Assembly (NCBI RefSeq): GCF_030770395.1
Contig: NZ_CP132480.1
Coordinates: 1,159,115 to 1,223,114 of the forward strand
DNA: 64,000 nt
Origin: Telluria beijingensis
Lineage (GTDB): Bacteria; Pseudomonadota; Gammaproteobacteria; Burkholderiales; Burkholderiaceae_D
Direction of reading: 5' to 3'
Positions 1 to 64,000 of this stretch are shown here, piece after piece. The position numbers and the translations under genes were made by a program. The stretch's first letter is position 1. Each line of letters opens with the position of its first letter. The notes beneath the pieces are model-generated. The model was not told the origin of the DNA. It saw nothing but the letters and a program-made list of their open reading frames with translations, and did no database searches.

Positions 1-748
1 CGAGGGCCTGGGCGATGATGGCGTCGATTTCGTCCGGCGCCATCGCGTCGTCGGCCGGGACCGGGTTGCTGACCACCACGCCGCCCTTCAGGCCGAGCTG
101 CCACTTGGTGCGGATGAAGGCGGCCTGTTCCTCGGGCGAATCGAGCTGGAAGTCGGCCTGGTAGCCGCTGTCGCGGGTGAAGAAGGCGGGGAAGCCCGGC
201 TGGCCGACGGCCAGCACCGGCACGCCGTGGGTCTCGAGGTATTCGAGGGTGAGGCCGATGTCGAGGATCGACTTCACGCCGGCGCACACCACGGCCACGC
301 TGGTTTGCGCCAGCTCCTGCAGGTCGGCCGAGATGTCGAAGCTGGTCTCGGCGCCGCGGTGCACGCCGCCGATGCCGCCAGTGACGAATACCTCGATGCC
401 GGCCAGCTCGGCGCAGATCATGGTCGCGGCGACGGTGGTCGCGCCCAGGCGGTCCTGCGCCAGCACATAGGGCAGGTCGCGCCGGCTGACCTTGATGGCG
501 TCCGGCGACGAGCCCAGGGTCTCGAGCTGGTCTTCCGAGAGACCGACGCAGATCTTGCCGCCGATGATGGCGATGGTGGCCGGCACCGCGCCGGCGTCGC
601 GGATGACCTGCTCGACTTCGCGCGCGGTGTGCACGTTCTGCGGGTAGGGCATGCCGTGCGAGATGATGGTCGATTCGAGGGCGACGATGGGTTTGCCGGC
701 GGTGCGGGCGGCCGCCACTTCGGGCGAGAACAGGAGGAAGGATTGCAT
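1..748 (-). CDS. psuG: Pseudouridine-5'-phosphate glycosidase PsuG (3' part cut by window edge)
   Basis: The enzyme splits pseudouridine 5'-phosphate into uracil and ribose 5-phosphate in the cytoplasm, the second step of pseudouridine breakdown. About 249 codons are present, starting at an ATG read from 748 downwards (MQSFLLFSPEVAA). The remaining C-terminal part of this roughly 300-residue family lies outside the window. Conserved stretches are LESTIISHGMPYP near residue 24, IAIIGGKICVGLS, VSRRDLPYVLA and TGGIGGVHRGAE. The gene starts 20 bp after the psuK stop on the same strand, so the two form a psuK-psuG operon. No strong Shine-Dalgarno sequence is visible, which suggests coupling to psuK. 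The family assignment is secure; only the 3' end is missing. Confidence 0.93.
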   Translation of the reverse strand, partial: MQSFLLFSPEVAAARTAGKPIVALESTIISHGMPYPQNVHTAREVEQVIRDAGAVPATIAIIGGKICVGLSEDQLETLGSSPDAIKVSRRDLPYVLAQDRLGATTVAATMICAELAGIEVFVTGGIGGVHRGAETSFDISADLQELAQTSVAVVCAGVKSILDIGLTLEYLETHGVPVLAVGQPGFPAFFTRDSGYQADFQLDSPEEQAAFIRTKWQLGLKGGVVVSNPVPADDAMAPDEIDAIIAQAL

Positions 749-768
749 GATGAGGTCTTTGCTGTGAT

Positions 769-1869
769 TCAGTCGGTAACGATGGCGTGCGCCGGGCTGT
801 CGAACAGGCCCGGTGCCAGCTGCGGCGAGACGGTTTGCGCGCAGCCGACGGTCATGGCGGCCAGCTGCTGGCCGCGGCGGCAGGCCAGTTCCAGGTCCGG
901 CTCGCCGTTGTACAGGGTCCAGCAGACGGCGGCGGCGAAGGCGTCGCCGGCGCCGGTGACATCCACTACGTCCGCGGCCGGCGCGTCCAGCGCCTGCATG
1001 CCGTCTGCGGTGGTGAACATGACGCCCTTTACGCCGCGCGTGACGATCACGTCCTGGGCGCCGTCGCGCCGCAGTTCGGCGCAGGCCGCGGCGATGTCGG
1101 CGTCGGTCTCGAGCGGGCGGCCGGCGCGCGCCGCCAGTTCGCCCAGGTTCAGGATCAACAGGCGCAGGCCATGCAGCGCGCGCGGCAGGCGGTCGATCTT
1201 GGGTTCGGACACCGCGACGATCGCCATCGGCACGGCGTCGCGCATGGCGCCGGTCAACAGGGTGGAGACGGCAGCAACCGGCAGGTTCAGGTCGGCGACG
1301 ATCAGGGCGGCGCCGGCGCGCTGCTGCTCGCGGGCGGCCAGGAAATCGGGCGTGAGCGTCTCGTAGATCTCCATGTCGGCCAGCGCCACGCGCATGTCGC
1401 CGTCGTGGTCGAGCACCGCGGTATAGGTGCCGCTGGCGGCGCCGTCGATGCGCAGTGCGCCGCGGGTATCGATGCCGGCATCGTCCGCGTGGGCCAGCAG
1501 GGCGCGGCCGGATGCGTCGCCGCCCACCGCCGTGACCAGTGCCGTGGGCACGCCCAGGCGGGCCAGGTTCTCGGCAATATTACGCGCCACGCCGCCAAAG
1601 GATTCGGTCTGGCGCGCCGGATTCGAGGTGCCGAGCGCCAGCTTGCCCGAGGTGCGCAGCTTGCGGTCGAGGTTGGCGGCGCCGATGCACAGGATCGGCC
1701 GGTGGTCGGGCAGCACATAGGCGCGGCCGAGGATGCGGCGCTCGCGCACCAGGGTAGCGATGTAGTTGGCAACCGCCGAGCGCGACAGGCCCAGGTGGCC
1801 GGCCAGGTCTTGCTGCGAGATGAAGGGATTGGAACGGATCAGCTCGTATAACTGTTCTTTTTTCGGCAT
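769..1869 (-). CDS. psuK: HTH-PfkB fusion, pseudouridine kinase PsuK
   Basis: This ATP-dependent PfkB/ribokinase-family enzyme should phosphorylate pseudouridine to pseudouridine 5'-phosphate, feeding PsuG encoded directly downstream. The 366-residue protein has two parts. Residues 1-55 form a winged-helix DNA-binding domain (FISQQDLAGHLGLSRSAVANY, then the wing RERRILGRAYVL). Residues 58-360 are the kinase, with the PfkB signatures ESFGGVARNIAENLARLG near residue 90 and DVTGAGDAFAAAVCW near 310, the latter holding the catalytic Asp. The start ATG at 1869 is supported by the intact HTH. HTH-kinase fusions of this type are known for PsuK. The tandem palindromes at 1900-1928, inside its own promoter, suggest that it represses itself. 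Pseudouridine is assigned as substrate from the psuG context. Confidence 0.9.
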   Translation of the reverse strand: MPKKEQLYELIRSNPFISQQDLAGHLGLSRSAVANYIATLVRERRILGRAYVLPDHRPILCIGAANLDRKLRTSGKLALGTSNPARQTESFGGVARNIAENLARLGVPTALVTAVGGDASGRALLAHADDAGIDTRGALRIDGAASGTYTAVLDHDGDMRVALADMEIYETLTPDFLAAREQQRAGAALIVADLNLPVAAVSTLLTGAMRDAVPMAIVAVSEPKIDRLPRALHGLRLLILNLGELAARAGRPLETDADIAAACAELRRDGAQDVIVTRGVKGVMFTTADGMQALDAPAADVVDVTGAGDAFAAAVCWTLYNGEPDLELACRRGQQLAAMTVGCAQTVSPQLAPGLFDSPAHAIVTD

Positions 1870-1899
1870 CGCGTTCGGGTGCGCCGTCAGGCGCCAAGG

Positions 1900-1928
1900 A
1901 CAATTGTTTAACCATGCTAGACAATTGT
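1900..1928. promoter_or_regulatory. Two ACAATTGT palindromes, candidate operator of psuKG
   Basis: The perfect 8-bp palindrome ACAATTGT occurs at 1900-1907 and again at 1921-1928. The centres are 21 bp apart, two helical turns. The distal copy lies in the spacer of the psuK promoter and the proximal copy covers the predicted start of transcription. This placement is typical of a repressor. The HTH domain of PsuK is the obvious candidate to bind here, but that is inference. Confidence 0.6.
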
Positions 1929-1942
1929 TCTGGCCCTGTCAA
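1914..1942 (-). promoter_or_regulatory. Sigma-70 promoter of psuKG
   Basis: On the minus strand a perfect -35 box TTGACA (1942-1937) is followed by a 17-bp spacer and the -10 box TAGCAT (1919-1914, four of six matches). Transcription would start near 1907, giving a leader of about 38 nt before the psuK ATG. Confidence 0.6.
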
Positions 1943-2027
1943 CGGATCTTTCCTTCAGTGTAAGCAGCCCGCCGGCGCTTCGTGTAATTTATCTATAAAA
2001 GATATAAATCGGGAAGAAAAAGTGTAT

Positions 2028-2063
2028 TTGCCATACATATCGGCATTCATGCATAGTTATAAT
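2028..2063 (+). promoter_or_regulatory. Possible sigma-70 promoter of the deo operon
   Basis: TTGCCA (2028-2033, five of six) is followed after 18 bp by CATAGT (2052-2057). A better -10 match, TATAAT at 2058-2063, lies next to it but is too far from the same -35 box. The region is locally AT-rich and precedes the first gene of the operon by about 90 bp. The exact boxes are uncertain. Confidence 0.35.
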
Positions 2064-2153
2064 ATCCGGCTGTCCAAATGCGCTGCGCTCGCGCGCGTCT
2101 GGCACCTGCCCCTCTCATCCGCGACCCACTCCCAGCTTTCAACAAGGAATATC

Positions 2154-2996
2154 ATGTCCAGCAATACCCCATTCGAAGCCGCCGACATCATCCGCGCCCG
2201 CAAGCCAGACTTCGCGCCGCGCGTGGCGCTGATCCTCGGTTCCGGACTGGGCGTGCTGGCCGAACAACTGGTGGATGCGGTGTCGATCAGCTATGCCGAC
2301 CTGCCGGGCTTCCCGATCTCCACCGTGCACGGCCACGCCGGCGAACTGGTGCTGGGCACCTTGGCCGGCGTGCCGGTCGCTTGCATGAAAGGCCGCGGCC
2401 ACTTCTATGAAGGCTATGGCCCGGGCGTGATGACCTCGGCGATCCGCACGCTCAAGCAGATCGGCTGCGAACTGCTGTTCGTCACCAATGCGGCCGGCTC
2501 GCTGCGCGTGGAAGCCGATGCCGGCAGCCTGGTCGCGATCACCGATCACATCAACTTCCTGCCTGGCAGCCCGATGGCCGGCCCGAACGACGAGCGTTTC
2601 GGCCCGCGCTTCTTCAGCATGTCGAATGCCTATGACGCACAAACGCGCGAGCAAGTGAAGGCCGTCGCCGCCGAGAAGGGCATCGTCCTGCACGAAGGCG
2701 TCTACCTGGCCGCCGCAGGCCCGCACTTCGAGACCGTCGCCGAAATCCGCGCGTTCAAGACGCTGGGCGCCGACGTGGTCGGCATGTCGCTGATCCCGGA
2801 AGTGATCGCGGCGCGCCATTGCGGCCTGAAGGTCGCCGCCGTCTCGGCCATCACCAACCTGGCCGAAGGCCTGTCGCCGTTCGCGCTGTCGCACGAGCAG
2901 ACCCTGAAGTATGCGGCCATCGCGGCGCAGGACATGGTCAAGCTGATCCACGCTTACATTGAACGCCTGGGCTCGACCCCACGCGCCGAGGCTTGA
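2154..2996 (+). CDS. Purine-nucleoside phosphorylase (trimeric PNP-I family)
   Basis: The enzyme cleaves purine (deoxy)ribonucleosides with phosphate to the free base and (deoxy)ribose 1-phosphate. The 280-residue product shows the PNP-I landmarks: RVALILGSGLGVLAE near residue 23 (phosphate loop), STVHGHAGELVLG, MKGRGHFYEGY, FVTNAAGS, AAGPHFETVAE, VVGMSLIPEV and AVSAITNLAEG. The open frame extends upstream, but the ATG at 2154 is chosen because the protein begins with the family N-terminus and the upstream codons read like a leader. It is the first gene of the deo operon; its product is converted by DeoB, encoded 29 bp downstream. The XapA/PunA-type fold is clear, but preference among inosine, guanosine and xanthosine cannot be read from the sequence. 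Confidence 0.92.
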   Translation: MSSNTPFEAADIIRARKPDFAPRVALILGSGLGVLAEQLVDAVSISYADLPGFPISTVHGHAGELVLGTLAGVPVACMKGRGHFYEGYGPGVMTSAIRTLKQIGCELLFVTNAAGSLRVEADAGSLVAITDHINFLPGSPMAGPNDERFGPRFFSMSNAYDAQTREQVKAVAAEKGIVLHEGVYLAAAGPHFETVAEIRAFKTLGADVVGMSLIPEVIAARHCGLKVAAVSAITNLAEGLSPFALSHEQTLKYAAIAAQDMVKLIHAYIERLGSTPRAEA

Positions 2997-3025
2997 ATTT
3001 TTTAGAACCGAAGAAAGCGAAGACC

Positions 3026-4219
3026 ATGTCACGCGCATTCATCCTCCTGCTCGATTCCTTCGGCCTCGGCGCATTGCCGGACGCCGACAAGTATGGCGAC
3101 ACAGGCGCCAACACCTTCGGCCACATCGCCGAATGGGCCGCGAAAGAAGGCAAGCCGATGTCGCTGCCGAACCTCGAGAAGCTGGGCCTGGCCGCCGCGG
3201 CGCACAAAGCCAGCGGCGAGTGGGCGCCCGGCTTCGCGCTGCGCGACGGCTTTACCGGCGCCTGGGGCGTCGCCCGCGAACAGTCGACCGGCAAGGACAC
3301 GCAGAGCGGCCACTGGGAAATCGCCGGCGTGCCGGTGCTGTTCGACTGGGGTTACTTCCCGAAGACCGTGCCGTCGTTCCCGAAAGAGCTGACCGACAAG
3401 CTGCAGGAATTGACCGGCGTGCCGGGCTGGCTGGGCAACTGTCACGCCTCGGGCACCACCGTCATCAATGAACTCGGCGACGAGCACGTTGCGACCGGCA
3501 AACCGATCCTCTACACCTCGGCCGACTCGGTGCTGCAGATCGCGGCGCACGAAGAGCACTTTGGCCTCGAGCGCCTGTATCAAGTCTGCGAAGCCGCCTA
3601 CGAGCTGGTCAAGCCGTATAACATCGGCCGCGTGATCGCGCGTCCTTTCGTCGGCGCCAACGGCGACTACAAGCGCACCGCGAACCGCCATGACTACGCC
3701 GTGCCGCCGATCGCACCGACCCTGCTCGACCACGTCAAGGACGCCGGCGGCGAGATGATCGCCCTCGGCAAGATCAGCGACATCTTCGCGGCCCAGGGCG
3801 TGACGCGCCTGGTCAAGGGTCCGGACAATATGGCGCTGTTCGACCGCCTGCTCGAAGTAGCCGATGAAGCGGGCGACAAATCGCTCACCTTCGTGAACTT
3901 CGTCGACTTCGACATGCACTTCGGCCACCGCCGCGACGTCGCCGGCTATGCGAACGCGCTGCACGAGCTGGACGCGCGCCTGCCGGAATTCATGGCCAAG
4001 CTGAAGGACGGCGACCTGGTCGTGATCACCGCCGACCACGGTTGCGACCCGACCGCGCCCGGCTCGGACCACACCCGCGAACACATCCCGATGATCTTCT
4101 TCGGCCCGAATGTCACGCCGCAGGAACTGCCGACCGCCGACACCTTCTCGAGCATCGGCGCCACCCTGGCCAGGCACCTCGGCATCAAACCACTTTCGAA
4201 CGGAACCGCACTGCTATGA
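3026..4219 (+). CDS. deoB: Phosphopentomutase DeoB
   Basis: The enzyme converts (deoxy)ribose 1-phosphate to (deoxy)ribose 5-phosphate and depends on Mn2+. The 397-residue protein belongs to the alkaline-phosphatase superfamily. It begins SRAFILLLDSFGLGALPDA, with the first metal ligand Asp near residue 9. It carries DTGANTFGHIAE, GKDTQSGHWEIAG with the Thr that becomes phosphorylated, VDFDMHFGHRRD, and the C-terminal metal site VVITADHGCDPT and GSDHTREHIPM. The ATG at 3026 follows a purine-rich stretch (GAAGAAAGCGAAGA) and gives the usual N-terminus. The stop overlaps the deoC start by 4 bp (ATGA), so the two are translationally coupled. It links both phosphorylases (PNP and DeoA) to the aldolase DeoC. 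Confidence 0.96.
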   Translation: MSRAFILLLDSFGLGALPDADKYGDTGANTFGHIAEWAAKEGKPMSLPNLEKLGLAAAAHKASGEWAPGFALRDGFTGAWGVAREQSTGKDTQSGHWEIAGVPVLFDWGYFPKTVPSFPKELTDKLQELTGVPGWLGNCHASGTTVINELGDEHVATGKPILYTSADSVLQIAAHEEHFGLERLYQVCEAAYELVKPYNIGRVIARPFVGANGDYKRTANRHDYAVPPIAPTLLDHVKDAGGEMIALGKISDIFAAQGVTRLVKGPDNMALFDRLLEVADEAGDKSLTFVNFVDFDMHFGHRRDVAGYANALHELDARLPEFMAKLKDGDLVVITADHGCDPTAPGSDHTREHIPMIFFGPNVTPQELPTADTFSSIGATLARHLGIKPLSNGTALL

Positions 4220-5172
4220 GCCAGCCGCTGGACTTCAAACGTAATACCGGCATTGCGCTGGACCTGGGCCTGGTGAATAGCCTCAAGGTCAACCGCAACG
4301 CGGCCGACCGCCGCGCCGCCAGCCTGGCCAATCGCCGCACGGTCAAGAAGGAATACCAGGCCGCCTGGCTGGTCCGCGCCATCGAATGCATGGACCTGAC
4401 CACCCTGAGCGGCGACGATACCCCGGGCCGCGTCGAGCGCCTGTGCATGAAGGCGATGCGTCCGCTGCGCGCCGACCTGATGCAGGCCCTCGGTCTCGAG
4501 ACCCTGTCGACCGGCGCCGTCTGCGTGTACCACGAGATGATCCAGCCCGCCGTCAAGGTGATCCAGGGCCGGCTGCCGATCGCCGCCGTGTCGACCGCTT
4601 TCCCGGCCGGCCTGTCGAGCATGGAAACCAAGGTGCGCGAGATCGAATTGTCGGTGGCCGCCGGTGCGACCGAGATCGACATCGTCATCACCCGCCAGCA
4701 TGTGTTGACCGGTAACTGGCAGGCGCTGTACGACGAGATGGTGGCCTACCGCCAGGCCTGCGGCGAAGCGCACGTGAAAGCCATCCTCGCCACCGGCGAC
4801 CTGGTCACGCTGGAAAACGTCGCCAAGGCCTCGTGGGTCTGCATGATGGCCGGCGCCGATTTCATCAAGACCTCGACCGGCAAGGAAGGCGTCAACGCGA
4901 CCATCCCGGTGTCGCTGGTGATGGTGCGCGCGATCCGCGACTACCACGAGCAGACTGGCTTCCAGATCGGCTACAAGCCGGCCGGCGGCGTGTCGACCGC
5001 GAAGTCGGCGCTGCAATACCTGACCGTGATGAAGGAAGAACTGGGCAATGACTGGCTGCAGCCGCACCTGTTCCGCATCGGCGCGTCCAGCCTGCTGACC
5101 GACATCGAGCGCCAGCTGGAGCACTACGTGACCGGCAACTACTCGGCCGCCCATCGCCACGCGCAACCCTAA
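4216..5172 (+). CDS. deoC: Deoxyribose-phosphate aldolase DeoC
   Basis: The enzyme cleaves 2-deoxyribose 5-phosphate to glyceraldehyde 3-phosphate and acetaldehyde by a Schiff-base mechanism. The product has 318 residues and is the longer class-I type. The active-site Lys is in GADFIKTSTGKEGVNAT near residue 220, and the second conserved Lys is in IGYKPAGGVSTAKSAL near 257. ISTAFPAG-like and EIDIVITRQ strands of the TIM barrel are recognisable. The first 45 residues (KVNRNAADRRAASLANRRTV) form a basic extension found in this subgroup. The gene overlaps deoB by 4 bp and is followed after 15 bp by the aldehyde dehydrogenase that would oxidise its acetaldehyde. Confidence 0.95.
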   Translation: MSQPLDFKRNTGIALDLGLVNSLKVNRNAADRRAASLANRRTVKKEYQAAWLVRAIECMDLTTLSGDDTPGRVERLCMKAMRPLRADLMQALGLETLSTGAVCVYHEMIQPAVKVIQGRLPIAAVSTAFPAGLSSMETKVREIELSVAAGATEIDIVITRQHVLTGNWQALYDEMVAYRQACGEAHVKAILATGDLVTLENVAKASWVCMMAGADFIKTSTGKEGVNATIPVSLVMVRAIRDYHEQTGFQIGYKPAGGVSTAKSALQYLTVMKEELGNDWLQPHLFRIGASSLLTDIERQLEHYVTGNYSAAHRHAQP

Positions 5173-5187
5173 TTTTCCGGACTCGTC

Positions 5188-7566
5188 ATGCCAACAATTA
5201 AAGAGATTCTTCAGACCATGGATTACGGTCCCGCACCAGAAAGTACCAAGGAAGCGCTCGCGTGGCTGGACCAGCATGGCCGCCGTTTCGGGCTGTTCAT
5301 CGATAACGCCTGGACCGACGCTGCGGAAACGTTCGCCACCAACAATCCGGCCGATGGCGCCGAGCTGGCGCAGGTGACGCAGGCGACGCAGGACGACGTC
5401 GAGCGCGCCGTCGCCGCCGCACGCCGCGCGCAGCCGGGCTGGGTCGCCATGAAAGGCCACGGCCGCGCGAAGATCATGTACGCGCTTTCGCGTCTGCTGC
5501 AGAAGCATGCGCGCCTGTTCGCGGTGCTCGAGACGCTGGACAACGGCAAGACCATTCGCGAAACCCGCGACGCCGACCTGCCGCTGGCCGCGCGCCACTT
5601 CTATCATCACGCCGGCTGGGCGCAATTGCAGTCCGAAGAATTCGCCGACTACCGCGCCGTGGGCGTGGTCGGCCAGATCGTGCCGTGGAACTTCCCGCTC
5701 CTGATGCTGGCCTGGAAGATCGCGCCGGCGCTGGCCGCCGGTAACACCGTCGTGTTCAAGCCGGCCGAGTACACGCCCTTGACCGCGCTGCTGTTCGCCG
5801 AGATCTGCCAGCGCGCCGGCGTGCCGGCGGGTGTCGTCAACATCGTCACCGGCGATGGCCGCGTGGGCGAGGCGATCGTGAATCACCCGGGCATCGACAA
5901 GCTGGCCTTCACCGGCTCGACCGAAGTCGGCCGCCTGATCCGCAAGGCCACCGCCGGCAGCGGCAAGAAGCTGTCGCTGGAACTGGGCGGCAAGTCGCCG
6001 TTCATCGTGTTCGACGACGCCGACCTGGATGCGGCGGTCGAGGGCCTGGTCGATTCGATCTGGTTCAACCAGGGGCAGGTGTGCTGCGCCGGTTCGCGCC
6101 TGCTGGTGCAGGAGTCGGTGTACGACAAATTCATCGCCAAGGTGAAGGCGCGCATGCAGAACCTGCGCGTCGGCTCGCCGCTCGACAAATCGAACGATAT
6201 CGGCGCGCTGGTCGATCCGGTGCAGCAGCAGCGCATCCACGGACTCGTGGAATCGGCGCGCGCCGAAGGCTGCGAGGTGTGGCAGCCGAACGTGGAACTG
6301 TCGACCACCGGCTCGTGGTACCTGCCGACCCTGATCACGGGCGCGTCGACCTCGGCCGCCGTGGCCCAGGCCGAGATCTTCGGACCGGTGCTGGTGGCGA
6401 TGAGCTTCCGCACCCCGGCCGAGGCGGTGCAACTGGCCAATAACACCGTGTACGGCCTGGCGGCCTGCGTGTGGAGCGAGTCGATCAGCCTGGCGCTGGA
6501 CGTGGTCCCGCAGATCAAGGCTGGCGTAGTGTGGATCAATACCGCCAACCAGTTCGACGCGGCCTGCGGCTTCGGTGGCTACAAGGAATCGGGTTACGGC
6601 CGCGAAGGCGGCAAGGAGGGCATGTACGAGTACCTGGTGCCGCTGGCCGAGGATGCGCGTCCGAGCGCACCTGTCGTCGCCGAGAAGGCCAAGGCGAAGC
6701 CAGCGCCGGACGACAGCCCGTTCGCGGTCGACCGCACCGCCAAGCTGTACATCGGCGGCAAGCAGGCGCGCCCCGACGGCGCCTACAGCCGCGCGGTCAA
6801 TGGCGCCAACGGCGACTTCCTGGCGGATATCGGCGAAGGCAACCGCAAGGACATCCGCAACGCCGTCGAGGCGGCGCACAAGGCGTCCGGCTGGGCCAAG
6901 GCCACCGCGCACAACCGCGCGCAGGTGCTGTACTACATCGCCGAGAACCTGGCGATCCGCGCCGACGAATTCGCCCAGCGCATCGCGCAGCAAACCGGCG
7001 CGAAGGATGCGGCGCTGGAAGTAGCGGCGTCGATCGAGCGCCTGTTCTACTGGGCGGCGTGGGCCGACAAGTACGACGGCGCGGCCCACCAGCCGCCGAT
7101 GCACGGCATCACCGTGGCGCTCAATGAGCCGGTCGGCGTGATCGGCATCGTGTGCCCGAACGAGAACCCGCTGCTGGGCTTCATCTCGCTGGTGGCGCCG
7201 GCGCTGGCGCTGGGTAATCGCGTGGTGGCGGTGCCGTCCGAGCAGCATCCGCTGAGCGCCATCGACCTGTACCAGGTGCTCGATACCTCGGACCTGCCGG
7301 GCGGCGCGCTCAATATCGTCACTGGCTCGGCCGACGAACTGGCGCGCACGCTGGCTTCGCACGGCGATGTCGATGCGGTGTGGCGCCATGACGGCTCGGC
7401 TGAAGGTTGCGCCGAAGTCGAGCGCCTGTCGAGCGACTCGCTCAAGCGCACCTGGACCGGCGGCGGCAAGGGCCGCGACTGGTTCGATGCGAAGCAGGCG
7501 GGCGGCCGCGCGGTATTGCAGCATGCAAGCCAGGTCAAGAACGTCTGGATTCCGTACGGCGTGTAA
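5188..7566 (+). CDS. Tandem aldehyde dehydrogenase of the deo operon
   Basis: The 792-residue protein contains two aldehyde dehydrogenase units. The N-terminal unit (about residues 35-490) is complete. It has GQIVPWNFPLLMLAWKIAPA, FTGSTEVGRLI, LELGGKSPFIVFDDADLD and the catalytic Cys in FNQGQVCCAGSRL (Cys299/Cys300). The C-terminal unit (about 510-790) keeps the nucleotide-fold half (GVIGIVCPNENPLLGF, APALALGNRVVAVPSE, LNIVTGSADELA) but has no catalytic Cys motif. It ends in WTGGGKGRDWFD and is probably structural. The gene sits directly after deoC, so the likely substrate is the acetaldehyde released by DeoC, oxidised to acetate with NAD+. Such tandem enzymes next to deoC are known in proteobacteria. 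The substrate is inferred from context. Confidence 0.88.
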   Translation: MPTIKEILQTMDYGPAPESTKEALAWLDQHGRRFGLFIDNAWTDAAETFATNNPADGAELAQVTQATQDDVERAVAAARRAQPGWVAMKGHGRAKIMYALSRLLQKHARLFAVLETLDNGKTIRETRDADLPLAARHFYHHAGWAQLQSEEFADYRAVGVVGQIVPWNFPLLMLAWKIAPALAAGNTVVFKPAEYTPLTALLFAEICQRAGVPAGVVNIVTGDGRVGEAIVNHPGIDKLAFTGSTEVGRLIRKATAGSGKKLSLELGGKSPFIVFDDADLDAAVEGLVDSIWFNQGQVCCAGSRLLVQESVYDKFIAKVKARMQNLRVGSPLDKSNDIGALVDPVQQQRIHGLVESARAEGCEVWQPNVELSTTGSWYLPTLITGASTSAAVAQAEIFGPVLVAMSFRTPAEAVQLANNTVYGLAACVWSESISLALDVVPQIKAGVVWINTANQFDAACGFGGYKESGYGREGGKEGMYEYLVPLAEDARPSAPVVAEKAKAKPAPDDSPFAVDRTAKLYIGGKQARPDGAYSRAVNGANGDFLADIGEGNRKDIRNAVEAAHKASGWAKATAHNRAQVLYYIAENLAIRADEFAQRIAQQTGAKDAALEVAASIERLFYWAAWADKYDGAAHQPPMHGITVALNEPVGVIGIVCPNENPLLGFISLVAPALALGNRVVAVPSEQHPLSAIDLYQVLDTSDLPGGALNIVTGSADELARTLASHGDVDAVWRHDGSAEGCAEVERLSSDSLKRTWTGGGKGRDWFDAKQAGGRAVLQHASQVKNVWIPYGV

Positions 7567-7592
7567 TCGGCCCGGAACCTCAAAAAAACCCC

Positions 7593-7672
7593 CGTCATTC
7601 CCGCGCAGGCGGGAATCCAAGTACGCTAGCATGACGCGAACGCATTGGATTCCCGCCTCCGCGGGAATGACG
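7593..7672. repeat. REP-like long inverted repeat between ALDH and deoA
   Basis: Two 28-bp arms (7593-7620 and 7645-7672) are inverted copies that differ at one position and enclose a 24-bp loop. Each arm is itself a small palindrome of the type ATTCCCGC...GCGGGAAT, the motif seen in dRS3/REP-like elements of many proteobacteria. The RNA could form a very stable cruciform or long hairpin, which would separate or attenuate deoA-cdd expression from the upstream genes. It is the only such element I find in the window. Confidence 0.85.
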
Positions 7673-7704
7673 TTTTCAGGCTATTAGTGAAAACGGACTT
7701 AACT

Positions 7705-9027
7705 ATGTTCCTCCCCCAGGAAATCATCCGCAAGAAGCGTGACGGCGGCGTCCTCTCCGCCGAAGAGATCCGGTTCTTTGTCCGCGGCATCCCTGACGGC
7801 AGCGTCACCGAAGGCCAGATCGCGGCGTTTGCGATGGCGGTCTACTTCAAGGACATGACCATGGACGAGCGGGTCGCCTTCACCCTGGCGATGCGCGATT
7901 CGGGCCAGGTCATGGAGTGGAAATCCTTGAACTTGCCAGGCCCGGTGGTCGACAAGCATTCGACCGGCGGTGTCGGCGACGTGGTCTCGCTGATGCTGGG
8001 ACCGATGATTGCGGCCTGCGGCGGCTTCGTGCCGATGATCTCGGGCCGCGGCCTGGGCCATACCGGCGGCACGCTCGACAAATTCGACGCGATCCCGGGC
8101 TACAGCACGGTGCCGGAACCCGAGAAATTCCGGCAGGTAGTGAAAGACGTGGGCGTGGCCATCATCGGCCAGACCGCCCAGCTGGCGCCGGCCGACAAGC
8201 GTTTCTACGGCATCCGCGACACGACGGCGACTGTCGAATCGGTGGCCATGATCACCGGTTCGATCCTGTCGAAGAAGCTGTCGGCGGGCCTGGACGCGCT
8301 GGTGATGGACGTGAAGGTCGGCAGCGGCGCCTTCATGCCGACCGCGCAGAAATCGGTGGAGCTGGCCGAATCGATCGTCAGCGTCGGCAACGGCGCCGGC
8401 ACCCGCACCTCGGCCATCCTGACCGGCATGGACGAATCGCTGTGCCACGCGGCCGGCAATGCGGTCGAGGTGCGGGTCGCGATCGACTACCTGAGCGGCA
8501 AGTCGCGCCCGGCGCGCCTGCATGCGGTGACGATGGCGCTGTGCGCCGAGATGCTGGTGATATCGAACCTGGCCTCGACTGAGGAGGAAGCGCGCGCCAG
8601 ACTGCAGGCCGCGCTGGATTCGGGCGCAGCCGCCGAGCGCTTCGCGCGCATGGTCGCCGCCCTGGGCGGCCCGGCCGACCTGATGGACAAGCCGGACGCC
8701 TACCTGGAAACGGCGCCGGTCATCGTGCCCGTGCCGAGCCTGCAGGCCGGCTACGCGACCTCGGTCGACACCCGCGGCCTGGGCCTGGCGGTGGTGGCGC
8801 TGGGCGGTGGCCGCGTGCGGCCTCAGGATGCGATCGATTACGCAGTTGGCCTGACCGGCCTGGTCGAGCTGGGCGACCAGGTCGCCGTCGGCCAGCCGCT
8901 GGCGATGGTGCATGCGCGCACCCAGTCCGCGGCCGAGCAGGCGATCCGCCAGGTGCAGGCCGCCTACCAGTTCGGCGCTGCGAAAGCGGCAGCCGCGCCC
9001 ATGATCCACCGCACCATCCGTCCTTGA
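7705..9027 (+). CDS. deoA: Thymidine phosphorylase DeoA
   Basis: The enzyme cleaves thymidine and deoxyuridine to base and deoxyribose 1-phosphate. The 440-residue protein has the usual length and the family signature [20 protein letters not shown] near residue 113. Other landmarks are [15 protein letters not shown] (phosphate site), [29 protein letters not shown] and the C-terminal domain with ALGGGR and [13 protein letters not shown]. The open frame extends back into the inverted repeat, but ATG 7705 gives the standard N-terminus [14 protein letters not shown]. It follows the REP-like repeat and precedes cdd by 10 bp. Deoxyribose 1-phosphate passes to DeoB. Confidence 0.96.
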
Positions 9028-9037
9028 GGGCCGAAGC

Positions 9038-9442
9038 ATGAAATACGCGAAACTGATCGATGAAGCACGCGCCGCGCGCGAGCTGGCCTATGCCCCGTAC
9101 TCGCAGTTCAAGGTAGGGGCCGCGCTGGAGTGCAAGGATGGCCGCATCTTCCGTGGGTGCAATGTGGAGAACGCCGCCTACGGCCTGTGCAATTGCGCCG
9201 AGCGCACCGCCTTGTTCAGCGCCATTGCCAGCGGCTACCGGCCGGGTGACTTCTTGGCGCTCGCCGTGATCGGCCAGACCGAGGGCCCGATCGCGCCGTG
9301 CGGCGCCTGCCGCCAGGTGATTCTCGAGCTGGGCGGCAACGCATTGCCGGTGGTCCTGACCAACCTGGAAGGGGCCGTGTTCGAGACCACGGCGGCAGAG
9401 CAGTTGCCGAATGCCTTCGGCGGGCGTGACCTCGGTATGTGA
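9038..9442 (+). CDS. cdd: Cytidine deaminase Cdd
   Basis: The enzyme deaminates cytidine and deoxycytidine to the uridine forms that DeoA or other phosphorylases can cleave. The 134-residue protein is the short homotetrameric type. It has the zinc site CNVENAAYGLCNCAERTA near residue 47, with the catalytic Glu in CAER, and PCGACRQVILELG near residue 86. It begins 10 bp after deoA and ends the operon. No convincing terminator follows. Confidence 0.96.
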   Translation: MKYAKLIDEARAARELAYAPYSQFKVGAALECKDGRIFRGCNVENAAYGLCNCAERTALFSAIASGYRPGDFLALAVIGQTEGPIAPCGACRQVILELGGNALPVVLTNLEGAVFETTAAEQLPNAFGGRDLGM

Positions 9443-9518
9443 ACAGGCCTTGTGATCCGGGATTCGGCCACCACTGTGATGACATCCTTGCATGACCAAC
9501 CTTTATTCGGAGGTAGCA

Positions 9519-9845
9519 ATGAAAAAAGTCATCGTCCTGTTAAGCGGTGTCATCATCGCGGCGGGCGCCGCAGCCCAGGCTGACAAGACCGGTTCGCAGA
9601 CCACGCAGGCGACCCGAACCGAAACCGTCGACCGGCAGCTTCCGATCAACAGCGAGCGAGCGAAGCGGGAAAACCCGGCCGCGGAAGGACCGGAAAGCGC
9701 GAATATCGTGGATCCCGATTTCCAGGGCAGCAGCAAGCAAGAAGCGACCTCGTCCGGCTTGGGACAGCCGAAGAAGGATGAGAAGCGCACTTCCGGCAAG
9801 CCCCGGTCGGATGCCCACGACGTGGAAGACAAGACGAAGCAATAG
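9519..9845 (+). CDS. Small exported protein of unknown function
   Basis: I do not recognise the family. The 108-residue product starts at an ATG 6 nt after the strong ribosome site GGAGGT. It begins with a clear Sec signal peptide (MKKVIVLLSGVIIAAGAAAQA, cleavage after about residue 20). The mature part is hydrophilic, rich in Lys, Glu, Ser and Thr, and looks disordered (RAKRENPAAEGPES, QEATSSGLGQPKKDEKR). It lacks Cys and ends in DVEDKTKQ. It stands alone, converging on the DUF2058 gene. An in-frame upstream ATG at 9492 would spoil the signal peptide and is rejected. Confidence 0.7.
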   Translation: MKKVIVLLSGVIIAAGAAAQADKTGSQTTQATRTETVDRQLPINSERAKRENPAAEGPESANIVDPDFQGSSKQEATSSGLGQPKKDEKRTSGKPRSDAHDVEDKTKQ

Positions 9846-9856
9846 TGCTTCGCTAT

Positions 9857-9876
9857 GGCGGCCCCGCGAGGCCGCC
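9857..9876. terminator. GC hairpin between convergent genes
   Basis: A 7-bp perfect stem, GGCGGCC (9857-9863) and GGCCGCC (9870-9876), encloses the loop CCGCGA. It lies between the ends of two convergent genes, where it could act in both directions. There is no T-run, so it is a weak terminator candidate. Confidence 0.4.
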
Positions 9877-9881
9877 CTCGA

Positions 9882-10418
9882 TCACCACATCAGGTCGTCC
9901 GGGATCTTGAAGTCGGCGTAAGGATCGTCTTCCTCGACTTCCTGCACTTTTTTCTTGACCTGCACCACGATGGCCGCATCGCGCTGGGCGATCTTCTCGC
10001 CGATCACGCGCGGCACCAGTTCGAAGCTGCCATTCATGTGCACGATCACCAGGCGGCCAGCCACCAGGTGCTCGACGATCTGGGCCGTCACGTGGATGCG
10101 CTCGACCTTGGTGCCGAAGGTAAAGTTATAGGGCACGTCGCCCTTGCCCTTCGATTGCTTGTTCTGCTGCACCAGTTGGGCGATCTGGGCCAGGATGGCT
10201 TTCTGGGCCGCGGCGGCGTCGCGCTGGGCATTGAGCTCTCGCGCGCGTTCGGCATTCTGGCGCTGCACCTCGAGCGCTGCTTCACGCGATTCGTTGACCT
10301 TTTCCACGCCGGTGCGCAGCACTTCCTTGTGTTGCTTGCTCTTGTCCTGGTTGACCTGCTTGACCTTCTTCTTGTCGACCAGGCCGGCTTTCAATAACTG
10401 CTCCTGCAGCGAGACCAT
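9882..10418 (-). CDS. DUF2058 family nucleoprotein-like protein (YaiL type)
   Basis: The 178-residue protein matches the DUF2058/YaiL family in length and layout. The N-terminus MVSLQEQLLKAGLVDKKK is followed by a long charged coiled-coil region (residues 20-95, rich in Lys, Gln and Arg). A C-terminal beta-rich domain contains YNFTFGTKVERIHVT, HLVAGRLVIVHMNGSFELVP and a final DDPYADFKIPDDLMW. Members have been called polynucleotide- or ribosome-associated, but no activity is firmly known. It is a single gene; the ATG at 10418 is the family start. Confidence 0.85.
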   Translation of the reverse strand: MVSLQEQLLKAGLVDKKKVKQVNQDKSKQHKEVLRTGVEKVNESREAALEVQRQNAERARELNAQRDAAAAQKAILAQIAQLVQQNKQSKGKGDVPYNFTFGTKVERIHVTAQIVEHLVAGRLVIVHMNGSFELVPRVIGEKIAQRDAAIVVQVKKKVQEVEEDDPYADFKIPDDLMW

Positions 10419-10510
10419 GTTGTGCTTCCTTGCAAAAAATATGACCGGCCACCCGTCGATGCGGGCGGCGCCAGGGCGCTAGCATAGCAACAAGCGCGGC
10501 GGAAAGCGAT

Positions 10511-10924
10511 TCAGGAAGCCGCTTTCCAGGGATCGTAGGTGCCCACGTTCCATACATGGCCCTCAGGATCGCGGCAGGCGAATTCGCGTCCGCCGTATGG
10601 CGCGTCATCGATGACCCTGACGATGTCGGCGCCGCTGTCGACCACCCGCGCATACACATCGTCGGCATCCGGCACGCGGATCCAGATGGTCTGGGTCTGC
10701 AGGCCGCCGGTCTTGCCGGGCGTGGTCAGCAACTGGCCGTAGTCGTCGTCGGCCTCGGTGCCGATCATGACCATGCCGTCACCCAGCGTCAGCTCCGCAT
10801 GGCTCACGCCGCCATTCTTGCCTGGCACCACCAGGCGTTTTTCAAAACCAAGATTGCTGCACAGCCAGTCGATCAGCGCGGGTGTGTCGCGGTAACGCAG
10901 GCAGGGAACCACGGTCGAGCTCAT
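10511..10924 (-). CDS. VOC-superfamily (glyoxalase/bleomycin-resistance fold) protein
   Basis: The 137-residue protein has the two beta-alpha-beta-beta-beta modules of the vicinal oxygen chelate fold. It starts VVPCLRYRDTPALIDWLCSNLGFEK, continues with HAELTLGDGMVMIG, then IWIRVPDADDVYARVVDSGADIV, and ends with FACRDPEGHVWNVGTYDPW. This is the PhnB/YraH-like type often annotated as a glyoxalase or dioxygenase-like protein. The substrate cannot be told. The ATG at 10924 has a good ribosome site (GGAGG). Monocistronic as far as can be seen. Confidence 0.82.
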   Translation of the reverse strand: MSSTVVPCLRYRDTPALIDWLCSNLGFEKRLVVPGKNGGVSHAELTLGDGMVMIGTEADDDYGQLLTTPGKTGGLQTQTIWIRVPDADDVYARVVDSGADIVRVIDDAPYGGREFACRDPEGHVWNVGTYDPWKAAS

Positions 10925-11042
10925 TGCATCCTCCAGTCAAGGTCGATGGCCGTTCATGGTAACGCAGCCGATGCCGGAACTTGAAAAAATGCTGACTGAT
11001 CCACAACATAAGGGATGACTATCCTTCACACAGGAGCCCGAC

Positions 11043-11741
11043 ATGAATCCATCCGATGAAAAGATGTTGCAGGATTTCCTGGGCCAACTGGTCCAGGCCA
11101 AAGGCGTTACCAAGGACCCGGAAGCCGACGCGCTGATCCAGCGCGCCGTGGCCCAGCAGCCCGACGCCGCCTATCTGCTGGTACAGCGCGCGCTGCTGGT
11201 CGAGCAGGCGCTGGGCAATGCCAAGGCCCGTATCGCCGAGCTGGAAAGCCGGGGCAATAAGGAGAGCGGCGGCGGTTTCCTCGACGCCAATGCCTGGGGC
11301 AATTCGGCGGCGCAGAATCGCCCGACCAATCCGGTGCCGGGCATCGGGCAGGGCGGCTACCAGCAAGCCGCACCGGCCACGGCCCAGGCCGCACAACCCG
11401 CGCGCGGCGGCGGCTTCCTCGGCGGCGCCGGCGGCAGCATGCTGGGCACGGTGGCGGCCACGGCTGCCGGCGTGGCGGCGGGCAGCTTCCTGTTCCACGG
11501 CATCGGCAACCTGCTGGGCAATGACGGGCAGGGGGCGTCGAACCATCTGCTGGCCGATAACGCGGCCGACGGTGGAGCGGCGGAAGCCGCAGGCGGCGGC
11601 GCGCTGGCCGACCAGGCCGGCATCGGCTCGGTCGACGAAGCCGGGGGTGGCGGACAGGACAGCCTGGCCGACAACGGTAACGAGGACAGCCTGGGCGGCT
11701 TCTTCGACGGCGACGGTTCGGACGAAGGCCTGTTCGGCTAG
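11043..11741 (+). CDS. DUF2076 family protein
   Basis: The 232-residue protein has a DUF2076-type N-terminus (residues 1-70). It is a helical segment with KDPEADALIQRAVAQQPDAAYLLVQRALLVEQALGNAKARIAELE. A low-complexity Gly/Ala/Gln-rich middle follows, with a hydrophobic glycine-rich stretch near residues 122-155 (GGGFLGGAGGSMLGTVAATAAGVAAGSFLFHGIG). The tail is acidic and ends in a run of Asp/Gly. The function of this family is unknown; it is often described as periplasmic or envelope-related. The ribosome site AGGAG precedes the ATG. Its TAG stop overlaps the stop codon of the convergent chromate transporter gene. Confidence 0.85.
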   Translation: MNPSDEKMLQDFLGQLVQAKGVTKDPEADALIQRAVAQQPDAAYLLVQRALLVEQALGNAKARIAELESRGNKESGGGFLDANAWGNSAAQNRPTNPVPGIGQGGYQQAAPATAQAAQPARGGGFLGGAGGSMLGTVAATAAGVAAGSFLFHGIGNLLGNDGQGASNHLLADNAADGGAAEAAGGGALADQAGIGSVDEAGGGGQDSLADNGNEDSLGGFFDGDGSDEGLFG

Positions 11742-12949
11742 ACGGCCGCCAGCAACACGCCTGCCGCCGCCGACAGGATCACCACGATCCACGGCGGCGC
11801 CTTCCACAGCGTCAGCAGCAGCAAGCCCGCCAGCGCCACGCCGGCATCGCGCACATCGAACACGGCGCTGGTCCACACCGGATCGAGCAGCGCGGCGCCG
11901 AGGATGCCGACCACGGCGGCATTCGCGCCCATCATGGCGCGGCGCGCGGCCGCGTGGCGGCGAAAGCGGTCCCAGAACGGCAGTGTCCCGTAGACCAGCA
12001 GCAGGCCAGGCATGAATAGCGCCAGCAGGGCGAGCGCCGCGCCGGCAAGCGCGCTAGCCGTCATTCCGGCCTGCGCGCCGAGGAAGGCAGCAAAGGCGAA
12101 CAGCGGTCCGGGCAGGGCCTGGGCGAGTCCATAGCCGGCCAGGAAAGTCTCGTTCGGGACCCACCCGGTGGCCACCGTCCCTGCCTGCAGCAAGGGCAGC
12201 ACCACGTGTCCGCCACCGAATACCAGCGCGCCGGAGCGATAGAAGACATCGAACAGCAGCAGTGGACCGTGCGTCGTGAACCCGAGCAGCACGGGAAGCC
12301 CGAGCAGCAGGATGGCAAACAGGACCAGCGCGGCGATGCCAGCCCTGCGGCCGACCGGCATCGCCAGCGCGCCGTCCAGTTGCACCAGCGGCCCCCGGCA
12401 CAGCCAGTATCCGGCCATGGCGCCGCCCGCGATCGCGGCCAGTTGTGTGGCCACCCCGTCGACCAGGATGACCAGCGCCATGCAGGCAAGCGCGATCGCG
12501 ATGCGCTGGCGGTCTGGCGTAAGCGTGCGCGCCATCCCCCACACCGCCTGCGCCACCACGGCGACCGCGACCAGCTTCAGCCCATGCACGAGGCCTGCAG
12601 CCCATGGTCCGGCGAGGTTCGCGGCGCCAAGTGCGAAGGCAAACATCAGCAGCGCCGAAGGCAGCGTGAATCCTGCCCATGCCGCCAGGCCGCCTGCCAG
12701 GCCGCCGCCACGCAGGACCCCGAGCGAAAATCCGACCTGGCTCGACGCCGGCCCGGGCAAGAACTGGCATAAGGCCACCAGGTCGGCATAGCGCGCCTCG
12801 TTCAGCCACCGGCGGCGCAGGACGAATTCGTTGCGGTAGTAGCCAAGATGGGCGATCGGGCCGCCGAACGAGGTCAGGCCGAGCTTCAGGAAGATCCAGA
12901 AGATGGACCAGATGGAAGAGGAAGTGGTGAGCGTGGCTTGGAGCGGCAT
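11738..12949 (-). CDS. chrA: Chromate transporter, ChrA family (two-domain)
   Basis: The 403-residue membrane protein has two homologous halves of about six membrane segments each. The first contains FWIFLKLGLTSFGGPIAHLGYYRNEFV and FLPGPASSQVGFSLG. The second contains FDVFYRSGALVFGGGHVVLPLL and GYGLAQALPGPLFAFAAFLG. These FGGP, FGGG and PGP motifs define the CHR family, which exports chromate by proton exchange. Whether this member handles chromate or another oxyanion such as sulfate is not certain from sequence. The frame is open upstream to 13048, but the ATG at 12949 (MPLQATLTTSS) gives the normal N-terminus and avoids overlapping the divergent gene. Its stop overlaps that of the DUF2076 gene. 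Confidence 0.9.
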   Translation of the reverse strand: MPLQATLTTSSSIWSIFWIFLKLGLTSFGGPIAHLGYYRNEFVLRRRWLNEARYADLVALCQFLPGPASSQVGFSLGVLRGGGLAGGLAAWAGFTLPSALLMFAFALGAANLAGPWAAGLVHGLKLVAVAVVAQAVWGMARTLTPDRQRIAIALACMALVILVDGVATQLAAIAGGAMAGYWLCRGPLVQLDGALAMPVGRRAGIAALVLFAILLLGLPVLLGFTTHGPLLLFDVFYRSGALVFGGGHVVLPLLQAGTVATGWVPNETFLAGYGLAQALPGPLFAFAAFLGAQAGMTASALAGAALALLALFMPGLLLVYGTLPFWDRFRRHAAARRAMMGANAAVVGILGAALLDPVWTSAVFDVRDAGVALAGLLLLTLWKAPPWIVVILSAAAGVLLAAV

Positions 12950-13046
12950 GGCGTGGACCGTAGGCAAGACCGGTCCAGCATAGCAGCAAACCAGCCAGGA
13001 GTTGGCCAAGCTAGAATGACGCATTCCCGTCAACCAGCCATACCGC

Positions 13047-13586
13047 ATGCCGATCGCTCCCTACCTCGACGCCGTTCCCCAACTTGCCGCCGGCGTCTAC
13101 CTGCACGATTCTGCCCAGGTCATCGGCAACGTCCGCATCGGCGCCGATTCCTCGGTCTGGTGCAACGCCGTGCTGCGCGGCGACGTCAATGACATCGCGA
13201 TCGGCAGCTGCACCAATATCCAGGACCTCACGATGGGCCACGTCGCCCACCGCACGCCCCACAAGCCGCAGGGTTCGCCGCTGGTCATCGGCGACTACGT
13301 CACGGTCGGCCATTCGGTCATCCTGCACGGCTGCCGCATCGGCAACGACTGCCTGATCGGCATGGGCAGCATCGTGATGGATGACGTGGTGGTTGAAGAC
13401 CTGGTGATGCTCGGCGCAGGCAGCCTGGTGGCGCCGGGCAAGCGGCTCGAGAGCGGTTTCCTGTACATGGGCCGGCCAGCCGAAAAGGTGCGGCCGCTGA
13501 CGGAGGCCGAAAAGACCTGGCTGCGCTATTCGGCCGAGCACTACGTGCGGGTCAAGAACAATTACCTGAATCCGGCGCAGCCGTAA
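13047..13586 (+). CDS. Gamma-carbonic anhydrase-like hexapeptide-repeat protein
   Basis: The 179-residue protein is a left-handed beta-helix of the YrdA/PaaY/CaiE group. Its hexapeptide repeats run from about residue 20 to 130 (VIGNVRIGADSSVWCNAVLRGDVNDIAIG and following). The zinc ligands expected of gamma-carbonic anhydrases are present: His in MGHVAHR near residue 65, and the pair in VTVGHSVILHGCRIG near residues 90-96. A C-terminal helix (TEAEKTWLRYSAEHYVRVKNNYL) packs on the helix in known structures. Members bind Zn and some hydrate CO2 or hydrolyse thioesters. The role here is unknown. It converges on the LytTR gene with only 18 bp between them. Confidence 0.87.
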   Translation: MPIAPYLDAVPQLAAGVYLHDSAQVIGNVRIGADSSVWCNAVLRGDVNDIAIGSCTNIQDLTMGHVAHRTPHKPQGSPLVIGDYVTVGHSVILHGCRIGNDCLIGMGSIVMDDVVVEDLVMLGAGSLVAPGKRLESGFLYMGRPAEKVRPLTEAEKTWLRYSAEHYVRVKNNYLNPAQP

Positions 13587-13604
13587 TGCCGCCCGCATCG
13601 CGCC

Positions 13605-14390
13605 CTACATCTGCTGGAACAGCGCCCCGTGGTTGCGGCTCACTTCCAGCTCGTCGGGATAGCCGTGCAGGCGCAGCATCTGGCGACCGCGCAGGTCGCG
13701 CCTGACTTCAAGGATGGCGTCCACCCGCACCAGCGTCGAACGGTGGATGCGCCAGAACTCGTCCGGGTCCAGCTCTTCCTCGAGCTCCTTGAGCGTCTTG
13801 CGGATCAGGTGCTGGGCGGTGGCGGTCTGAACCCGCGTGTACTTGTCGTCCGACTGGAAGAACAGCACTTCGCGCGTGCTCACCATGCGCAGGCTGTTGC
13901 CGGACTGGGCCTGGATCCAGCGCAGCCACGCCGGTCTGGCGGCGGCCTGGTTCTGGCCCGCCAGCTGCTCGCCCAGCTGCGCGAGCCGCGCCAGTTGCGC
14001 GCCGATGTCCTGCGGCGCCCGGTCCAGCTGGCGGCGCAGGCGCGCCACCGTCGTGTCCAGGCGCGCCAGGGTGACGGGTTTCAGCAGGTAGTCGATCGCG
14101 CCATGCTCGAAAGCCTCGACCGCGTACTGGTCGTAGGCGGTGGCGAACACGATATGGCATTGCGCATAGATCTGGCGCGCCGCGTCGATGCCGCCCATGC
14201 CCGGCATGCGGATGTCGAGGAAGGCGATGTCCGGCGCGTGCTCGCGCGCCAGCGCCACCGCTTCGACGCCGTTGGCCGCTTCGGCCACGATGCGCAGCTC
14301 CGGCCATGCCTCGTGCAGGCGGGCGCGCAGCTGGTCGCGCATCGGGGCTTCGTCGTCGGCGATCAGGGCCGTCGGGTGCGTTTGCGTCAT
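13605..14390 (-). CDS. LytTR-family response regulator
   Basis: The 261-residue protein has a receiver domain (residues 5-120) and a LytTR DNA-binding domain (about 160-258). The receiver shows the acidic pair in LIADDEAPM, the phospho-acceptor Asp in PDIAFLDIRMPGMGG near residue 55, the Thr/Ala switch in IVFATAYDQYAVEAF and the Lys in YLLKPVTL. The LytTR part has EVLFFQSDDKYTRV, FWRIHRSTLVRVDAI and the final ELEVSRNHGALFQQM. It is translated with the kinase gene, whose stop it overlaps by one base (TGATG). It resembles AlgR/YehT-type regulators and acts in the cytoplasm. The target genes are unknown. Confidence 0.92.
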   Translation of the reverse strand: MTQTHPTALIADDEAPMRDQLRARLHEAWPELRIVAEAANGVEAVALAREHAPDIAFLDIRMPGMGGIDAARQIYAQCHIVFATAYDQYAVEAFEHGAIDYLLKPVTLARLDTTVARLRRQLDRAPQDIGAQLARLAQLGEQLAGQNQAAARPAWLRWIQAQSGNSLRMVSTREVLFFQSDDKYTRVQTATAQHLIRKTLKELEEELDPDEFWRIHRSTLVRVDAILEVRRDLRGRQMLRLHGYPDELEVSRNHGALFQQM

Positions 14391-15286
14391 CAGCCGTCTT
14401 CCGTCATGCGGTAGGGCAGGCGGATCGACACGCAGGCGCCGCCGCCGGCCGGGGTTTCGATCACGAGCTCGGCATCCTTGCCGTACAACAGCGCGAGGCG
14501 CTCGCGGATATTCGCCAGCCCGACGCCATTGCCGGCATGCGGGTTGAAGCCGACGCCGTCGTCGACCACGTCGACATGCAGGATGGCGCCTTCGACCCGG
14601 GAGCGCACGACGATGGTGCCGCCGGCAACCTTCGGCTCCAGGCCGTGCTTGATCGAATTCTCGATCAGGGTCTGCAGCATCATCGGCGGGAATGGCGCGC
14701 TGCCGAGGAAGTCGGGCACCTCGAAGCGCACCGCCAGCCTTTCCTTCATGCGCGCCTGCATGATGGACAGGTAGGCGCGCGACAGCTCGACCTGCTTGCC
14801 CAGGGTGCCGCCCGTGCCTTTCGTGGCCCGCATCTGCGGCAGCGAGGCGCGCAGGTATTCGATCAGGTAGCCGTGCACGCGCGCGGCCTCTTTCTGGTCG
14901 GTCTCGATCAGCTGGCCGATCAGGGCCAGTGTGTTGAACAGGAAGTGCGGTTCGACCTGGGCCTGGAGCGTGGCCATCTGGGCCTCGGTCAGGCGCCGTT
15001 CGAGATTGGCGACGTCGGCCTTGGTCGAGGCGTCGCGCGCCAGCAGCTCGGCGCGGCGCTTGCCGCCGGCCAGCACCTTGACGCCGAACGAGATCAGGAT
15101 GAACCAGATCGCCGGCTCGGTGAGCTTGATGAAGAGGCCGGTCACGAACACCAGGAACCAGACCAGGTACAGCTGGCGCCATTCGATCAGCGCCAGCCAG
15201 TCGAAGAAGCGCCACCACAGCACGCCCGCCTCGCGGAAGGCGTCGCGGACGAAGTCGAGTGCGCGGTTGATCTGGGTGGCGGCCAT
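14390..15286 (-). CDS. LytS/YehU-type sensor histidine kinase
   Basis: The 298-residue kinase has two or three membrane segments near the N-terminus (about residues 38-75, WRQLYLVWFLVFVTGLFIKL and IWFILISFGVKVLAG), a short coiled coil, the His-kinase domain and an ATPase domain. The phosphorylated His lies in QVEPHFLFNTLALIGQLIE near residue 120, as usual for the LytS group. The ATP site has TLIENSIKHGLE, VVDDGVGF and GVGLANIRERL. The long upstream frame is in poor protein context, so ATG 15286 (MAATQINRALDFV) is chosen. It sits between a small membrane protein gene and the LytTR regulator gene in a three-gene operon. Confidence 0.9.
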   Translation of the reverse strand: MAATQINRALDFVRDAFREAGVLWWRFFDWLALIEWRQLYLVWFLVFVTGLFIKLTEPAIWFILISFGVKVLAGGKRRAELLARDASTKADVANLERRLTEAQMATLQAQVEPHFLFNTLALIGQLIETDQKEAARVHGYLIEYLRASLPQMRATKGTGGTLGKQVELSRAYLSIMQARMKERLAVRFEVPDFLGSAPFPPMMLQTLIENSIKHGLEPKVAGGTIVVRSRVEGAILHVDVVDDGVGFNPHAGNGVGLANIRERLALLYGKDAELVIETPAGGGACVSIRLPYRMTEDG

Positions 15287-15291
15287 GGTAT

Positions 15292-15570
15292 TTACTCTTG
15301 CGTGTAATGCTTGATGCGGCGCGGTTCGCGGCCGAAGATGGCGATGGCCAGGAATTTCAGCACCAGCAGGCCGACGAACAGGGCCAGCACGATCGGCACG
15401 ATGGTGACCAGGGCGGCTAGCGCGATCGCGATGATCAGCAGCACCGGCCACGGCATGCGGCGCAGCGAGCGGGCGCCGGACTTGGCCAGGCGCCAGGTGG
15501 TGCGGCCGGCAACTTCCATATTGCGCAGGATCGACTGGAAGCGACTGGTGGACGTATGAATGGTTTTCAT
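15292..15570 (-). CDS. Small membrane protein upstream of the LytS/LytTR pair
   Basis: The 92-residue product is not a family I can name. It has a basic amphipathic N-terminus (residues 1-40) and one long or two closely spaced hydrophobic segments (about 41-75, PVLLIIAIALAALVTIVPIV then LALFVGLLVLKFLAIAIFG). The tail is basic and cytoplasmic-looking (REPRRIKHYTQE). The ATG at 15570 has a ribosome site (AAGGA), and the gene ends 5 bp before the kinase start. It is therefore co-transcribed with the two-component system and may be an accessory membrane subunit, which is inference. Confidence 0.72.
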   Translation of the reverse strand: MKTIHTSTSRFQSILRNMEVAGRTTWRLAKSGARSLRRMPWPVLLIIAIALAALVTIVPIVLALFVGLLVLKFLAIAIFGREPRRIKHYTQE

Positions 15571-15725
15571 GCGAGCAAGTCCTTTCTAACAATGATGACC
15601 CTACTGTAGGGATTCACCCATGTTACGCCAAGACCGATCCGATAAACGGTGCGAATCCGGGGACGGGCGGTCGTGGGGACGGATGAACGGGACGCCTTTC
15701 TTCCGTCAATACCGGCTGTTGCGCG

Positions 15726-16346
15726 CTATTGCTCGATCAGCTTGAGGGCTTCCTGGCGCATCACGTCGAGCATGCCGCCCTCGGGCGCGCGGGCGCAGGC
15801 CGCCACCGTTGCCTGCACGATCGCTTCCACGCCCGGGAAGGATTGGCGCGCCGAGCCATTGCGGTGCAGGCTGTAGACCAGCATGCCAATGCTTTCGGAC
15901 AGCGCCGGCAGTTCGCGCAGGCCGCGCTCGGGGAAGGTCGCCGCCTGCCAGGCCGCGTCGGCGTTGAAATCGGCGCAACTCTTGGTGGCGATGGTCGTCG
16001 TGTGGTCTTTCCTGAAACGGATCGTCACCAGGCCGTTGCCGGTTCCAGTGATGTCCAGCCGCCTCGCCATGGCCAGCGCCAGCGCATCGAGTTCGGCCGA
16101 GCGCGAGGAATCGCGTACCGTAGCAAGGCCCCTGGCGTCCGGCGCCAGTTCGACCGTCACGTCGCCCTGTACGCCGCGCCGCGCCAGCGCCGCGGGATAG
16201 CTCGCATCGCTCGCATAGACCGTGATCTCGCGCCAGGTCGGCAGCGTGGCCTGGGCCGCGACCGATTGCGGCGCCAGGGCCAGCAGCGCCAGCGCCAGGG
16301 TCGACCCCGCGGCCAGGGTTTTCATCGTCGTGGTTTGCCTCGTCAT
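15726..16346 (-). CDS. Exported protein with TonB C-terminal-like domain
   Basis: The 206-residue product has a signal peptide (TMKTLAAGSTLALALLALAPQ, cleavage after SVAAQA). A domain similar to the TonB C-terminus follows (about residues 45-110, SDASYPAALARRGVQGDVTVEL and RLDITGTG...VTIRFRKD). The C-terminal half (KSCADFNADAAWQ onwards) is not recognised. There is no membrane anchor other than the signal, so it is unlikely to be a working energy transducer. The GTG/ATG choice is settled by the overlap with the acetyltransferase stop (TGATG at 16344-16348); an internal ATG at 16325 is an alternative start. It is probably translated together with that gene. Confidence 0.72.
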   Translation of the reverse strand: MTRQTTTMKTLAAGSTLALALLALAPQSVAAQATLPTWREITVYASDASYPAALARRGVQGDVTVELAPDARGLATVRDSSRSAELDALALAMARRLDITGTGNGLVTIRFRKDHTTTIATKSCADFNADAAWQAATFPERGLRELPALSESIGMLVYSLHRNGSARQSFPGVEAIVQATVAACARAPEGGMLDVMRQEALKLIEQ

Positions 16347-16909
16347 CAGTGGTTCACCCTGTCGTTCCAGTAGTCGCGCAGCAGGCCGTAGAACGCGGTG
16401 TCGGCATACTCGCCATGCACCAGCCAGCGCTGCGGCATATGGCCCTCCTTGCGGAAGCCCAGTTTTTCCAGCACCCGGGCCGAGGCCGTGTTGCGTGGAT
16501 CGATGTCGGCTTCGACCCGGTTCAGACCGACCTCGCGGAAGCCGTGTTCCAGCGCGGCCGCGATCGCTTCGAAGGCATAGCCCTTGCCCCAGTGCGCGCT
16601 GCCCAGCGCATAGCCGAGTTCGCAGCGTTTGTTCTGGTTGAAGAAGTGGTGCAGGGCCACGGTGCCGATCAACGCGCGGCTGGAAACGAGTTCGACTGCG
16701 AAGCGCAGCTCGGTCTCGTCGCGGTAGGCTTCCAGCGCACGGGCGATGGCGGTTTCGGCGAAGGAGATATCGGTCCACGGCTCGGCGCTCCAGTAGCGCA
16801 CCACGGCCGGGTCGGAAAAGATCGTGTACAGGGCCGGTGCGTCACTCGCGGCCAGCGGGCGCAGCACCAGGCGTTCGGTGGTCAGGACAGGGGTGATATA
16901 AGTCGACAT
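16346..16909 (-). CDS. GNAT-family N-acetyltransferase (RimJ/RimL-like)
   Basis: The 187-residue protein is of the Acetyltransf_3 type. It has TERLVLRPLAASDAPALYTIFSDPAVVRYW at the N-terminus, IGTVALHHFFNQNKRCELGYALG in the middle, and the acetyl-CoA loop in HWGKGYAFEAIAAALEHGF. It ends with NRVEADIDPRNTASARVLEKLGFRKEG. Family members acetylate protein N-termini or small amines; the substrate here is unknown. ATG 16909 (MSTYITPVLTTERL) is the family start; codons upstream of it are not conserved-looking. The stop overlaps the start of the TonB-like gene by one base. Confidence 0.87.
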   Translation of the reverse strand: MSTYITPVLTTERLVLRPLAASDAPALYTIFSDPAVVRYWSAEPWTDISFAETAIARALEAYRDETELRFAVELVSSRALIGTVALHHFFNQNKRCELGYALGSAHWGKGYAFEAIAAALEHGFREVGLNRVEADIDPRNTASARVLEKLGFRKEGHMPQRWLVHGEYADTAFYGLLRDYWNDRVNH

Positions 16910-17108
16910 GGTTCGCATTGCCAGTGTGATAAGCGGTAGCATACCATTGCTGCGAGGCCTGGCGACAGGGTGGGCCTCGACGATCCAGCACGATGCGTCA
17001 CGCATGTTTTTGCGGCTACGCAACTCTCCGTTTGTGTGCCCGTTGCAATATCTACTATTCTTGTTCAAACTTCAATGTCACGGCCGCGATAACAAGAAAG
17101 AGAGAACG

Positions 17109-18089
17109 ATGAGCGCCACCACCGAAGTCCTGGACTTGTCCGCATTCGACCAACACGCCGGGAATGCCGGCGAGCCGGCGCCGCCGACCGGCAGGCAGGT
17201 GGCGGTGGTCGGCGCCGGCGTGGCTGGCATGGCCTGCGCCATCCGGCTGGCGCTGCTCGGCAACGGCGTCGTGCTGTACGAGGCGCGCTCGCGCGAGCGC
17301 ATGCTCGAGACCCCGCCAGCGGATCTGTCCGAACGGGAGTCGTTCGAGCGCATGGTGGCGCAGGGGCGCATCCGCTGCGAATACGGCCGCAAGCTGGGCC
17401 TCAACCTGGCCCTGGCCGACCTGCACCTGTGGCATGACGCGGTCTTCCTCGGGGTCGGACTGGCGTCCAGCCGCGTGCTGGCGCTGTCGGGCAGCGCGCC
17501 GGCCGGCCTGTTCGATGCCGGCCAGCGGGTGGCGGCGGTGCAGGCGCTGGACGACCTGCTGGCGCTGCCGGTGCCGCAGCGCGCGATCGTGATCGGCGCC
17601 AGCCGCGGCGCGGTCGGCATGGCGGCGCGCCTGAAGCAGCTCGGCGCCCAGGACGTGACGCTGGCGCTGCGTCATGCGCTGGCGCCCGACGGCCGCGAAG
17701 AAGAAGTGGCGCGCGCCTGCTTCGTGCGGGTGCGCGGCTGGGTCGCGCCGCTCGAGGTGCTGCGCGACGAGCGCGGCGCGGTCGAGACGGTGCGCTTCGA
17801 GCAGACCCGCATGCTGGGCGGCCGCGTGGTCGATACCGGCGGCTTCACCGAGATCGCGGCCCATGCCGTGTTCAAGGCGGTCGGCCGCGCGGCCGGTCCC
17901 GAGCTCGACCCGCTGGTGCCCGGCCAGTCGCGCGAGGGCGACCGGATCGAGGTCGACGGCCGCTTTCGCACCGCGCTACCGGGCATCTATGCTGGCGGCG
18001 ACTGCGTGGCGCCGCGGCTGGAGGCGACGCAGGCGCGCCGCCACGGCCTGCAGGCGGCGCAGGCCATCCATGCCGATCTGCTGGCCTGA
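17109..18089 (+). CDS. FAD/NAD(P)-binding oxidoreductase, PreT/GltD-like, short form
   Basis: The 326-residue protein resembles the flavoprotein module of dihydropyrimidine dehydrogenase subunit PreT and glutamate synthase small subunit. The FAD-binding Rossmann motif is RQVAVVGAGVAGMACAIRLALLG near residue 30. A second nucleotide-binding region is AIVIGASRGAVGMAARLKQLG near residue 160, though its GxGxxG is altered to GASRGA. The final FAD motif is LPGIYAGGDCVAPRL near residue 290. The N-terminal helical domain that binds two iron-sulfur clusters in PreT is missing, and no PreA partner is nearby. The ribosome site AAGAGAGAACG precedes the ATG at 17109. It lies just upstream of an NCS1 nucleobase permease, which favours a role in pyrimidine or hydantoin metabolism; this is inference. 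Confidence 0.75.
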   Translation: MSATTEVLDLSAFDQHAGNAGEPAPPTGRQVAVVGAGVAGMACAIRLALLGNGVVLYEARSRERMLETPPADLSERESFERMVAQGRIRCEYGRKLGLNLALADLHLWHDAVFLGVGLASSRVLALSGSAPAGLFDAGQRVAAVQALDDLLALPVPQRAIVIGASRGAVGMAARLKQLGAQDVTLALRHALAPDGREEEVARACFVRVRGWVAPLEVLRDERGAVETVRFEQTRMLGGRVVDTGGFTEIAAHAVFKAVGRAAGPELDPLVPGQSREGDRIEVDGRFRTALPGIYAGGDCVAPRLEATQARRHGLQAAQAIHADLLA

Positions 18090-18152
18090 GGTTTTCACGT
18101 CGTATTGACGTTTGCGTTACACTCGCGCGCATCGATTCTTTCCGTGCGCACC

Positions 18153-19607
18153 GTGACCCATCCAACCGCCAACGATCTCTGGAACGACGACCTCGCTCCG
18201 ACCACCGCCGCCCAGCGCACCTGGCGCTGGTACCACTTCGCCGCCCTGTGGGTCGGCATGGTGATGTGCATCCCGGCCTACACCCTGTCGGCCAGCCTGG
18301 TCGAGGCGGGGATGTCGGGCTGGCAGGCGGTCATGACGGTCTTCCTGGCGAACGCCATCGTGCTGGTGCCGATGCTGCTGATCGGCCATGCCGGCGCCAA
18401 GTACGGCATCCCGTATGCCGTGCTGGCGCGTACCTCGTTCGGCACCGGCGGGGCCAAGCTGCCGGCGCTGATGCGCGCCATCGTTGCCTGCGGCTGGTAC
18501 GGCATCCAGACCTGGTTCGGCGGCAGCATGATCTACACCCTGCTGGGCGTGATGCAGGGCGCGCCGATCGGCGGCGAGCCGCTGGCCTGGCTCGGCATCA
18601 ACCTGGCGCAGCTGCTGTGCTTCCTGGCGTTCTGGGCGATCCAGCTGTATTTCGTGGTGCACGGGATGGAGTCGATCCGCCAGCTCGAGACCTGGACCGC
18701 GCCTTTGAAAATCGCGATCTGCTTCGTGCTGCTGTGGTGGGTCCATGACAAGGCGGGCGGCTTCGGGCCGCTGCTCGAGCAGCGTTCGCAGTTCGTGCCC
18801 GGCGGCCCCAGGGCGGGCCAGTTCTGGTCGACCTTCTGGCCCTCGCTGACCGCCATGATCGGCTTCTGGGCCACGCTGGCGCTGAACATCCCCGACTTCA
18901 CCCGCTTCGCCAGATCGCAGCGCGACCAGGTGGTCGGCCAGACCGTCGGCCTGCCGCTGCCCATGGGGCTGCTGGCGGCGCTGGCGGTGATCGTCACCTC
19001 GGCCACCGTGGTCCTGTACGGCAAGGCGCTGTGGGACCCGGTCGACCTGGCCAGCCGCATGACCGGCATCGCGGTGCTGGTGGCCCTGATCGTGCTGCTG
19101 GTCGATACGGTGAGCGTGAACCTGGCGGCCAACCTGGTCGGCCCGGCCTATGACTTTTCTGCGCTGGCGCCGCGCCGCATCAGCTATCGCGGCGGCGGCT
19201 ACCTCACGGCCGGCCTGGCGCTGGTCATGATGCCGTGGAAGATCCTGGAATCGACCCAGAACTACATCATGACCTGGCTGGTCGGCTACTCGGCCTTGCT
19301 GGGACCGATCGCCGGCGTGCTGGTGGTCGACTACTACCTGGTGCGCAAGACCCGGCTCGAGGTCGACCAGCTGTACCGGCACGATGGCATCTATAGTTAC
19401 GGGAATGGCTGGAACAACGCGGCGCTGGCGGCCTTCGCGCTGGGCGTGCTGCCCAATATCCCGGGCTTCCTGAACGCGGCCTTCCCGGCCAGCTTCCCCG
19501 ACGTCGGCGAGGTGTTCAAGACGATCTATACCTATGCCTGGTTCGTCGGCGTCGCCATCGCCGCCGTGGTCTACGGCCTCATGATGAAGGGGCGGGGCGC
19601 GCGATGA
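18153..19607 (+). CDS. NCS1-family nucleobase/allantoin:cation symporter
   Basis: The protein of about 484 residues has some 12 membrane segments and the NCS1 hallmarks: NDDLAPTTAAQRTWRWYHFAALWVG at the N-terminus, GAKYGIPYAVLARTSFGTGGAKLPALMRAIVACGWYGIQTWFGG, and LNIPDFTRFARSQRDQ near residue 250. These are the positions that bind substrate in Mhp1. Family members import uracil, cytosine, allantoin or hydantoins with Na+ or H+. The start is uncertain: GTG 18153 is chosen because conserved sequence begins there, but GTG 18144 or TTG 18105 in the same frame are possible. The stop overlaps the AraC gene by 4 bp. Given the urate genes downstream, allantoin or a pyrimidine are likely substrates. 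Confidence 0.9.
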   Translation: MTHPTANDLWNDDLAPTTAAQRTWRWYHFAALWVGMVMCIPAYTLSASLVEAGMSGWQAVMTVFLANAIVLVPMLLIGHAGAKYGIPYAVLARTSFGTGGAKLPALMRAIVACGWYGIQTWFGGSMIYTLLGVMQGAPIGGEPLAWLGINLAQLLCFLAFWAIQLYFVVHGMESIRQLETWTAPLKIAICFVLLWWVHDKAGGFGPLLEQRSQFVPGGPRAGQFWSTFWPSLTAMIGFWATLALNIPDFTRFARSQRDQVVGQTVGLPLPMGLLAALAVIVTSATVVLYGKALWDPVDLASRMTGIAVLVALIVLLVDTVSVNLAANLVGPAYDFSALAPRRISYRGGGYLTAGLALVMMPWKILESTQNYIMTWLVGYSALLGPIAGVLVVDYYLVRKTRLEVDQLYRHDGIYSYGNGWNNAALAAFALGVLPNIPGFLNAAFPASFPDVGEVFKTIYTYAWFVGVAIAAVVYGLMMKGRGAR

Positions 19608-20449
19608 CGGTGCGCTTCCGCCCTGGCCAATTCTATGGCGTGCGCCACGAGCGCACCCAGGGCGGAATCTTCGAACTCGGGGTGCTCGAAGCGAACGCGC
19701 CCGAGCGCGACGTCCACCTGCACCTGCACGAGGAAGCGCATTACGTGCTGGTGCTGGCCGGGACCTACCTGTCCAGCGCCAACGGGGCGCCGGCCTTCGC
19801 GCCGGCGCCGGCCCTGGTCTACAACCCGCCCGGCACCGTGCACCGCGACCGTTTTTTGGGCGGCAAGGGGCGCTTCATGACGATCTCGATCGCGCCGCGC
19901 CACCTCGATGGCGACGAGTCCCTGCGCCGGATTCCCGCGCAGGCCAGCTACCTGCAGCAGGCGGCCTGCCTGCGCACGGCTTTCTCGCTCGCCCGCCGCA
20001 TGCAGGGCCGGCCGGACGCCACCCTGCTCGAATCCGGCGTGTGGGAATTGCTGGCGCATTCCGATGGCAGGCCGGGGCGGCCCCTGCGCCAGCCGCCGTC
20101 CTGGATGCGCCACGCCTACGGGGCGGTAATGGATGGCGCCGTCGATCCCGGCCTGTCGATTGCCGAGGTGGCGGCCGGCAGCGGCGTGCATCCGGTGCAC
20201 CTGGCGCGCGTGTTCCGCGAGCAGTTCGGCTGCTCGCCCGGCGAGCTGCTGCGCTGGCGCCGCATCGAACGCGCCTGCGCCATGCTGCGCCAGCGCGGCC
20301 TGGGCATGGCCGAGATCGCGTTCGAGGCCGGCTTCGTCGACCAGAGCCATATGAGCCATGCCTTCCGCCAGCGCTTCGGCATGCCGCCCGGCGCCTGGCG
20401 CCGCCAGATGTTTGATGGATACAAGACAGCGCCGCAGGCAGCCGACTAG
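19604..20449 (+). CDS. AraC-family transcriptional regulator
   Basis: The 281-residue protein has an N-terminal cupin-like sensor (residues 1-110, with ERDVHLHLHEEAHYVLVLAGTYL and YNPPGTVHRDRF). The C-terminal double helix-turn-helix covers about residues 175-275. The HTH region has LSIAEVAAGSGVHPVHLARVFREQFGCSPGELLRWRRIERA and then MAEIAFEAGFVDQSHMSHAFRQRFGMPPGAWRR, which fits the AraC signature. The ATG overlaps the permease stop (ATGA), so the regulator is co-translated with the transporter and probably controls it in response to its substrate. Confidence 0.92.
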   Translation: MTVRFRPGQFYGVRHERTQGGIFELGVLEANAPERDVHLHLHEEAHYVLVLAGTYLSSANGAPAFAPAPALVYNPPGTVHRDRFLGGKGRFMTISIAPRHLDGDESLRRIPAQASYLQQAACLRTAFSLARRMQGRPDATLLESGVWELLAHSDGRPGRPLRQPPSWMRHAYGAVMDGAVDPGLSIAEVAAGSGVHPVHLARVFREQFGCSPGELLRWRRIERACAMLRQRGLGMAEIAFEAGFVDQSHMSHAFRQRFGMPPGAWRRQMFDGYKTAPQAAD

Positions 20450-20478
20450 ACTGGCGTTTTCCATGACGAGGAGGATGC

Positions 20479-21519
20479 ATGTTTCGATATGCGATTGCGC
20501 TGGCCTGCTTCGTGGCCGCGGGGAGCGCCGGCGGCGCGAACTTCGATGCCGTCACCGGCGAGATCAAGGCCGGCAACTTCAAACAGATCACCAGCGTCGT
20601 GGTGTCGCGCCACGGCAAGGTGCTCTACGAGCAGTATTTCGATGACGAAGGAGCGCAGGGCCTGCGCAATACCCGCTCGGTGACCAAGACCGTGGGCGGC
20701 ATGCTGGTGGGCGCGGCCATCGAGCGCAAGCTGTTGACGGTCGATGCGCCGGTGCTGCCCTTCTTCAGGGACCGGATGCCGGTCGCGCACCCCGACCCGC
20801 GCAAGGACCGCATCACGGTCGAAGACCTGCTCACCATGAGCGCCATCGTCGAATGCGACGATTTCAACGAGTTCTCGCGCGGGCACGAAGAGCGCATGTA
20901 CCTGATCGAGGACTGGAGCCGCTTCTACCTCGACCTGCCGGTGCGCGGCTTCCCCGAATGGACGCCGCCGCCCGCCCAGCAGCCCTACGGCCGCGCCTTC
21001 AGCTATTGCACCGCCGGCACGGCCCTGATCGCGCCGCTGCTCGAGCGTGCGACCGGGCGCAGCGTGCAGGACTTTGCCGACGAAGTGCTGTTCAAGCCGC
21101 TGGGCATCGACAAGGTCAAATGGCAGGTGCAGCCGCTGGGGCCGGCGATGACGGGCGGGAGCCTGGGCCTGCGCAGCCGCGACCTGTGGAAGCTGGGCCA
21201 GCTCTACCTGAACGGCGGCAAATGGGCGGGCAAGCAGGTGCTGCCATCAGCCTGGGTCGCGCAATCGATCGAGCCGCATGCCCGGGTGCGCGACGGCGTC
21301 GACTACGGCTACCTGTGGTGGCTGCAGCCGTTCACCGTGGGCGAACAGAAGGTGAATACCTATGCCATGTCCGGCATGGGCGGCAACAAGGTCTATGTGC
21401 TGCCGGAGTGGGACGCGGTGGTGGTCATCACCACCACCAACTTCCGCGTGCCGGGGCCGCATCCGCTGACCGAGAAGCTGCTCACGACCCTGATCCTGCC
21501 GGCGCTGCAGGCAGAGTAA
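20479..21519 (+). CDS. Exported serine hydrolase, class C beta-lactamase family
   Basis: The 346-residue protein has a signal peptide (MFRYAIALACFVAAGSAGGA) and the beta-lactamase/DD-peptidase fold. The nucleophile Ser is in RNTRSVTKTVGG (SxxK, near residue 70). The Tyr motif appears as FSYCTAGTALIAP (Y-C-T rather than the usual YxN). The third element is MSGMGGNKVYVLPEWDAVVVI. Proteins of this group are usually esterases or peptidases rather than true beta-lactamases. It follows the AraC gene by 29 bp but has its own ribosome site (GAGGA). Its last 38 bp overlap the convergent uraD-allC gene. Confidence 0.85.
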   Translation: MFRYAIALACFVAAGSAGGANFDAVTGEIKAGNFKQITSVVVSRHGKVLYEQYFDDEGAQGLRNTRSVTKTVGGMLVGAAIERKLLTVDAPVLPFFRDRMPVAHPDPRKDRITVEDLLTMSAIVECDDFNEFSRGHEERMYLIEDWSRFYLDLPVRGFPEWTPPPAQQPYGRAFSYCTAGTALIAPLLERATGRSVQDFADEVLFKPLGIDKVKWQVQPLGPAMTGGSLGLRSRDLWKLGQLYLNGGKWAGKQVLPSAWVAQSIEPHARVRDGVDYGYLWWLQPFTVGEQKVNTYAMSGMGGNKVYVLPEWDAVVVITTTNFRVPGPHPLTEKLLTTLILPALQAE

Positions 21520-23269
21520 TACCGCGCAGGAAGTCGAGCAGAAAGTTGAGCAAAACCGTGCCGGCGAGGTCCGCATCGTCGGCGGTCATGGTCTCGAGCG
21601 GATTGTGGCTGATGCCGCCGTTGCCGCAGCGGACGAACAGCATCGCGACGTCGGTGAGTCGGGCCATGCGCATCGCGTCGTGGCCGGCGCCCGAGGGCAG
21701 GTCGACACGCGGCAGGCCGGCGCGTTCGACGGCGTGGCCCAGTTGCGCCATCAGGTGCGGCGCGCAGGGCACGGCGTCGATCTCGAGCAATTTGTAGAGT
21801 TTTTCCTGGACGCCGCGCCGCGCGCAGATTTGCTCGACTCCCGCCAGGATATCGTCCACCGCCGCCAGCCGGATTGCGTCATCGGCGGCGCGGATATCGA
21901 GCGACAGCCTGCAGGCGCCGGGCACCACATTGACCGAACCGGCGGGCACGTCCAGCTGGCCGACCGTGCCCACCAGCGAGGCGGGGCCACTGCAGCGGCT
22001 TTCCACCAGCAATACGATCTCGGCCGCGGCGGCGGCGGCATCGCGCCGCATGCCCATCGGCGTGGTGCCGGCGTGGCTGGCCACGCCTTTCAGTTCGACG
22101 ACGTAGCGCGAGCTGCCAGCGATCGCGCTCACCACGCCCAGCGGCAGGCCGCGCTCGAGCAGCACCGGTCCCTGTTCGATATGGACTTCGACGAAGCCCA
22201 GCACGCTGGCGGGATCGCGCGCGATGGTCGGGATGGCCGCCGGATCGTGGCCGGCCGCCAGCAGGGCGTCGCGCAGCAGGATGCCGTCGGCGTCGACCGC
22301 ATCGAGCAGCGCCGGGTCGAAGCCGCCGGCCACCGCGCTGCTGCCGAGGAAGGTGCTGCGAAAGCGCACGCCTTCCTCTTCGGCGAAGGCGATCACTTCC
22401 AGGTCGTAGGGCAGGCGCTCGCCGCGCGCATTCAGCTGGCCGACCAGCGCCACCGGCAGCAGGATGCCGAGCCGGCCGTCGTACTTGCCGCCATTGCGCA
22501 CGGTGTCGTAGTGCGAGCCGGTGACCAGGGTCCGCGCGCCCGGCACGGCGGCGGCATAGCGGCCGACCACGTTGCCGACGGCGTCGATGTGGACCGTCAT
22601 GCCGGCATCGCGCATCCAGTCCGCGATGGTCGCGGCGGTGCGCCGGTGGGCCGGCGTCATGTAGGCGCAGGTCAGATCGGTGTCGGTGTCGCTGATGCCG
22701 CCGAGGGTCTCGCACCAGTCCATCACGGTGGCGCCGAGCGACGGTTCGACTTCGAGCCGCGCATTCAGGCGGATCTCGGCGATGCGGTGCACCTGGCGCA
22801 GCGCTTCGCGCAATTCGTCGTCGCGCGTGTTGTCCAGGCGGCGCACGAAGGTATCGATGATGTCTTGCCGCGCCAGCCCGCGGCCGGTCGTGCCTTTCAC
22901 GGCCAGGATGAAGGGGAAACCGAAGCGCTCGTTGTATTGTGCATTGAGTGCATGCAGCTGCGCATATTCGTCCGGTGTGCAGCGGTCCAGGCCGGAGCTG
23001 GCCTGTTCGCCGGTCGATTCCGCCGTCAGCTCGCCGGCGATGGCGGCCCTGCCGGCCAGTTCGGGGTGTGCGCGCAGCAGGGACAGGCGTTCCTCGTCGC
23101 TCGCGCCATCGACTACCGCCTGCAAGGCCAGCTTGAGCGCGGCCAGCGTCGCGAAGGGGCGGGCTGCGGCGGCGCGCGCCGCGATCCAGGGCGAGTGTTC
23201 GTAGATGCCGGTGAGCGCCCCGGTAAAGGCGGCGGCATCGACTTCGTTCAGCGCCTGGATCGTCAACAT
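21482..23269 (-). CDS. Fused OHCU decarboxylase (UraD) and allantoate amidohydrolase (AllC)
   Basis: The 595-residue protein joins two enzymes of urate breakdown. Residues 1-165 are the 2-oxo-4-hydroxy-4-carboxy-5-ureidoimidazoline decarboxylase, with YEHSPWIAARAAAARPF, the catalytic His region LLRAHPELAGRA near residue 67, and NERFGFPFILAVKG. Residues 170-585 are an M20 amidohydrolase of the allantoate/ureidopropionate type. Its metal site includes TGSHYDTVRNGGKYDGRLG, AFAEEEGVRF, VEVHIEQGPVL and PSGAGHDAM. The first makes S-allantoin; the second hydrolyses allantoate to ureidoglycine, ammonia and CO2. Allantoinase, acting between the two, is not in the window. It lies 3 bp after the LysR gene and is co-transcribed with it. 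Both halves look intact. Confidence 0.93.
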   Translation of the reverse strand: MLTIQALNEVDAAAFTGALTGIYEHSPWIAARAAAARPFATLAALKLALQAVVDGASDEERLSLLRAHPELAGRAAIAGELTAESTGEQASSGLDRCTPDEYAQLHALNAQYNERFGFPFILAVKGTTGRGLARQDIIDTFVRRLDNTRDDELREALRQVHRIAEIRLNARLEVEPSLGATVMDWCETLGGISDTDTDLTCAYMTPAHRRTAATIADWMRDAGMTVHIDAVGNVVGRYAAAVPGARTLVTGSHYDTVRNGGKYDGRLGILLPVALVGQLNARGERLPYDLEVIAFAEEEGVRFRSTFLGSSAVAGGFDPALLDAVDADGILLRDALLAAGHDPAAIPTIARDPASVLGFVEVHIEQGPVLLERGLPLGVVSAIAGSSRYVVELKGVASHAGTTPMGMRRDAAAAAAEIVLLVESRCSGPASLVGTVGQLDVPAGSVNVVPGACRLSLDIRAADDAIRLAAVDDILAGVEQICARRGVQEKLYKLLEIDAVPCAPHLMAQLGHAVERAGLPRVDLPSGAGHDAMRMARLTDVAMLFVRCGNGGISHNPLETMTADDADLAGTVLLNFLLDFLRGITLPAAPAGSGS

Positions 23270-23272
23270 GGT

Positions 23273-24211
23273 CTACTCCTGGTTCAGGGTACGCGCGGCA
23301 ATGCTGACCTGGTCGCGCAGCCATTTGTGCTCGGTCGACTGGTGCACGCGCTGGTGCCACAGCTGGTAGAAGCGCATCGGCGAAAACTTGATCGGCACCG
23401 TGAAGCTCTTCAGCGGCAAGGTCTTTTCGAAGGCACGGATGAACTGGCGCCCGGTGGTCAGCACCAGGTCGCTCTGGGTCAGCATGTACGGGATCACGCC
23501 GAAATACGGCGACTCGACCGCCACCCGGCGCTGCAGGCCGTGGCGCTCCAGGTACGCGTCGATCACGCCGTGGTAACCCGGCAGCATCTGGGTCGGGGCG
23601 ACGTGGGGCAGGTCGAGGTAGTCCTCGAGCGTCATCGCGTCCGGCGCCGTGCGCCTGGCGTAGGGGCTGTCGGCGCGCATGGTGCAGATGATCGGGTCTT
23701 CGAACAGCTTCGACATGTGCAGGTGGGCCGGCGGCTCGTCCCAGTTGGCGATCACCAGGTCCATGTCGCCGTCGGACAGCATGCGCAGGTAGTCGAGGCC
23801 GGGGCCGAGGGCGTGGATGACGACCTTGCTGGCGGGCGAACCGCGCCGCAGCAGCGCCACCACATTGGGCAGGAAGCGCGCGTCGAGATAATCCGGGGCG
23901 GCGATGTGGAAGGTGCGCGCCGCCTGTTCGGGGACGAACGGCGCCTTGCGCACGAACAGGCTCTCGGCCTCGTCGAGGATGCGCTTGGCGGGTTTCAGCA
24001 GGCTCTCGCCGTGCTGGGTCGGCACCATGCCGCGCGCGCCGCGCACCAGCAGCGGGTCGCCGGTGAGCTCGCGGAGTTTACGCAGCGAGGCCGAGATCGA
24101 GGGCTGCGGCTGGTTCAGCTTGAGCGCCACCCGCGACACGTTCTTCTCCACCAGCAGCAGGTAGAGAATGCGGATCAGGTGCAGGTCGAGGTTGCGGGGG
24201 AGGCTGGACAT
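23273..24211 (-). CDS. LysR-family regulator of the urate genes
   Basis: The 312-residue protein has an N-terminal winged helix (residues 6-65, LHLIRILYLLLVEKNVSRVALKLNQPQPSISASLRKLRELTGDPLLVRG) and a C-terminal effector domain beginning TFHIAAPDYLDARFLPNVV. ATG 24211 is chosen; a GTG lies directly before it. The gene is divergent from puuD and precedes uraD-allC by 3 bp, so it probably controls both in response to urate or an intermediate. An inverted repeat at 24220-24252 is the likely binding site. Confidence 0.92.
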   Translation of the reverse strand: MSSLPRNLDLHLIRILYLLLVEKNVSRVALKLNQPQPSISASLRKLRELTGDPLLVRGARGMVPTQHGESLLKPAKRILDEAESLFVRKAPFVPEQAARTFHIAAPDYLDARFLPNVVALLRRGSPASKVVIHALGPGLDYLRMLSDGDMDLVIANWDEPPAHLHMSKLFEDPIICTMRADSPYARRTAPDAMTLEDYLDLPHVAPTQMLPGYHGVIDAYLERHGLQRRVAVESPYFGVIPYMLTQSDLVLTTGRQFIRAFEKTLPLKSFTVPIKFSPMRFYQLWHQRVHQSTEHKWLRDQVSIAARTLNQE

Positions 24212-24219
24212 CACAGGCA

Positions 24220-24252
24220 GCGTATATCAAGGTGGATATGTCGAATATACGC
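24220..24252. promoter_or_regulatory. Inverted repeat, candidate LysR operator between lysR and puuD
   Basis: The perfect 8-bp arms GCGTATAT (24220-24227) and ATATACGC (24245-24252) are separated by 17 bp in the 112-bp divergent intergenic region. An AT-rich inverted repeat close to the regulator start is the usual LysR recognition site, so it probably serves both autorepression and puuD activation. Confidence 0.5.
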
Positions 24253-24323
24253 TAGATTTCATGTCGCAGAAATTGGAATCGGCGTATCTTCGATCCGGCC
24301 GCAACCATTTACAAGGGAGGACC

Positions 24324-25565
24324 ATGTTCGACCCCGGATACCTGGCGCCATATGCCCTCGAGTGGTTCAACCTGCTGCTGCGCTGGCTGCACATCGTCAC
24401 CGGCATTGCCTGGATCGGCGCTTCCTTCTATTTCGTCTGGCTCGACAACACCATCAAGCCGCCGCAGCCGGATTCCGACCTGGCGCGCAAGGGCGTGTCG
24501 GGCGAGCTGTGGGCAGTGCACGGCGGCGGCTTCTACAACCCGCAGAAATACCTGGTGGCGCCCGCCGAACTGCCCGGCGAGCTGCACTGGTTCAAGTGGG
24601 AAGCCTATTCCACCTGGCTGTCGGGCTTCGCGCTGCTGGTGGTCGTCTACTACCTGAACGCGAAGGCGATGATGGTCGACCGCAGCGTGGCCGACCTCTC
24701 GAGCTGGCAGGCGGTCGGCGTCGGCATCGCCAGCCTGGTGGCCGGCTGGGTCGTGTACGACCTGCTGTGCAAATCGAGGCTGGTGCAACGGCAGCTCGCG
24801 TTCGGCGCCGTGGTCTGGCTGCTGCTGGTCGCGAGCAGCTGGGTGCTGACCCACCTGCTCAGCGGCCGCGCGGCCTACCTGCACGTGGGCGCCATGATCG
24901 GCACTATCATGGTGGCGAACGTGGCGATGGTGATCATCCCCGGCCAGCGCAAGATGGTGGACGCCATGCTGGCCGGGCGCCAGCCCGACCCGTTTCATGG
25001 CATCCGCGCCAAGCAGCGCAGCGTCCACAACAACTACTTCACCCTGCCGGTGCTGTTCATCATGATCAGCAACCACTATGCGATGACCTATAACCACCCG
25101 CATGCGTGGGCGGTGCTGGGCGCGATCATGCTGGCAGGGGTGTTGATCCGCCACTTCTTCAACCTGCGCCACAAGGGCCGGCTCGCCTGGGGCTATCCGG
25201 CCGCAGGCGTGGCCGTGCTGCTGGCGCTGGCCGTGGCGCTGGCGCCGGCCAAGCCGGCGCGCGTCGATCCGGCCGCCGGCGCCGTGGACGCCGCCGCCCG
25301 CTTCGCCACGGTGCGCACGATCATGGACCGGCGCTGCGTGTCGTGCCACGCCCAGCAGCCAACCCAGCCCGGCTTCGCCGCGGCGCCGGGCGGCGTCGTG
25401 CTCGACACGCCCGAACTGGTCAGCCAGCACGCCGCCCGCATCTACCAGCAGACGGTGCAACTGAAAGCCATGCCGCTGGCGAACCTCACCCACATGACCG
25501 ACGCCGAACGCGCCCAGGTGGGCGCCTGGTTCGAAGCCGGCGCCGGCACCGGAGACCCGCAATGA
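24324..25565 (+). CDS. puuD: Urate hydroxylase PuuD (membrane protein with cytochrome c domain)
   Basis: The enzyme oxidises urate to 5-hydroxyisourate and passes electrons to the respiratory chain, replacing soluble uricase. The 413-residue protein has about eight to nine membrane segments in its first 310 residues, with conserved ALEWFNLLLRWLHIVTGIAWIGASFYFVWLDN, ELHWFKWEAYSTWLSG and QRSVHNNYFTLPVLFIMISNHYA. A C-terminal c-type cytochrome domain (about 330-410) contains the haem motif RRCVSCHAQQP and the likely axial Met in VQLKAMPLANLTHM. The ribosome site GGGAGG precedes ATG 24324. Its stop overlaps the M20 gene by 4 bp. It works with the UraD-AllC protein encoded across the divergent promoter. 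Confidence 0.95.
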   Translation: MFDPGYLAPYALEWFNLLLRWLHIVTGIAWIGASFYFVWLDNTIKPPQPDSDLARKGVSGELWAVHGGGFYNPQKYLVAPAELPGELHWFKWEAYSTWLSGFALLVVVYYLNAKAMMVDRSVADLSSWQAVGVGIASLVAGWVVYDLLCKSRLVQRQLAFGAVVWLLLVASSWVLTHLLSGRAAYLHVGAMIGTIMVANVAMVIIPGQRKMVDAMLAGRQPDPFHGIRAKQRSVHNNYFTLPVLFIMISNHYAMTYNHPHAWAVLGAIMLAGVLIRHFFNLRHKGRLAWGYPAAGVAVLLALAVALAPAKPARVDPAAGAVDAAARFATVRTIMDRRCVSCHAQQPTQPGFAAAPGGVVLDTPELVSQHAARIYQQTVQLKAMPLANLTHMTDAERAQVGAWFEAGAGTGDPQ

Positions 25566-26794
25566 ACGATTCCCCGTATGAGCGCCTCGAGGCCTGGATC
25601 GACGCCCACTTCGACCAGCAGGTCGCCTTCCTGCAGGCCGTGGTGCGCATCCCGACCGATACCCCGCCGGGCAACAACGCGCCGCATGCCGAGGCGGTGG
25701 CCGGCATGCTGGAAAGCGCCGGCTGGCCGGTCGAGCGCCACCCGGTGCCGGCGCAGCAAGTCCGGGACTACGGGCTGGAGAGCATCACCAACCTGGTCGT
25801 GCGCCGCCGCTTCGGCGCGGGTGGCCCGACGCTGGCGCTGAACGCCCACGGCGACGTGGTGCCGCCCGGCGAAGGCTGGACCCGGCCGCCGTATGGCGCC
25901 GTCATCGAGGATGGCTACCTGTACGGGCGCGCGGCGGTGGTCTCGAAGAGCGACTTCGCCACCTATGTGTTCGCGCTGCGCGCGCTGGAAGCCTTGGGCC
26001 TGCCGCTGGCCGGCGCGGTCGAGCTGCACTTCACCTACGACGAGGAATTCGGCGGCCTGCTGGGGCCGGGCTGGCTGCTGGAGCAGGGCCTGACGCGGCC
26101 CGACTACGTGATCGCGGCCGGCTTCAGTCACGGCATCGTCACCGCCCACAACGCCTGCCTGCAGCTCGAAGTAACGGTGCACGGCAAGGCCGGACATGGC
26201 GCGATGCCGGAGACCGCGGTCGACGCCCTGCAGGCCGCCACGCAGGTGCTGAACGCGCTCTATGGCGAACTGCCGGCGCTGAAGGCGATCCGCAGCAGCG
26301 TGCCCGGCATCGGCTCGCCGACGATGATCGTCGGCCGCATCGAAGGCGGCACCAATACCAATGTGGTGCCGGGGAAGGTGGTGCTGCGCCTGGACCGGCG
26401 CATGATCCCGGAAGAAGATCCGGCGGCGGTCGAACTCCGGGTGCGCGGCCTGGTCGAGGACGCGGTGCGCGGCCTGCCCGGCATCCGCCTCGAGATCCGG
26501 CGCCTGCTGCTGTCGAACGCCTTGCGGCCCCTGCCCGGGGTGGCGCCGCTGGTGGACAGCCTGCGGCGCCACGGCCGCGCGGTCATGGGCGAGGACATCC
26601 CGGCCCACGGCACGCCGCTGTATGCGGATGCGCGCCTGTATGGGCAGCAGGGCATCCCGACGGTGCTGTATGGCGCCGGGCCGCGCACGGTCGAGGAATC
26701 GCATGCCAAGAAGGCCGACGAGCGCCTGTTGCTGGAAGACTTGCGCCGTGCGACCAAGGTGGTGGCGCGCACCCTGCTCGACTTCCTGTCCTGA
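25562..26794 (+). CDS. M20-family amidohydrolase/deacylase (ArgE/DapE-like)
   Basis: The 410-residue protein has the M20 fold with a dimerisation domain (about residues 200-310). The first metal His lies in ALNAHGDVVPPGEGW and the catalytic Glu pair in HFTYDEEFGG. The usual bridging Asp of the GRGxxDxKG motif is not in place: here the motif reads GRAAVVSKSDFATY. Later elements are EVTVHGKAGHGAMPETAVDA and ESHAKKADERLLLEDL. It is translationally coupled to puuD (ATGA overlap), so its substrate is probably an intermediate of urate or a related N-carbamoyl compound. That is inference from context. The frame extends upstream in the wrong context, and ATG 25562 is well supported. Confidence 0.85.
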   Translation: MNDSPYERLEAWIDAHFDQQVAFLQAVVRIPTDTPPGNNAPHAEAVAGMLESAGWPVERHPVPAQQVRDYGLESITNLVVRRRFGAGGPTLALNAHGDVVPPGEGWTRPPYGAVIEDGYLYGRAAVVSKSDFATYVFALRALEALGLPLAGAVELHFTYDEEFGGLLGPGWLLEQGLTRPDYVIAAGFSHGIVTAHNACLQLEVTVHGKAGHGAMPETAVDALQAATQVLNALYGELPALKAIRSSVPGIGSPTMIVGRIEGGTNTNVVPGKVVLRLDRRMIPEEDPAAVELRVRGLVEDAVRGLPGIRLEIRRLLLSNALRPLPGVAPLVDSLRRHGRAVMGEDIPAHGTPLYADARLYGQQGIPTVLYGAGPRTVEESHAKKADERLLLEDLRRATKVVARTLLDFLS

Positions 26795-26803
26795 ACGGCA
26801 GGA

Positions 26804-29089
26804 TTACTGCTTGCGCGGCACGATCGCGAACTGCGGGCCGGTTCCGTAGTCGGCCTTGTTGATGCGACCCATGAATTGCTGCCACGCCTTCTGCCCATCG
26901 GCGCCGAGTGCGTCGGCCGCGTAGGCCAGGGCGGGCTGCATATTCACCGGTGCGCCGACGGTGCCCGTAAAAGAGCCGACCATCTGGCCCGGCTTCAATT
27001 TGAGGGCGGTCGAGAATTCGCCGCTGCCGCAGGCGAGGTTGGCGACCTGCGGTTCGTGGCTGGCCTGGAAGATCCTGGCGATGGTGGGATAGAGCGGTGA
27101 GGTCGGTGTATCGCGCACCCGCATGGCATACATGCTGGCCGTGATCCAGCAACTGCCGGCGCCGACCATGCGTTCGACGACGAAGCGCGCTTTCCATTGC
27201 AGCAGGCGTTCCGCTTTCGCGAATCCGAGTTCGGCGGTGCGCCCGACGGCCGACGTGAAGAAGTCGTCCTGCCACGGGGCGAGACCGATTTTCTTGTGAT
27301 AGACGATCGCATAGCCATGGGTGAGGAAGCCCAGCCGGGTGGCCGCGGGGTTGTCGGTGTATTCGGCGTTGTACCAATCGAGGTTGCTGTCCAGGATGCG
27401 CAGGAAATGCGCTTTCAGGGGGTGCGCGTCGGGCGTGATGTACGCCGCTTCGGCCAGGTTGCGCAGCGCCCATGCCTGGCCGCGCACCTGTTCCGGCTTG
27501 ACCAGGCCCTTGGCATACTGGCGGTAGCCGGGGTTCGAATGGAAGACGTTATGCATGGCCCAGAATTGCAGCTCTTCGAGATAATAATGGTCGCCGCTCA
27601 GCAGATAGGGCAGGTAGACCAGGTTCGGCTGGTGGGCGACGTCGTGCCAGTTCGGCGTGCGGCACTGTGCGGCCGGCTCGCATTTTGGCAGGGCTTCCAG
27701 CTTGCCGGTCGCCGGATTGCGGGTATCGCCTGCCGGCGCGATGAGCGTCGTATAGGGATAGTCGAGCAGGCTCATTGGCAGGCCGGTGCGCCGGTCGCGG
27801 TAGTGGACCGACCAGCTCCCCGCCAGGTCGGCGGTGCCCATCGTGACCGTGCGCGCACGCGGATCCATTCCCAGCAGGTACATGACCGCCCATCCCGGGT
27901 GCAGGCCGATGTCCATGCGTCCGCCGGCGGTCGGCATGCCCTTCAGCGCAACGCCGACCCCCATCGGCTCGATCCGGGGACCTTCCCACCTCGCATACAG
28001 GGCGGCCAGCGCGCGCTCGTTGACGACCACCGAGGAATCATAATTGGGAAGCGCCCGCGTTGCCATCAACTGCCGGCTGTCGTGCCGCAGGTGCAGGGCG
28101 GGGTCGCCGCCCCACCAGGCCAGCGTGCGCCAGCGCGCATGGTGGTAGTGCGTCAGGCCCTCCTTGCGGTAGACGGTGTCGCCGCCGACCGCGATCCTGG
28201 CGTCATAGGTGATGTGCTGCGGGGAGGGCTCGTGGGACCAGTTGTTCTCGACCGTGACGTCGACCCGCGCCTTCTTGAGCGCGGGATACCAGCGTACGGC
28301 AAAGCGGGCGGCCAGGTGGGGGTGGGCGCGGCCGCCGCGGTCGACGAACGGCGCGGGGACCAGCCACTCGCGCGCGATCGGCCCATCGAGCCAGGTGGCC
28401 GGCTTGCCCTGGGCCAGCAGGCGCTCCAGCGAGGCGGTATAGCGCTTGCCGTTAATATCCAGTTCGACCGTTGCGCTCAGTCCTGACTTGAGCAGCGCGG
28501 CCGGCGTCGCATCGGCCGGCGCACTGCCTGCGTCCTGGGTCGAGCGCACCAGCCCGAACGCCAGCGGCTGCGCCGTCGGCGTGGGCAGGACCGCGGACAC
28601 GACCGCATGGCGTACCGAGCCGTCGGGGTGCAGGGCCTTGACGTCCAGTTGCAGGGGCAGCCGCTTGCCGTCGCCGAGTTTGGCCTCGAGCCGGTCGCCG
28701 CGCGCCAGCGCGCCTGGTTCGAAGGCCTGCCCGAAGGTGACGGGAACCTGGCCGCCGTTGCCGGTTTCGTCAGTGCGTTCGAGCCACAAGGTGGCGATGG
28801 CATCCGGAATGGCGGCGCGCTCTGTCCTGGCCGCGGCAGGCGAGCGGGCAGCGGATGGCGCGGCCTTTGCTTTGGACGGCGTGGCGGCGGCGGGACTGGC
28901 AGCATCGGGTTTGGCGGTGGCGGCGGAGGTGGCGCTCGCCGCGACTGGCGCCGGATCGGCGGCCGCCCCGTAGCGCAGTTCGGTCACCCGATTCGCATCG
29001 AGGCCGCCGCCGGCCGGCAAGGCCTGGGCGGCGGCAGGCGCGCCGGCATGCATGAAAAGGCAAAGGGCAAACAGGAACGGACGTTGCAT
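26804..29089 (-). CDS. Large exported protein, RIFT-barrel/polysaccharide-lyase-like (PcRGLX/YetA type)
   Basis: The 761-residue product begins with a signal peptide (MQRPFLFALCLFMHAGAPAA). An Ala/Pro/Thr/Ser-rich linker follows at about residues 45-95. Then comes a beta-barrel region (IATLWLERT, PVTFGQAFEPGALARGDRLE, DVKALHPDGSVRHAVVSAVLP) that resembles the RIFT barrel of PcRGLX/YetA proteins. The C-terminal half (about 400-760) is rich in aromatic residues and helices (HQPNLVYLPYLLSGDHYYLEEL, RGQAWALRNLAEAAYI), consistent with an alpha/alpha toroid as in polysaccharide lyases. Activity on a polysaccharide is plausible but not shown. An in-frame ATG at 29101 is an alternative start. It is a single gene, separated from the peptidase gene upstream by a terminator. 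Confidence 0.72.
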   Translation of the reverse strand: MQRPFLFALCLFMHAGAPAAAQALPAGGGLDANRVTELRYGAAADPAPVAASATSAATAKPDAASPAAATPSKAKAAPSAARSPAAARTERAAIPDAIATLWLERTDETGNGGQVPVTFGQAFEPGALARGDRLEAKLGDGKRLPLQLDVKALHPDGSVRHAVVSAVLPTPTAQPLAFGLVRSTQDAGSAPADATPAALLKSGLSATVELDINGKRYTASLERLLAQGKPATWLDGPIAREWLVPAPFVDRGGRAHPHLAARFAVRWYPALKKARVDVTVENNWSHEPSPQHITYDARIAVGGDTVYRKEGLTHYHHARWRTLAWWGGDPALHLRHDSRQLMATRALPNYDSSVVVNERALAALYARWEGPRIEPMGVGVALKGMPTAGGRMDIGLHPGWAVMYLLGMDPRARTVTMGTADLAGSWSVHYRDRRTGLPMSLLDYPYTTLIAPAGDTRNPATGKLEALPKCEPAAQCRTPNWHDVAHQPNLVYLPYLLSGDHYYLEELQFWAMHNVFHSNPGYRQYAKGLVKPEQVRGQAWALRNLAEAAYITPDAHPLKAHFLRILDSNLDWYNAEYTDNPAATRLGFLTHGYAIVYHKKIGLAPWQDDFFTSAVGRTAELGFAKAERLLQWKARFVVERMVGAGSCWITASMYAMRVRDTPTSPLYPTIARIFQASHEPQVANLACGSGEFSTALKLKPGQMVGSFTGTVGAPVNMQPALAYAADALGADGQKAWQQFMGRINKADYGTGPQFAIVPRKQ

Positions 29090-29107
29090 AGTAGGTCGCA
29101 TCGGTAA

Positions 29108-29132
29108 TGAAAAAGGCGCCCGCAGGCGCCTT
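29108..29132 (-). terminator. Rho-independent terminator of the S9 peptidase gene
   Basis: On the minus strand an 8-bp stem (AAGGCGCC at 29132-29125, GGCGCCTT at 29120-29113, loop TGCG) is followed by TTTTT. It lies 14 bp after the peptidase stop, between it and the next gene on the same strand. Confidence 0.8.
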
Positions 29133-29146
29133 GTGATCTTACCGCT

Positions 29147-31516
29147 TTACTGCTTGAGCGAGCGCTCGAACAGTTCGTGGATGCGGCGGTACTGGTCGTA
29201 CCACGCCTCCGGCTGCACATAGCCATGGCGTTCCAGCGGGTAGCTCGCCAGTTCCCACTTGTCCTTCTTCATCTCGATCAGGCGCTGCGCCATGCGCACC
29301 GAGTCCTGGTAGAACACGTTATCGTCGATCATGCCGTGCGAGATGAGCAGGTGGCCCTTCAGGTTCTGCGCATACTCGATCGGCGACGACTTCTTGTACG
29401 CTTCCGGATCGATGTCCGGGGTATTCAGGATGTTGGCGGTGTACTCGTGGTTGTAGGTGGTCCAGTCGGTCACCGGGCGCAGCGCGGCGCCGGCCTTGAA
29501 GGTGTCCGGCGCGCGCATCAGCGCCATGAAGGTCATGAAGCCGCCGTAGCTGCCGCCATAGATGCCGACGTTGGCCGCGTCGCCCTGGTGCTGGCCGACC
29601 ATGTACTTGACGCCGTCGATGTAGTCTTCCAGTTCCGGATGGCCCATCTGGCGGTAGATCGCGGTGCGCCACTTGCTGCCATAGCCTTTCGAGGCGCGGA
29701 AGTCCATGTCCAGCACCACGTAGCCGTTCTGCACCAGCAGGTTGTGGAACATCTGCTCGCGGAAGTAATTGGGATAACGCTTGCTGACGTTCTGCAGGTA
29801 GCCGGCGCCGTGCACGAACATCACGACCGGATACTTCTTGCCCGGCTCGAGCTGGGCCGGACGATACAGCTTGGCCCAGACCGGATCGCCGCCGGCGCTG
29901 GACGGCACCGCCACGTATTGCGGCTCGATCCATTCGCGCGCCTTGAATTCGGGCGTGCGGGTGTCGGTCAGTTTGGTCGCGGCGCCGCCGGAGACAGGCA
30001 CGGTCGCGATCTGGATCGGGGTATAGCTCGACGACCAGTGCACCAGCAGCTTCTTCTCGTCAGGCGACAGGGCGAACTTCTCGACGCCATCGAGGCCGGT
30101 CACTTCGCGCACATTGCCGCCATTGGCGCCCACGGCGCACACTTCATAGTCGCCCGGGGTCTCGCGGTTGCACAGCATGTAGGCGGTGCGGCCGTCATGG
30201 GTCCAGCGCACGTCGCTGGCTTCCCACTTGCCCGAGGTGAGCGCGCGCGGCGCGGCGGCGCTCGCGCTGTCCTTGGTATACAGGTGCGAGTAGCCGCTTT
30301 CTTCCGACAGGTACCACACGGTGCGGTTGTCCGGCAGCCAGCCGAATTCGGCGTTGTCGTAGTTGACCCAGGCATTGTCGCTCACGCGGTGCAGGGGTTG
30401 CAATTTGGCGGCGCGCAGGTCGACGCTGGCGATCCAGCGGTCCTTGTTGTCGACCGCGCGCAGCATGACGGCGACGTTGGCGCCGTTGGCGCTCCAGTCG
30501 ATCGCATTGCGCCCGCCCGACACCACCACCGGGCGGTTGCCTTTCAGCGGATCCTTCCTGGCGGCGGCGCGCAGGTCGGCCAGCGGGTCGACATTGACGC
30601 CCGGGAGTGCGTCGAATGACAGGTCCTGCACCTTGTTGGTGCGCAGGTCGACCAGCTTCAGTGCATGCGGCACCGGCATATTGCGGCCGACGCGGCTACG
30701 CACGTCTTCGGTTTCCTCGTAGCCCGACTCGTTGACGTAGCGCGGCATCTTGCCGGCGCGGCCCTTGTCGGCGCCCTTTGCGGCGGTGACCACCAGCAGC
30801 CAGCGGCCATCGGGCGACAGCGAGCTGCCTTCGATGGTGACCTTGTCGCCCAGGTAGACCTGGCCCGGGGCCATCGAAGCGTCGGCGCGACGCAGTTCGT
30901 CGGTGCGGGCGCGCAGGGCGTCGCGATCGTCCTTCTGGCGCTTGAGATGTTCGATCAGGCGCAGCTCGGTCGAGCGGTATGGGTCGTCTTCCGGTGCGTT
31001 CGGGTCCTTGGCGGCGCGCGGCAGGGCGGCGGGGCCGGTGACCTTGCTCGCGCGGTCCCACACATACCAGTCGGTGCCGATGCGGTACTGCACCGCGGCT
31101 TCATCGAAACTGTACTGGGCGGCAGTGATGCGGCTGGCGCCGCGCGTGACCTGGACCAGCTGACCCGACTTGAGGTCGCGTTCGAACAGGTCGTTGTTGC
31201 GCAAGACCAGCATGCGGGTGTTGTCGCGGTTGTAGACCACGTCGGCGCTGTCGATCTTCGGCAGCTCGGCGTCCTTCACCAGCTGGGCTTTACCGGCGGC
31301 GACCTGGAACACGTCGCGCACCGGCGAGCCGGTGCGCTTCTGCTTGTAGTACACCTGCTTGCCGTCCCAGCTGAACCAGGCGTCTTCGACCGGGGTGCCG
31401 ATCCAGTCGGGATGGCTCATGGCCTGGTCGAGGGTGATGGGAGTGGATGCCGCGGCCGGCAGCGCGATCAGTGCGGCGAAAGAGGCCGCAAACAGGGTAA
31501 GTGCAGGTGTTCGCAT
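29147..31516 (-). CDS. S9-family prolyl oligopeptidase (DPP IV-like), exported
   Basis: The 789-residue protein has a signal peptide (MRTPALTLFAASFAALIALPAAAS). A beta-propeller follows (about residues 30-540, with repeats such as SSLSPDGRWLLVV and VRWTHDGRTAYML). The alpha/beta hydrolase domain spans 545-789. The catalytic Ser is in GIYGGSYGGFMTFMAL, Asp in LISHGMIDDNVFYQ and His in YPLERHGYVQPEAW. The order and spacing fit peptidase family S9B/C, which cuts after Pro or Ala near the N-terminus of peptides. It probably acts in the periplasm or outside the cell. The ATG at 31516 is required by the signal peptide. Monocistronic, with its own terminator. Confidence 0.92.
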   Translation of the reverse strand: MRTPALTLFAASFAALIALPAAASTPITLDQAMSHPDWIGTPVEDAWFSWDGKQVYYKQKRTGSPVRDVFQVAAGKAQLVKDAELPKIDSADVVYNRDNTRMLVLRNNDLFERDLKSGQLVQVTRGASRITAAQYSFDEAAVQYRIGTDWYVWDRASKVTGPAALPRAAKDPNAPEDDPYRSTELRLIEHLKRQKDDRDALRARTDELRRADASMAPGQVYLGDKVTIEGSSLSPDGRWLLVVTAAKGADKGRAGKMPRYVNESGYEETEDVRSRVGRNMPVPHALKLVDLRTNKVQDLSFDALPGVNVDPLADLRAAARKDPLKGNRPVVVSGGRNAIDWSANGANVAVMLRAVDNKDRWIASVDLRAAKLQPLHRVSDNAWVNYDNAEFGWLPDNRTVWYLSEESGYSHLYTKDSASAAAPRALTSGKWEASDVRWTHDGRTAYMLCNRETPGDYEVCAVGANGGNVREVTGLDGVEKFALSPDEKKLLVHWSSSYTPIQIATVPVSGGAATKLTDTRTPEFKAREWIEPQYVAVPSSAGGDPVWAKLYRPAQLEPGKKYPVVMFVHGAGYLQNVSKRYPNYFREQMFHNLLVQNGYVVLDMDFRASKGYGSKWRTAIYRQMGHPELEDYIDGVKYMVGQHQGDAANVGIYGGSYGGFMTFMALMRAPDTFKAGAALRPVTDWTTYNHEYTANILNTPDIDPEAYKKSSPIEYAQNLKGHLLISHGMIDDNVFYQDSVRMAQRLIEMKKDKWELASYPLERHGYVQPEAWYDQYRRIHELFERSLKQ

Positions 31517-31642
31517 GTGGAGTCTGATGAGTGTGGAAATGGCAGGTATGCCAAAGATGCTTGCCAGAAATGCGCATGCATTCTAGCGCAGGCACTCGTC
31601 GCGACCACGGAATATGACAGGTTTTTTTTGCTGTAAAGACAA

Positions 31643-31672
31643 GCGCCGGCGGTACGTCTGTACGGCCGGCGC
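31643..31672 (-). terminator. GC-rich hairpin downstream of two tiny reading frames
   Basis: An 8-bp perfect stem, GCGCCGGC (31643-31650) and GCCGGCGC (31665-31672), encloses 14 bases that contain a further GTAC/GTAC pairing. On the minus strand it follows the 35-codon frame by about 50 bp and is trailed by TTGTCTTTAC, a weak T-rich stretch. It may also insulate the S9 peptidase gene. Confidence 0.45.
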
Positions 31673-31723
31673 GGTATGCGGACGGGATGATGCGGCACTG
31701 GTGCGCCGCAACGGCGACCCGTT

Positions 31724-31831
31724 TCAGATAGCCTTGAACGGGCCTTTTGGCGGACGCGGCAGGAACATGGCGACGCGCGCTGCCACGGCGACGACGGCCA
31801 GGGCGATGGTGACGTATTCGAGCGGGTGCAT
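31724..31831 (-). CDS. Candidate 35-residue membrane micro-protein
   Basis: The frame starts with ATG at 31831, two bases after the stop of the 38-codon frame upstream, and ends in TGA at 31724. The product has a short polar start (MHPLEYV), one hydrophobic segment (residues 6-24, TIALAVVAVAARVAMFLP) and a basic proline-rich tail (RPPKGPFKAI). It is not a family I know. Its position in a 666-bp gap free of larger genes, its tight spacing to the frame before it and the hairpin after it support a real small gene, but coding is not proven. Confidence 0.45.
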   Translation of the reverse strand: MHPLEYVTIALAVVAVAARVAMFLPRPPKGPFKAI

Positions 31832-31833
31832 GA

Positions 31834-31950
31834 TCAACCCCGCACTGTCGGAGCGTAGCCGCCGTGGGCGAGGTACAGGTCTTGCGAGAAGCTGCGGATG
31901 GCCGAGATGGCTGCCGCGAAGAAGCTGGTGCGTTGGATGGCTGCAGTCAT
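31834..31950 (-). CDS. Candidate 38-residue small protein
   Basis: The frame begins at ATG 31950, 7 nt after the good ribosome site AGGGGAA, and ends at 31834. The sequence starts MTAAIQRTSFFAAAISAIRS and ends LAHGGYAPTVRG, with an amphipathic helix in the first half. I do not recognise it. Together with the 35-codon frame directly behind it, it would form a two-gene micro-operon, with a possible promoter at 31990-32017. Confidence 0.45.
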   Translation of the reverse strand: MTAAIQRTSFFAAAISAIRSFSQDLYLAHGGYAPTVRG

Positions 31951-31989
31951 GATTGTTCCCCTGAGATAAATACTTCGATGTTGCGTTGC

Positions 31990-32017
31990 AGTATAGAGGC
32001 GTCCGCATCATAAACAA
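31990..32017 (-). promoter_or_regulatory. Possible promoter of the two tiny reading frames
   Basis: On the minus strand TTGTTT (32017-32012) is followed after 16 bp by TATACT (31995-31990, five of six). Transcription would start near 31983, about 30 nt before the ATG at 31950. The -35 box is weak. Confidence 0.35.
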
Positions 32018-32182
32018 ACTTTAGATTTGTGATTCCAGCGATTCACCATATGAATGATTGTCTTGTTGCTCTGATGTAAGATATTCGTTGCACGTATATC
32101 TGGAACATTAGCGTTCGCATAAGAAGGGCAAAGGCTATCCATGCCATGCAAAGCTGGTGCGAATCTTGCATATCGTAAGCAC

Positions 32183-32827
32183 ATGACATCGCGAGACCCT
32201 GTTTCACCCCACCTGCGGATCGTCGTCGTGCTTTCCGCAACAGCCCCCGGCGCCGACCCGGATGCCGCCCAGGCCGCGCAGGCCCGGCGCAGCACGGCGC
32301 TGCGCATCGGCCTGCTTGAATCGGGCTATGACCTGGTTGCTTCGCTGCCGGCGGATATCTTCCTGCCCGAGCGCATCGCCCAGCTGCAGCCCGACCTGAT
32401 CATCGCCGACAGCGAGTCCGACGCGCGCGACGTGCTCGAGCACATCGTGATCGCCACCCGCGACGCACGGCGCCCGATCGTCCTGTTCACCGAAGACGAT
32501 GCGCCGGCCAGCATGGACGCGGCCATGGACGCCGGCGTGTCGGCCTATATCGTGGCCGGCCTGCAGGCCGAGCGCGTGAAGCCGGTGCTGGACGTGGCGC
32601 TGGCGCGCTTCCGGCGCGAGCAGAAGCTGCTCGACGAATTGAGCGACACGCGCCAGAAGCTGGCGGAGCGCAAGACGGTCGACCGCGCCAAGGGCCTGCT
32701 CATGTCGCGCTACAGCCTGAGCGAAGAGCAGGCCTACCAGCGCCTGCGCAGCCTGGCCATGAACAAGAACCTGAAACTGGCGGAAGTCGCGCAACGCCTG
32801 ATCGACGTGGAAGACCTGCTGGGCTAG
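32183..32827 (+). CDS. nasT: NasT: ANTAR-domain nitrate antiterminator
   Basis: The 214-residue protein has a receiver-like domain (residues 8-130, LRIVVVLSATAPGADPD to LIIADSESDARDVLEHI) and a C-terminal ANTAR RNA-binding domain (about 145-205). The ANTAR core is AERKTVDRAKGLLMSRYSLSEEQAYQRLRSLAMNKNLKLAEVAQRLID. NasT binds a two-hairpin leader RNA and prevents termination when nitrate frees it from NasS. The expected leader is present at 34175-34243, ahead of the transporter gene. ATG 32183 is chosen; an in-frame ATG at 32141 has less typical sequence. nasS follows 20 bp downstream. Confidence 0.93.
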   Translation: MTSRDPVSPHLRIVVVLSATAPGADPDAAQAAQARRSTALRIGLLESGYDLVASLPADIFLPERIAQLQPDLIIADSESDARDVLEHIVIATRDARRPIVLFTEDDAPASMDAAMDAGVSAYIVAGLQAERVKPVLDVALARFRREQKLLDELSDTRQKLAERKTVDRAKGLLMSRYSLSEEQAYQRLRSLAMNKNLKLAEVAQRLIDVEDLLG

Positions 32828-32847
32828 GCCCGCAATTAGGCAATCAA

Positions 32848-33999
32848 ATGACGATGACAATGACAGGCGCGAGCGCCTGGATCGCCGGCACCGACCGCCC
32901 CGAGATCGAGACGGTCCGCATCGGCTTCATGCCGCTGGCCGATTGCGCGCCGCTGGTGATGGCCTCGGTGCTCGGCTTCGACGAACGGTACGGGGTGCGC
33001 TTCGAACTCACCCGCGAGCTGTCCTGGACCAGCATGCGCGACCGCCTGATCGCCCAGCAGCTCGACGCCGCCCACGTGCTGACCGGGATGCTGTACGGCG
33101 TCCAGAACGGCATCGGCACCCAGCAGTGCGATATGGCGGTGTTGATGAACCTGCACCAGAACGGCCAGGGCATCACGCTGTCGCGTGCGCTCGCCAACGC
33201 CGCCCGCGATCCAGGCCTGCTCAAGCGCCGGGTGGAAGATACCGGGCGCCGGCTGGTCCTGGCCCATACCTTCCCGACCGGGAACCACGCGATGTTCCTG
33301 TATTACTGGCTGGCCGCGCACGGCATCGACCCGCTGCTGGACTGCCAGGCGGTGACGGTCCCGCCGGTCCAGATGGCGGCCAGCCTGGCGGCCGGCCATA
33401 TGGATGGCTTTTGCGCGGGCGAGCCGTGGGGCCAGCGCGCGCAGCGCGACGGCGCCGGGGTGCAGGCCGCCTCCAGCGAGCAGATATGGCCGAACCACCC
33501 GGGCAAGGCGCTCGGCACGCGCGCCGATTTCGCCGCCACCCACCCCAACGCCTGCCGCGCCATGATCGCGGCGCTGCTGGACGCAGCACGCTGGCTCGAT
33601 GCCGCACGCGCCAACCGCGACGCCGCGGCCGAGGTGCTGGCCAGCCCCGCCTATATCGGCGCGAGCCGCGAGACGCTGCAATTCTGCCTGGGCGGACGGC
33701 AAACCGACGGCGATGGCTGGCGCGGCCACAACGGCCTGCGCTTCCACGCCAACGGCGAAGCCAACTTCCCGTGGCTATCGGACGGCATGTGGTTCATGAC
33801 CCAGCACCGGCGCTGGGGGCTGTTGCGCGAAGACCCGCCGTACCTGGCGCTGGCGGCGCAGGTCAACCGCATCGACCTGTACCGCGAGGCGGCCGAACGG
33901 ACCGGCACCATGCTGCCCGCGTCGTCCATGCGCAGCTCGACCCTGGTCGATGGCCGGGTGTGGAATGGCAGCGAGCCGCAGGCATGGGCTGCGGCATGA
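32848..33999 (+). CDS. nasS: NasS: nitrate-sensing NrtA-like protein
   Basis: The 383-residue protein is like the periplasmic nitrate-binding protein NrtA but lacks a signal peptide, as expected for the cytoplasmic sensor NasS. Landmarks are VRIGFMPLADCAPLVMASVLGFDERYGV near residue 23, LTGMLYGVQNGIG, VLMNLHQNGQGITLSRAL, HTFPTGNHAMFLYYWLA, DGFCAGEPWGQRA and GKALGTRADFAATHPNACRA. In the known NasST system NasS holds NasT inactive without nitrate. The start MTMTMTGAS offers several in-frame ATGs; 32848 is the first. It is co-transcribed with nasT and precedes the sigma-54 promoter of the nitrate genes. Confidence 0.92.
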   Translation: MTMTMTGASAWIAGTDRPEIETVRIGFMPLADCAPLVMASVLGFDERYGVRFELTRELSWTSMRDRLIAQQLDAAHVLTGMLYGVQNGIGTQQCDMAVLMNLHQNGQGITLSRALANAARDPGLLKRRVEDTGRRLVLAHTFPTGNHAMFLYYWLAAHGIDPLLDCQAVTVPPVQMAASLAAGHMDGFCAGEPWGQRAQRDGAGVQAASSEQIWPNHPGKALGTRADFAATHPNACRAMIAALLDAARWLDAARANRDAAAEVLASPAYIGASRETLQFCLGGRQTDGDGWRGHNGLRFHANGEANFPWLSDGMWFMTQHRRWGLLREDPPYLALAAQVNRIDLYREAAERTGTMLPASSMRSSTLVDGRVWNGSEPQAWAAA

Positions 34000-34011
34000 T
34001 CTTGAACGCGG

Positions 34012-34055
34012 TGCACGTTCCTGCATCATTGTGGGGAATGGTGCACCGCAATGCA
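34012..34055. promoter_or_regulatory. Two NtrC-like enhancer sites upstream of the nitrate operon
   Basis: TGCAC-N5-TGCA occurs at 34012-34025 and again at 34042-34055. The copies are 30 bp apart, close to three helical turns, about 70 to 115 bp upstream of the predicted sigma-54 start. The half-sites agree with the NtrC consensus TGCACC...GGTGCA, and a GGTGCACC core is present at the second site. Binding by NtrC is inference from position and motif. Confidence 0.55.
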
Positions 34056-34100
34056 GCATGTCCGCTTCATGCCACCTGCCGTCCTCCTCTAGTGACCCGG

Positions 34101-34116
34101 TGGCACGCCTCTTGCT
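34101..34116 (+). promoter_or_regulatory. Sigma-54 promoter of the nitrate assimilation operon
   Basis: TGGCAC-GCCTC-TTGCT matches the -24/-12 consensus completely, including the invariant GG (34102-34103) and GC (34114-34115) ten bases apart. Transcription should start near 34127, leaving a leader of about 130 nt before the transporter gene. Confidence 0.88.
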
Positions 34117-34174
34117 CATAGAGTGATTACAGGATCAATGGCGATTCTCTTCATATAGCGCTGGCCCAACGCAG

Positions 34175-34243
34175 GGACGGCACAGGACAACGGCGTCCGC
34201 AGCTACTGCCCACGGCAGCAAGCGCGGACGCCTTTTCGTTTTT
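34175..34243 (+). promoter_or_regulatory. NasT-controlled leader: antiterminator hairpin and intrinsic terminator
   Basis: A strong terminator is formed by GGCGTCCGC (34192-34200) and GCGGACGCC (34224-34232), followed by TTTTCGTTTTT (34233-34243). Its loop holds a further stem CTGCC/GGCAG. The 5' arm can pair instead with GGACG (34175-34179) through CGTCC (34194-34198), enclosing ACAGGACAAC. The two folds exclude each other. This is the arrangement by which NasT lets polymerase pass when nitrate is present. The exact ANTAR two-hairpin geometry (hexaloops with A1 and G4) I could not place with certainty. Confidence 0.8.
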
Positions 34244-34256
34244 CAAAGGAAGAACA

Positions 34257-35555
34257 ATGGCCAGCAAAGCGGACCGCATCGACCTCTTTTCATTCCAGGG
34301 CGCGCCCATGCGCGCCTTCCACCTGACCTGGGTGGCCTTCTTCGTCTGTTTCTTCGCCTGGTTCGCCTGCGCGCCGCTGATGCCGGTCATCAAGGGCGAG
34401 TTCGGGCTCTCGATGGAGCAGGTCGCCAACATCAATATCGCGGCCGTCGCCATTACCATCTTCGTGCGCCTGCTGGTGGGCCCGCTGTGCGACCGCTACG
34501 GCCCGCGCAAGACCTATACGGGGTTGCTGCTGATCGGCGCGGTTCCGGTGCTGGGCGTGGCGATGGCGCAGAGCTACGAGGCCTTCCTGCTGGCGCGCCT
34601 TGGCATCGGCGCGGTCGGCGCCAGCTTCGTGATCACCCAGTACCACACCTCGGTCATGTTCGGACCGAAGGTGGTCGGCACCGCCAATGCGGCGGCCGCC
34701 GGCTGGGGCAATGCCGGCGGCGGCGCGGCGCAGGCCATCATGCCGCTGTTCGTGGCCGCGATCGCGATGCTGGGCGTGAGCCAGTCGCTGAGCTGGCGCG
34801 TGGCGCTGGTGGTGCCCGGCCTGATGATGATCGCAATGGCCTTCTTCTACTGGCGCTATACGCAGGATTGCCCGGCCGGTAACTACGACGATCTGCGCAA
34901 GACGGGCCGCATGCCGGAAGGCGGCGGCAAGGGCGGCTGGGCGAGTTTCGTTGCCGGGTGCCGCAACCATCGCGCCTGGCTGCTGTTCGTCACCTACGGC
35001 GCCTGCTTCGGCATCGAGATCTTCATCCACAACATCGCCGCCGTCTACTACGTCGAGCACTTCGACCTGTCGCTGGCGCAGGCCGGCATGGCGGCCGGCA
35101 GCTTCGGCCTGCTGGCGCTGTTCGCCCGCGCCCTGGGCGGCTGGCTGTCGGACAAGGCCGCGCTGAACGGTGACCTGAACCGCCGCGTGACCGTGCTGTT
35201 CGTGCTGATGATCGGCGAAGGCCTCGGCCTGCTGTGGTTCGCCCAGGCCGAGGGCGTCGTGTTCGCCGTGCTCGCGATGCTGGTGTTCGGCCTGTTCACC
35301 CACATGGCCTGCGGCGCCACCTATGCGCTGGTGCCCTTCGTCGCACCGAAGGCGCTGGGCGGCGTGGCCGGCATCGTCGGCGCCGGCGGCAACGTCGGCG
35401 CGGTGGCGGCCGGATTTTTGATGAAGGGTACCGGCGACATCCAGCAGACGCTCACCATCCTCAGCGGTCTGGTGCTGGTCGCCAGCATCTGCGCTATCGC
35501 AGCCCGATTCACCGCGACCAGCGCCAGCAATGCGCCGGCCGCCGCAGCAGCTTAA
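34257..35555 (+). CDS. Nitrate/nitrite transporter, MFS NarK/NasA type
   Basis: The 432-residue protein has 12 membrane segments and the nitrate signature regions of the NNP family. These include FHLTWVAFFVCFFAWFACAPLMP near residue 18, the cytoplasmic loop VGPLCDRYGPRKTYT, and the glycine-rich stretches GTANAAAAGWGNAGGGAAQAIMP near 145 and GAGGNVGAVAAGFLMKG near 385. It imports nitrate for assimilation. It is the first gene after the sigma-54 promoter and the NasT-responsive leader, with an AGGAAGAAC ribosome site before ATG 34257. nirB follows 14 bp after the stop. Confidence 0.93.
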   Translation: MASKADRIDLFSFQGAPMRAFHLTWVAFFVCFFAWFACAPLMPVIKGEFGLSMEQVANINIAAVAITIFVRLLVGPLCDRYGPRKTYTGLLLIGAVPVLGVAMAQSYEAFLLARLGIGAVGASFVITQYHTSVMFGPKVVGTANAAAAGWGNAGGGAAQAIMPLFVAAIAMLGVSQSLSWRVALVVPGLMMIAMAFFYWRYTQDCPAGNYDDLRKTGRMPEGGGKGGWASFVAGCRNHRAWLLFVTYGACFGIEIFIHNIAAVYYVEHFDLSLAQAGMAAGSFGLLALFARALGGWLSDKAALNGDLNRRVTVLFVLMIGEGLGLLWFAQAEGVVFAVLAMLVFGLFTHMACGATYALVPFVAPKALGGVAGIVGAGGNVGAVAAGFLMKGTGDIQQTLTILSGLVLVASICAIAARFTATSASNAPAAAAA

Positions 35556-35569
35556 TGAAGGAGCAGCAA

Positions 35570-38098
35570 ATGCATATCGTCGTCATCGGCCACGGCATGG
35601 TGGGCCATAAATTCCTCGAAACCCTGGCCGCCAGCGGACGCCAGGATCTGCGCGTGACCGTGCTGGGCGAAGAGCCCCGGCCGGCCTACGACCGCGTGCA
35701 CCTGTCGGAATTCTTCGCCGGGAAGACGGCGGACGACCTGTCGCTGGTCGCACCGGGGTTCTTCGAGCGCGAGGACATGGTGCTGCGCCTGAATGCGAAA
35801 GTGGTCGGGGTCGACCGCGCGGCGCAGAGCGTGAGCCTGGCCGACGGTTCCTCCGTCGTCTATGACCGGCTGGTGCTGGCGACGGGCTCCTATCCCTTCG
35901 TGCCGCCCGTTCCTGGCGCGGATCGCAAGGATTGCTTCGTCTATCGCACCATCGAAGACCTGGAAGCGATGCAGGAGTGCGGCGCGCGGTCGACAACCGG
36001 CGTGGTGATCGGCGGCGGCCTGCTGGGTCTCGAATGCGCGAAGGCGCTGCGCGACCTGGGCCTGGATGCCCACGTGGTCGAATTCGCGCCGCGCCTGATG
36101 GCGGTGCAGGTCGACGATCCCGGCGCACGCGTGCTGCGCACCCGCATCGAAGAGCTGGGCGTTGGCGTCCATACCGGCAAGAACACGCTGGCGATCGTCG
36201 ACGGCGAGCAGGCCACCCACCGCATGCAGTTCGCGGACGGCACGCACCTGGACACCGACATGATCGTGTTCTCGGCCGGCATCCGCCCGCGCGACGAGCT
36301 GGCGCGCGCCTCTGGCCTGGAGATTGGCGCCCGCGGTGGCGTCGTGATCGATGACCGCTGCGTGACCTCGGACCCGCATATCTACGCGATCGGCGAATGC
36401 GCCTTGTGGAATGGCCAGCTGTATGGCCTGGTGGCGCCGGGCTACGATATGGCGCGCACCGCGGCGCGCCATCTGCTGGGCAGCGAGTGCGGCTTCGCCG
36501 GCGCCGACATGAGCACCAAGCTGAAACTGATGGGCGTGGACGTGGCCAGCATCGGCGATGCCCACGGCGCCACGCCGGGCAGCCGCAGCTACCAGTTCCT
36601 CGACGAACGCCGTCAAACCTATCGCAAGATCGTCGTCTCCAGCTGCGGCAAGTACCTGCTGGGCGGCGTGCTGGTGGGCGACGCCACCGCCTACGGCGCG
36701 CTGCTGCAGACAATGCTCAACAGGATCGAGCTGCCGGAAGCGCCCGAATACCTGATCCTGCCCGAGGACGGCGGCGCGGCCCGCCCGGCGATCGGCGTCG
36801 ACAAGCTGCCAGCCACGGCCCAGGTCTGCTCGTGCAACGACGTCAGCAAGGGCGCCCTGTGCGCGGCGGTCGCCGGCGGCGCCACCACCATCGGCGCGCT
36901 GAAAAGCTGCACCTCGGCCGGCACCGCCTGCGGCGGCTGCGTGCCGCTGGTGACGCAAGTCCTCAACGCCGAGCTGAAAAAACTGGGCGTGGCGGTCAAC
37001 AACCACCTGTGCGAGCACTTCCCGTATTCGCGCCAGGAGCTCTATCACCTGGTACGCGTCGAAGGCATCAAGGACTTCGGCGAACTGCTGGCGCGCCACG
37101 GCAAGGGCCTCGGTTGCGACGTCTGCAAGCCGACCGCCGCCAATATCCTGGCCTCGGTGTGGAATGATTTCGTGCTGAAGCCGAAGCACGCCAGCCTGCA
37201 GGATTCGAACGACTACTTCCTGGGCAACATCCAGAAGGACGGCACTTATTCCGTGGTGCCGCGCATGCCGGGCGGCGAAGTCACGGCCGACGGCCTGATC
37301 GCGGTGGGGATGGTGGCCAAGAAGTACGGCCTGTACACCAAGATCACCGGCGGCCAGCGGGTCGACCTGTTCGGCGCCCGCGTGGACCAGCTGCCCGCGA
37401 TCTGGGAAGAGCTGATCGCGGCCGGTTTCGAGTCGGGCCACGCCTACGGCAAATCGCTGCGCACCGTGAAATCCTGCGTCGGCTCGACCTGGTGCCGCTA
37501 CGGCGTCGGCGACAGCGTGGGCTTCGCCATCGCGCTGGAAAACCGCTACAAGGGATTGCGCGCGCCGCACAAGATCAAGTTCGGCGTCTCGGGCTGCACC
37601 CGCGAGTGCGCCGAAGCCCAGGGCAAGGACGTCGGCCTCATCGCCACCGACAAGGGCTGGAACCTCTACGTGTGCGGCAACGGCGGCATGAAGCCGCGCC
37701 ACGCCGAACTGATCGCCTCGAACCTGAGCGAAGAAGAAGTGGTGCGCCTGACGGACCGCTTCCTGATGTTCTACGTGCGCACCGCCGAACGCCTGCAGCG
37801 CACCAGCACCTGGCGCGAAAACCTGGAAGGTGGGCTCGACTACCTGAAGGCGGTCGTGATCGACGACAGCCTGGGCATCGCGCAGGAGCTCGAAGCGCAG
37901 ATGCAGCACGTGGTCGACACCTATGCCTGCGAGTGGAAGGAAGCCGTCACCGATCCTGCCGTGCGCCGCCGCTTCCGCCACTTCGTCAACAGCGCCCAGG
38001 CCGACGACAACGTCGTGTTCGTGCCCGAGCGTGGCCAGGTGCGTCCGGCCACCTTCGACGAACGCCGCCGCACCATCCCCATTGCCGCCGTCATTTAA
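35570..38098 (+). CDS. nirB: Assimilatory nitrite reductase large subunit NirB
   Basis: The enzyme reduces nitrite to ammonium with NAD(P)H. The 842-residue protein has three parts: an FAD/NAD module (residues 1-410, HIVVIGHGMVGHKFLE, LATGSYPFVPPVPG, GVVIGGGLLGLECAKAL, HIYAIGECALW), a BFD-type [2Fe-2S] region (QVCSCNDVSKG at Cys420/Cys422 and CTSAGTACGGC), and the sirohaem/[4Fe-4S] reductase domain (about 540-800). The cluster and sirohaem ligands lie in SCVGSTWCRYG and GVSGCTRECAEAQGKD. ATG 35570, with AAGGAG before it, gives the family start; an ATG at 35555 is possible. nirD follows after 11 bp. Confidence 0.96.
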   Translation: MHIVVIGHGMVGHKFLETLAASGRQDLRVTVLGEEPRPAYDRVHLSEFFAGKTADDLSLVAPGFFEREDMVLRLNAKVVGVDRAAQSVSLADGSSVVYDRLVLATGSYPFVPPVPGADRKDCFVYRTIEDLEAMQECGARSTTGVVIGGGLLGLECAKALRDLGLDAHVVEFAPRLMAVQVDDPGARVLRTRIEELGVGVHTGKNTLAIVDGEQATHRMQFADGTHLDTDMIVFSAGIRPRDELARASGLEIGARGGVVIDDRCVTSDPHIYAIGECALWNGQLYGLVAPGYDMARTAARHLLGSECGFAGADMSTKLKLMGVDVASIGDAHGATPGSRSYQFLDERRQTYRKIVVSSCGKYLLGGVLVGDATAYGALLQTMLNRIELPEAPEYLILPEDGGAARPAIGVDKLPATAQVCSCNDVSKGALCAAVAGGATTIGALKSCTSAGTACGGCVPLVTQVLNAELKKLGVAVNNHLCEHFPYSRQELYHLVRVEGIKDFGELLARHGKGLGCDVCKPTAANILASVWNDFVLKPKHASLQDSNDYFLGNIQKDGTYSVVPRMPGGEVTADGLIAVGMVAKKYGLYTKITGGQRVDLFGARVDQLPAIWEELIAAGFESGHAYGKSLRTVKSCVGSTWCRYGVGDSVGFAIALENRYKGLRAPHKIKFGVSGCTRECAEAQGKDVGLIATDKGWNLYVCGNGGMKPRHAELIASNLSEEEVVRLTDRFLMFYVRTAERLQRTSTWRENLEGGLDYLKAVVIDDSLGIAQELEAQMQHVVDTYACEWKEAVTDPAVRRRFRHFVNSAQADDNVVFVPERGQVRPATFDERRRTIPIAAVI

Positions 38099-38109
38099 GG
38101 AGCGTAGCC

Positions 38110-38457
38110 ATGCACCGTGATCTTCAACTCGACAACTGGACCGCGATCTGCACCCTGGACGAGATCGTGCCCGACACCGGCGTGTGCGCCTTGCTGAATG
38201 GCCGCCAGGTGGCGGTGTTCCGCGTCGGCGGCGACCAGCCGCGCGTGTTCGCCATCGATAACTACGATCCGAATTCGCAGGCCGCCGTGCTGTCGCGCGG
38301 GCTGGTGGGCAGCATCGGCGAGCGCATCGTGGTGGCGTCGCCGATCTACAAGCAGCACTTCGACCTGCAGAGCGGCGAATGCCTGGAAGCGCCGGCGCAG
38401 TCGGTGGCCAGCTACCCGGCGCGGATCGACGCCGGGCAGGTGTGGGTCGCCGCATGA
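38110..38457 (+). CDS. nirD: Nitrite reductase small subunit NirD
   Basis: The 115-residue protein has the Rieske-like NirD fold without iron-sulfur ligands, as usual for this subunit. Landmarks are WTAICTLDEIVPDTGVCALL, VAVFRVGGDQPRVFAIDNYDP, LVGSIGERIVVASPIYKQHF and DLQSGECLEAP. It pairs with NirB. The TGA overlaps the start of the next gene by 4 bp. Confidence 0.94.
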   Translation: MHRDLQLDNWTAICTLDEIVPDTGVCALLNGRQVAVFRVGGDQPRVFAIDNYDPNSQAAVLSRGLVGSIGERIVVASPIYKQHFDLQSGECLEAPAQSVASYPARIDAGQVWVAA

Positions 38458-39683
38458 AGTCGGCTGTGAAGCCCTCCCTGGTCGTGGTCGGCAACGGCAT
38501 GGCCGGCATGCGCACGGTCGAGGAGCTGCTGGCGCTGGCGCCCGAGCTCTACGACATCACCGTGTTCGGCGCCGAGCCGCGCGTGAACTACAACCGCATC
38601 ATGCTGTCGCCGGTGCTGGCCGGCGAAAAGACCGCGGACGAGATCGTGCTGCATCCGCGCAGCTGGTACGAGGAACACGGCATCACCCTGTACGCGGGCG
38701 ATCCGGTGGTGGCGATCGACCGTAAGCGGCGCATCGTGAGCGCGCGTTCGGGCAAGGAGGTGGCGTATGACCGCCTGCTGCTGGCGACCGGCTCGCAACC
38801 CTTCATCGTGCCGGTGCCGGGCGCGGATTTGCCGGGCGTGGTGGGCTTTCGCGACCTTGACGACGTCGACACCATGCTGCAGGCGGCGCGCGACGGCAGG
38901 CATGCGGTCGTGATCGGCGGCGGGCTGCTGGGGCTGGAAGCGGCCAACGGCCTGCTGCGGCAGGGCATGGACGTGACCGTTGTCCATCTCACCCAGAGCC
39001 TGCTGAACCAGCAGCTCGACGTCGACGCCTCGCTGCTGCTGAAAAGCGCGCTGGAGCGGCGCGGCTTGCGCATCCTGCTCGGCGCCCAGACCGCGGCCAT
39101 CCTCGGCAGCGGCAAGGTGGAAAGAGTTCGCTTCACCGACGGCTTCGAGGTGCCGGCCGACCTGGTGGTGATGGCGGCCGGCGTGCGGCCGAATGTGGCG
39201 CTGGCGCGCGAAGCCGGCCTGCACGTCGAGCGCGCCATCGTGGTCGACGACACCCTGCAAAGCTACGACCCGCGCGTGTACGCGGTGGGCGAGTGCGTCC
39301 AGCACCGCAAGGCGACCTTCGGCCTGGTGGCGCCGATCTGGGACCAGGCGCGCGTGTGCGCCGCCCACCTGGCCGGCCTGGGCCATCGCCGCTACGTGCA
39401 GCAGGCCACTGCCACCAAGCTGAAGGTCACCGGCATCGACCTGTACTCGGCCGGCAACATCGTCGGCGGGCCGGGCACGCAAGACCTGGTGCTGCGCGAC
39501 CGCCGCGCCGGTGTCTACAAGCGCCTGGTGCTCGAAGGGAACCGCATCACCGGCGCCGTGCTGTATGGCGACGTGGCGGACGGCCCTTGGTATTTCGACC
39601 TGATCCAGCGCGGCGCCGAAATCTCGGCGCTGCGCGATCGATTGTTGTTCGGGCCTGCGCTGTGTGAAGCGCAGGCCGCGTAG
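38454..39683 (+). CDS. FAD/NAD(P)H oxidoreductase, nitrate reductase electron-transfer subunit (NasB-like)
   Basis: The 409-residue protein resembles the FAD module of NirB. It has SLVVVGNGMAGMRTVEELLAL, NYNRIMLSPVLAGEKTADEI, LLATGSQPFIVPVPGADLPG, HAVVIGGGLLGLEAANGLLRQG and VYAVGECVQHRKATFGLVAPIWDQA. It ends without BFD or sirohaem domains. Lying between nirD and nasA and overlapping nirD by 4 bp, it most likely passes electrons from NAD(P)H to NasA, perhaps through the BFD-type cluster at the NasA C-terminus. That role is inference from context and from similar operons. Confidence 0.85.
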   Translation: MKSAVKPSLVVVGNGMAGMRTVEELLALAPELYDITVFGAEPRVNYNRIMLSPVLAGEKTADEIVLHPRSWYEEHGITLYAGDPVVAIDRKRRIVSARSGKEVAYDRLLLATGSQPFIVPVPGADLPGVVGFRDLDDVDTMLQAARDGRHAVVIGGGLLGLEAANGLLRQGMDVTVVHLTQSLLNQQLDVDASLLLKSALERRGLRILLGAQTAAILGSGKVERVRFTDGFEVPADLVVMAAGVRPNVALAREAGLHVERAIVVDDTLQSYDPRVYAVGECVQHRKATFGLVAPIWDQARVCAAHLAGLGHRRYVQQATATKLKVTGIDLYSAGNIVGGPGTQDLVLRDRRAGVYKRLVLEGNRITGAVLYGDVADGPWYFDLIQRGAEISALRDRLLFGPALCEAQAA

Positions 39684-39696
39684 AAGAGAGTCACTT

Positions 39697-42393
39697 ATGT
39701 CGCACATGCCGATCCCGCTCAAGGAAGTCCGCACCACCTGTCCCTACTGCGGCGTCGGCTGCGGCGTCAAGGCCACGCCGCTGGGCGATGGCGGCGCGCT
39801 GATCGAAGGCGATGCCGCGCACGCCGCCAACCGCGGCCGCCTGTGCGTCAAGGGTTCGGCCCTGGGCGAGACGCTCGGCCTCGATGGCCGCCTGCTGTAT
39901 CCAGGCGTGCGACGCGACGGCGCGATGGCGCGTGCCGGCTGGGACGACGCGCTCGACACCGTCGCCGACGGTTTCAGGCGCATCGTCGACGAGCACGGGC
40001 CGGATGCGGTGGCGCTGTACGTCTCGGGCCAGATCCTCACCGAGGATTACTACGTCGCCAACAAGTTCATGAAGGGCTACGTCGGCAGCGCGAATATCGA
40101 CACCAACTCGCGCCTGTGCATGTCGTCGGCCGTGGCGGGCCACAAGCGCGCCTTCGGCGAAGACGTGGTGCCGGGCTGCTACGAGGACTTCGAACTGGCG
40201 GACGTCATCGTGCTGGTCGGCTCGAACGCCGCCTGGTGCCATCCGACGCTGTTCCAGCGCATCGTCAAGGCGAAGGAGGCGCGTTCCGAACTGCAGATCG
40301 TCGTGCTCGACCCGCGCCGCACGGCCACCTGCGAGCTGGCCGACCTGCACCTGCCGCTCAAGCCCGGCAGCGATGTGCGCCTGTTCAACGGCCTGCTGGC
40401 CCATCTTGCATGCGAAGGCTTTGTCGACCGTGACTTCGTCGCGGCGCATACGCAGGGCCTGGAGGCGGCGCTCGGCACTGCCGATGCCGGCGGCGGCGTG
40501 GACGAGGTGGCGCGCGCCTGCGGCATCGACCCGGTGCAGCTACGCGCCTTCTACGACCTGTTCGCGCGCACCGACAAGGTGGTGACCGCCTTCTCGATGG
40601 GCGTCAACCAGTCGTCGAGCGGCACCGACAAGGTCAATGCCATCATCAACTGCCACCTTTTGACCGGCCGCATCGGCCGCCCCGGCATGGGACCGTTCTC
40701 GCTGACCGGCCAGCCGAATGCGATGGGCGGGCGCGAAGTGGGTGGGCTGGCGAACATGCTGGCGGCCCACCTCGATCTCGACAACGCCGGGCACCGCGAG
40801 GCGGTGCGCACCTTCTGGGATGCGCCGCGCATCGCCGACAAGCCCGGCCTGAAGGCGGTCGACCTGTTCCGCGCGATAGAGGAGGGCAAGGTCAAGGCGG
40901 TGTGGATCATGGCCACCAATCCGGTGGTCAGCATGCCGGACGCCGACCAGGTGCGGCGTGCGCTTGCCGCCTGCGAGCTGGTGGTGGTGTCGGACGTGGT
41001 GGCGAACACCGACGTTGGAGCTTATGCGCACGTCGCGTTACCGGCGCTGGCCTGGGGCGAGAAGGATGGCACGGTGACCAATTCCGAACGCTGCATCTCG
41101 CGCCAGCGCGCCTTCCTGCCGGCGCCGGGCGAGGCGCGCGCCGACTGGCAGGCGCTGTGCGAGGTGGCGCGGCGCATGGGCTTCGCCGGTTTCGATTACG
41201 AGGGCGCGCATGCGATCTTCGACGAGCATGCGCGCCTGTCGACCTGGAAGAATGGCGAAGCGGGCTATGAGCGCGCCTTCCGGCTCGATCCGCTGGTGGG
41301 CATGGACCGCGCTGCCTATGATGCCCTGGAGCCGGTGCAGTGGCCGCTGCATTCCGCGACCGAGGGCAGCGCGCGCCTCTTCGGCGACGGCCGCTTTTCC
41401 CACCCGGACGGCAAGGCGCGCTTCGTCGCCACCGCGCCGCGTGCGCCGGTGCATGCAACTAGCGGCGAATTCCCGCTGGCGCTCAATACCGGCCGCCTGC
41501 GCGACCAGTGGCACACGATGACGCGCACCGGAAAATCTCCGCGCCTGGCCGGCCATGCACCGGAACCTTTCGTCGACCTGCACCCGCACGACGCGCTGCT
41601 GGCCGGCGTGCGCGAGGGAGAACTGGCCCGCGTCAGCTCGCAATGGGGTGCGATGGTGGCGCGCGTGGCGCACGGCGGCGGCATCGCGCGCGGCAGCGTG
41701 TTCGTGCCGATCCACTGGAATGGCCAGACCGCGTCCGACGCGCGGGTCGGGGCGCTGGTGAATCCGGAAGTCGATCCGGTGTCGGGCGAGCCCGAATTCA
41801 AGCATACGCCGGTGCGGGTGGAACCGTTCGGCGTGGCCTGGTATGGCTTCATCCTCAGCCGCCAGGAATTGAACCTGGAGCGGGTGGCGCACTGGACCCG
41901 CGTGCGCGGCAGCGGCTTCGTGCGCTATGAACTGGGCGGCCGCGAGCCGGTGTCGCCCGACATGGCGCGCGCGCTGCTGGAGGCGGGCGACGACGCGGAC
42001 TGGATCGAGTACCAGGATACATCGGAAGGCATGCTGCGCGCGGCGCTGGTGGTCGATGGCCGGCTGGAAGCCTGCCTGTTCGTGTCGCGCCGGCCGGACT
42101 TGCCGGCGCGCGCCTGGCTCGGCGAACTGTTCGCCCAGGCCGAGTTGAGCCAGCGCGAACGCGCGATCCTGCTGGCCGGCCGGGCGCCGGCCCAGGGGCC
42201 GGATCCGGGGCCGACCGTCTGCTCCTGCTTCGGCGTCGGCCGCAACACGATCTGCGCGGCCATCGAGCAGCAGGATTTGAAGACGCCAGCCGAGGTGACA
42301 GCCAGCCTGCGGGCAGGCGGCAACTGTGGATCGTGCCTGCCCGAGATCAGGACCTTGTTGCAGCAAGTACGCGTGACCGTCACCACGGCCTGA
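39697..42393 (+). CDS. nasA: Assimilatory nitrate reductase catalytic subunit NasA
   Basis: The 898-residue cytoplasmic molybdoenzyme reduces nitrate to nitrite. The N-terminal [4Fe-4S] site is TTCPYCGVGCGVKA with the fourth Cys in GRLCVKGSALGE. Molybdopterin-binding elements include SGQILTEDYYVANKFMKGY, NIDTNSRLCMSSAVAGHKRAFG, GSNAAWCHPTLFQRI, NCHLLTGRIGRPGMGPFSLTGQPNAMGGREVGG and LNTGRLRDQWHTMTRTG. The last 60 residues form a BFD-type [2Fe-2S] domain (TVCSCFGVGRNTICAAIE ... RAGGNCGSCLPEI). ATG 39697 has a GAAGAGAG ribosome site 13 bp after the flavoprotein stop. It ends the sigma-54 operon. Confidence 0.96.
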   Translation: MSHMPIPLKEVRTTCPYCGVGCGVKATPLGDGGALIEGDAAHAANRGRLCVKGSALGETLGLDGRLLYPGVRRDGAMARAGWDDALDTVADGFRRIVDEHGPDAVALYVSGQILTEDYYVANKFMKGYVGSANIDTNSRLCMSSAVAGHKRAFGEDVVPGCYEDFELADVIVLVGSNAAWCHPTLFQRIVKAKEARSELQIVVLDPRRTATCELADLHLPLKPGSDVRLFNGLLAHLACEGFVDRDFVAAHTQGLEAALGTADAGGGVDEVARACGIDPVQLRAFYDLFARTDKVVTAFSMGVNQSSSGTDKVNAIINCHLLTGRIGRPGMGPFSLTGQPNAMGGREVGGLANMLAAHLDLDNAGHREAVRTFWDAPRIADKPGLKAVDLFRAIEEGKVKAVWIMATNPVVSMPDADQVRRALAACELVVVSDVVANTDVGAYAHVALPALAWGEKDGTVTNSERCISRQRAFLPAPGEARADWQALCEVARRMGFAGFDYEGAHAIFDEHARLSTWKNGEAGYERAFRLDPLVGMDRAAYDALEPVQWPLHSATEGSARLFGDGRFSHPDGKARFVATAPRAPVHATSGEFPLALNTGRLRDQWHTMTRTGKSPRLAGHAPEPFVDLHPHDALLAGVREGELARVSSQWGAMVARVAHGGGIARGSVFVPIHWNGQTASDARVGALVNPEVDPVSGEPEFKHTPVRVEPFGVAWYGFILSRQELNLERVAHWTRVRGSGFVRYELGGREPVSPDMARALLEAGDDADWIEYQDTSEGMLRAALVVDGRLEACLFVSRRPDLPARAWLGELFAQAELSQRERAILLAGRAPAQGPDPGPTVCSCFGVGRNTICAAIEQQDLKTPAEVTASLRAGGNCGSCLPEIRTLLQQVRVTVTTA

Positions 42394-42398
42394 CCGGT

Positions 42399-43343
42399 TT
42401 ACGACGCGTCGTCGCGGCAAACGGGATGCATGCCACGCGCACGCAACTGCGGCGCCTCGCTGCCGAACAGCGGCAACTCGAGATACGGCCGCTCGGTCGC
42501 CGACACCGCGAGCACATAGGCTTGCCGCTCGAGCCGGTGCTGCAGCACGATCTGCGCCACATAGGCCGGCGCCAGCACGCGTTGGGCCTTGCGCCTGCCC
42601 AGGTCGAGATAGCCGAAGCGCATCGCGGCCGACTGCACGACGTCGGCCGGCAAGCGTTCCTTCGACTTGCCCAGCACACCGGCCAGGCGTTCTGCCAGTT
42701 GGCGCGCGGCGAGTTCGGCCTCGATGACGGGGGCGGTGTCGAGCACCTCGGCATCGCTGTGCCGGATGCGCATGGACAGCGCGTCGACCGTGCCGTCGCC
42801 GGCCAGGCGCAGGGCGACCGAGGCCGCGCCCAGCACCGGGATCTCGTCCACCGCATGGCGCCAGGCCCCGGTGGCGCGCACCAGCAGGGTATCCGACAGC
42901 CTCTGGTCGCGGTCGGCGCCGCGCGCCTTGGTCTGCCACAGGCGCTCGAAGGCGAGGTTGCCCCGTTCATTGACCCAGGCCGCCAGGTCTAGCCGCTGCG
43001 CGGCCTGTTCCAGCTGGCGCACGAGCGCCGGCGTTTCTTCCAGGCGTTCATACGGCGCCTGGAACGGCGCCAGGCCGGACACGTACTGCAGCGCGCCCGA
43101 GGCGTGGTAGACCACGGCGCGCGCGCCATCGGCCAGGTGCGCCACGCTGCGTTCGCCGCGGTCGGCAAGGTTGGCGCGGTCGTGGCGGCAGATGTCGGCT
43201 TCGTGCAGCGCGGTCAGGAAGCGGTTCATGCCGGCGCGCGCATCGTCGCGCGTGAGCGGGGTGAGCGCGATCACGTCGGCGCGGCCAGGTACGGCATGGG
43301 CGCCGGTCTTCATCAGGTTATCGATCAGCGTTTGCTGGTTCAT
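42399..43343 (-). CDS. Unknown protein, partner of the DUF6345-like gene
   Basis: I do not recognise this 314-residue soluble protein. It has no signal peptide or membrane segment. The stretch at about residues 150-225 (LLVRATGAWRHAVDEIPVLGAASVALRLAGDGTVDALSMRIR, then an Ala/Glu-rich helix) looks like the PepSY/FTP-type inhibitory fold of protease propeptides. This is only a visual resemblance. It starts 3 bp after the stop of the DUF6345-like gene and is clearly co-transcribed with it. Its stop lies 5 bp from the convergent nasA stop. A role as substrate, inhibitor or chaperone of the partner is a guess. Confidence 0.65.
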   Translation of the reverse strand: MNQQTLIDNLMKTGAHAVPGRADVIALTPLTRDDARAGMNRFLTALHEADICRHDRANLADRGERSVAHLADGARAVVYHASGALQYVSGLAPFQAPYERLEETPALVRQLEQAAQRLDLAAWVNERGNLAFERLWQTKARGADRDQRLSDTLLVRATGAWRHAVDEIPVLGAASVALRLAGDGTVDALSMRIRHSDAEVLDTAPVIEAELAARQLAERLAGVLGKSKERLPADVVQSAAMRFGYLDLGRRKAQRVLAPAYVAQIVLQHRLERQAYVLAVSATERPYLELPLFGSEAPQLRARGMHPVCRDDAS

Positions 43344-43346
43344 GGT

Positions 43347-44096
43347 TCAGCCCTCCGTCCACTTCCACAAAAGACATGCCTGCTGCGCCGGCGCCAGGTC
43401 GGGACTCACGCTGCCATGGCCCCACAGGTGGTCGCGGTTGATGGCGGAGAGATCCCAGCGGATGCTGCCGCCGTTCCAGGTGGCGGCGTCGCCGACGCAG
43501 ACCGTGACCGGATGGTTGTCGACCCACCAGTCGGACACGCCGTCGTGCCAGGCACTGGAAACGGTGTCGCCATCGACCAGGTTGTCGGCCACGTCTTCGC
43601 CGCATTCGTCGGTGGTGATGCCATCGTACATATCGCCCCAGGCGCCGCAATAGATGTGCAGGCGCGCGAAGATGTTCCACAGGCCGGCGACGGCATCCAG
43701 GTTGACCGTGTGGCAGGAATAGGCCATCACCCATTCGCTGTTCCAGTCCTCGCCCAGTTGCCAGCGGTCTGACCAGGTGCGCCAATCGGTACGCGCGATG
43801 TCGTACAGCATGCGCGCCCGTCCATCGGCCTCGGAATTGCCGTGCGTCTCGATCCAGAACAGGTCGACGTCGTCGACCCAGTTGCTGTCGTTGCCGCCCT
43901 GGTCGGTGTCGCGGATATCGGTTTCCCAGACGTCGGTATTGGCCCAGTAGAATGCGCGGGTGTGACCGGCCGAGCGCAGCTTGCTGTCAAAGCCATTGCT
44001 TCTGTTAAAGGTGTACGTCAGGTCTCCCGCCGTGCTCACGCCGGCGGCGCGCGCATGGTTGAAATACCTGATTGCTTCTACCCCGAACCTTGCCAT
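43347..44096 (-). CDS. DUF6345-like protein with a possible His/Cys catalytic dyad
   Basis: The 249-residue protein is rich in Trp and Asp. Two motifs stand out. VDLFWIETHGNSEADG contains His85-Gly86 after a hydrophobic strand, and SEWVMAYSCHTVNLD contains Cys128 after another such strand. This strand-HG / strand-C pattern with 40-50 residues between is what clan CD peptidases (caspases, gingipains, separases) show. Further Cys are at IYCGAWGDMYDG and TDECGED. I believe the family is DUF6345 but name it from memory. No signal peptide is visible. ATG 44096 has a good ribosome site (AAGGAG); an in-frame ATG at 44135 is less likely. It is the first gene of a two-gene operon. Confidence 0.7.
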   Translation of the reverse strand: MARFGVEAIRYFNHARAAGVSTAGDLTYTFNRSNGFDSKLRSAGHTRAFYWANTDVWETDIRDTDQGGNDSNWVDDVDLFWIETHGNSEADGRARMLYDIARTDWRTWSDRWQLGEDWNSEWVMAYSCHTVNLDAVAGLWNIFARLHIYCGAWGDMYDGITTDECGEDVADNLVDGDTVSSAWHDGVSDWWVDNHPVTVCVGDAATWNGGSIRWDLSAINRDHLWGHGSVSPDLAPAQQACLLWKWTEG

Positions 44097-44267
44097 GAGG
44101 TTCTCCTTTCGTATCGGAAAGCCATGCTGCCGCACCCTGATGGGTGGGCAGTGGCTCGGGATACAGTAGTCGGCGCAGGCAGGACGGCTATGGCGAAGAT
44201 CAGGCTTTGCGACGGTTGCGGTTCCGTGCGGATAGATGAGCCCGTCGGGTTTGCGTGGCGTCGAGCG

Positions 44268-45236
44268 TCAGGTCGGTGGCGGCGCCCTGGTCGGTTTGGT
44301 CGTCATCAGGCTGGCAACCACCGACGTCACCAGGATGGCGCCGACGACGCCGAGCGCGATGCCGGTGGGAATCTTGAAGATGTCGAGCAGCAGCATCTTG
44401 ACGCCGATGAAGATCAGGATCGCCGCCAGGCCATACTTGAGCAGGTGGAAGCGGTCGGCCATGTCGGCCAGCAGGAAGTACATCGCGCGCAGGCCCAGGA
44501 TGGCGAACACGTTCGAGGTGAACACGATGAACGGGTCGCCGGTAACGGCGAAGATGGCGGGAATCGAATCGACGGCGAAGATCACGTCGGTGATCTCGAC
44601 CATGATCAGCACCACGAACATCGGCGTTGCGTAGCGCAGGCCGTTCTGGATCACGAAGAAGTGCTCGCCATGGTACTCGTTGGTGATGCGCATATGCCCG
44701 CGCAGCCATTTGAGGACCTTGTTGTCGGCCAGGTCGGGTTCGCTGTCGGCCGAGAGCAGCATCTGGATGCCGGTGTACAGCAGGAACAGGCCGAACACGT
44801 ACAGGATCCAGTGGAACTGGGCCAGCAGCAGGGCGCCCAGGTAGATCAGGATCGCGCGCAGCACGATGGCGCCGAGCACGCCGTACAGCAGCACGCGCTT
44901 CTGGTACTGGGCCGGCACGCCGAAGAAGCTGAACAGGGTGATCCAGACGAACACGTTATCGACCGCAAGCGATTTTTCGATCAGGTAGCCGGTGAGGTAT
45001 TCGAGCGCCTTCTCGCGCGCGACGACGGGGCCGGACAGGCCCTCCAGGTACCAGTAGAACCAGGCGCCGAAGGCCAGGGCGACCGTGATCCAGACCAGCG
45101 ACCAGAGGGCGGCCTCTTTGGTGCTGACCTTGTGGTCGCCGGCGGTCTTGAGGCCGAAGAAGTCGATGGCCAGCATGACGACCACGAAGGCGGTGAACGA
45201 CAGGTAGAGGGTGGGGGTACCGACCGATTCGAGCAT
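44268..45236 (-). CDS. TerC/Alx-family membrane protein (metal exporter type)
   Basis: The 322-residue protein has about nine membrane segments and the TerC signature acidic residues within membrane segments: FVVVMLAIDFFGLKTAG, LTGYLIEKSLAVDNVFVWITLFSFFGVP, and VVLIMVEITDVIFAVDSIPAIFAVTGDPFIVFTSNVFAILGLR. Alx/TerC proteins export Mn2+ or help load metals into exported enzymes. I find no yybP-ykoY riboswitch-like sequence in the 130 bp upstream. The ATG at 45236 is the family start. It follows the dienelactone hydrolase gene on the same strand, separated by a hairpin. Confidence 0.93.
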   Translation of the reverse strand: MLESVGTPTLYLSFTAFVVVMLAIDFFGLKTAGDHKVSTKEAALWSLVWITVALAFGAWFYWYLEGLSGPVVAREKALEYLTGYLIEKSLAVDNVFVWITLFSFFGVPAQYQKRVLLYGVLGAIVLRAILIYLGALLLAQFHWILYVFGLFLLYTGIQMLLSADSEPDLADNKVLKWLRGHMRITNEYHGEHFFVIQNGLRYATPMFVVLIMVEITDVIFAVDSIPAIFAVTGDPFIVFTSNVFAILGLRAMYFLLADMADRFHLLKYGLAAILIFIGVKMLLLDIFKIPTGIALGVVGAILVTSVVASLMTTKPTRAPPPT

Positions 45237-45332
45237 GGCTTCTCCGTGGATGGCGATGAACGTCGGGCTATCGAGCGCCGGCGGGCGATGGCATTAAAGC
45301 ATGCGCCGCGCGGGAAGGCCGCACGGATGGGA

Positions 45333-45355
45333 CCTGCCGGCAGGGCGCCGGCAGG
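45333..45355. terminator. Hairpin between the dienelactone hydrolase and terC genes
   Basis: A 9-bp perfect stem, CCTGCCGGC (45333-45341) and GCCGGCAGG (45347-45355), has a 5-nt loop. It begins 10 bp after the hydrolase stop on the minus strand. There is no T-run, so it may be a weak terminator or an RNA-stability element. Confidence 0.4.
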
Positions 45356-45365
45356 CAGGAGACGC

Positions 45366-46064
45366 TTAGCGCAGGGTCCGCGCAAAAAACTCGTCACTCC
45401 TGCTATTGGCCAGCGTCGCATCGTCATGATCGTAATGACTGCCGCCCGGCCGCGCGAACGCATGATCGCGACCCGGATAGACGTGGACTTCGGCATCGGC
45501 CTTGTCTTCCAGCGCAGCCTTGATCTGCTCCTGCGCCTCGGGGCCGATGTATTCGTCGGCGCCCGCCAGGTGATAGAGCAGGGGCGCGCCGATATGCTTG
45601 GCCTCGTGCAGGTACTGGTCGGTGCCGCCGCCGTAGTAGGCCGCGAAGGCGTCGCCGTCGGTACGGGCCGCGGCCAGGTAGGTCATCAGGCCGCCCAGGC
45701 AGTAGCCGGTGACGCCGACCTTGCCGGTGCTGCCTTCCATCGTGCGCGCGGCGCTGATGGTGGCGGCGATGTCCTGCACGCCATGATCGAAATCGTAGGC
45801 CTGGTACATCGCGAAGGCCTTGGCGACGTCGGCTTCATTGGCTTCGGACAGCTGGATGCCGGGATCGGTGCGCCAGAACAGGTCGGGGGCGACGGCGATA
45901 TAGCCCTTGGCGGCATAGTTGTCCGCGATGCTGCGGATGCCGCCATTGACGCCGAAGATTTCCTGCAGCACGACGATGACGGGATAGGTACCGCCGACGT
46001 CGGGACGTGCGACATAGCAGTCGAAGCTGCGATCGGCGGTGGTGACGGTGAGTTGTTCGGACAT
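45366..46064 (-). CDS. Dienelactone hydrolase family protein
   Basis: The 232-residue alpha/beta hydrolase has the Cys nucleophile typical of this family in VGVTGYCLGGLMTYLAAA near residue 120. It also carries the early motif VVLQEIFGVNGGIRSIADNYAAKGYIAVAPDLF, the region LYHLAGADEYIGPEAQ, and the catalytic His in YPGRDHAFARPGG. Such enzymes hydrolyse dienelactones or other small esters; the substrate here is unknown. The frame is open upstream to 46127, but ATG 46064 (MSEQLTVTTADRSF) is the usual N-terminus. There is no aromatic pathway gene next to it. Confidence 0.88.
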   Translation of the reverse strand: MSEQLTVTTADRSFDCYVARPDVGGTYPVIVVLQEIFGVNGGIRSIADNYAAKGYIAVAPDLFWRTDPGIQLSEANEADVAKAFAMYQAYDFDHGVQDIAATISAARTMEGSTGKVGVTGYCLGGLMTYLAAARTDGDAFAAYYGGGTDQYLHEAKHIGAPLLYHLAGADEYIGPEAQEQIKAALEDKADAEVHVYPGRDHAFARPGGSHYDHDDATLANSRSDEFFARTLR

Positions 46065-46153
46065 GGGGTTCCTCATGGGTTGAAATTGTGGATGCCAACC
46101 GGTAACAGCGTTCGGCCACTGGGGCACATATGATACGGCGAATGGGGCGATTT

Positions 46154-47836
46154 TCAGCGCATGCGCTGTTCACGCTTGCCATTTTCGACGACGATCTGCG
46201 TAAAGATCGCGTCGAGCACCTGCAACTCCACGGGTTTGGTGCAGTGGTGGTGGAAACCCGCCTCGAACGCCTGCCGCTGGTCGCTCGCCTGGCCGAAGCC
46301 GGTGAGTGCGACGAATCGCGCATTGGCGGTGCACGGCAATGCCTGCAGGCGGCGCGCAAGCACGTAGCCATCCATGTCGGGCAGGCCGATATCGAGCAGG
46401 AACACGTCCGGCGTAAAGACGGGCGCCAGTTCGAGCGCCGCCAGCGGGTGGTGCACGACCCTGACCACGTGGCCCAGCGCCTCCAGCAGCATGCCCATGG
46501 TCGACCCCGCGTCTTCGTTGTCGTCGACCACCAGCACTTTCAGCGCCACCGGCGCCGGCGCTGCGGCGGCCGTCGGTGCCGGCGCTGATGCAACCGGCGC
46601 CGCCAGTGGCAGCGACATCTCGATCCGGGTGCCGTGGCCGAGCCCTTCGCTCGCGGCCGCGAGCGTGCCACCATGCAGGTCCACCAGCCGCCGCGCCAGC
46701 GCCAGGCCGACACCGAGCCCGCCGTCGCTGCGGTCGCCCGAGCGCCTGACCTGGGTGAACAGGTCGAATATCCGCGACATCATCGCGGCTTCGATGCCGA
46801 TGCCGTTATCTTGCACGCCGACGCAGACCGTGCTGTCGCTGGCGCGCACCGACAGGGCGATCCGGCCGCCGCGCGGCGTGTACTTGGCGGCGTTGTGCAA
46901 GAGGTTCGCCAGAATCTGCACCAGCCGCTTGATGTCGCCATCGACCGGGAATGCGGCGTCGGGGATGGCGGTCGCCAGCACGTGACCCTGGCCCTCGATG
47001 TGCGAGCCGGTCTGCTCGAGCGCCAGCGCCACTACCTCGCGTATGTCGACGATGCCGCGTTCGAGCACGATGGCGCCGGTCGACAGCCGCGAAACATCGA
47101 GCAGGTCGTCGACCAGGTGGGTCATGTGCTGCACCTGGCGTTCGATGATGGCGCCGGTTTGCTTGAGCTGTTCCGGCGTGACGTCATCGGATTGCCAGAT
47201 GCTGGCGCCGGCCCGGATCGGCGCCAGCGGATTGCGCAGCTCATGTCCCAGCATGGCGAGGAATTCGTCTTTCAGGCGGTCGGCCTCTTCCTGTGCGTGG
47301 CGCGTGCGGGCCGCCTGCAGGCCGGTGGCCGCGAGCGATGCCGCGGCGCGCAGGATCGCCAGCGCCGTGTCGCTCGGGAATCCGGGTTCGTTCGATCCGA
47401 ACCAGGCGCCACTATCGTGGGCGCCGACACCCAGTTCGAGCCGGATCACGCGCATGGGTCCCATCGGCGTGTCGCAGAAGCCGCCGGTGCTGGCCGACAT
47501 GCCGGCCGCCTTCGGCCAGCCTGGCGTTGCCGCGCGCCAGGTGTCGTGCGCCGCATCGGGCAACTGGACGCCGCCAGCGCGCACGAACCAGCGCGGCGCT
47601 TCGCCGGGCAACAGCCTGGCCTCGACCACCGAAAAGGACAGCGGCGCCAGGCGCTCGACGGCTTGCGTCATCAATTCCAGCACGGTGGCCCCGTCCTTGC
47701 CGAGCCATAGCGCCGACAGCGAGAGCAAGCCCATCAAGTCGCGCATGCCACGCCGCGCGTCTGCCTGGCCAGCGTCGGCGTTCATGGGGAGGGGGCCGGC
47801 GGCCGCTGCATCGCTGGCGAGCGAATCGTCAGGCAC
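46154..47836 (-). CDS. Hybrid sensor histidine kinase with C-terminal receiver
   Basis: The 560-residue soluble protein has a GAF-like N-terminal region (about residues 30-180), a His-kinase core and a receiver domain. The phosphorylated His is in LKDEFLAMLGHELRNPLAPIRAG near residue 200. The ATPase has NLLHNAAKYTPRGG, VQDNGIGIEAAMMSRIFDLF and GGLGVGLALARRLVDLHGG. An Ala/Pro linker leads to the receiver (about 435-550) with VLVVDDNEDAGSTMG, the Asp in PDVFLLDIGLPDMDG, and HHHCTKPVELQVL. It overlaps the MEDS-domain gene upstream by 8 bp, so the pair probably senses together. No separate output regulator is adjacent. Confidence 0.92.
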   Translation of the reverse strand: MPDDSLASDAAAAGPLPMNADAGQADARRGMRDLMGLLSLSALWLGKDGATVLELMTQAVERLAPLSFSVVEARLLPGEAPRWFVRAGGVQLPDAAHDTWRAATPGWPKAAGMSASTGGFCDTPMGPMRVIRLELGVGAHDSGAWFGSNEPGFPSDTALAILRAAASLAATGLQAARTRHAQEEADRLKDEFLAMLGHELRNPLAPIRAGASIWQSDDVTPEQLKQTGAIIERQVQHMTHLVDDLLDVSRLSTGAIVLERGIVDIREVVALALEQTGSHIEGQGHVLATAIPDAAFPVDGDIKRLVQILANLLHNAAKYTPRGGRIALSVRASDSTVCVGVQDNGIGIEAAMMSRIFDLFTQVRRSGDRSDGGLGVGLALARRLVDLHGGTLAAASEGLGHGTRIEMSLPLAAPVASAPAPTAAAAPAPVALKVLVVDDNEDAGSTMGMLLEALGHVVRVVHHPLAALELAPVFTPDVFLLDIGLPDMDGYVLARRLQALPCTANARFVALTGFGQASDQRQAFEAGFHHHCTKPVELQVLDAIFTQIVVENGKREQRMR

Positions 47837-48446
47837 GTTTGCGCGCCCGCAGTTCCTTCAGCATGTCCTGGGGCGGCGTGAAGAAGGGGTTTTCCTGGAC
47901 CACGCCGTCGATCAGGGTCAGCGGGTGGGTGCGCAGCACATCCATCATCATCGCGCCGGACAGCTTGGCGATGTCGTACACGCAGACGGCCGGCTGCTTG
48001 TTGCGTTCGAGAACCTCGTTGACTTCGGCCTCGTATTCGAGGATGTCGGCCGCGCCGGGCGTGCCGGCGAAGACCCAGTCCATGTCGCCCATGATGCGTA
48101 CCCGCGAAAATGCCGGGTCGCGTCCGGCGCCGGTCAGGTAGTCGACCGTGGCCAGCATCCTGTCCTTGTTGAAGCTCCCGCTCTCGTCGAGATAGGTCTG
48201 CTTCCAGTGCAGCACTTCGAGCTGGCCGCAGGCTTCGCAATGGGGAGTGTCCATCCCGGCCTCGCCCAGGCGCCGGCGATGATCCTCGGTGTTGTCGGGG
48301 TTGACTATGTGGATGTTCTTCTCGCCCTGCGCCAGGGCTTCCTTGAAGAACGGCAGCAGCACATCGTATTCCTCGTCGCGGCTATTGAAAAAAGCGCAAA
48401 CGTGAAGGTACTGGAGTTCGGTACCCGCCAGCGACAGTCGATCCAT
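47829..48446 (-). CDS. MEDS-domain sensor protein
   Basis: The 205-residue protein matches the MEDS domain (methanogen/methylotroph DcmR sensory domain). It begins LQYLHVCAFFNSRDEEYDVLLPFFKEALAQGEKNIHIVNPD and contains HCEACGQLEVLHWKQTYL, a Cys-x-x-Cys pair, and RVRIMGDMDWVFAGTPGAADILEYEAEVNEVL. It ends with TLIDGVVQENPFF. MEDS domains are thought to bind hydrocarbon-derived or other small ligands and usually occur with kinases or regulators. Here the gene overlaps the hybrid kinase gene by 8 bp, supporting a sensor-kinase pair. ATG 48446 is used. Confidence 0.88.
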   Translation of the reverse strand: MDRLSLAGTELQYLHVCAFFNSRDEEYDVLLPFFKEALAQGEKNIHIVNPDNTEDHRRRLGEAGMDTPHCEACGQLEVLHWKQTYLDESGSFNKDRMLATVDYLTGAGRDPAFSRVRIMGDMDWVFAGTPGAADILEYEAEVNEVLERNKQPAVCVYDIAKLSGAMMMDVLRTHPLTLIDGVVQENPFFTPPQDMLKELRARKRA

Positions 48447-48544
48447 GATTCCTTACCCCTGTGGTGGCTGACCGGAGCGGCCAGCGGCCCAGTATAACTG
48501 CTGCCGGGCATCCGGCGACGATATTCCCGGATCTGCCGTGCCCC

Positions 48545-49849
48545 CTACCAGGCCTGCGTCCGCAGGAACTGGCCACTTGCGCAGTCCCGGCGCAGGCGCA
48601 AACCGACATTTCTCGCGGCCAGCAGGCGGTCGATCGCCGCGAGCCTTTGGACGCCGGCCCTGGATGCTTCTGGCTGCTCCGGCCGTAGCAACCCCGCATG
48701 CAGCATCATGCGCGCGGCCTGCACGCCCCTGCCGTCGGCAGTCCCGGCCGGCAGCGCCGCGGCGAAGTCCCTGAATGCGACACGTCCGTCGGTTCTGGCC
48801 AGTTCGGCCAGCCGCAAGAAGGCTTCGTCGGACACCGTCATCGGCCCCAGCGGCGTGGCGATGGCCGGGAAGTCCGGCGCGGCGGCGCCGTCGTAGAGGA
48901 AAACGAGCGAATCGAGCGCTTCCCGCCTCTCCCGCGCATCGGGAAGGGCCGCATTTTTCTGGAACACGTCGCTGCGGTGCGGCCGCCGGCTCCCCATGTC
49001 CTTGAGCGTTTCGACGAAGGCTGGCGAGCTGTCGCTCTCCAGCAGCGGATGCATGTCGCTTGGCAGGCAGAGGGCTGGATCGGTGTTATAGAACGGTTCC
49101 GAGGACCCGATGAACGACAACCCCGCCTGCGCGGCCAGCCAGTGGATGTCGCCGGCATGATGCACGCTGAAGAATTCGGCCAGCAATTCGTGCGCCAGGG
49201 CGTCGGCATCGGCGCGCTTCAGGCCTTGCAACCGTTCGCGCAGGCGCGGCTGGTCGTCGTAGTAGCCCGCCGCCAGCAGCCGTTCGACCGCCTCCAACCC
49301 ACGCGCGACCGCCGCCCGCGAATCGCCCTTGCCCTGGCGCGCCATGCTGCGAAACAGCTGGTGGACCGGGATCATGGCCGTCGACCCCGGATGGCACATA
49401 TAGTGCAGGCAGAACAGCCCCTTGGGCTTCAGGTGGCGCGCGACGAATTCGAGGATGCTGCGCTGGACCCCCGGCGCCACCCACGACCACATCCCATGGC
49501 AGTTGGCGATGTCGAAAGCGACCGTATTGTCCTGCACGAAGCCCTGCAGATCGCGGCAGTGGAATTCGACATTGCGCACGCCCATGTCGCGCGCCAGCGC
49601 CCGTGCGAGTTCGATGTGCTCGCGGTTGATGTCGACGCCGGTGAAGTGCCCGACCGGATTCAGGGCTGCGGCAAGGATGACATTGAATCCCGTCCCGCAC
49701 CCCAGCTCGCAGTAGCGGTAGGCGCGATCCAGGTCCGGCCCGCGCAGGCCGCGCAGCCGCGCCACGGTCGACAGCCACAGCGGTTGCGACTCCGGATAAA
49801 AGTAGGAGGGGTAGACGCGATCGGTGACGTAGGCGGCGGGTGCTTGCAT
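48545..49849 (-). CDS. Class I SAM-dependent methyltransferase with C-terminal regulatory domain
   Basis: The 434-residue protein has a Rossmann methyltransferase core (residues 1-230). Motif I is YRYCELGCGTGFNVILAAALNPVG, followed by the acidic residue of motif II in FTGVDINREHIELARALA and FDIANCHGMWSWVAPGVQRSILEF. The C-terminal half resembles the regulatory domain of the family called methyltransferase regulatory or PKMT-like domain (LPSDMHPLLESDSSPAFVETLKDMGSRRPHRSDVF). The substrate is unknown. ATG 49849 (MQAPAAYVTDRVYPSYFYPE) fits the family; an upstream ATG at 49900 is possible. It follows the TonB-dependent receptor gene by about 57 bp on the same strand. Confidence 0.85.
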   Translation of the reverse strand: MQAPAAYVTDRVYPSYFYPESQPLWLSTVARLRGLRGPDLDRAYRYCELGCGTGFNVILAAALNPVGHFTGVDINREHIELARALARDMGVRNVEFHCRDLQGFVQDNTVAFDIANCHGMWSWVAPGVQRSILEFVARHLKPKGLFCLHYMCHPGSTAMIPVHQLFRSMARQGKGDSRAAVARGLEAVERLLAAGYYDDQPRLRERLQGLKRADADALAHELLAEFFSVHHAGDIHWLAAQAGLSFIGSSEPFYNTDPALCLPSDMHPLLESDSSPAFVETLKDMGSRRPHRSDVFQKNAALPDARERREALDSLVFLYDGAAAPDFPAIATPLGPMTVSDEAFLRLAELARTDGRVAFRDFAAALPAGTADGRGVQAARMMLHAGLLRPEQPEASRAGVQRLAAIDRLLAARNVGLRLRRDCASGQFLRTQAW

Positions 49850-49905
49850 GAATGGTGCTGAAACGACCGGCACGGCGCACTGGGCGCCATGCCGGGTCAA
49901 TAGGG

Positions 49906-51969
49906 TCAGAAGGTGTAGTTGACCGTGGCCGCATAGCGGCGGCCATCCATATAGCCGTTGGAGCTGTTGGCGATATCCTTGTTGGCCACATTATAGATGC
50001 CGAACTTGAGCGCCACGTTCTTGACCGGCCGGTACACCGCGCCCATGTCGACCAGCGTATAGCTTTGCGAAGTCGAGGCGCCGCTCACCAGGTCGGTGCT
50101 GATGAATTCACCCGTATAGGCGGCCTGGATCCAGAGGTTGGCGGCCTCCGAGTGGTCGTAGTTCAGGCCCATGTTGGCGGCGTGCTTGGGCTGGTCGCTG
50201 AGCGGGCTGCCCTTGCTGGCGCCGGTGAGCTGCTCGGAGTCGGTCAGCGTGTAGTTCGAGCGCAGCGCGAGCCTGCGGGTGAACTGGTAGTCCAGCGCCA
50301 GTTCCACGCCGCGCACGCGCGCCTTGTCGACGTTGATGGTCTGCTTGTAGCCCCACTGGTGGGCCGGGTACTCCAGGCCGTTGTAGACGCACGGCACGTT
50401 GGGGCGGCACAGGAAGTCCGGCGAGCGGATGATCTTGTCGTCGAAGTCGGTCTGGTAGACCACGGCGCTGGTCTTGAAGCCCAGGTCGTCGCGGTCGTAG
50501 TCGAAGCCGACTTCATACGTCAGGCTGGTCTCCGGCTTCAGGTTCGGGTTGCCGATGCTGACGCCGCCCATCGAGGTGGCCGAGAAGTCGGGCGCCGAGT
50601 TGCGCAGCGATGGCGCCTTGTAGCCGGTGATGGCGCCGCCCTTGATGGTCAGGGCATCGGTGGCGCGATACACCAGGTAGGCCTTCGGACTCCAGTGGCC
50701 GCCCCACTGTTCGTTGTTGTCGTAGCGCGCGCTGGTGCTCAGCGCCAGGCCGTCGAACAGGCGCCATTCGTCTTCCAGGAACACCGAATACTGGTAGCGG
50801 TCCATCTCCACGTAGGCGTCGTTGGCGATATTGTGGGCGTTGACGGCGCTGGTCGCGCCATCCTTCAGCTCTTCGTGCTTGTAGGTGAAGCCGCCGGTGA
50901 GGGTGTGCGCCTCGGTGGCGCGCCAGGTGCCCTGGCTGTTGAGCGTCAGCGTATTGAATTCGATGCCGCGCATGGCGCCGCTCGGCGCATTGGTGCGGGT
51001 GGTCGGATTGTCGGCCGAGTCGTAGTTCAGGTAGGTGCTGGTGCGCAGGTCGCTGTAGTTGCCGTCGTGCGCGAGGAACAGATTGTCCTTGGTCGAGCCC
51101 TGGTAGCTGGCGGCGGCGTTCGCGGCCAGCGAGCGGCCCGGATGGCGGTAGCGGTCGGTCTCGGTGCGGCTGCCGCCCGCCGTCACGGTGTTGCGCGCAT
51201 CCGCCTTCCAGGTCACCTTGGTGCCGAGGTTGTACTGCTTGTAGTCGGCGTCGCCGGTGGTGGCATCGCCGAACTGCACCACGCTGCCCTCGTCGGTGCC
51301 GCGCCAGCCGCCCGACAGCTGGATGCCCAGCACGTCGTCGACCAGCGGGCCGTTGACGACGAAGCTCGAGTTGTAGCCGTCGCCGTTGACGTCGTTGGCG
51401 CCGTCCGGCTTCACGAATTCGGCGGTCACGCTGCCGCGCCAGTCTTTCGAGATCTTCTTGGTGATGATGTTGATCACGCCGCCCATCGCATCCGAGCCGT
51501 ACAGGCCCGAGGCCGGGCCGCGGATGACTTCGATCCGCTCGATCATGTCCAGCGGCGGCATGAAGGCGATCTGCTGGCCGCGGCCCTGGCCGTTCAGTTC
51601 GAAGGTGTCGCCGCCCTGGGCCGGGCGGCCGTCGATCAGGAACAGCGTGTAGGCATTGCCCATGCCGCGGATCGAGATCGACTGCTCGGTGCCGCTGCCC
51701 TGGACCGACACGCCGGGCACGAACTTGAGCACGTCGGCCAGGTCGGTGTACGAGCGCTTGGCGATCTCGGCGCCGCTGATCACGGTGATCGAGGCCGGCG
51801 CGTCCTTGATGTTCTGCTCATAGCCGGCAGCGGTGACCACCACCGTCGGCATCTTCGGGTCCGGCGTTTGCTGCGCCACGGCGGCGGCGCTGCCGAACAG
51901 CAGGGGGATCAGGACAGCCAGGCTTTTTTTCCGTGAGTTGACTGGAGCGGTGCGGGTACGATCGTGCAT
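49906..51969 (-). CDS. TonB-dependent outer-membrane receptor (siderophore type)
   Basis: The 687-residue protein has a signal peptide (about residues 14-33, KSLAVLIPLLFGSAAAVA), a TonB box region (MPTVVVTAAG) and a plug domain with ISGAEIAKRSYTDLADVLKFVPGVSV, ISIRGMGNAYTLFLIDG and IERIEVIRGPASGLYGSDAMGGVINIITKK. A 22-strand barrel follows, ending in the typical aromatic tail RRYAATVNYTF. A Cys pair (PDFLCRPNVPCVYNGLEYP) sits in an outer loop. It is most like FepA/CirA-type siderophore receptors. It lies downstream of the DUF3649-PepSY-DUF3325 genes on the same strand, 57 bp after the last. The Fur box at 54492 therefore probably controls it. Confidence 0.93.
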   Translation of the reverse strand: MHDRTRTAPVNSRKKSLAVLIPLLFGSAAAVAQQTPDPKMPTVVVTAAGYEQNIKDAPASITVISGAEIAKRSYTDLADVLKFVPGVSVQGSGTEQSISIRGMGNAYTLFLIDGRPAQGGDTFELNGQGRGQQIAFMPPLDMIERIEVIRGPASGLYGSDAMGGVINIITKKISKDWRGSVTAEFVKPDGANDVNGDGYNSSFVVNGPLVDDVLGIQLSGGWRGTDEGSVVQFGDATTGDADYKQYNLGTKVTWKADARNTVTAGGSRTETDRYRHPGRSLAANAAASYQGSTKDNLFLAHDGNYSDLRTSTYLNYDSADNPTTRTNAPSGAMRGIEFNTLTLNSQGTWRATEAHTLTGGFTYKHEELKDGATSAVNAHNIANDAYVEMDRYQYSVFLEDEWRLFDGLALSTSARYDNNEQWGGHWSPKAYLVYRATDALTIKGGAITGYKAPSLRNSAPDFSATSMGGVSIGNPNLKPETSLTYEVGFDYDRDDLGFKTSAVVYQTDFDDKIIRSPDFLCRPNVPCVYNGLEYPAHQWGYKQTINVDKARVRGVELALDYQFTRRLALRSNYTLTDSEQLTGASKGSPLSDQPKHAANMGLNYDHSEAANLWIQAAYTGEFISTDLVSGASTSQSYTLVDMGAVYRPVKNVALKFGIYNVANKDIANSSNGYMDGRRYAATVNYTF

Positions 51970-52026
51970 TTCTCTCTCTTCCTTGTTGAAACGTTGTTGT
52001 ATTTCTTGCGAACGCGATGTGCGGCG

Positions 52027-52353
52027 TCAGAGCGCCCAGGCCACGATCACGATGGCGCCGGCCGCGAGGGCGGCGCCCTGGACCGAAGCTGGCCGGTAAG
52101 TCAGTTGCAGCGCCAGGCCGGCGCTGGCAAAGGTCAGCAGGCCGAGCCAGGCGGCGATGCCGACCGAGACGCCCCAGTAGTGGATCGCCGGCGCCAGCGC
52201 GGCCGCCAGCAGGAGCCAGCCGCCGGCGCGCAGCAGGCGCCTGGAAGCGGCGGGCCAGGTGCTGGCCGGCAGGTCGTCCACGTGGCGCGCCATGGTGGCG
52301 CAGACGGCGAGCATGGCCAGGTAGCACAGGCCGAATACGATGATGGTCGTCAT
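52027..52353 (-). CDS. DUF3325 small membrane protein
   Basis: The 108-residue protein has four predicted membrane segments (MTTIIVFGLCYLAMLAVCATM, LLRAGGWLLLAAALAPAIHYW, VGIAAWLGLLTFASAGLAL, VQGAALAAGAIVIVAWAL). It fits DUF3325, a family found with PepSY proteins and TonB receptors in iron-uptake clusters. Its ATG overlaps the PepSY stop by 4 bp. Its role is unknown, probably part of an inner-membrane ferri-siderophore handling unit. Confidence 0.85.
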   Translation of the reverse strand: MTTIIVFGLCYLAMLAVCATMARHVDDLPASTWPAASRRLLRAGGWLLLAAALAPAIHYWGVSVGIAAWLGLLTFASAGLALQLTYRPASVQGAALAAGAIVIVAWAL

Positions 52354-54011
52354 GGCGTCACCGAGGTGGAAGCAGGCGCGAGCGGCGCGGCCGGAGCGGT
52401 TGCTGCCGCGGCGCGACGCTGCTTGCGCAGCATGTGGAACGGGATCGCGGCAAAGATGGCCGCCAGCGCCAGCATGGCCAGGTCGAAGGCGGCGATGCTG
52501 GATTGCCCGGCCTGCAGGCTGGTATACAGGCCGTGGCCGCCGGTCAGGGGATTCAGCAGCGGCAGCAGCGCGAACAGCAGGCTGGCCGCGATGCACTGCT
52601 CGATCCAGGCCGCGCGCGCGGGGCGCACGATGGCATGCAGCAGGCTCGCGAGCCAGACGATGAAGAAGGCATTGATTTCCCATCCAGTGCGCCCGGCCAT
52701 GTCGAACGGCAGCAGCCGGTTGCTCCAGAAGTAGCCGGCGGTGGCCAGCGCCAGGCCGGCGATCACCGCGATATTGGTCTTTTCCACCAGGTGGTGGCCC
52801 CAGGGCGTGTGGCCGAGCTTACGCCGCTCGGGCAGGCGCTTGACCACCCACAGCACCATGCCGGTGCCGACCATCGCCGTCCCCATCACGCCGGACAGGA
52901 ACAGCAGCCAACGCACGGCCGGGCCGGCGAAGTCGCCCAGGTGGGCCACGACCATGACGTTGAAGATGGCGCTGGCGGTCGATGGCTGCCGCGCTGGCGG
53001 GCTGTCCAGCAGCTTGCCGCTGGCGGCGTCGAAGCGCAGGCGCTTGGATGCGCCGCGCGAAATCATGCTTTCGCTGCCGTGTTCGCGCAGTTCGACGGTC
53101 GCATTCGGCTTGCCGGGACGATTGACGGTGATCGTGCCGACGCTGCGGCCGGGCCATTCCTGGCGCGTCTGGGCCAGCATCGGGCCGATCGCCGCCGCCA
53201 GGTCGGCCGGCTGGGCGCTGGCGCCGTCGCGCCCACCACGTGGACCGCGCGGGGCGCGTTGCTCGGCCTGGGCGCCGCCGCCGCGGCGTTCGGCGTTATA
53301 CGCCTGGCGGTCGCCCTGGTAGGCGGACTCGATCGCCCACGGCATCAGGGTGGCCATGAACAGCAGCAGGCCGCTGAAGGTGATCACGATGTGGAAGGGC
53401 AGGGCCAGCACGGCGCTGGCATTGTGCGCGTCGAGCCAGGAACGCTGGCCCTTGCGCGGACGGAAGGTGAAGAAGTCCGCAAAAATTTTCTTGTGCGTGA
53501 TGACGCCGCTGATGATCGCGACGAACATGAACATGGTGGCGATGCCGACGATCCAGCGCGCGACCGCGCGCGGCATCGAATGCAGCTCGAAGTGGAAGCG
53601 GTACAGGAAGCCGCCGCCGCGGGTCTCGCGCGGCGTGATCTGCTCGCCGGTGACGGCATCGAGTTCGGCCCGTTTCAGGCCGGCGCGGCCGGCGTTTTCC
53701 TGGCCCGGCGGACGCCAGCTCGCGCCGACCGTGGTGCGGCGTTCGGTGGGCAGGGTCAATGTCCAGGTCGAGGCGTCGGGCGCGATGCGCGCCATGCTGG
53801 CCATGGCCGCCTGCGCGCTCAGTTCGGTGGTCGCGGGCGGGACCGATGCATGCAGTTCCGGCTTCATCCACAGGCTGATCTCGTCCTGGAAGTAGCTCAG
53901 GGTGCCGGTGAAGAAGATCACATACAGCAGGCCGCCGAGCAGGATGCCGGTCCAGGTGTGCAGCCAGGACATCGACTGGCGCAGGCCTTCCGCTTTGCCG
54001 TCGAGCCTCAT
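52350..54011 (-). CDS. PepSY-associated membrane protein (siderophore/ferric reductase type)
   Basis: The 553-residue protein has the PepSY_TM layout. The first membrane segment is SMSWLHTWTGILLGGLLYVIFFTGTLSYF, followed by a periplasmic PepSY region, then ARWIVGIATMFMFVAIISGVITHKKIFADFF. The segment HNASAVLALPFHIVITFSGLLLF follows, and further membrane segments lie in the last 200 residues. Conserved His residues in the membrane segments (WLHTW, ITHKK, DAHNA, FHIVITF) could bind haem. Such proteins reduce ferric siderophores at the inner membrane. A charged Arg/Gly-rich loop (RRGGGAQAEQRAPRGPRGGR) is unusual. It overlaps both neighbours by 4 bp, so the three genes are translationally coupled. 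Confidence 0.9.
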   Translation of the reverse strand: MRLDGKAEGLRQSMSWLHTWTGILLGGLLYVIFFTGTLSYFQDEISLWMKPELHASVPPATTELSAQAAMASMARIAPDASTWTLTLPTERRTTVGASWRPPGQENAGRAGLKRAELDAVTGEQITPRETRGGGFLYRFHFELHSMPRAVARWIVGIATMFMFVAIISGVITHKKIFADFFTFRPRKGQRSWLDAHNASAVLALPFHIVITFSGLLLFMATLMPWAIESAYQGDRQAYNAERRGGGAQAEQRAPRGPRGGRDGASAQPADLAAAIGPMLAQTRQEWPGRSVGTITVNRPGKPNATVELREHGSESMISRGASKRLRFDAASGKLLDSPPARQPSTASAIFNVMVVAHLGDFAGPAVRWLLFLSGVMGTAMVGTGMVLWVVKRLPERRKLGHTPWGHHLVEKTNIAVIAGLALATAGYFWSNRLLPFDMAGRTGWEINAFFIVWLASLLHAIVRPARAAWIEQCIAASLLFALLPLLNPLTGGHGLYTSLQAGQSSIAAFDLAMLALAAIFAAIPFHMLRKQRRAAAATAPAAPLAPASTSVTP

Positions 54012-54343
54012 GCCGCACCTCCGGCGGCCCAGGCGCCCGCGGCCAGCACGGCCGCCGGCAGCACGATGCCGAGCGTGGCGCGGCGGGTGCTGGCGACGGC
54101 GAAGGCCCAGATGGCGGCGCAGGCGTGCACGATGAAGGCCAGCATGGTGGCGGTGGCGACCGCCTCCAGCCGGCTCATGCCGAGGACGGGCAGCAGGCGC
54201 CCGAGCCAGTCGGCGCTGGCGGCGGCGAGGACGTAGCCGCCGCCGATGGCGGCGATGCTGCGCAGGGCGATGGTCCAGCGGTAGCGGGCGAGCCCGGCTT
54301 GCAGGGGGGGCGCCGGCGATTTCCGGCTTGGCGTGAGGTGCAT
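54008..54343 (-). CDS. DUF3649 small membrane protein
   Basis: The 111-residue protein has three membrane segments (WTIALRSIAAIGGGYVLAAASADWL, RLEAVATATMLAFIVHACAAIWAFA, ATLGIVLPAAVLAAGAWAAGG) and fits DUF3649, an iron-uptake associated family. It is the first gene of the iron operon; its stop overlaps the PepSY start by 4 bp. ATG 54343 is chosen over an upstream in-frame ATG at 54415 because the family begins there. The Fur box lies about 150 bp upstream. Confidence 0.82.
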   Translation of the reverse strand: MHLTPSRKSPAPPLQAGLARYRWTIALRSIAAIGGGYVLAAASADWLGRLLPVLGMSRLEAVATATMLAFIVHACAAIWAFAVASTRRATLGIVLPAAVLAAGAWAAGGAA

Positions 54344-54802
54344 GGCGTGGTCTGGACAGGTTGGCGTGTGGCCGTCGCTGCCTGTGCCAGGCGAACGGCA
54401 TCGTTTGCCGTGCAAGGCGAGCCGGTTTCCGGCAGGTAGACGCTGGCGCCTTAGACGGAGAGAACTTGCTTTGCAGACATCATTATTTTGTGAATGAGAA
54501 TCATACTCATCCTCATTATCAAAAGTTTGTCAAAATGTTGCAAGCTGGGGGCAGAAGCGGAATCGACCCGTTGCGGGTACGGGAAGGCAGCTGTTGAAGA
54601 CGGCCGGCCGTGGCGAACGGTCGCCACGATGCGTGGCGCGCGGATAGGAGTGTTGCGCGGCGCCTGGCATGCAATGCTGTCCTGCTTCCCCGACGATGTC
54701 GGCCGCCAGGGGGGGGGCGCTTGGCGCATGCGCCATGCGGTTCTTGCCTGATGTCGGGAACGAAGCGGAACGCGACGGTTCGGACCCGACCCGTGGTCCA
54801 GG
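54344..54802. other. Gene-free region between the iron operon and ridA
   Basis: No convincing gene is seen on either strand. It contains the Fur box and promoter of the iron operon, a run of nine G (54709-54717) and the palindrome GGCGCATGCGCC at 54723-54734. The part nearest ridA lacks a clear terminator. Confidence 0.6.
54492..54520 (-). promoter_or_regulatory. Fur box over the iron-operon promoter
   Basis: GAATGAGAATCATACTCAT (54492-54510) and the overlapping GATAATGAGGATGAGTATG (minus strand, 54520-54502) both match the 19-bp Fur consensus GATAATGATAATCATTATC well. The core ATGAG-N7-CTCAT is a perfect inverted repeat. On the minus strand TTGATA (54522-54517) and TCTCAT (54499-54494), 17 bp apart, form a possible promoter that the box covers entirely. 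Iron should thus repress the operon. Confidence 0.82.
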
Positions 54803-55252
54803 CTATTTCAGGACGGCGCGGAAGGTGATTTCGATCAGCTGCACCGGCTGTGAAAGTCCCGCAACGCCGATCAGGTTGCTCGCGCACAGCGGCCGCGGCA
54901 CGCCATACATCTCTTTCCTGACCTTGCCGGCAACGGCAAACGCCGCCTCGACGTCGGTTACGAACAAGGTCTCTTCGACCACGTCATCGAGGGTGGCGCC
55001 GAATTCGGCGAGCATGGCGATGGCGTTCTTGTAGGTCTGGCGCATTTGCGCTTCCATGGCCGATCCGTCGACCGGCTTGCCATCCGCGCCGAGCTCCGCC
55101 GGCGCGATGAAATTGCCATCCTTGTCGTGGCTGAGTTGGCCGGACACATAGATCACATCCTTGACCTGGACGGCCTGGTAATAACTGTAGGCTTCTTCCC
55201 AAGGGACGCCGTGGGCGGCGGTCTTTCGTTCGAGATTGGTGTTCGTGTTCAT
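54803..55252 (-). CDS. RidA/YjgF-family protein
   Basis: The 149-residue protein has the RidA fold. It starts with WEEAYSYYQAVQVKDVIYVSGQLSHDKDGNF and continues with MRQTYKNAIAMLAEFGATLDDVVEETLFVTDVEAAF. The signature near the C-terminus is RPLCASNLIGVAGLSQPVQLIEITFRAVL. The Arg and Glu used by RidA deaminases are replaced or shifted (CASNLIGVAGL in place of xxRxxVxVxxLP), so it may belong to an Rid subgroup without imine deaminase activity. The ribosome site AAGGAG precedes ATG 55252. Monocistronic. Confidence 0.85.
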   Translation of the reverse strand: MNTNTNLERKTAAHGVPWEEAYSYYQAVQVKDVIYVSGQLSHDKDGNFIAPAELGADGKPVDGSAMEAQMRQTYKNAIAMLAEFGATLDDVVEETLFVTDVEAAFAVAGKVRKEMYGVPRPLCASNLIGVAGLSQPVQLIEITFRAVLK

Positions 55253-55630
55253 GCAGTCTCCTTATCGCATTGGTCGATCATGGCCATGGCGCGGCGGGCT
55301 GCCGCAGGCCTGAGGGAGGCCATATTCTGTGACGGCTCCTGGCGCTGGCGCTTGAAGATTCGTGCTATCGAGTCGATGGACGGCCGGGCGTCGCGCTCCG
55401 CCAGTGGCCAGGGCCTTGCACCCTGCAAAAGAGCATTCTGATTCTATCGTTGCGGAGAGGGCGTGCTCATACTTGATGCGGTCGGCGCCAGGCCCGGCCG
55501 CTCGAACACGGGCCGCTTGTCCGCGCCGCCCGCCCGCACCCCGGATGACGAGTCCGGCCCTCCACAGGGCCGGCACGGTGTTTCAACGACCGTGCGGCGC
55601 GCGGTCGACCGCTACCACCAGGAGACCTTC
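55253..55630. other. Gene-free stretch upstream of the DUF1275 unit
   Basis: I see no supported gene, terminator or repeat in these 378 bp. It separates the divergent ridA gene from the 54-codon frame and must carry promoters for both, but no box pair stands out. Confidence 0.5.
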
Positions 55631-55795
55631 ATGAGCAATCCACGACGCGACGTCCTGACCCCAGGGCATTCGCAACACATCGATCGCCAGACCCTCGAGG
55701 CACGCACGAGCTGCTGGCGCCGATCGCAGCCCGATAACCGCATCCAGGTCCGATTCACTTTCCGACCTGCATTCTCCTCCGCGTTCCAACCATGA
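55631..55795 (+). CDS. Candidate 54-codon upstream frame coupled to the DUF1275 gene
   Basis: A frame of 54 codons starts at ATG 55631, 8 nt after GGAG, and its TGA overlaps the ATG of the DUF1275 gene (ATGA at 55792-55795). The DUF1275 gene has no ribosome site of its own, so translation of this frame could be needed to start it. The product (MSNPRRDVLTPGHSQHIDRQ... ending RFTFRPAFSSAFQP) is basic, has no membrane segment and matches nothing I know. It may be a leader rather than a functional protein. Confidence 0.4.
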   Translation: MSNPRRDVLTPGHSQHIDRQTLEARTSCWRRSQPDNRIQVRFTFRPAFSSAFQP

Positions 55796-56478
55796 CGAAT
55801 CCACCACCATCACCATCGCGCCTGCAGGGCTTCAATATGGGCTTCCTCGGAGGCTATGTCGATACCCTGGGCTTCATCGGCCTGTTCGGCCTGTTCACGG
55901 CCCATGTCACCGGCAACTTCGTGCTGCTCGGCGCGGCGCTGGCCGACCCGGTCCATATCCCGTCGCTGCTGAAGATCCTGGCCTTCCCGGCCTTCATCGT
56001 CGGTATCGCCGCGATGCGGCTGCTGGTCGTCCGGTGCGAACGGCTCGGCGTCGATGCGCACCGGCCTTCCTACCTGCTGCAGCTGGCGCTGCTGCTCGCC
56101 TTCATGGTCTGCGGCATGCTGTCCGAGCCGGTGCAGCGCGACATGTCGCAGCTGGCGATGGCGGCCGGCCTGCTCGGCACCACCGCCATGGGCGCGCACA
56201 GCGCGGCCAGCAAGCTGCTGCTGGCCCACCTGGCGCCGACCTCGATGATGACCGGGAACGTGACCCAGCTGGTGATCGACTCGGTCGACGTGCTGCGCGG
56301 CGCTGGCGACGCGGCGACGACTGCGCGCTGTGGCAAGTTCTTCTGGCCGCTGTTCGGCTTCGCCATCGGCTGTGCGGCGGGCGCCTTCCTGTTCCTGGCA
56401 TACGGCTTCGTGGCGCTGGCGGTGCCGGTGGCGATCCTGGTGCTGCACATGTTGCGGCCGAGCCTCGACCAGGCCTGA
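55792..56478 (+). CDS. DUF1275 (YoaK) family membrane protein
   Basis: The 228-residue protein has six to seven membrane segments and the DUF1275 signature: GFLGGYVDTLGFIGLFGLFTAHVTGNFVLLGAAL near residue 18, then AGLLGTTAMGAHSAASKLLLAHLAPTSMMTGNVTQLVIDSVD near 120. The repeated TGN motif at the end of each half suggests internal duplication. The family is widespread and its function unknown; transport has been proposed. Its start overlaps a 54-codon upstream frame by 4 bp, and it lacks a ribosome site of its own. Confidence 0.88.
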   Translation: MTNPPPSPSRLQGFNMGFLGGYVDTLGFIGLFGLFTAHVTGNFVLLGAALADPVHIPSLLKILAFPAFIVGIAAMRLLVVRCERLGVDAHRPSYLLQLALLLAFMVCGMLSEPVQRDMSQLAMAAGLLGTTAMGAHSAASKLLLAHLAPTSMMTGNVTQLVIDSVDVLRGAGDAATTARCGKFFWPLFGFAIGCAAGAFLFLAYGFVALAVPVAILVLHMLRPSLDQA

Positions 56479-56774
56479 GAACGGCATGAAGAAGATCCGC
56501 CTGAAGGCGTTCAGTGGCGCCTGGGCGCATTGGCCGGGGCGGACCACGCCCACACCTGGCAGAACGACAAGAACCGGTTGTCGCTGGCCATGGATGCGCT
56601 GGCGGCGCTGGTCTCGCCGAACAGGGGCGGCGGCAGCCGTTCCTGACCCGTTCCACGGCGTCGACCAGCCGCAGTGCGCCGGCAACCTCATTGGCGCCAA
56701 TTAGCTACCGCTGCCGGGGCAGCTGATGTAGCGTGACCATCGTCCTCGTGGACAAGTTGAAACGCATCCGCAGC
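56479..56774. other. Intergenic region without a supported gene
   Basis: Short open frames are present on the plus strand: a 73-codon frame starting at ATG 56486, and a frame that continues DUF1275 past its stop with GADHAHTWQNDKNRLSLAMD. Neither has a ribosome site or family resemblance. The second could be a remnant of a lost gene. Confidence 0.4.
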
Positions 56775-57491
56775 TCAGGAAGCGTCGGCCGCCCCTTCCT
56801 TCTCCTTGCGTATGCGCGCGATCAGGATGCGCTTGTTCTCGCGGCTGCGATAGGCGTGCTCGCGCAGGATCGCTTCCGCGCGCGCGCCTTCGCGCCGGGT
56901 GATGGCCTGCAGCAGGTCTTCGTGGTCGGCCTGGGCGCGATGGACGAACGCGAGCTCCAGGTCGGACGGCACTTCGGGCAGGGGCAGGGCGCCCGGCCCC
57001 GCCATCGGAATCTTGTTATTGTGTTCCAGCGCCGACGCCAGCGCGCGGTTGTTCGCGGTCGTCACCAATAGGCGGTGAAACTGGCCGTTGATCGCGCGCC
57101 AGGCCTCGGCATCGAGCACCGCGCCCGGCCGGGATGCCGTGTCGAGCAGGGCGCGTCCGCGCCGCACCACGTCCTCAAGGCTGGCCAGTTCGGCGCTGCT
57201 CGCGCCGCGCTCGGCCACGATGCGCGCCGCCATCCCCTCCAGCACGCCGCGCACATCCACCGCCTCGGCGATGTCTTCCAGTGAAAACGAGCGCACCCGG
57301 TAACCGCGGGTGGGCAGGCGCTCGAGCAGGCCTTCTGTTTCCAGTTCTATCAGCGCCAGCCGCAACGGCGTGCGCGACACGCCCAGGCGGGCCGCGAACG
57401 GGATCTCCACGATGCGTTCGCCGGGCGCGAGTTCACCCGACAGTACCAGGTCCCGCAAGTGCGAGACCACATGAGCGATTTGGGTTGCCAT
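56775..57491 (-). CDS. GntR-family regulator with FCD effector domain
   Basis: The 238-residue protein has an N-terminal winged helix (residues 5-70, LVLSGELAPGERIVEIPFAARLGVSRTPLRLALIELETEGLLERLPTRGYRV). A C-terminal all-helical FCD domain follows (about 80-225), with VRGVLEGMAARIVAERGAS, INGQFHRLLVTTANN and HEDLLQAITRREGARAEAILREH. The FCD metal/ligand His residues are visible at FHRLL, DHEDL and EHAYRS. It diverges from the aromatic catabolic genes and almost certainly controls them and itself through the three palindromes in the intergenic region. The ligand is probably a pathway acid. Confidence 0.93.
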   Translation of the reverse strand: MATQIAHVVSHLRDLVLSGELAPGERIVEIPFAARLGVSRTPLRLALIELETEGLLERLPTRGYRVRSFSLEDIAEAVDVRGVLEGMAARIVAERGASSAELASLEDVVRRGRALLDTASRPGAVLDAEAWRAINGQFHRLLVTTANNRALASALEHNNKIPMAGPGALPLPEVPSDLELAFVHRAQADHEDLLQAITRREGARAEAILREHAYRSRENKRILIARIRKEKEGAADAS

Positions 57492-57529
57492 ACCTGCCTA
57501 CCTCTTTTCAATTGCATGCAATTGTACCG

Positions 57530-57556
57530 ATTTACAACGCACAGGTGATTGTAAAT
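57530..57556. promoter_or_regulatory. Inverted repeat centred between operators 1 and 2
   Basis: ATTTACAA (57530-57537) and TTGTAAAT (57549-57556) form a perfect inverted repeat with an 11-bp gap. Its centre (57543) is half-way between the first two TGCATGCA operators. It supplies a TTGTAA -35 box on each strand and may also bind a second regulator. Confidence 0.5.
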
Positions 57557-57577
57557 GTGAGAATTGCATGCAATAAT
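57549..57577 (+). promoter_or_regulatory. Promoter of the aromatic catabolic operon
   Basis: TTGTAA (57549-57554) is followed after 17 bp by AATAAT (57572-57577, five of six). Transcription would start near 57584, giving an 88-nt leader that contains the third operator. The second operator overlaps spacer and -10 box. Confidence 0.5.
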
Positions 57578-57671
57578 CGGCTCAAATAGAAAAAGACGGC
57601 GTTGTTTCCCAAGAAATGCATGCAATTTTGACGCCGCAGGACGATACATTGTTCTTGCAACGGAGACAGAC

Positions 57672-58526
57672 ATGAAACTCGCAAGCTACCGATTCCGCGG
57701 CCGGGAGGGCTGGGGCGTCGTGACCGATACCGGCATCGCGCCGCTCGCCGACCAGTGGCCGACCATCGGCGACGGCCTGGCGGCCGGGCTACTGGCGCTT
57801 GGCCAGGCACTGGCGCGGCAGCCGGCGCGCATCGCGCGCGCCGACGTCGAATGGAGCGCCCCGGTCACCCCGTCGTGCAAGATTCTTTGCGTCGGCATCA
57901 ACTACGCCCTGCACATCGCCGAGAGCCGGCGCGAGACCCCAGCCTATCCATCGATCTTCATCCGCTTCGCCGATTCCTTCGTCGGACACGAACAAGCCAT
58001 CGTGCGGCCTGCGGCATCGAGCCAGTTCGATTTCGAGGCCGAACTCGCCGTCGTGATCGGCCGCCACTGTCGCCACGCCAGCGTCGACGACGCCCTCGAC
58101 TATGTCGGCGGCTATACCTGCCTGGGCGACAACTCGGTGCGCGATTTCCAGAAGCACGCCGCCCAGGTCACGGCCGGCAAGAACTGGGACGGCAGCGGCA
58201 GCATCGGTCCGTGGATCGTGACCGCCGACGAGATCGCGGCGCCGCAAGACCTGGCCATCGCCTGTCGCCTGAACGGCGTCGAGATGCAGCGCGGCCACAG
58301 CGCCGACATGCTGTTCCCGGTCGCGCGCCTGGTGTCCTATATATCCACATTCACCACCCTGCGCCCGGGCGACATCGTCGCCACCGGCACCCCGAGCGGG
58401 GTCGGCGCGAGCCGCACGCCGCCGGTCTGGATGCAGGCCGGCGACCGGCTGGAAATCGAGATCGCCGGCATCGGCGTGCTGGTCAATCCGGTCATCCAGG
58501 AAGCGCCGGCCACCAGCGCCACCTGA
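57672..58526 (+). CDS. Fumarylacetoacetate hydrolase-family protein
   Basis: The 284-residue protein has the FAH fold. The metal-binding acidic residues are in SQFDFEAELAVVIGRHCR (E-x-E) and TCLGDNSVRDFQ (Asp). Other landmarks are KILCVGINYALHIAESRRE, KNWDGSGSIGPWIV, GHSADMLFPVARLVSYISTFTTLRPGDIVATGTPSGVG. This group hydrolyses or isomerises acylpyruvates such as fumarylpyruvate, or acts on 2-oxo-diacids of meta-cleavage routes. The frame is open upstream, but ATG 57672 (GGAG before it) gives the family start. It is the first gene of the catabolic operon. The exact substrate depends on the ring-cleavage product. Confidence 0.88.
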   Translation: MKLASYRFRGREGWGVVTDTGIAPLADQWPTIGDGLAAGLLALGQALARQPARIARADVEWSAPVTPSCKILCVGINYALHIAESRRETPAYPSIFIRFADSFVGHEQAIVRPAASSQFDFEAELAVVIGRHCRHASVDDALDYVGGYTCLGDNSVRDFQKHAAQVTAGKNWDGSGSIGPWIVTADEIAAPQDLAIACRLNGVEMQRGHSADMLFPVARLVSYISTFTTLRPGDIVATGTPSGVGASRTPPVWMQAGDRLEIEIAGIGVLVNPVIQEAPATSAT

Positions 58527-58567
58527 CGCTTGCCAACACTTACCCACACCACCTCCAGGACAAGACC

Positions 58568-59671
58568 ATGAGTGACATCTACAAGCCATTTGTCGACGTG
58601 AGCGGCGCTGCGCCACGCGAGCAGACGAAGTGGAGCTCCATCATCGTGAGCAAGGAAGACATCGACCTCGAAATCGAGCGCCTCATCAACCTGCCGAAGC
58701 CGGCCAACGGCCGCCGCGCCGCGCTGATCGTGCATCCGCAGGCGACCCTGCCGGGCCTGGGTTTCGCGCCGTCGACCGACGTCACGATCAATGTGGTCAA
58801 CCCGGGCGAGAGCACGCTCAACCTGCGCAAGAATTCGAACATGCTCGAGATCTGCCTGTCCGGCCAAGGCGTGGCGGTGGTCGGCAAGCGCGAGATCGCG
58901 GTACAGAAATGGGACGTCTGGAACACTCCTGCCATGCAGGTGCACTCGTACCGCAATACCGGCCAGCAGCCTTGGGTGCGCCTGTCGTACTCGAATGCGC
59001 CGGTGCTGGAAAAGCTCGAGGTGCACTTCGCCGAGGAATTCGAAGGCGACGTGCCGCCGGCCGACCGCAACACCACCCCGGCCGCGCCGCGCGGCGACGT
59101 CAGCCGGGCGCGCGACCTGGCCCTGCGTGAGCAGATCGGCGACGACGGCGCCCACCTGCTGGGGTATGAGTGGCTGATCGACATCGACGTGGTCGAATCG
59201 AAGCCCCTGCACTGGCCATATGCCAAGGTGGCCGGCTACCTGCCGAGCGTCGAAGACCTGGCCAAGGGCTATAACGGACGGCGCCTGTTCGTGCTCTACA
59301 ACCCGGCCACCGAGCGCCGCAACGGCACCACCCACAGCTTCTTCGCGACCATCTCGTCTTCGCCGCCGAACAACAGCCATGTGCCCCATCGCCACAGCTC
59401 GTCGGCGATCAATTACTACCTGCGCGGCCATGGCCACAGCATGGTCGAGGGCCGCCGCTTCGACTGGAAGGCCGGCGACCTGCTGCTGTCGGCGCCGGGC
59501 TGGGCGATGCACGCCCACAACTCGGGTTCCGAGACGGTGTCGTCGCTGACGGTGCAGGACCATCCCTTCCATATCGGGATCGAATCGCTGATCTGGCAGG
59601 AGCGCTCGTACGAACCGATCATCGCACTGGGCAGCCAGCCCGGTTTCGAGAGCAACCGCGGCTCGCTGTGA
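58568..59671 (+). CDS. Bicupin ring-cleavage dioxygenase candidate
   Basis: The 367-residue protein has two cupin domains. The N-terminal one (about residues 70-150, NVVNPGESTLNLRKNSNMLEICLSGQGVAVV) lacks the His ligands of the cupin motif. The C-terminal one (about 275-340) has them: VPHRHSSSAINYYLRGHGHS and then GDLLLSAPGWAMHAHNSG. Gentisate 1,2-dioxygenase, the expected enzyme after a salicylate 5-hydroxylase, is a bicupin but as I recall carries its iron in the N-terminal cupin. This protein is therefore a distant or different member. Its position between the hydrolase and the oxygenase genes points to ring cleavage. The ATG at 58568 follows a purine-rich stretch. Confidence 0.75.
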   Translation: MSDIYKPFVDVSGAAPREQTKWSSIIVSKEDIDLEIERLINLPKPANGRRAALIVHPQATLPGLGFAPSTDVTINVVNPGESTLNLRKNSNMLEICLSGQGVAVVGKREIAVQKWDVWNTPAMQVHSYRNTGQQPWVRLSYSNAPVLEKLEVHFAEEFEGDVPPADRNTTPAAPRGDVSRARDLALREQIGDDGAHLLGYEWLIDIDVVESKPLHWPYAKVAGYLPSVEDLAKGYNGRRLFVLYNPATERRNGTTHSFFATISSSPPNNSHVPHRHSSSAINYYLRGHGHSMVEGRRFDWKAGDLLLSAPGWAMHAHNSGSETVSSLTVQDHPFHIGIESLIWQERSYEPIIALGSQPGFESNRGSL

Positions 59672-59710
59672 ACCGGGCGCCATCCACCGACCATCCACCG
59701 AAAGACCGTC

Positions 59711-60196
59711 ATGACCTATTCCCGTGAACATGCCGCACTGCGCGCCGACCTGCGCGACTTCTATGAAGAGTACGCCGTCTGCCTGGACGAGGAAGACCTC
59801 GAGCGCTGGCCCGACTTCTTCGTCGAGGATTGCCGCTACCGCGTCACCGCGCGCGAGAACTACGACCAGAAACTGCCGTATGGCCTGATCCTGTGCCTCA
59901 ACAAGAACATGGTCAAGGACCGCGTGCTTGCGCTGCGCCAGACCACCATGTACGAGCCGCGCTCGCTGCGCCACTTCATCAGCGCGATCAAGGTCAAGCG
60001 CATCGATGGCGACACCATCGAGGCGCAAGCCAATTTCATGATCGTCGAATCGCAGTCGGACCGCGAGCCGGTGGTCAATATGGTCGGCCGCTACATCGAT
60101 ACGCTGGTGCGCACCGCCGACGGCTTCCTGCTCAAGGACCGCGACTGCGTGTGCGACAACTACCGCGTCCGCACCTCGCTGATCATTCCCGTTTAA
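59711..60196 (+). CDS. Rieske oxygenase small (beta) subunit, NagH-like
   Basis: The 161-residue protein has the cone-shaped alpha+beta fold of ring-hydroxylating dioxygenase beta subunits. It has LRADLRDFYEEYAVCLDEEDLERWPDFFVEDCRYRV, then ARENYDQKLPYGLILCLNKNMVKDRVLALRQT, and ends with LLKDRDCVCDNYRVRTSLIIPV. The length and motifs match NagH of salicylate 5-hydroxylase. It precedes the large subunit gene by 20 bp, the reverse of the usual nagG-nagH order. The subunit is structural. Confidence 0.9.
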   Translation: MTYSREHAALRADLRDFYEEYAVCLDEEDLERWPDFFVEDCRYRVTARENYDQKLPYGLILCLNKNMVKDRVLALRQTTMYEPRSLRHFISAIKVKRIDGDTIEAQANFMIVESQSDREPVVNMVGRYIDTLVRTADGFLLKDRDCVCDNYRVRTSLIIPV

Positions 60197-60216
60197 ACGC
60201 CGCTGGAGAACCCATC

Positions 60217-61488
60217 ATGACTTCCCCCTGCAACCACGAGCACGACGCGCCGCCAGCGCAAGCACCGATCGTCTTCCACCGCCGCTGGCCCGAGGAGGGC
60301 TTCACCCGTATCCCTAACTGGATCTACACCGACGAGGCGATCTTCCAGAAGGAGATGGATGTCTTCTTTGCCGGCAAGACCTGGAACTATGTCGGCCTCG
60401 AATGCGAGATCCCGGAACCGGGCAATTTCAAGCGCCAGTGGATCGGCACCCGTCCGGTCATCATGGTGCGCAAGGAGAATGGCGAGATCAGCGTGATCGA
60501 GAACCGCTGCGCCCACCGCGGAGCCCAGATCTGCTGGCAGAACACCGGCACCGTGAAGGATTTCACCTGCCCCTACCACCAGTGGAACTATGACCTCGAC
60601 GGCAACCTGCAAGGCGTGCCGTTCAAGCGCGGCGCGCTGGGCAAGGGCGGCATGCCGCGCGACTTCAGCAACAAGGAGAACAGCCTCAACAAGCTGCGCA
60701 CGGTCAACCGCGGCGGCTCGATCTGGGCCACTTTCGCCGCCGACGCACCCGACTTCGAGGAATACTGCGGCCCCGAAGTGCTGGCCGAGATCGACCACAT
60801 GTTCCCCGGTAAGAAGCTGACCCTGCTCGGCTACAGCCGCCAGCTCATTCCGAGCAACTGGAAGATGTACCTCGAAAACCTGAAGGACCCTTACCACGCC
60901 ACGCTGCTGCATACCTTCTACATCACCTTCGGCCTGTGGCGCGCCGATTCGAAGTCCGAGAACATCCCGACCGGCGGCGGCAAGCACAGCGTGATGGTGT
61001 CGCACAACGAAGGCAAGAAGGTGACCGATGCCACGGCCGAGATGGGGCGCTTCCGCTCCGACCTCGAGCTGCTCGACAAGGAAACCGTGACGCCGCGCGC
61101 CGAATTCAACCGCGGACGGGTCGGCGGCGCCTGGATCTTCCCGGCGGCGCAGATGGGCATCCAGGCCAATTCGCTCAAGACCCGCCACGTGATCCCGCGC
61201 AGCCCGACCGAGCACGAGCTGGTGTTCACGTATTACGGCTACGAGGACGACGACGAAGAGATGCAGCGCCTGCGCCTGAAGCATGCCAACCTGCTGGGGC
61301 CAGCCGGCTTCGTGTCGATGGACGATAGCGAGATGCTGAGCCAGATGCAGATCGGCGTGACCGGCTATCCGGATTCGACGGGCATCATCGAGATGGGCGG
61401 GCGCGACACCGAGCCGACCGACTATATGGTGACCGAGGTGCTGATCCGCGCCTTCTACCAGTATTACCGCGAAGCGATGGGGCTGTGA
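60217..61488 (+). CDS. Rieske oxygenase large (alpha) subunit, salicylate 5-hydroxylase-like (NagG)
   Basis: The 423-residue protein has the Rieske [2Fe-2S] ligands Cys98-x-His100 (ENRCAHRGAQ) and Cys118-x2-His121 (FTCPYHQWNYD). The mononuclear iron site of the catalytic domain is in LENLKDPYHATLLHTFY (Asp, His, His). The length equals that of NagG, and the sequence pattern is of the salicylate/anthranilate-type group. It should hydroxylate an aromatic acid, using electrons from the ferredoxin encoded 1 bp downstream and the reductase after that. Salicylate to gentisate is the nearest model, but the substrate could be a substituted analogue. Confidence 0.88.
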   Translation: MTSPCNHEHDAPPAQAPIVFHRRWPEEGFTRIPNWIYTDEAIFQKEMDVFFAGKTWNYVGLECEIPEPGNFKRQWIGTRPVIMVRKENGEISVIENRCAHRGAQICWQNTGTVKDFTCPYHQWNYDLDGNLQGVPFKRGALGKGGMPRDFSNKENSLNKLRTVNRGGSIWATFAADAPDFEEYCGPEVLAEIDHMFPGKKLTLLGYSRQLIPSNWKMYLENLKDPYHATLLHTFYITFGLWRADSKSENIPTGGGKHSVMVSHNEGKKVTDATAEMGRFRSDLELLDKETVTPRAEFNRGRVGGAWIFPAAQMGIQANSLKTRHVIPRSPTEHELVFTYYGYEDDDEEMQRLRLKHANLLGPAGFVSMDDSEMLSQMQIGVTGYPDSTGIIEMGGRDTEPTDYMVTEVLIRAFYQYYREAMGL

Positions 61489-61489
61489 T

Positions 61490-61810
61490 ATGAGCGCGAC
61501 CTGGATCCCCATTGCTAAAGTAGCGGACGTGCCGCTTGAAACCGGCACCCTGCGCGTCGCCCATGGCGGCGAGGCCGTGTGCCTGTACCTGCTGGGCGGC
61601 GACGTGCGCGCGACACAGGACAAATGCCCGCACGGTAACGCCAGCCTGTCCGAGGGCTATATCGTCGACGAGATGATCGAATGCCCGCTGCACCAGGGGC
61701 TGTTCGACATCGCCACCGGCGAGGTGCGCAGCCCGCCATGTACCGTCAACCTGGCCACCTATCCGGTGAAAGTCGAAGACGGCGTCATCTACCTCGAGGA
61801 GACTGCCTGA
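61490..61810 (+). CDS. Rieske-type [2Fe-2S] ferredoxin of the oxygenase
   Basis: The 106-residue protein has the Rieske ligands in DKCPHGNASLSEGY and IECPLHQGLFDIATGE. It is the biphenyl/naphthalene-type ferredoxin (NagAb-like) that carries electrons from the reductase to the oxygenase. Its ATG lies one base after the alpha-subunit stop, and its TGA overlaps the reductase ATG by one base (TGATG). Confidence 0.93.
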   Translation: MSATWIPIAKVADVPLETGTLRVAHGGEAVCLYLLGGDVRATQDKCPHGNASLSEGYIVDEMIECPLHQGLFDIATGEVRSPPCTVNLATYPVKVEDGVIYLEETA

Positions 61811-63027
61811 TGGCGGCGCCGACGATCGTCGTGATCGGCGCCGGCCAGGCCGGCGCCTGGGCCGCGCGCACCTTGCGCAGCGAAGGATACGCCGGACGGA
61901 TCGTGCTGGTGGGCGACGAAGCCCATCCTCCGTACGAGCGGCCGCCGCTGTCGAAGGAACAGCTGCAGCTTGATCCCGCGCCGTTCGAGTTCCTGCTGCC
62001 GGCGGCCGAACTGGCCGCACTCGACATCGCCTGGCGTCCCGCGCTGGGCTGCTGCCGCATCGACCGCGGCGCGCGCGCCGTGGTGCTGGACGACGGCAGC
62101 GCCATCCCCTACGACAAGCTGATCCTGGCAACCGGCGGCCACGCGCGCCTGCCGCAACTGCCCGGCATCGATGCCGCCTGTGTGCATACCTTGCGCACGC
62201 TGGACGATGCCCGGCGCCTGCGCGCCGCCATGCGGCGCGGCGCGCGGGTGCTGGTGATCGGCGGTGGCTGGATCGGGCTGGAAGCTGCCGCTGCGGCGCG
62301 CGCGCTGGACTGCGCCGTCACCGTGGTCGAAGCCGGGCCGTCCCTGTGCGCGCGCAGCGCCTCGCCGCTGTTGTCAAACATGCTGGCCGAACTGCACCGC
62401 GCCAACGGCGTCGACCTGCGCCTGGCGAGCGGCATCGAGGCGCTCGAACAGGCCGGGGCCGAGGGCTGCAGCGCGCTGTTCGCCGACGGCAGCCGTGAAT
62501 CCTTCGACCTGGTGGTGGTCGGCATCGGACTGGTGCAGAGCGACGGGTTGGCGCGCGCGGCCGGGCTGCGCTGCGAGCGCGGGATCGTGGTCGACCGCCA
62601 GTGCCGCACCTCCGATCCCGATATTTATGCGGCCGGCGACGTCACCGCGATCCATGCCGACGACGGCGTGCTGCGCCTGGAATCCTGGCAGAACGCGCAG
62701 GACCAGGGCATCGCCGCCGCCCGCGCCGCGCTGGGACAAGAGGTCGATTACCGGCCATTGCCGTACTTCTGGTCGCAGCAGTACGAGACCATGGTGCAGC
62801 TGGCTGGGGTCTGCGGCAGCGGTCACCAGCAGCTCAGCCGCAGCATCGGGCCGGGCAGGATGGTGTCGATGGAGCTCGATGCGCAGGGGCGCGCGCTGTC
62901 GGCCATCGTCACCAACAGCCCGCGCGATTTTCGCACCTTGCGCAAATTCGTCGCCGATGGCGCGCGCATCGATGCCGCGCGCTTTGCCGATCCGGCAGTG
63001 CCGCTGCCGCAGATCGTAGTGGCCTGA
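61810..63027 (+). CDS. Ferredoxin-NAD(P)+ reductase (BphA4-type) of the oxygenase
   Basis: The 405-residue flavoprotein is of the glutathione-reductase-like type. It has TIVVIGAGQAGAWAARTLRSEGYAGRIVLVGDEAHPPYERPPLSK (FAD site), RVLVIGGGWIGLEAAAAA (NADH site) and PDIYAAGDVTAIHADDGVLRLESWQNAQDQGIAAA. It feeds electrons from NADH to the Rieske ferredoxin. The nag operon uses a plant-type reductase instead, so the electron chain here has a different composition. It is translationally coupled to the ferredoxin gene. Confidence 0.93.
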   Translation: MAAPTIVVIGAGQAGAWAARTLRSEGYAGRIVLVGDEAHPPYERPPLSKEQLQLDPAPFEFLLPAAELAALDIAWRPALGCCRIDRGARAVVLDDGSAIPYDKLILATGGHARLPQLPGIDAACVHTLRTLDDARRLRAAMRRGARVLVIGGGWIGLEAAAAARALDCAVTVVEAGPSLCARSASPLLSNMLAELHRANGVDLRLASGIEALEQAGAEGCSALFADGSRESFDLVVVGIGLVQSDGLARAAGLRCERGIVVDRQCRTSDPDIYAAGDVTAIHADDGVLRLESWQNAQDQGIAAARAALGQEVDYRPLPYFWSQQYETMVQLAGVCGSGHQQLSRSIGPGRMVSMELDAQGRALSAIVTNSPRDFRTLRKFVADGARIDAARFADPAVPLPQIVVA

Positions 63028-63049
63028 ACCCGGGCACCGGCTCCGCCCC

Positions 63050-63066
63050 GGAACAAGTCTTGTTCC
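63050..63066. repeat. 17-bp perfect palindrome after the reductase gene
   Basis: GGAACAAGTCTTGTTCC has 8-bp arms and a single central base. It starts 22 bp after the reductase stop, in the 122-bp gap before the SnoaL-like gene. It could be an operator or an RNA hairpin; there is no T-run. Confidence 0.5.
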
Positions 63067-63149
63067 AGGGCGCCACTTGCCCGGCAATTTGCCATAAGGC
63101 ACCATGAAACGACGGGCACCAGCACCGTCGACAACCAGGAGACGCAGTC

Positions 63150-63560
63150 ATGACAACGCCAGACCTGCATGCCATCGCGGCCGTGGTCTACCGCTTTTTT
63201 GCCGGCCTCGATGCGCGCGACCACGGCGCCTGCGCCGCGCTGATGGCGCACGACGGCGTCTGGCATCGCCAGGGCGCCGAACTTGTCGGTCCAACCGCCG
63301 TGCTGGCGGCGCTCGAAGGGCGCGACCCGGCGCGCCAGACCGCCCATCTCGTGACCAATCTGTGGATCGAGGAGGCCGACGCGGCGCAGGCGCGCGTGCG
63401 CTTCTACCTGAGCGCCCATGAAGCGCGGGTCGACGCCGATGGCCGCGCCGGACCGGTGCAGCTGGCCGGCCTGCGCGACTGCACTGACGAGCTGGTGATA
63501 GAGGACGGGCAGTGGCGCATCCGCAGCAAGACCAGCCGCCGCCTGCTGCCGGCCGAATAA
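63150..63560 (+). CDS. SnoaL-like (NTF2-fold) protein
   Basis: The 136-residue protein has the SnoaL_4/NTF2-like fold: DLHAIAAVVYRFFAGLDARDHGACAALMAHDGVWHRQGAELVG, HLVTNLWIEEADAAQARVRFYLSAHE and DCTDELVIEDGQWRIRSKTSRRLLP. Its fold is shared with Rieske oxygenase beta subunits, but it lacks the extra elements of those. Such proteins can be isomerases, dehydratases or binding proteins. The position between the reductase and the hydratase suggests a step in the same pathway. The ATG at 63150 follows CAGGAGACGCAG. Confidence 0.82.
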   Translation: MTTPDLHAIAAVVYRFFAGLDARDHGACAALMAHDGVWHRQGAELVGPTAVLAALEGRDPARQTAHLVTNLWIEEADAAQARVRFYLSAHEARVDADGRAGPVQLAGLRDCTDELVIEDGQWRIRSKTSRRLLPAE

Positions 63561-63586
63561 CAATCTGGATTCACCCGGAGATCATC

Positions 63587-64000
63587 TTGCTTTCACCTTC
63601 CATCATCGAACAACTGGCCGCGGAGTTCCTCGAGGCCGAGACCAGCCGCACCCCGATCCGGCAGATTTCGCTGCGCCATCCCGACATCACCATCGACGAC
63701 GCCTATGCCATCCAGAGGGCCTGGGTGCAAAAGAAGATCGACGGCGGCAATGCGCTCAAGGGCCACAAGATCGGCCTGACCTCGCGCGCGATGCAGCAGG
63801 CGGTGGGCATCACCGAACCCGATTCCGGCGCGCTGCTCGCCGATATGTTCTTCCGCGATGGCGACACCATCCCGACCGACCGCTTCATCGCGCCCCGGGT
63901 CGAGGTCGAACTGGCCTTCATCATGGACCGCCGCCTGGAAGGCCCCAACGTGACCCTGTTCGACGTGCTCGATGCGGTGCGCTACGTAACGCCGGCGCTC
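63587..64000 (+). CDS. hpaH: 2-oxo-hepta-3-ene-1,7-dioate hydratase-like protein HpaH (5' part)
   Basis: The first 138 codons are present; the rest lies beyond the window. The start is TTG at 63587, 6 nt after GGAG, giving LLSPSIIEQLAAEFLEAE. Family landmarks are IDDAYAIQRAWVQKKI, LKGHKIGLTSRAMQQAVG, EPDSGALLADMFF and APRVEVELAFIMDR (metal ligands). HpaH hydrates 2-hydroxyhepta-2,4-dienedioate in homoprotocatechuate degradation. In the standard gentisate pathway no hydratase is needed, so its presence here suggests that the ring-cleavage product is a hydroxydienoate-like acid, or that the substrate is not salicylate. Confidence 0.87.
   Translation, partial: MLSPSIIEQLAAEFLEAETSRTPIRQISLRHPDITIDDAYAIQRAWVQKKIDGGNALKGHKIGLTSRAMQQAVGITEPDSGALLADMFFRDGDTIPTDRFIAPRVEVELAFIMDRRLEGPNVTLFDVLDAVRYVTPAL

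Follow-up and report, generated by a model that had tools for sequence, protein, structure and literature searches.

A Telluria beijingensis gene cluster that may degrade an ortho-hydroxy aromatic acid without passing through gentisate

A cluster of aromatic catabolic genes lies at the end of a 64,000-nt stretch of the Telluria beijingensis genome (the window: GCF_030770395.1, NZ_CP132480.1, 1,159,115-1,223,114, forward strand), and raises the question of whether its substrate is degraded via gentisate or by another route. Since the window cuts the cluster, the DNA downstream of position 64000 was added as the first-pass annotation had suggested, and HpaH proved to be followed by HpaI, SSADH, Bug, LysR, OCD (ornithine-cyclodeaminase-family) and porin genes. 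The features are as follows, with those past the window end given in L009 coordinates (window position = L009 + 55885).

54803-55252, minus strand: RidA-like gene, named by eye
56775..57491, minus strand: GntR-type regulator, divergent from the operon (ORF of 238 aa, named by eye)
57672..58526, plus strand: FAH-superfamily protein (PF01557, 240.7 bits)
58568..59671, plus strand: bicupin, putative ring-cleaving dioxygenase with a predicted C-terminal-cupin metal site (motif, scores, fold model)
59711..60196, plus strand: ring-hydroxylating oxygenase beta subunit (PF00866, 57.1 bits)
60217..61488, plus strand: ring-hydroxylating oxygenase alpha subunit, NagG/AndAc/TphA2 family (PDB 7c8z, 410 bits)
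61490..61810, plus strand: Rieske ferredoxin (PF00355, 67.8 bits)
61810..63027, plus strand: BphA4/HcaD-type ferredoxin reductase (HcaD, 349.6 of 450 bits)
63150..63560, plus strand: SnoaL-like protein, SnoaL_4 (PF13577, 59.3 bits)
~63587 (TTG start, by eye) to 64390, plus strand: HpaH hydratase (TIGR02312), cut by the window at 64000
L009:8502-9314, past the window end: HpaI aldolase
L009:9338-10804, past the window end: SSADH
L009:10869-11852, past the window end: Bug
L009:11918-12862, past the window end: LysR, named by eye
L009:12979-13983, past the window end: OCD
L009:14293-15327, past the window end: porin, named by eye

The bicupin was classed on three grounds: model scores, matches of its fold, and an alignment of the metal motif with that of gentisate dioxygenases. 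Against the gentisate 1,2-dioxygenase model TIGR02272 it reached 72.2 of 442.1 bits, far under the cut-off, while a second bicupin of the genome, ~3 Mb away, was the far better and indeed best match of this type (314 bits, also below the cut-off). Of the bicupin clade rows, 20/20 carried the motif HxH...H in the C-terminal cupin and 0/20 in the N-terminal one, whereas the gentisate-dioxygenase rows displayed the reverse pattern (N-terminal cupin, 12/12), so metal binding is predicted to sit in the C-terminal cupin only, in agreement with the first-pass annotation. The salicylate 1,2-dioxygenase (2PHD) and the gentisate 1,2-dioxygenases (3BU7, 2D40) likewise carry the metal motif N-terminally and share 13-18% identity with the bicupin. 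The modelled fold is that of an SDO/GDO bicupin, with the match to gentisate dioxygenase almost equal to that of SDO, a point in favour of the gentisate route. A correspondence of bicupin Asp325 to the residue that holds the gentisate 5-OH in SDO, Asp174, was considered and dropped, because Asp325 aligns with a C-terminal-cupin Asp present also in gentisate dioxygenases. SDO Arg127 is essential for salicylate (PMC10306065), and Asn stands at its spacing-equivalent place in 24/24 sequences; although the comparison spans different cupins, this would count against direct salicylate-type cleavage as proposed below.

The oxygenase subunits are NagG/NagH-like, as had been recognised: the best PDB sequence match of the alpha subunit is salicylate 5-hydroxylase (7c8z), again favouring the gentisate route, and the beta subunit is a Ring_hydroxyl_B protein with AndAd as its best NCBIfam model. 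All the AndA system models stayed under cut-off (AndAc 375/750, AndAd 154/230, AndAb 92.5/150 and AndAa 318.4/650 bits). The alpha subunit is 46.7% identical to annotated NagG and 37.1% to an AndAc, and does not group with NagG, which forms a separate pair with the pA81 protein in the tree (100/100). As in NagGH and AndA, the carboxylate-binding Arg (NagG R323 / TphA2 R309) is conserved; being kept in 36/36 rows, it is a subfamily marker only. TphA2 columns 290, 292 and 307 hold Gly, Trp and Lys in 11/11 window-type rows but Met, Thr and Ser in NagG, so the pocket speaks against gentisate formation. The window-type Lys, two residues before the Arg, hints at a second acid group on the substrate, e.g. 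an ortho-dicarboxylate with FAH as decarboxylase. A terephthalate-type substrate was rejected, as the second-carboxylate residues of TphA2 (N224, S243 and R390; PMC9060491) are replaced by Trp, Val and Met in the window; Bug is uninformative on the substrate, because its scores against terephthalate-binding proteins (247 bits) and against other members of the Bug family (254 and 240 bits) are alike. The reductase, of the pyridine-nucleotide-disulphide type, was rightly called BphA4-type by the first-pass annotation (best matches HcaD/BphA4-like, below cut-offs) and did not qualify as nag-type, the nag loci examined having NagAa or a 2Fe-2S protein at this place. Its type is however not telling as a departure from the gentisate route, since the AndAa model of anthranilate dioxygenase matches it too, so that the reductase type is shared with AndA.

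The accessory genes bear on the same question. The FAH gene adjoins the bicupin gene, as a gentisate route would have it, but the protein, under all NCBIfam cut-offs, is closer to HpaG (nearest PDB match, 185 bits) than to fumarylpyruvate hydrolase (89.6 bits). It would be an isomerase or decarboxylase acting on the ring-cleavage product, and the SnoaL-like protein, confirmed between reductase and hydratase, an isomerase. For comparison, 79 related loci were collected, which are non-independent, include many of Achromobacter and Bordetella, and have cut flanks in some cases. SnoaL was found in 47/79 of these, never together with a CMD-like protein, and in many a GntR-type regulator homologue precedes the bicupin gene. 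HpaH and HpaI recur with the bicupin clade, and the recurrence of similar sets in other genomes argues that the gene set is not due to chance. Taken with the bicupin score, the opposite-cupin motif and the alpha pocket, this recurrence makes it unlikely that a salicylate 5-hydroxylase feeds a divergent gentisate-cleaving bicupin, with FAH hydrolysing maleylpyruvate and HpaH, HpaI and SSADH serving another substrate of the one operon.

The end of the cluster is that of another pathway. The HpaH-like hydratase noted earlier passed its model (TIGR02312, 440 bits versus a cut-off of 351.5; PDB HpaH 2eb4, 383 bits) and is the sole TIGR02312 match in the genome; HpaI passed its curated cut-off (407.6 versus 368.8 bits), and the aldehyde dehydrogenase scored above the subfamily cut-off for succinate-semialdehyde dehydrogenase but below that for HpaE (420.5 of 638.35). 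The activities of these three are predicted from family scores. They resemble the 4-hydroxyphenylacetate (homoprotocatechuate) lower pathway, which differs in lacking a bicupin entry, and no extradiol HpaD, HpaE or HpaF was recognised by eye among the translated downstream and locus ORFs; a PF02962 profile found no match in the genome, its controls being silent too. Of the proposed meta-type lower pathway, the hpaH-hpaI-SSADH series stands, whereas 'meta-type' is a loose term where no extradiol enzyme is recognised. The genes after hpaH do not appear to amount to an unrelated homoprotocatechuate operon behind a gentisate-clade bicupin, no further gene of that pathway having been recognised by eye, and the hpaI and SSADH genes, with the bicupin scores, uphold the claim that the textbook gentisate route is not matched. 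The cluster would serve the breakdown of an aromatic acid: a known type of enzyme in unusual form probably opens the ring, and the end steps are like those of another pathway.

We tentatively propose, as a reading that may well need revision, that an ortho-hydroxy aromatic acid is catabolised through the bicupin, OCD, HpaH, HpaI and SSADH, bypassing gentisate. The three-component NagG-family Rieske oxygenase would act on a benzoate-type acid to give the compound whose ring is cleaved, substrate and position being predictions. The bicupin would then cleave between the carboxyl- and hydroxyl-bearing carbons, as in salicylate 1,2-dioxygenase, and give a C7 2-oxo-dienedioate. OCD with NAD(P)H may reduce one double bond, a step deduced from mass balance that would take the C7H6O5-level product to a C7H8O5 acid, the HpaH substrate, and FAH and SnoaL may isomerise or decarboxylate around this stage. 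HpaH would hydrate, HpaI release pyruvate and succinic semialdehyde, and SSADH form succinate. NagG-type hydroxylation counts against this route in that it puts the OH at C5 and so leads to gentisate, not to the unsubstituted product.

The reduction step depends on OCD, which passed the PF02423 superfamily cut-off (166.7 versus 24 bits) as the sole match in the genome and passed none of the OCD-type NCBIfam models (best 146.1 of 417 bits). No other gene lies close to the bicupin gene as often: OCD is <500 bp away in 55/79 loci; here, to the detriment of the proposed route, it lies ~9 kb downstream with the LysR gene in between. Also counting against the route, OCD was not seen in 18/79 loci, 18 others are OCD-positive without an HpaH, HpaI or DHDPS match (some flanks being cut), and none of the OCD relatives matched acts on a C=C bond, those with a named activity using imines or amino acids. 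The chemistry would be complete without OCD if HpaH and HpaI took the diene itself to pyruvate and fumaric semialdehyde and the SSADH-type enzyme made fumarate, with OCD acting elsewhere; the 18/79 loci in which OCD was not seen speak for this. PhdI belongs to the bicupins, and PhdJ has the DHDPS fold. The PhdI-PhdJ-PhdK series, named for the 1-hydroxy-2-naphthoate pathway in PMC8347714, has the same order of ring-cleaving dioxygenase, hydratase-aldolase and aldehyde dehydrogenase, a likeness read from the enzyme names, and would match such a scheme step for step. The cluster differs from that series by a predicted one-ring acid, separate HpaH and HpaI, and the additional OCD, FAH and SnoaL. 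Considering the prevalence and uniqueness of OCD and the succinate-semialdehyde dehydrogenase score, we regard this scheme without reduction as distinctly unlikely.

Quite improbable is an amino-aromatic acid (anthranilate or aminobenzoate type) with OCD reducing or deaminating an imine after ring opening: imine- or amino-acid-using OCD relatives of known structure, below-cut-off AndA matches of the oxygenase, and amidase and CN_hydrolase genes adjoining Binatia-type bicupin relatives speak for it, but a lower end of HpaH, HpaI and SSADH calls for a C7 acid without nitrogen, Ile stands in OCD at the alanine dehydrogenase Asp position, the bicupin reached 64.2 of 650 bits for the 5-aminosalicylate dioxygenase MabB (NF049978), well short of that family, and the upstream RidA-like gene found no tblastn match among 84 loci, on which ground nitrogen chemistry via RidA was rejected. 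NF049978 gave no match over 300 genomes, with its controls silent too.

Extended beyond this genome, the proposed bypass of gentisate would represent an aerobic route for ortho-hydroxy aromatic acids that is widespread and has yet to be described, combining a C-cupin bicupin, OCD as a C=C reductase, a homoprotocatechuate lower pathway and an exchangeable entry oxygenase, a generalisation that we hold to be rather doubtful. Its entry modules would come from either of two NagG-type clades or be VanA/LigXa-like oxygenases, with no such module seen in other cases, and its lower end either HpaH with HpaI or one DHDPS-type hydratase-aldolase, and HpaH and a DHDPS-type aldolase co-occur in just 1/79 loci. 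The DHDPS-type protein tested passed dapA (263.8 versus 206.15) and failed TIGR02313 (311.5 of 396.7), and 60/60 among the PDB matches listed carry the name DHDPS; this apparent resemblance to dapA/DHDPS counts against the route. Riboflavin catabolism, in which the cupin LumY is a dienedioate hydratase, was set aside as a separate system because ring opening there is the work of a catechol dioxygenase (PMC12746152), and PMC4539516 and PMC9241852 have no direct bearing on the cluster.

A search by title and abstract start, with most subscription journals outside it, found no paper describing such a set of genes. What salicylate yields on direct cleavage has been recorded (PMC4600096), and no lower pathway for that product was found in the texts and titles searched; the cluster is a concrete candidate gene set for that pathway. 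Reduction of a C=C bond by OCD, should it occur, would be a first in a family whose members met in this analysis work on imines and amino acids alone. Several bicupin relatives are named gentisate 1,2-dioxygenase in their source annotation, a name that is probably mistaken for the clade.

The first-pass annotation had placed the aromatic catabolic cluster off the textbook gentisate route; this observation was right, and that route is unlikely here. The window (G000:C1:1159115-1223114) lies within a one-contig genome of 6.02 Mb, and sequence past 64000 was read on L009, a locus of the same genome (window position = L009 + 55885), which gave the following ORFs:

56775-57491, divergent from the plus-strand run, GntR (named by eye)
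57672-58526, +, FAH
58568-59671, +, bicupin, the putative ring-cleaving dioxygenase
59711-60196, +, oxygenase beta subunit
60217-61488, +, oxygenase alpha subunit
61490-61810, +, ferredoxin
61810-63027, +, reductase
63150-63560, +, SnoaL, between reductase and HpaH
63587-64390, +, HpaH, ending beyond the window

HpaI, succinate-semialdehyde dehydrogenase (SSADH), a Bug-type protein, LysR, an ornithine-cyclodeaminase-family gene (OCD) and a porin follow 3′ of HpaH in this order (LysR and porin named by eye), with OCD starting ∼9 kb from the bicupin end. A few kb upstream, a RidA-like gene (by eye; 54803-55252, minus strand) had no counterpart among 84 related loci. Elsewhere in the genome, a bicupin that matches gentisate dioxygenase better (314 bits) has the metal motif in each of its cupins; it lies at a distant locus, L105 (G000:C1:4310000-4327000), where ORFs at 2220-10511 include an FAH gene and, by eye, GST-type isomerase, maleate-isomerase-like, nitrilase-fold and 2-oxoacid-ferredoxin-oxidoreductase-like genes.

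By comparison with curated family models, HpaH (440 bits versus a cut-off of 351.5), HpaI (407.6 versus 368.8) and SSADH (730.7 versus 646.35) all scored above their cut-offs, and none was reached by FAH, the four oxygenase parts, SnoaL or bicupin. The closest PDB matches were HpaH for HpaH (383 bits), 4-hydroxy-2-oxoheptanedioate aldolases for HpaI (372-377 bits) and HpaG for FAH (185 bits, fumarylpyruvate hydrolase 89.6 bits). The genome's single TIGR02312 (HpaH) and PF02423 (OCD) matches are those in the cluster. For the lower pathway, the enzyme families are thus settled.

When genome contigs were scanned with the bicupin alignment, 79 loci were retained; these are not independent, many being from Achromobacter or Bordetella and three pairs (L016/L064, L017/L063, L018/L062) being neighbours on the same contigs. 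Counting neighbours by tblastn (E up to 1e-8, at least 35% coverage, loci with cut flanks included), we found OCD to be the most frequent close neighbour of the bicupin, present anywhere in 61 loci and on the same strand within 500 bp in 55 (40/56 where both flanks were at least 8 kb). Close links outside Achromobacter and Bordetella (e.g. L047, L052, L054, L058, L062-L064, L068, L073, L082, L084, L085, L089-L094) belong, by record title, to Alpha- and Betaproteobacteria, Actinomycetes and Mycobacterium, or to MAGs from further groups. Counting against the link, no OCD was detected by tblastn in 18/79 loci (L016-L018, L040, L043, L044, L048, L053, L055, L070, L074, L075, L077-L079, L083, L086, L088); the sets adjoining L016-L018, namely L062-L064, do carry it. 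These pairs, from Noviherbaspirillum and Paraburkholderia ferrariae, join two different bicupin and oxygenase sets, with HpaH and HpaI found once per double set. Five OCD-less MAG loci (L074, L075, L078, L079, L083; four Binatia or Binatota, one Desulfurellaceae) hold bicupin relatives of 47-48%, and L074 neighbours include amidase, CN_hydrolase, Amidohydro_2 and luciferase-like genes, a context that suggests a different chemistry. In a Mycobacterium, two proteins without Pfam match (L094:12004-13322), resembling by eye 3-hydroxyanthranilate-dioxygenase-like cupins with CxxC pairs, adjoin OCD, bicupin and DHDPS-type genes.

The bicupin occurred in 5/300 genomes of the order, own genome included (E up to 1e-20), and in 8/72,556 plasmid records. 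The bicupin clade is also present on large plasmids, and all three plasmid loci inspected (L095, L096, L097) carry OCD and an aldolase gene, those of L096 being on the opposite strand ∼7 kb from the bicupin with an aldolase match of 33%.

Other neighbours were FAH (52/79), alpha subunit (51), SnoaL (47), HpaH (34, 14 without HpaI), HpaI (21), DHDPS-type proteins (14), CMD-like proteins (9; PF02627, 32.5 bits) and window-type SSADH (7); 18 further loci, likewise counter-evidence, had OCD and no HpaH, HpaI or DHDPS match within the locus, 9 of them from Achromobacter or Bordetella. SnoaL and CMD-like proteins never shared a locus (0/79) and may be alternative catalysts of one isomerisation. The DHDPS-type aldolase almost never shared a locus with HpaH, whether or not HpaI was present (1/79, L060, a 24% match). 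HpaH substrates are 2-oxo-enoates, and the DHDPS fold includes hydratase-aldolases such as PhdJ. Taken together, the HpaH substrate type and this near-exclusion point to an alkylidene-pyruvate intermediate, the product type of an ortho-hydroxy acid opened next to its carboxyl group. Counting against a hydratase-aldolase role, however, the DHDPS-type protein of L058 passed dapA (263.8 versus 206.15), missed TIGR02313 (311.5 versus 396.7) and had 60 PDB matches listed, all named DHDPS; a Paraburkholderia copy is annotated 2,4-dihydroxyhept-2-ene-1,7-dioate aldolase. Salicylate cleavage yields C7H6O5 and the usual HpaH substrate is C7H8O5, so a two-electron reduction is missing from the route. 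OCD, whose family comprises nucleotide-dependent reductases and cyclodeaminases (closest PDB match pyrroline-2-carboxylate reductase, 100 bits), would reduce a C=C bond of the ring-cleavage product; 63/65 linked OCD matches share NAxG[AS]I, in which the alanine dehydrogenase Asp is replaced by Ile. Opening of an ortho-hydroxy acid at this position, with an alkylidene-pyruvate as product type, is exemplified by PhdI-PhdJ-PhdK (PMC8347714) and direct salicylate cleavage (PMC4600096).

The alpha subunit shares 46.7% identity with annotated NagG, 38.8% with TphA2 and 37.1% with AndAc (L124, itself 818 bits versus the AndAc cut-off of 750). In a 36-row tree including 11 window-type and 10 second-type (the other clade) bicupin-linked subunits, the two types clustered with modest support (80/93), strongly so with one further row (100/99), and NagG paired separately with the pA81 relative (100/100). 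The carboxylate-binding Arg is present in 36/36 rows, and TphA2 residues N224, S243 and R390, as named in PMC9060491, correspond to Trp, Val and Met in the window subunit. At TphA2 columns 290, 292 and 307, all 11 window-type rows have Gly, Trp and Lys, versus Met, Thr and Ser in NagG and Gly/Ala, Thr/Ala and Gly/Ala in the second type, and because of these differences the window-type oxygenase probably has its own distinct substrate. Among related loci, L073 carries a VanA_C oxygenase and L093 a LigXa_C-like one (25.9 bits, below the cut-off of 27), suggesting that the core pathway accepts o-hydroxy acids made in different ways.
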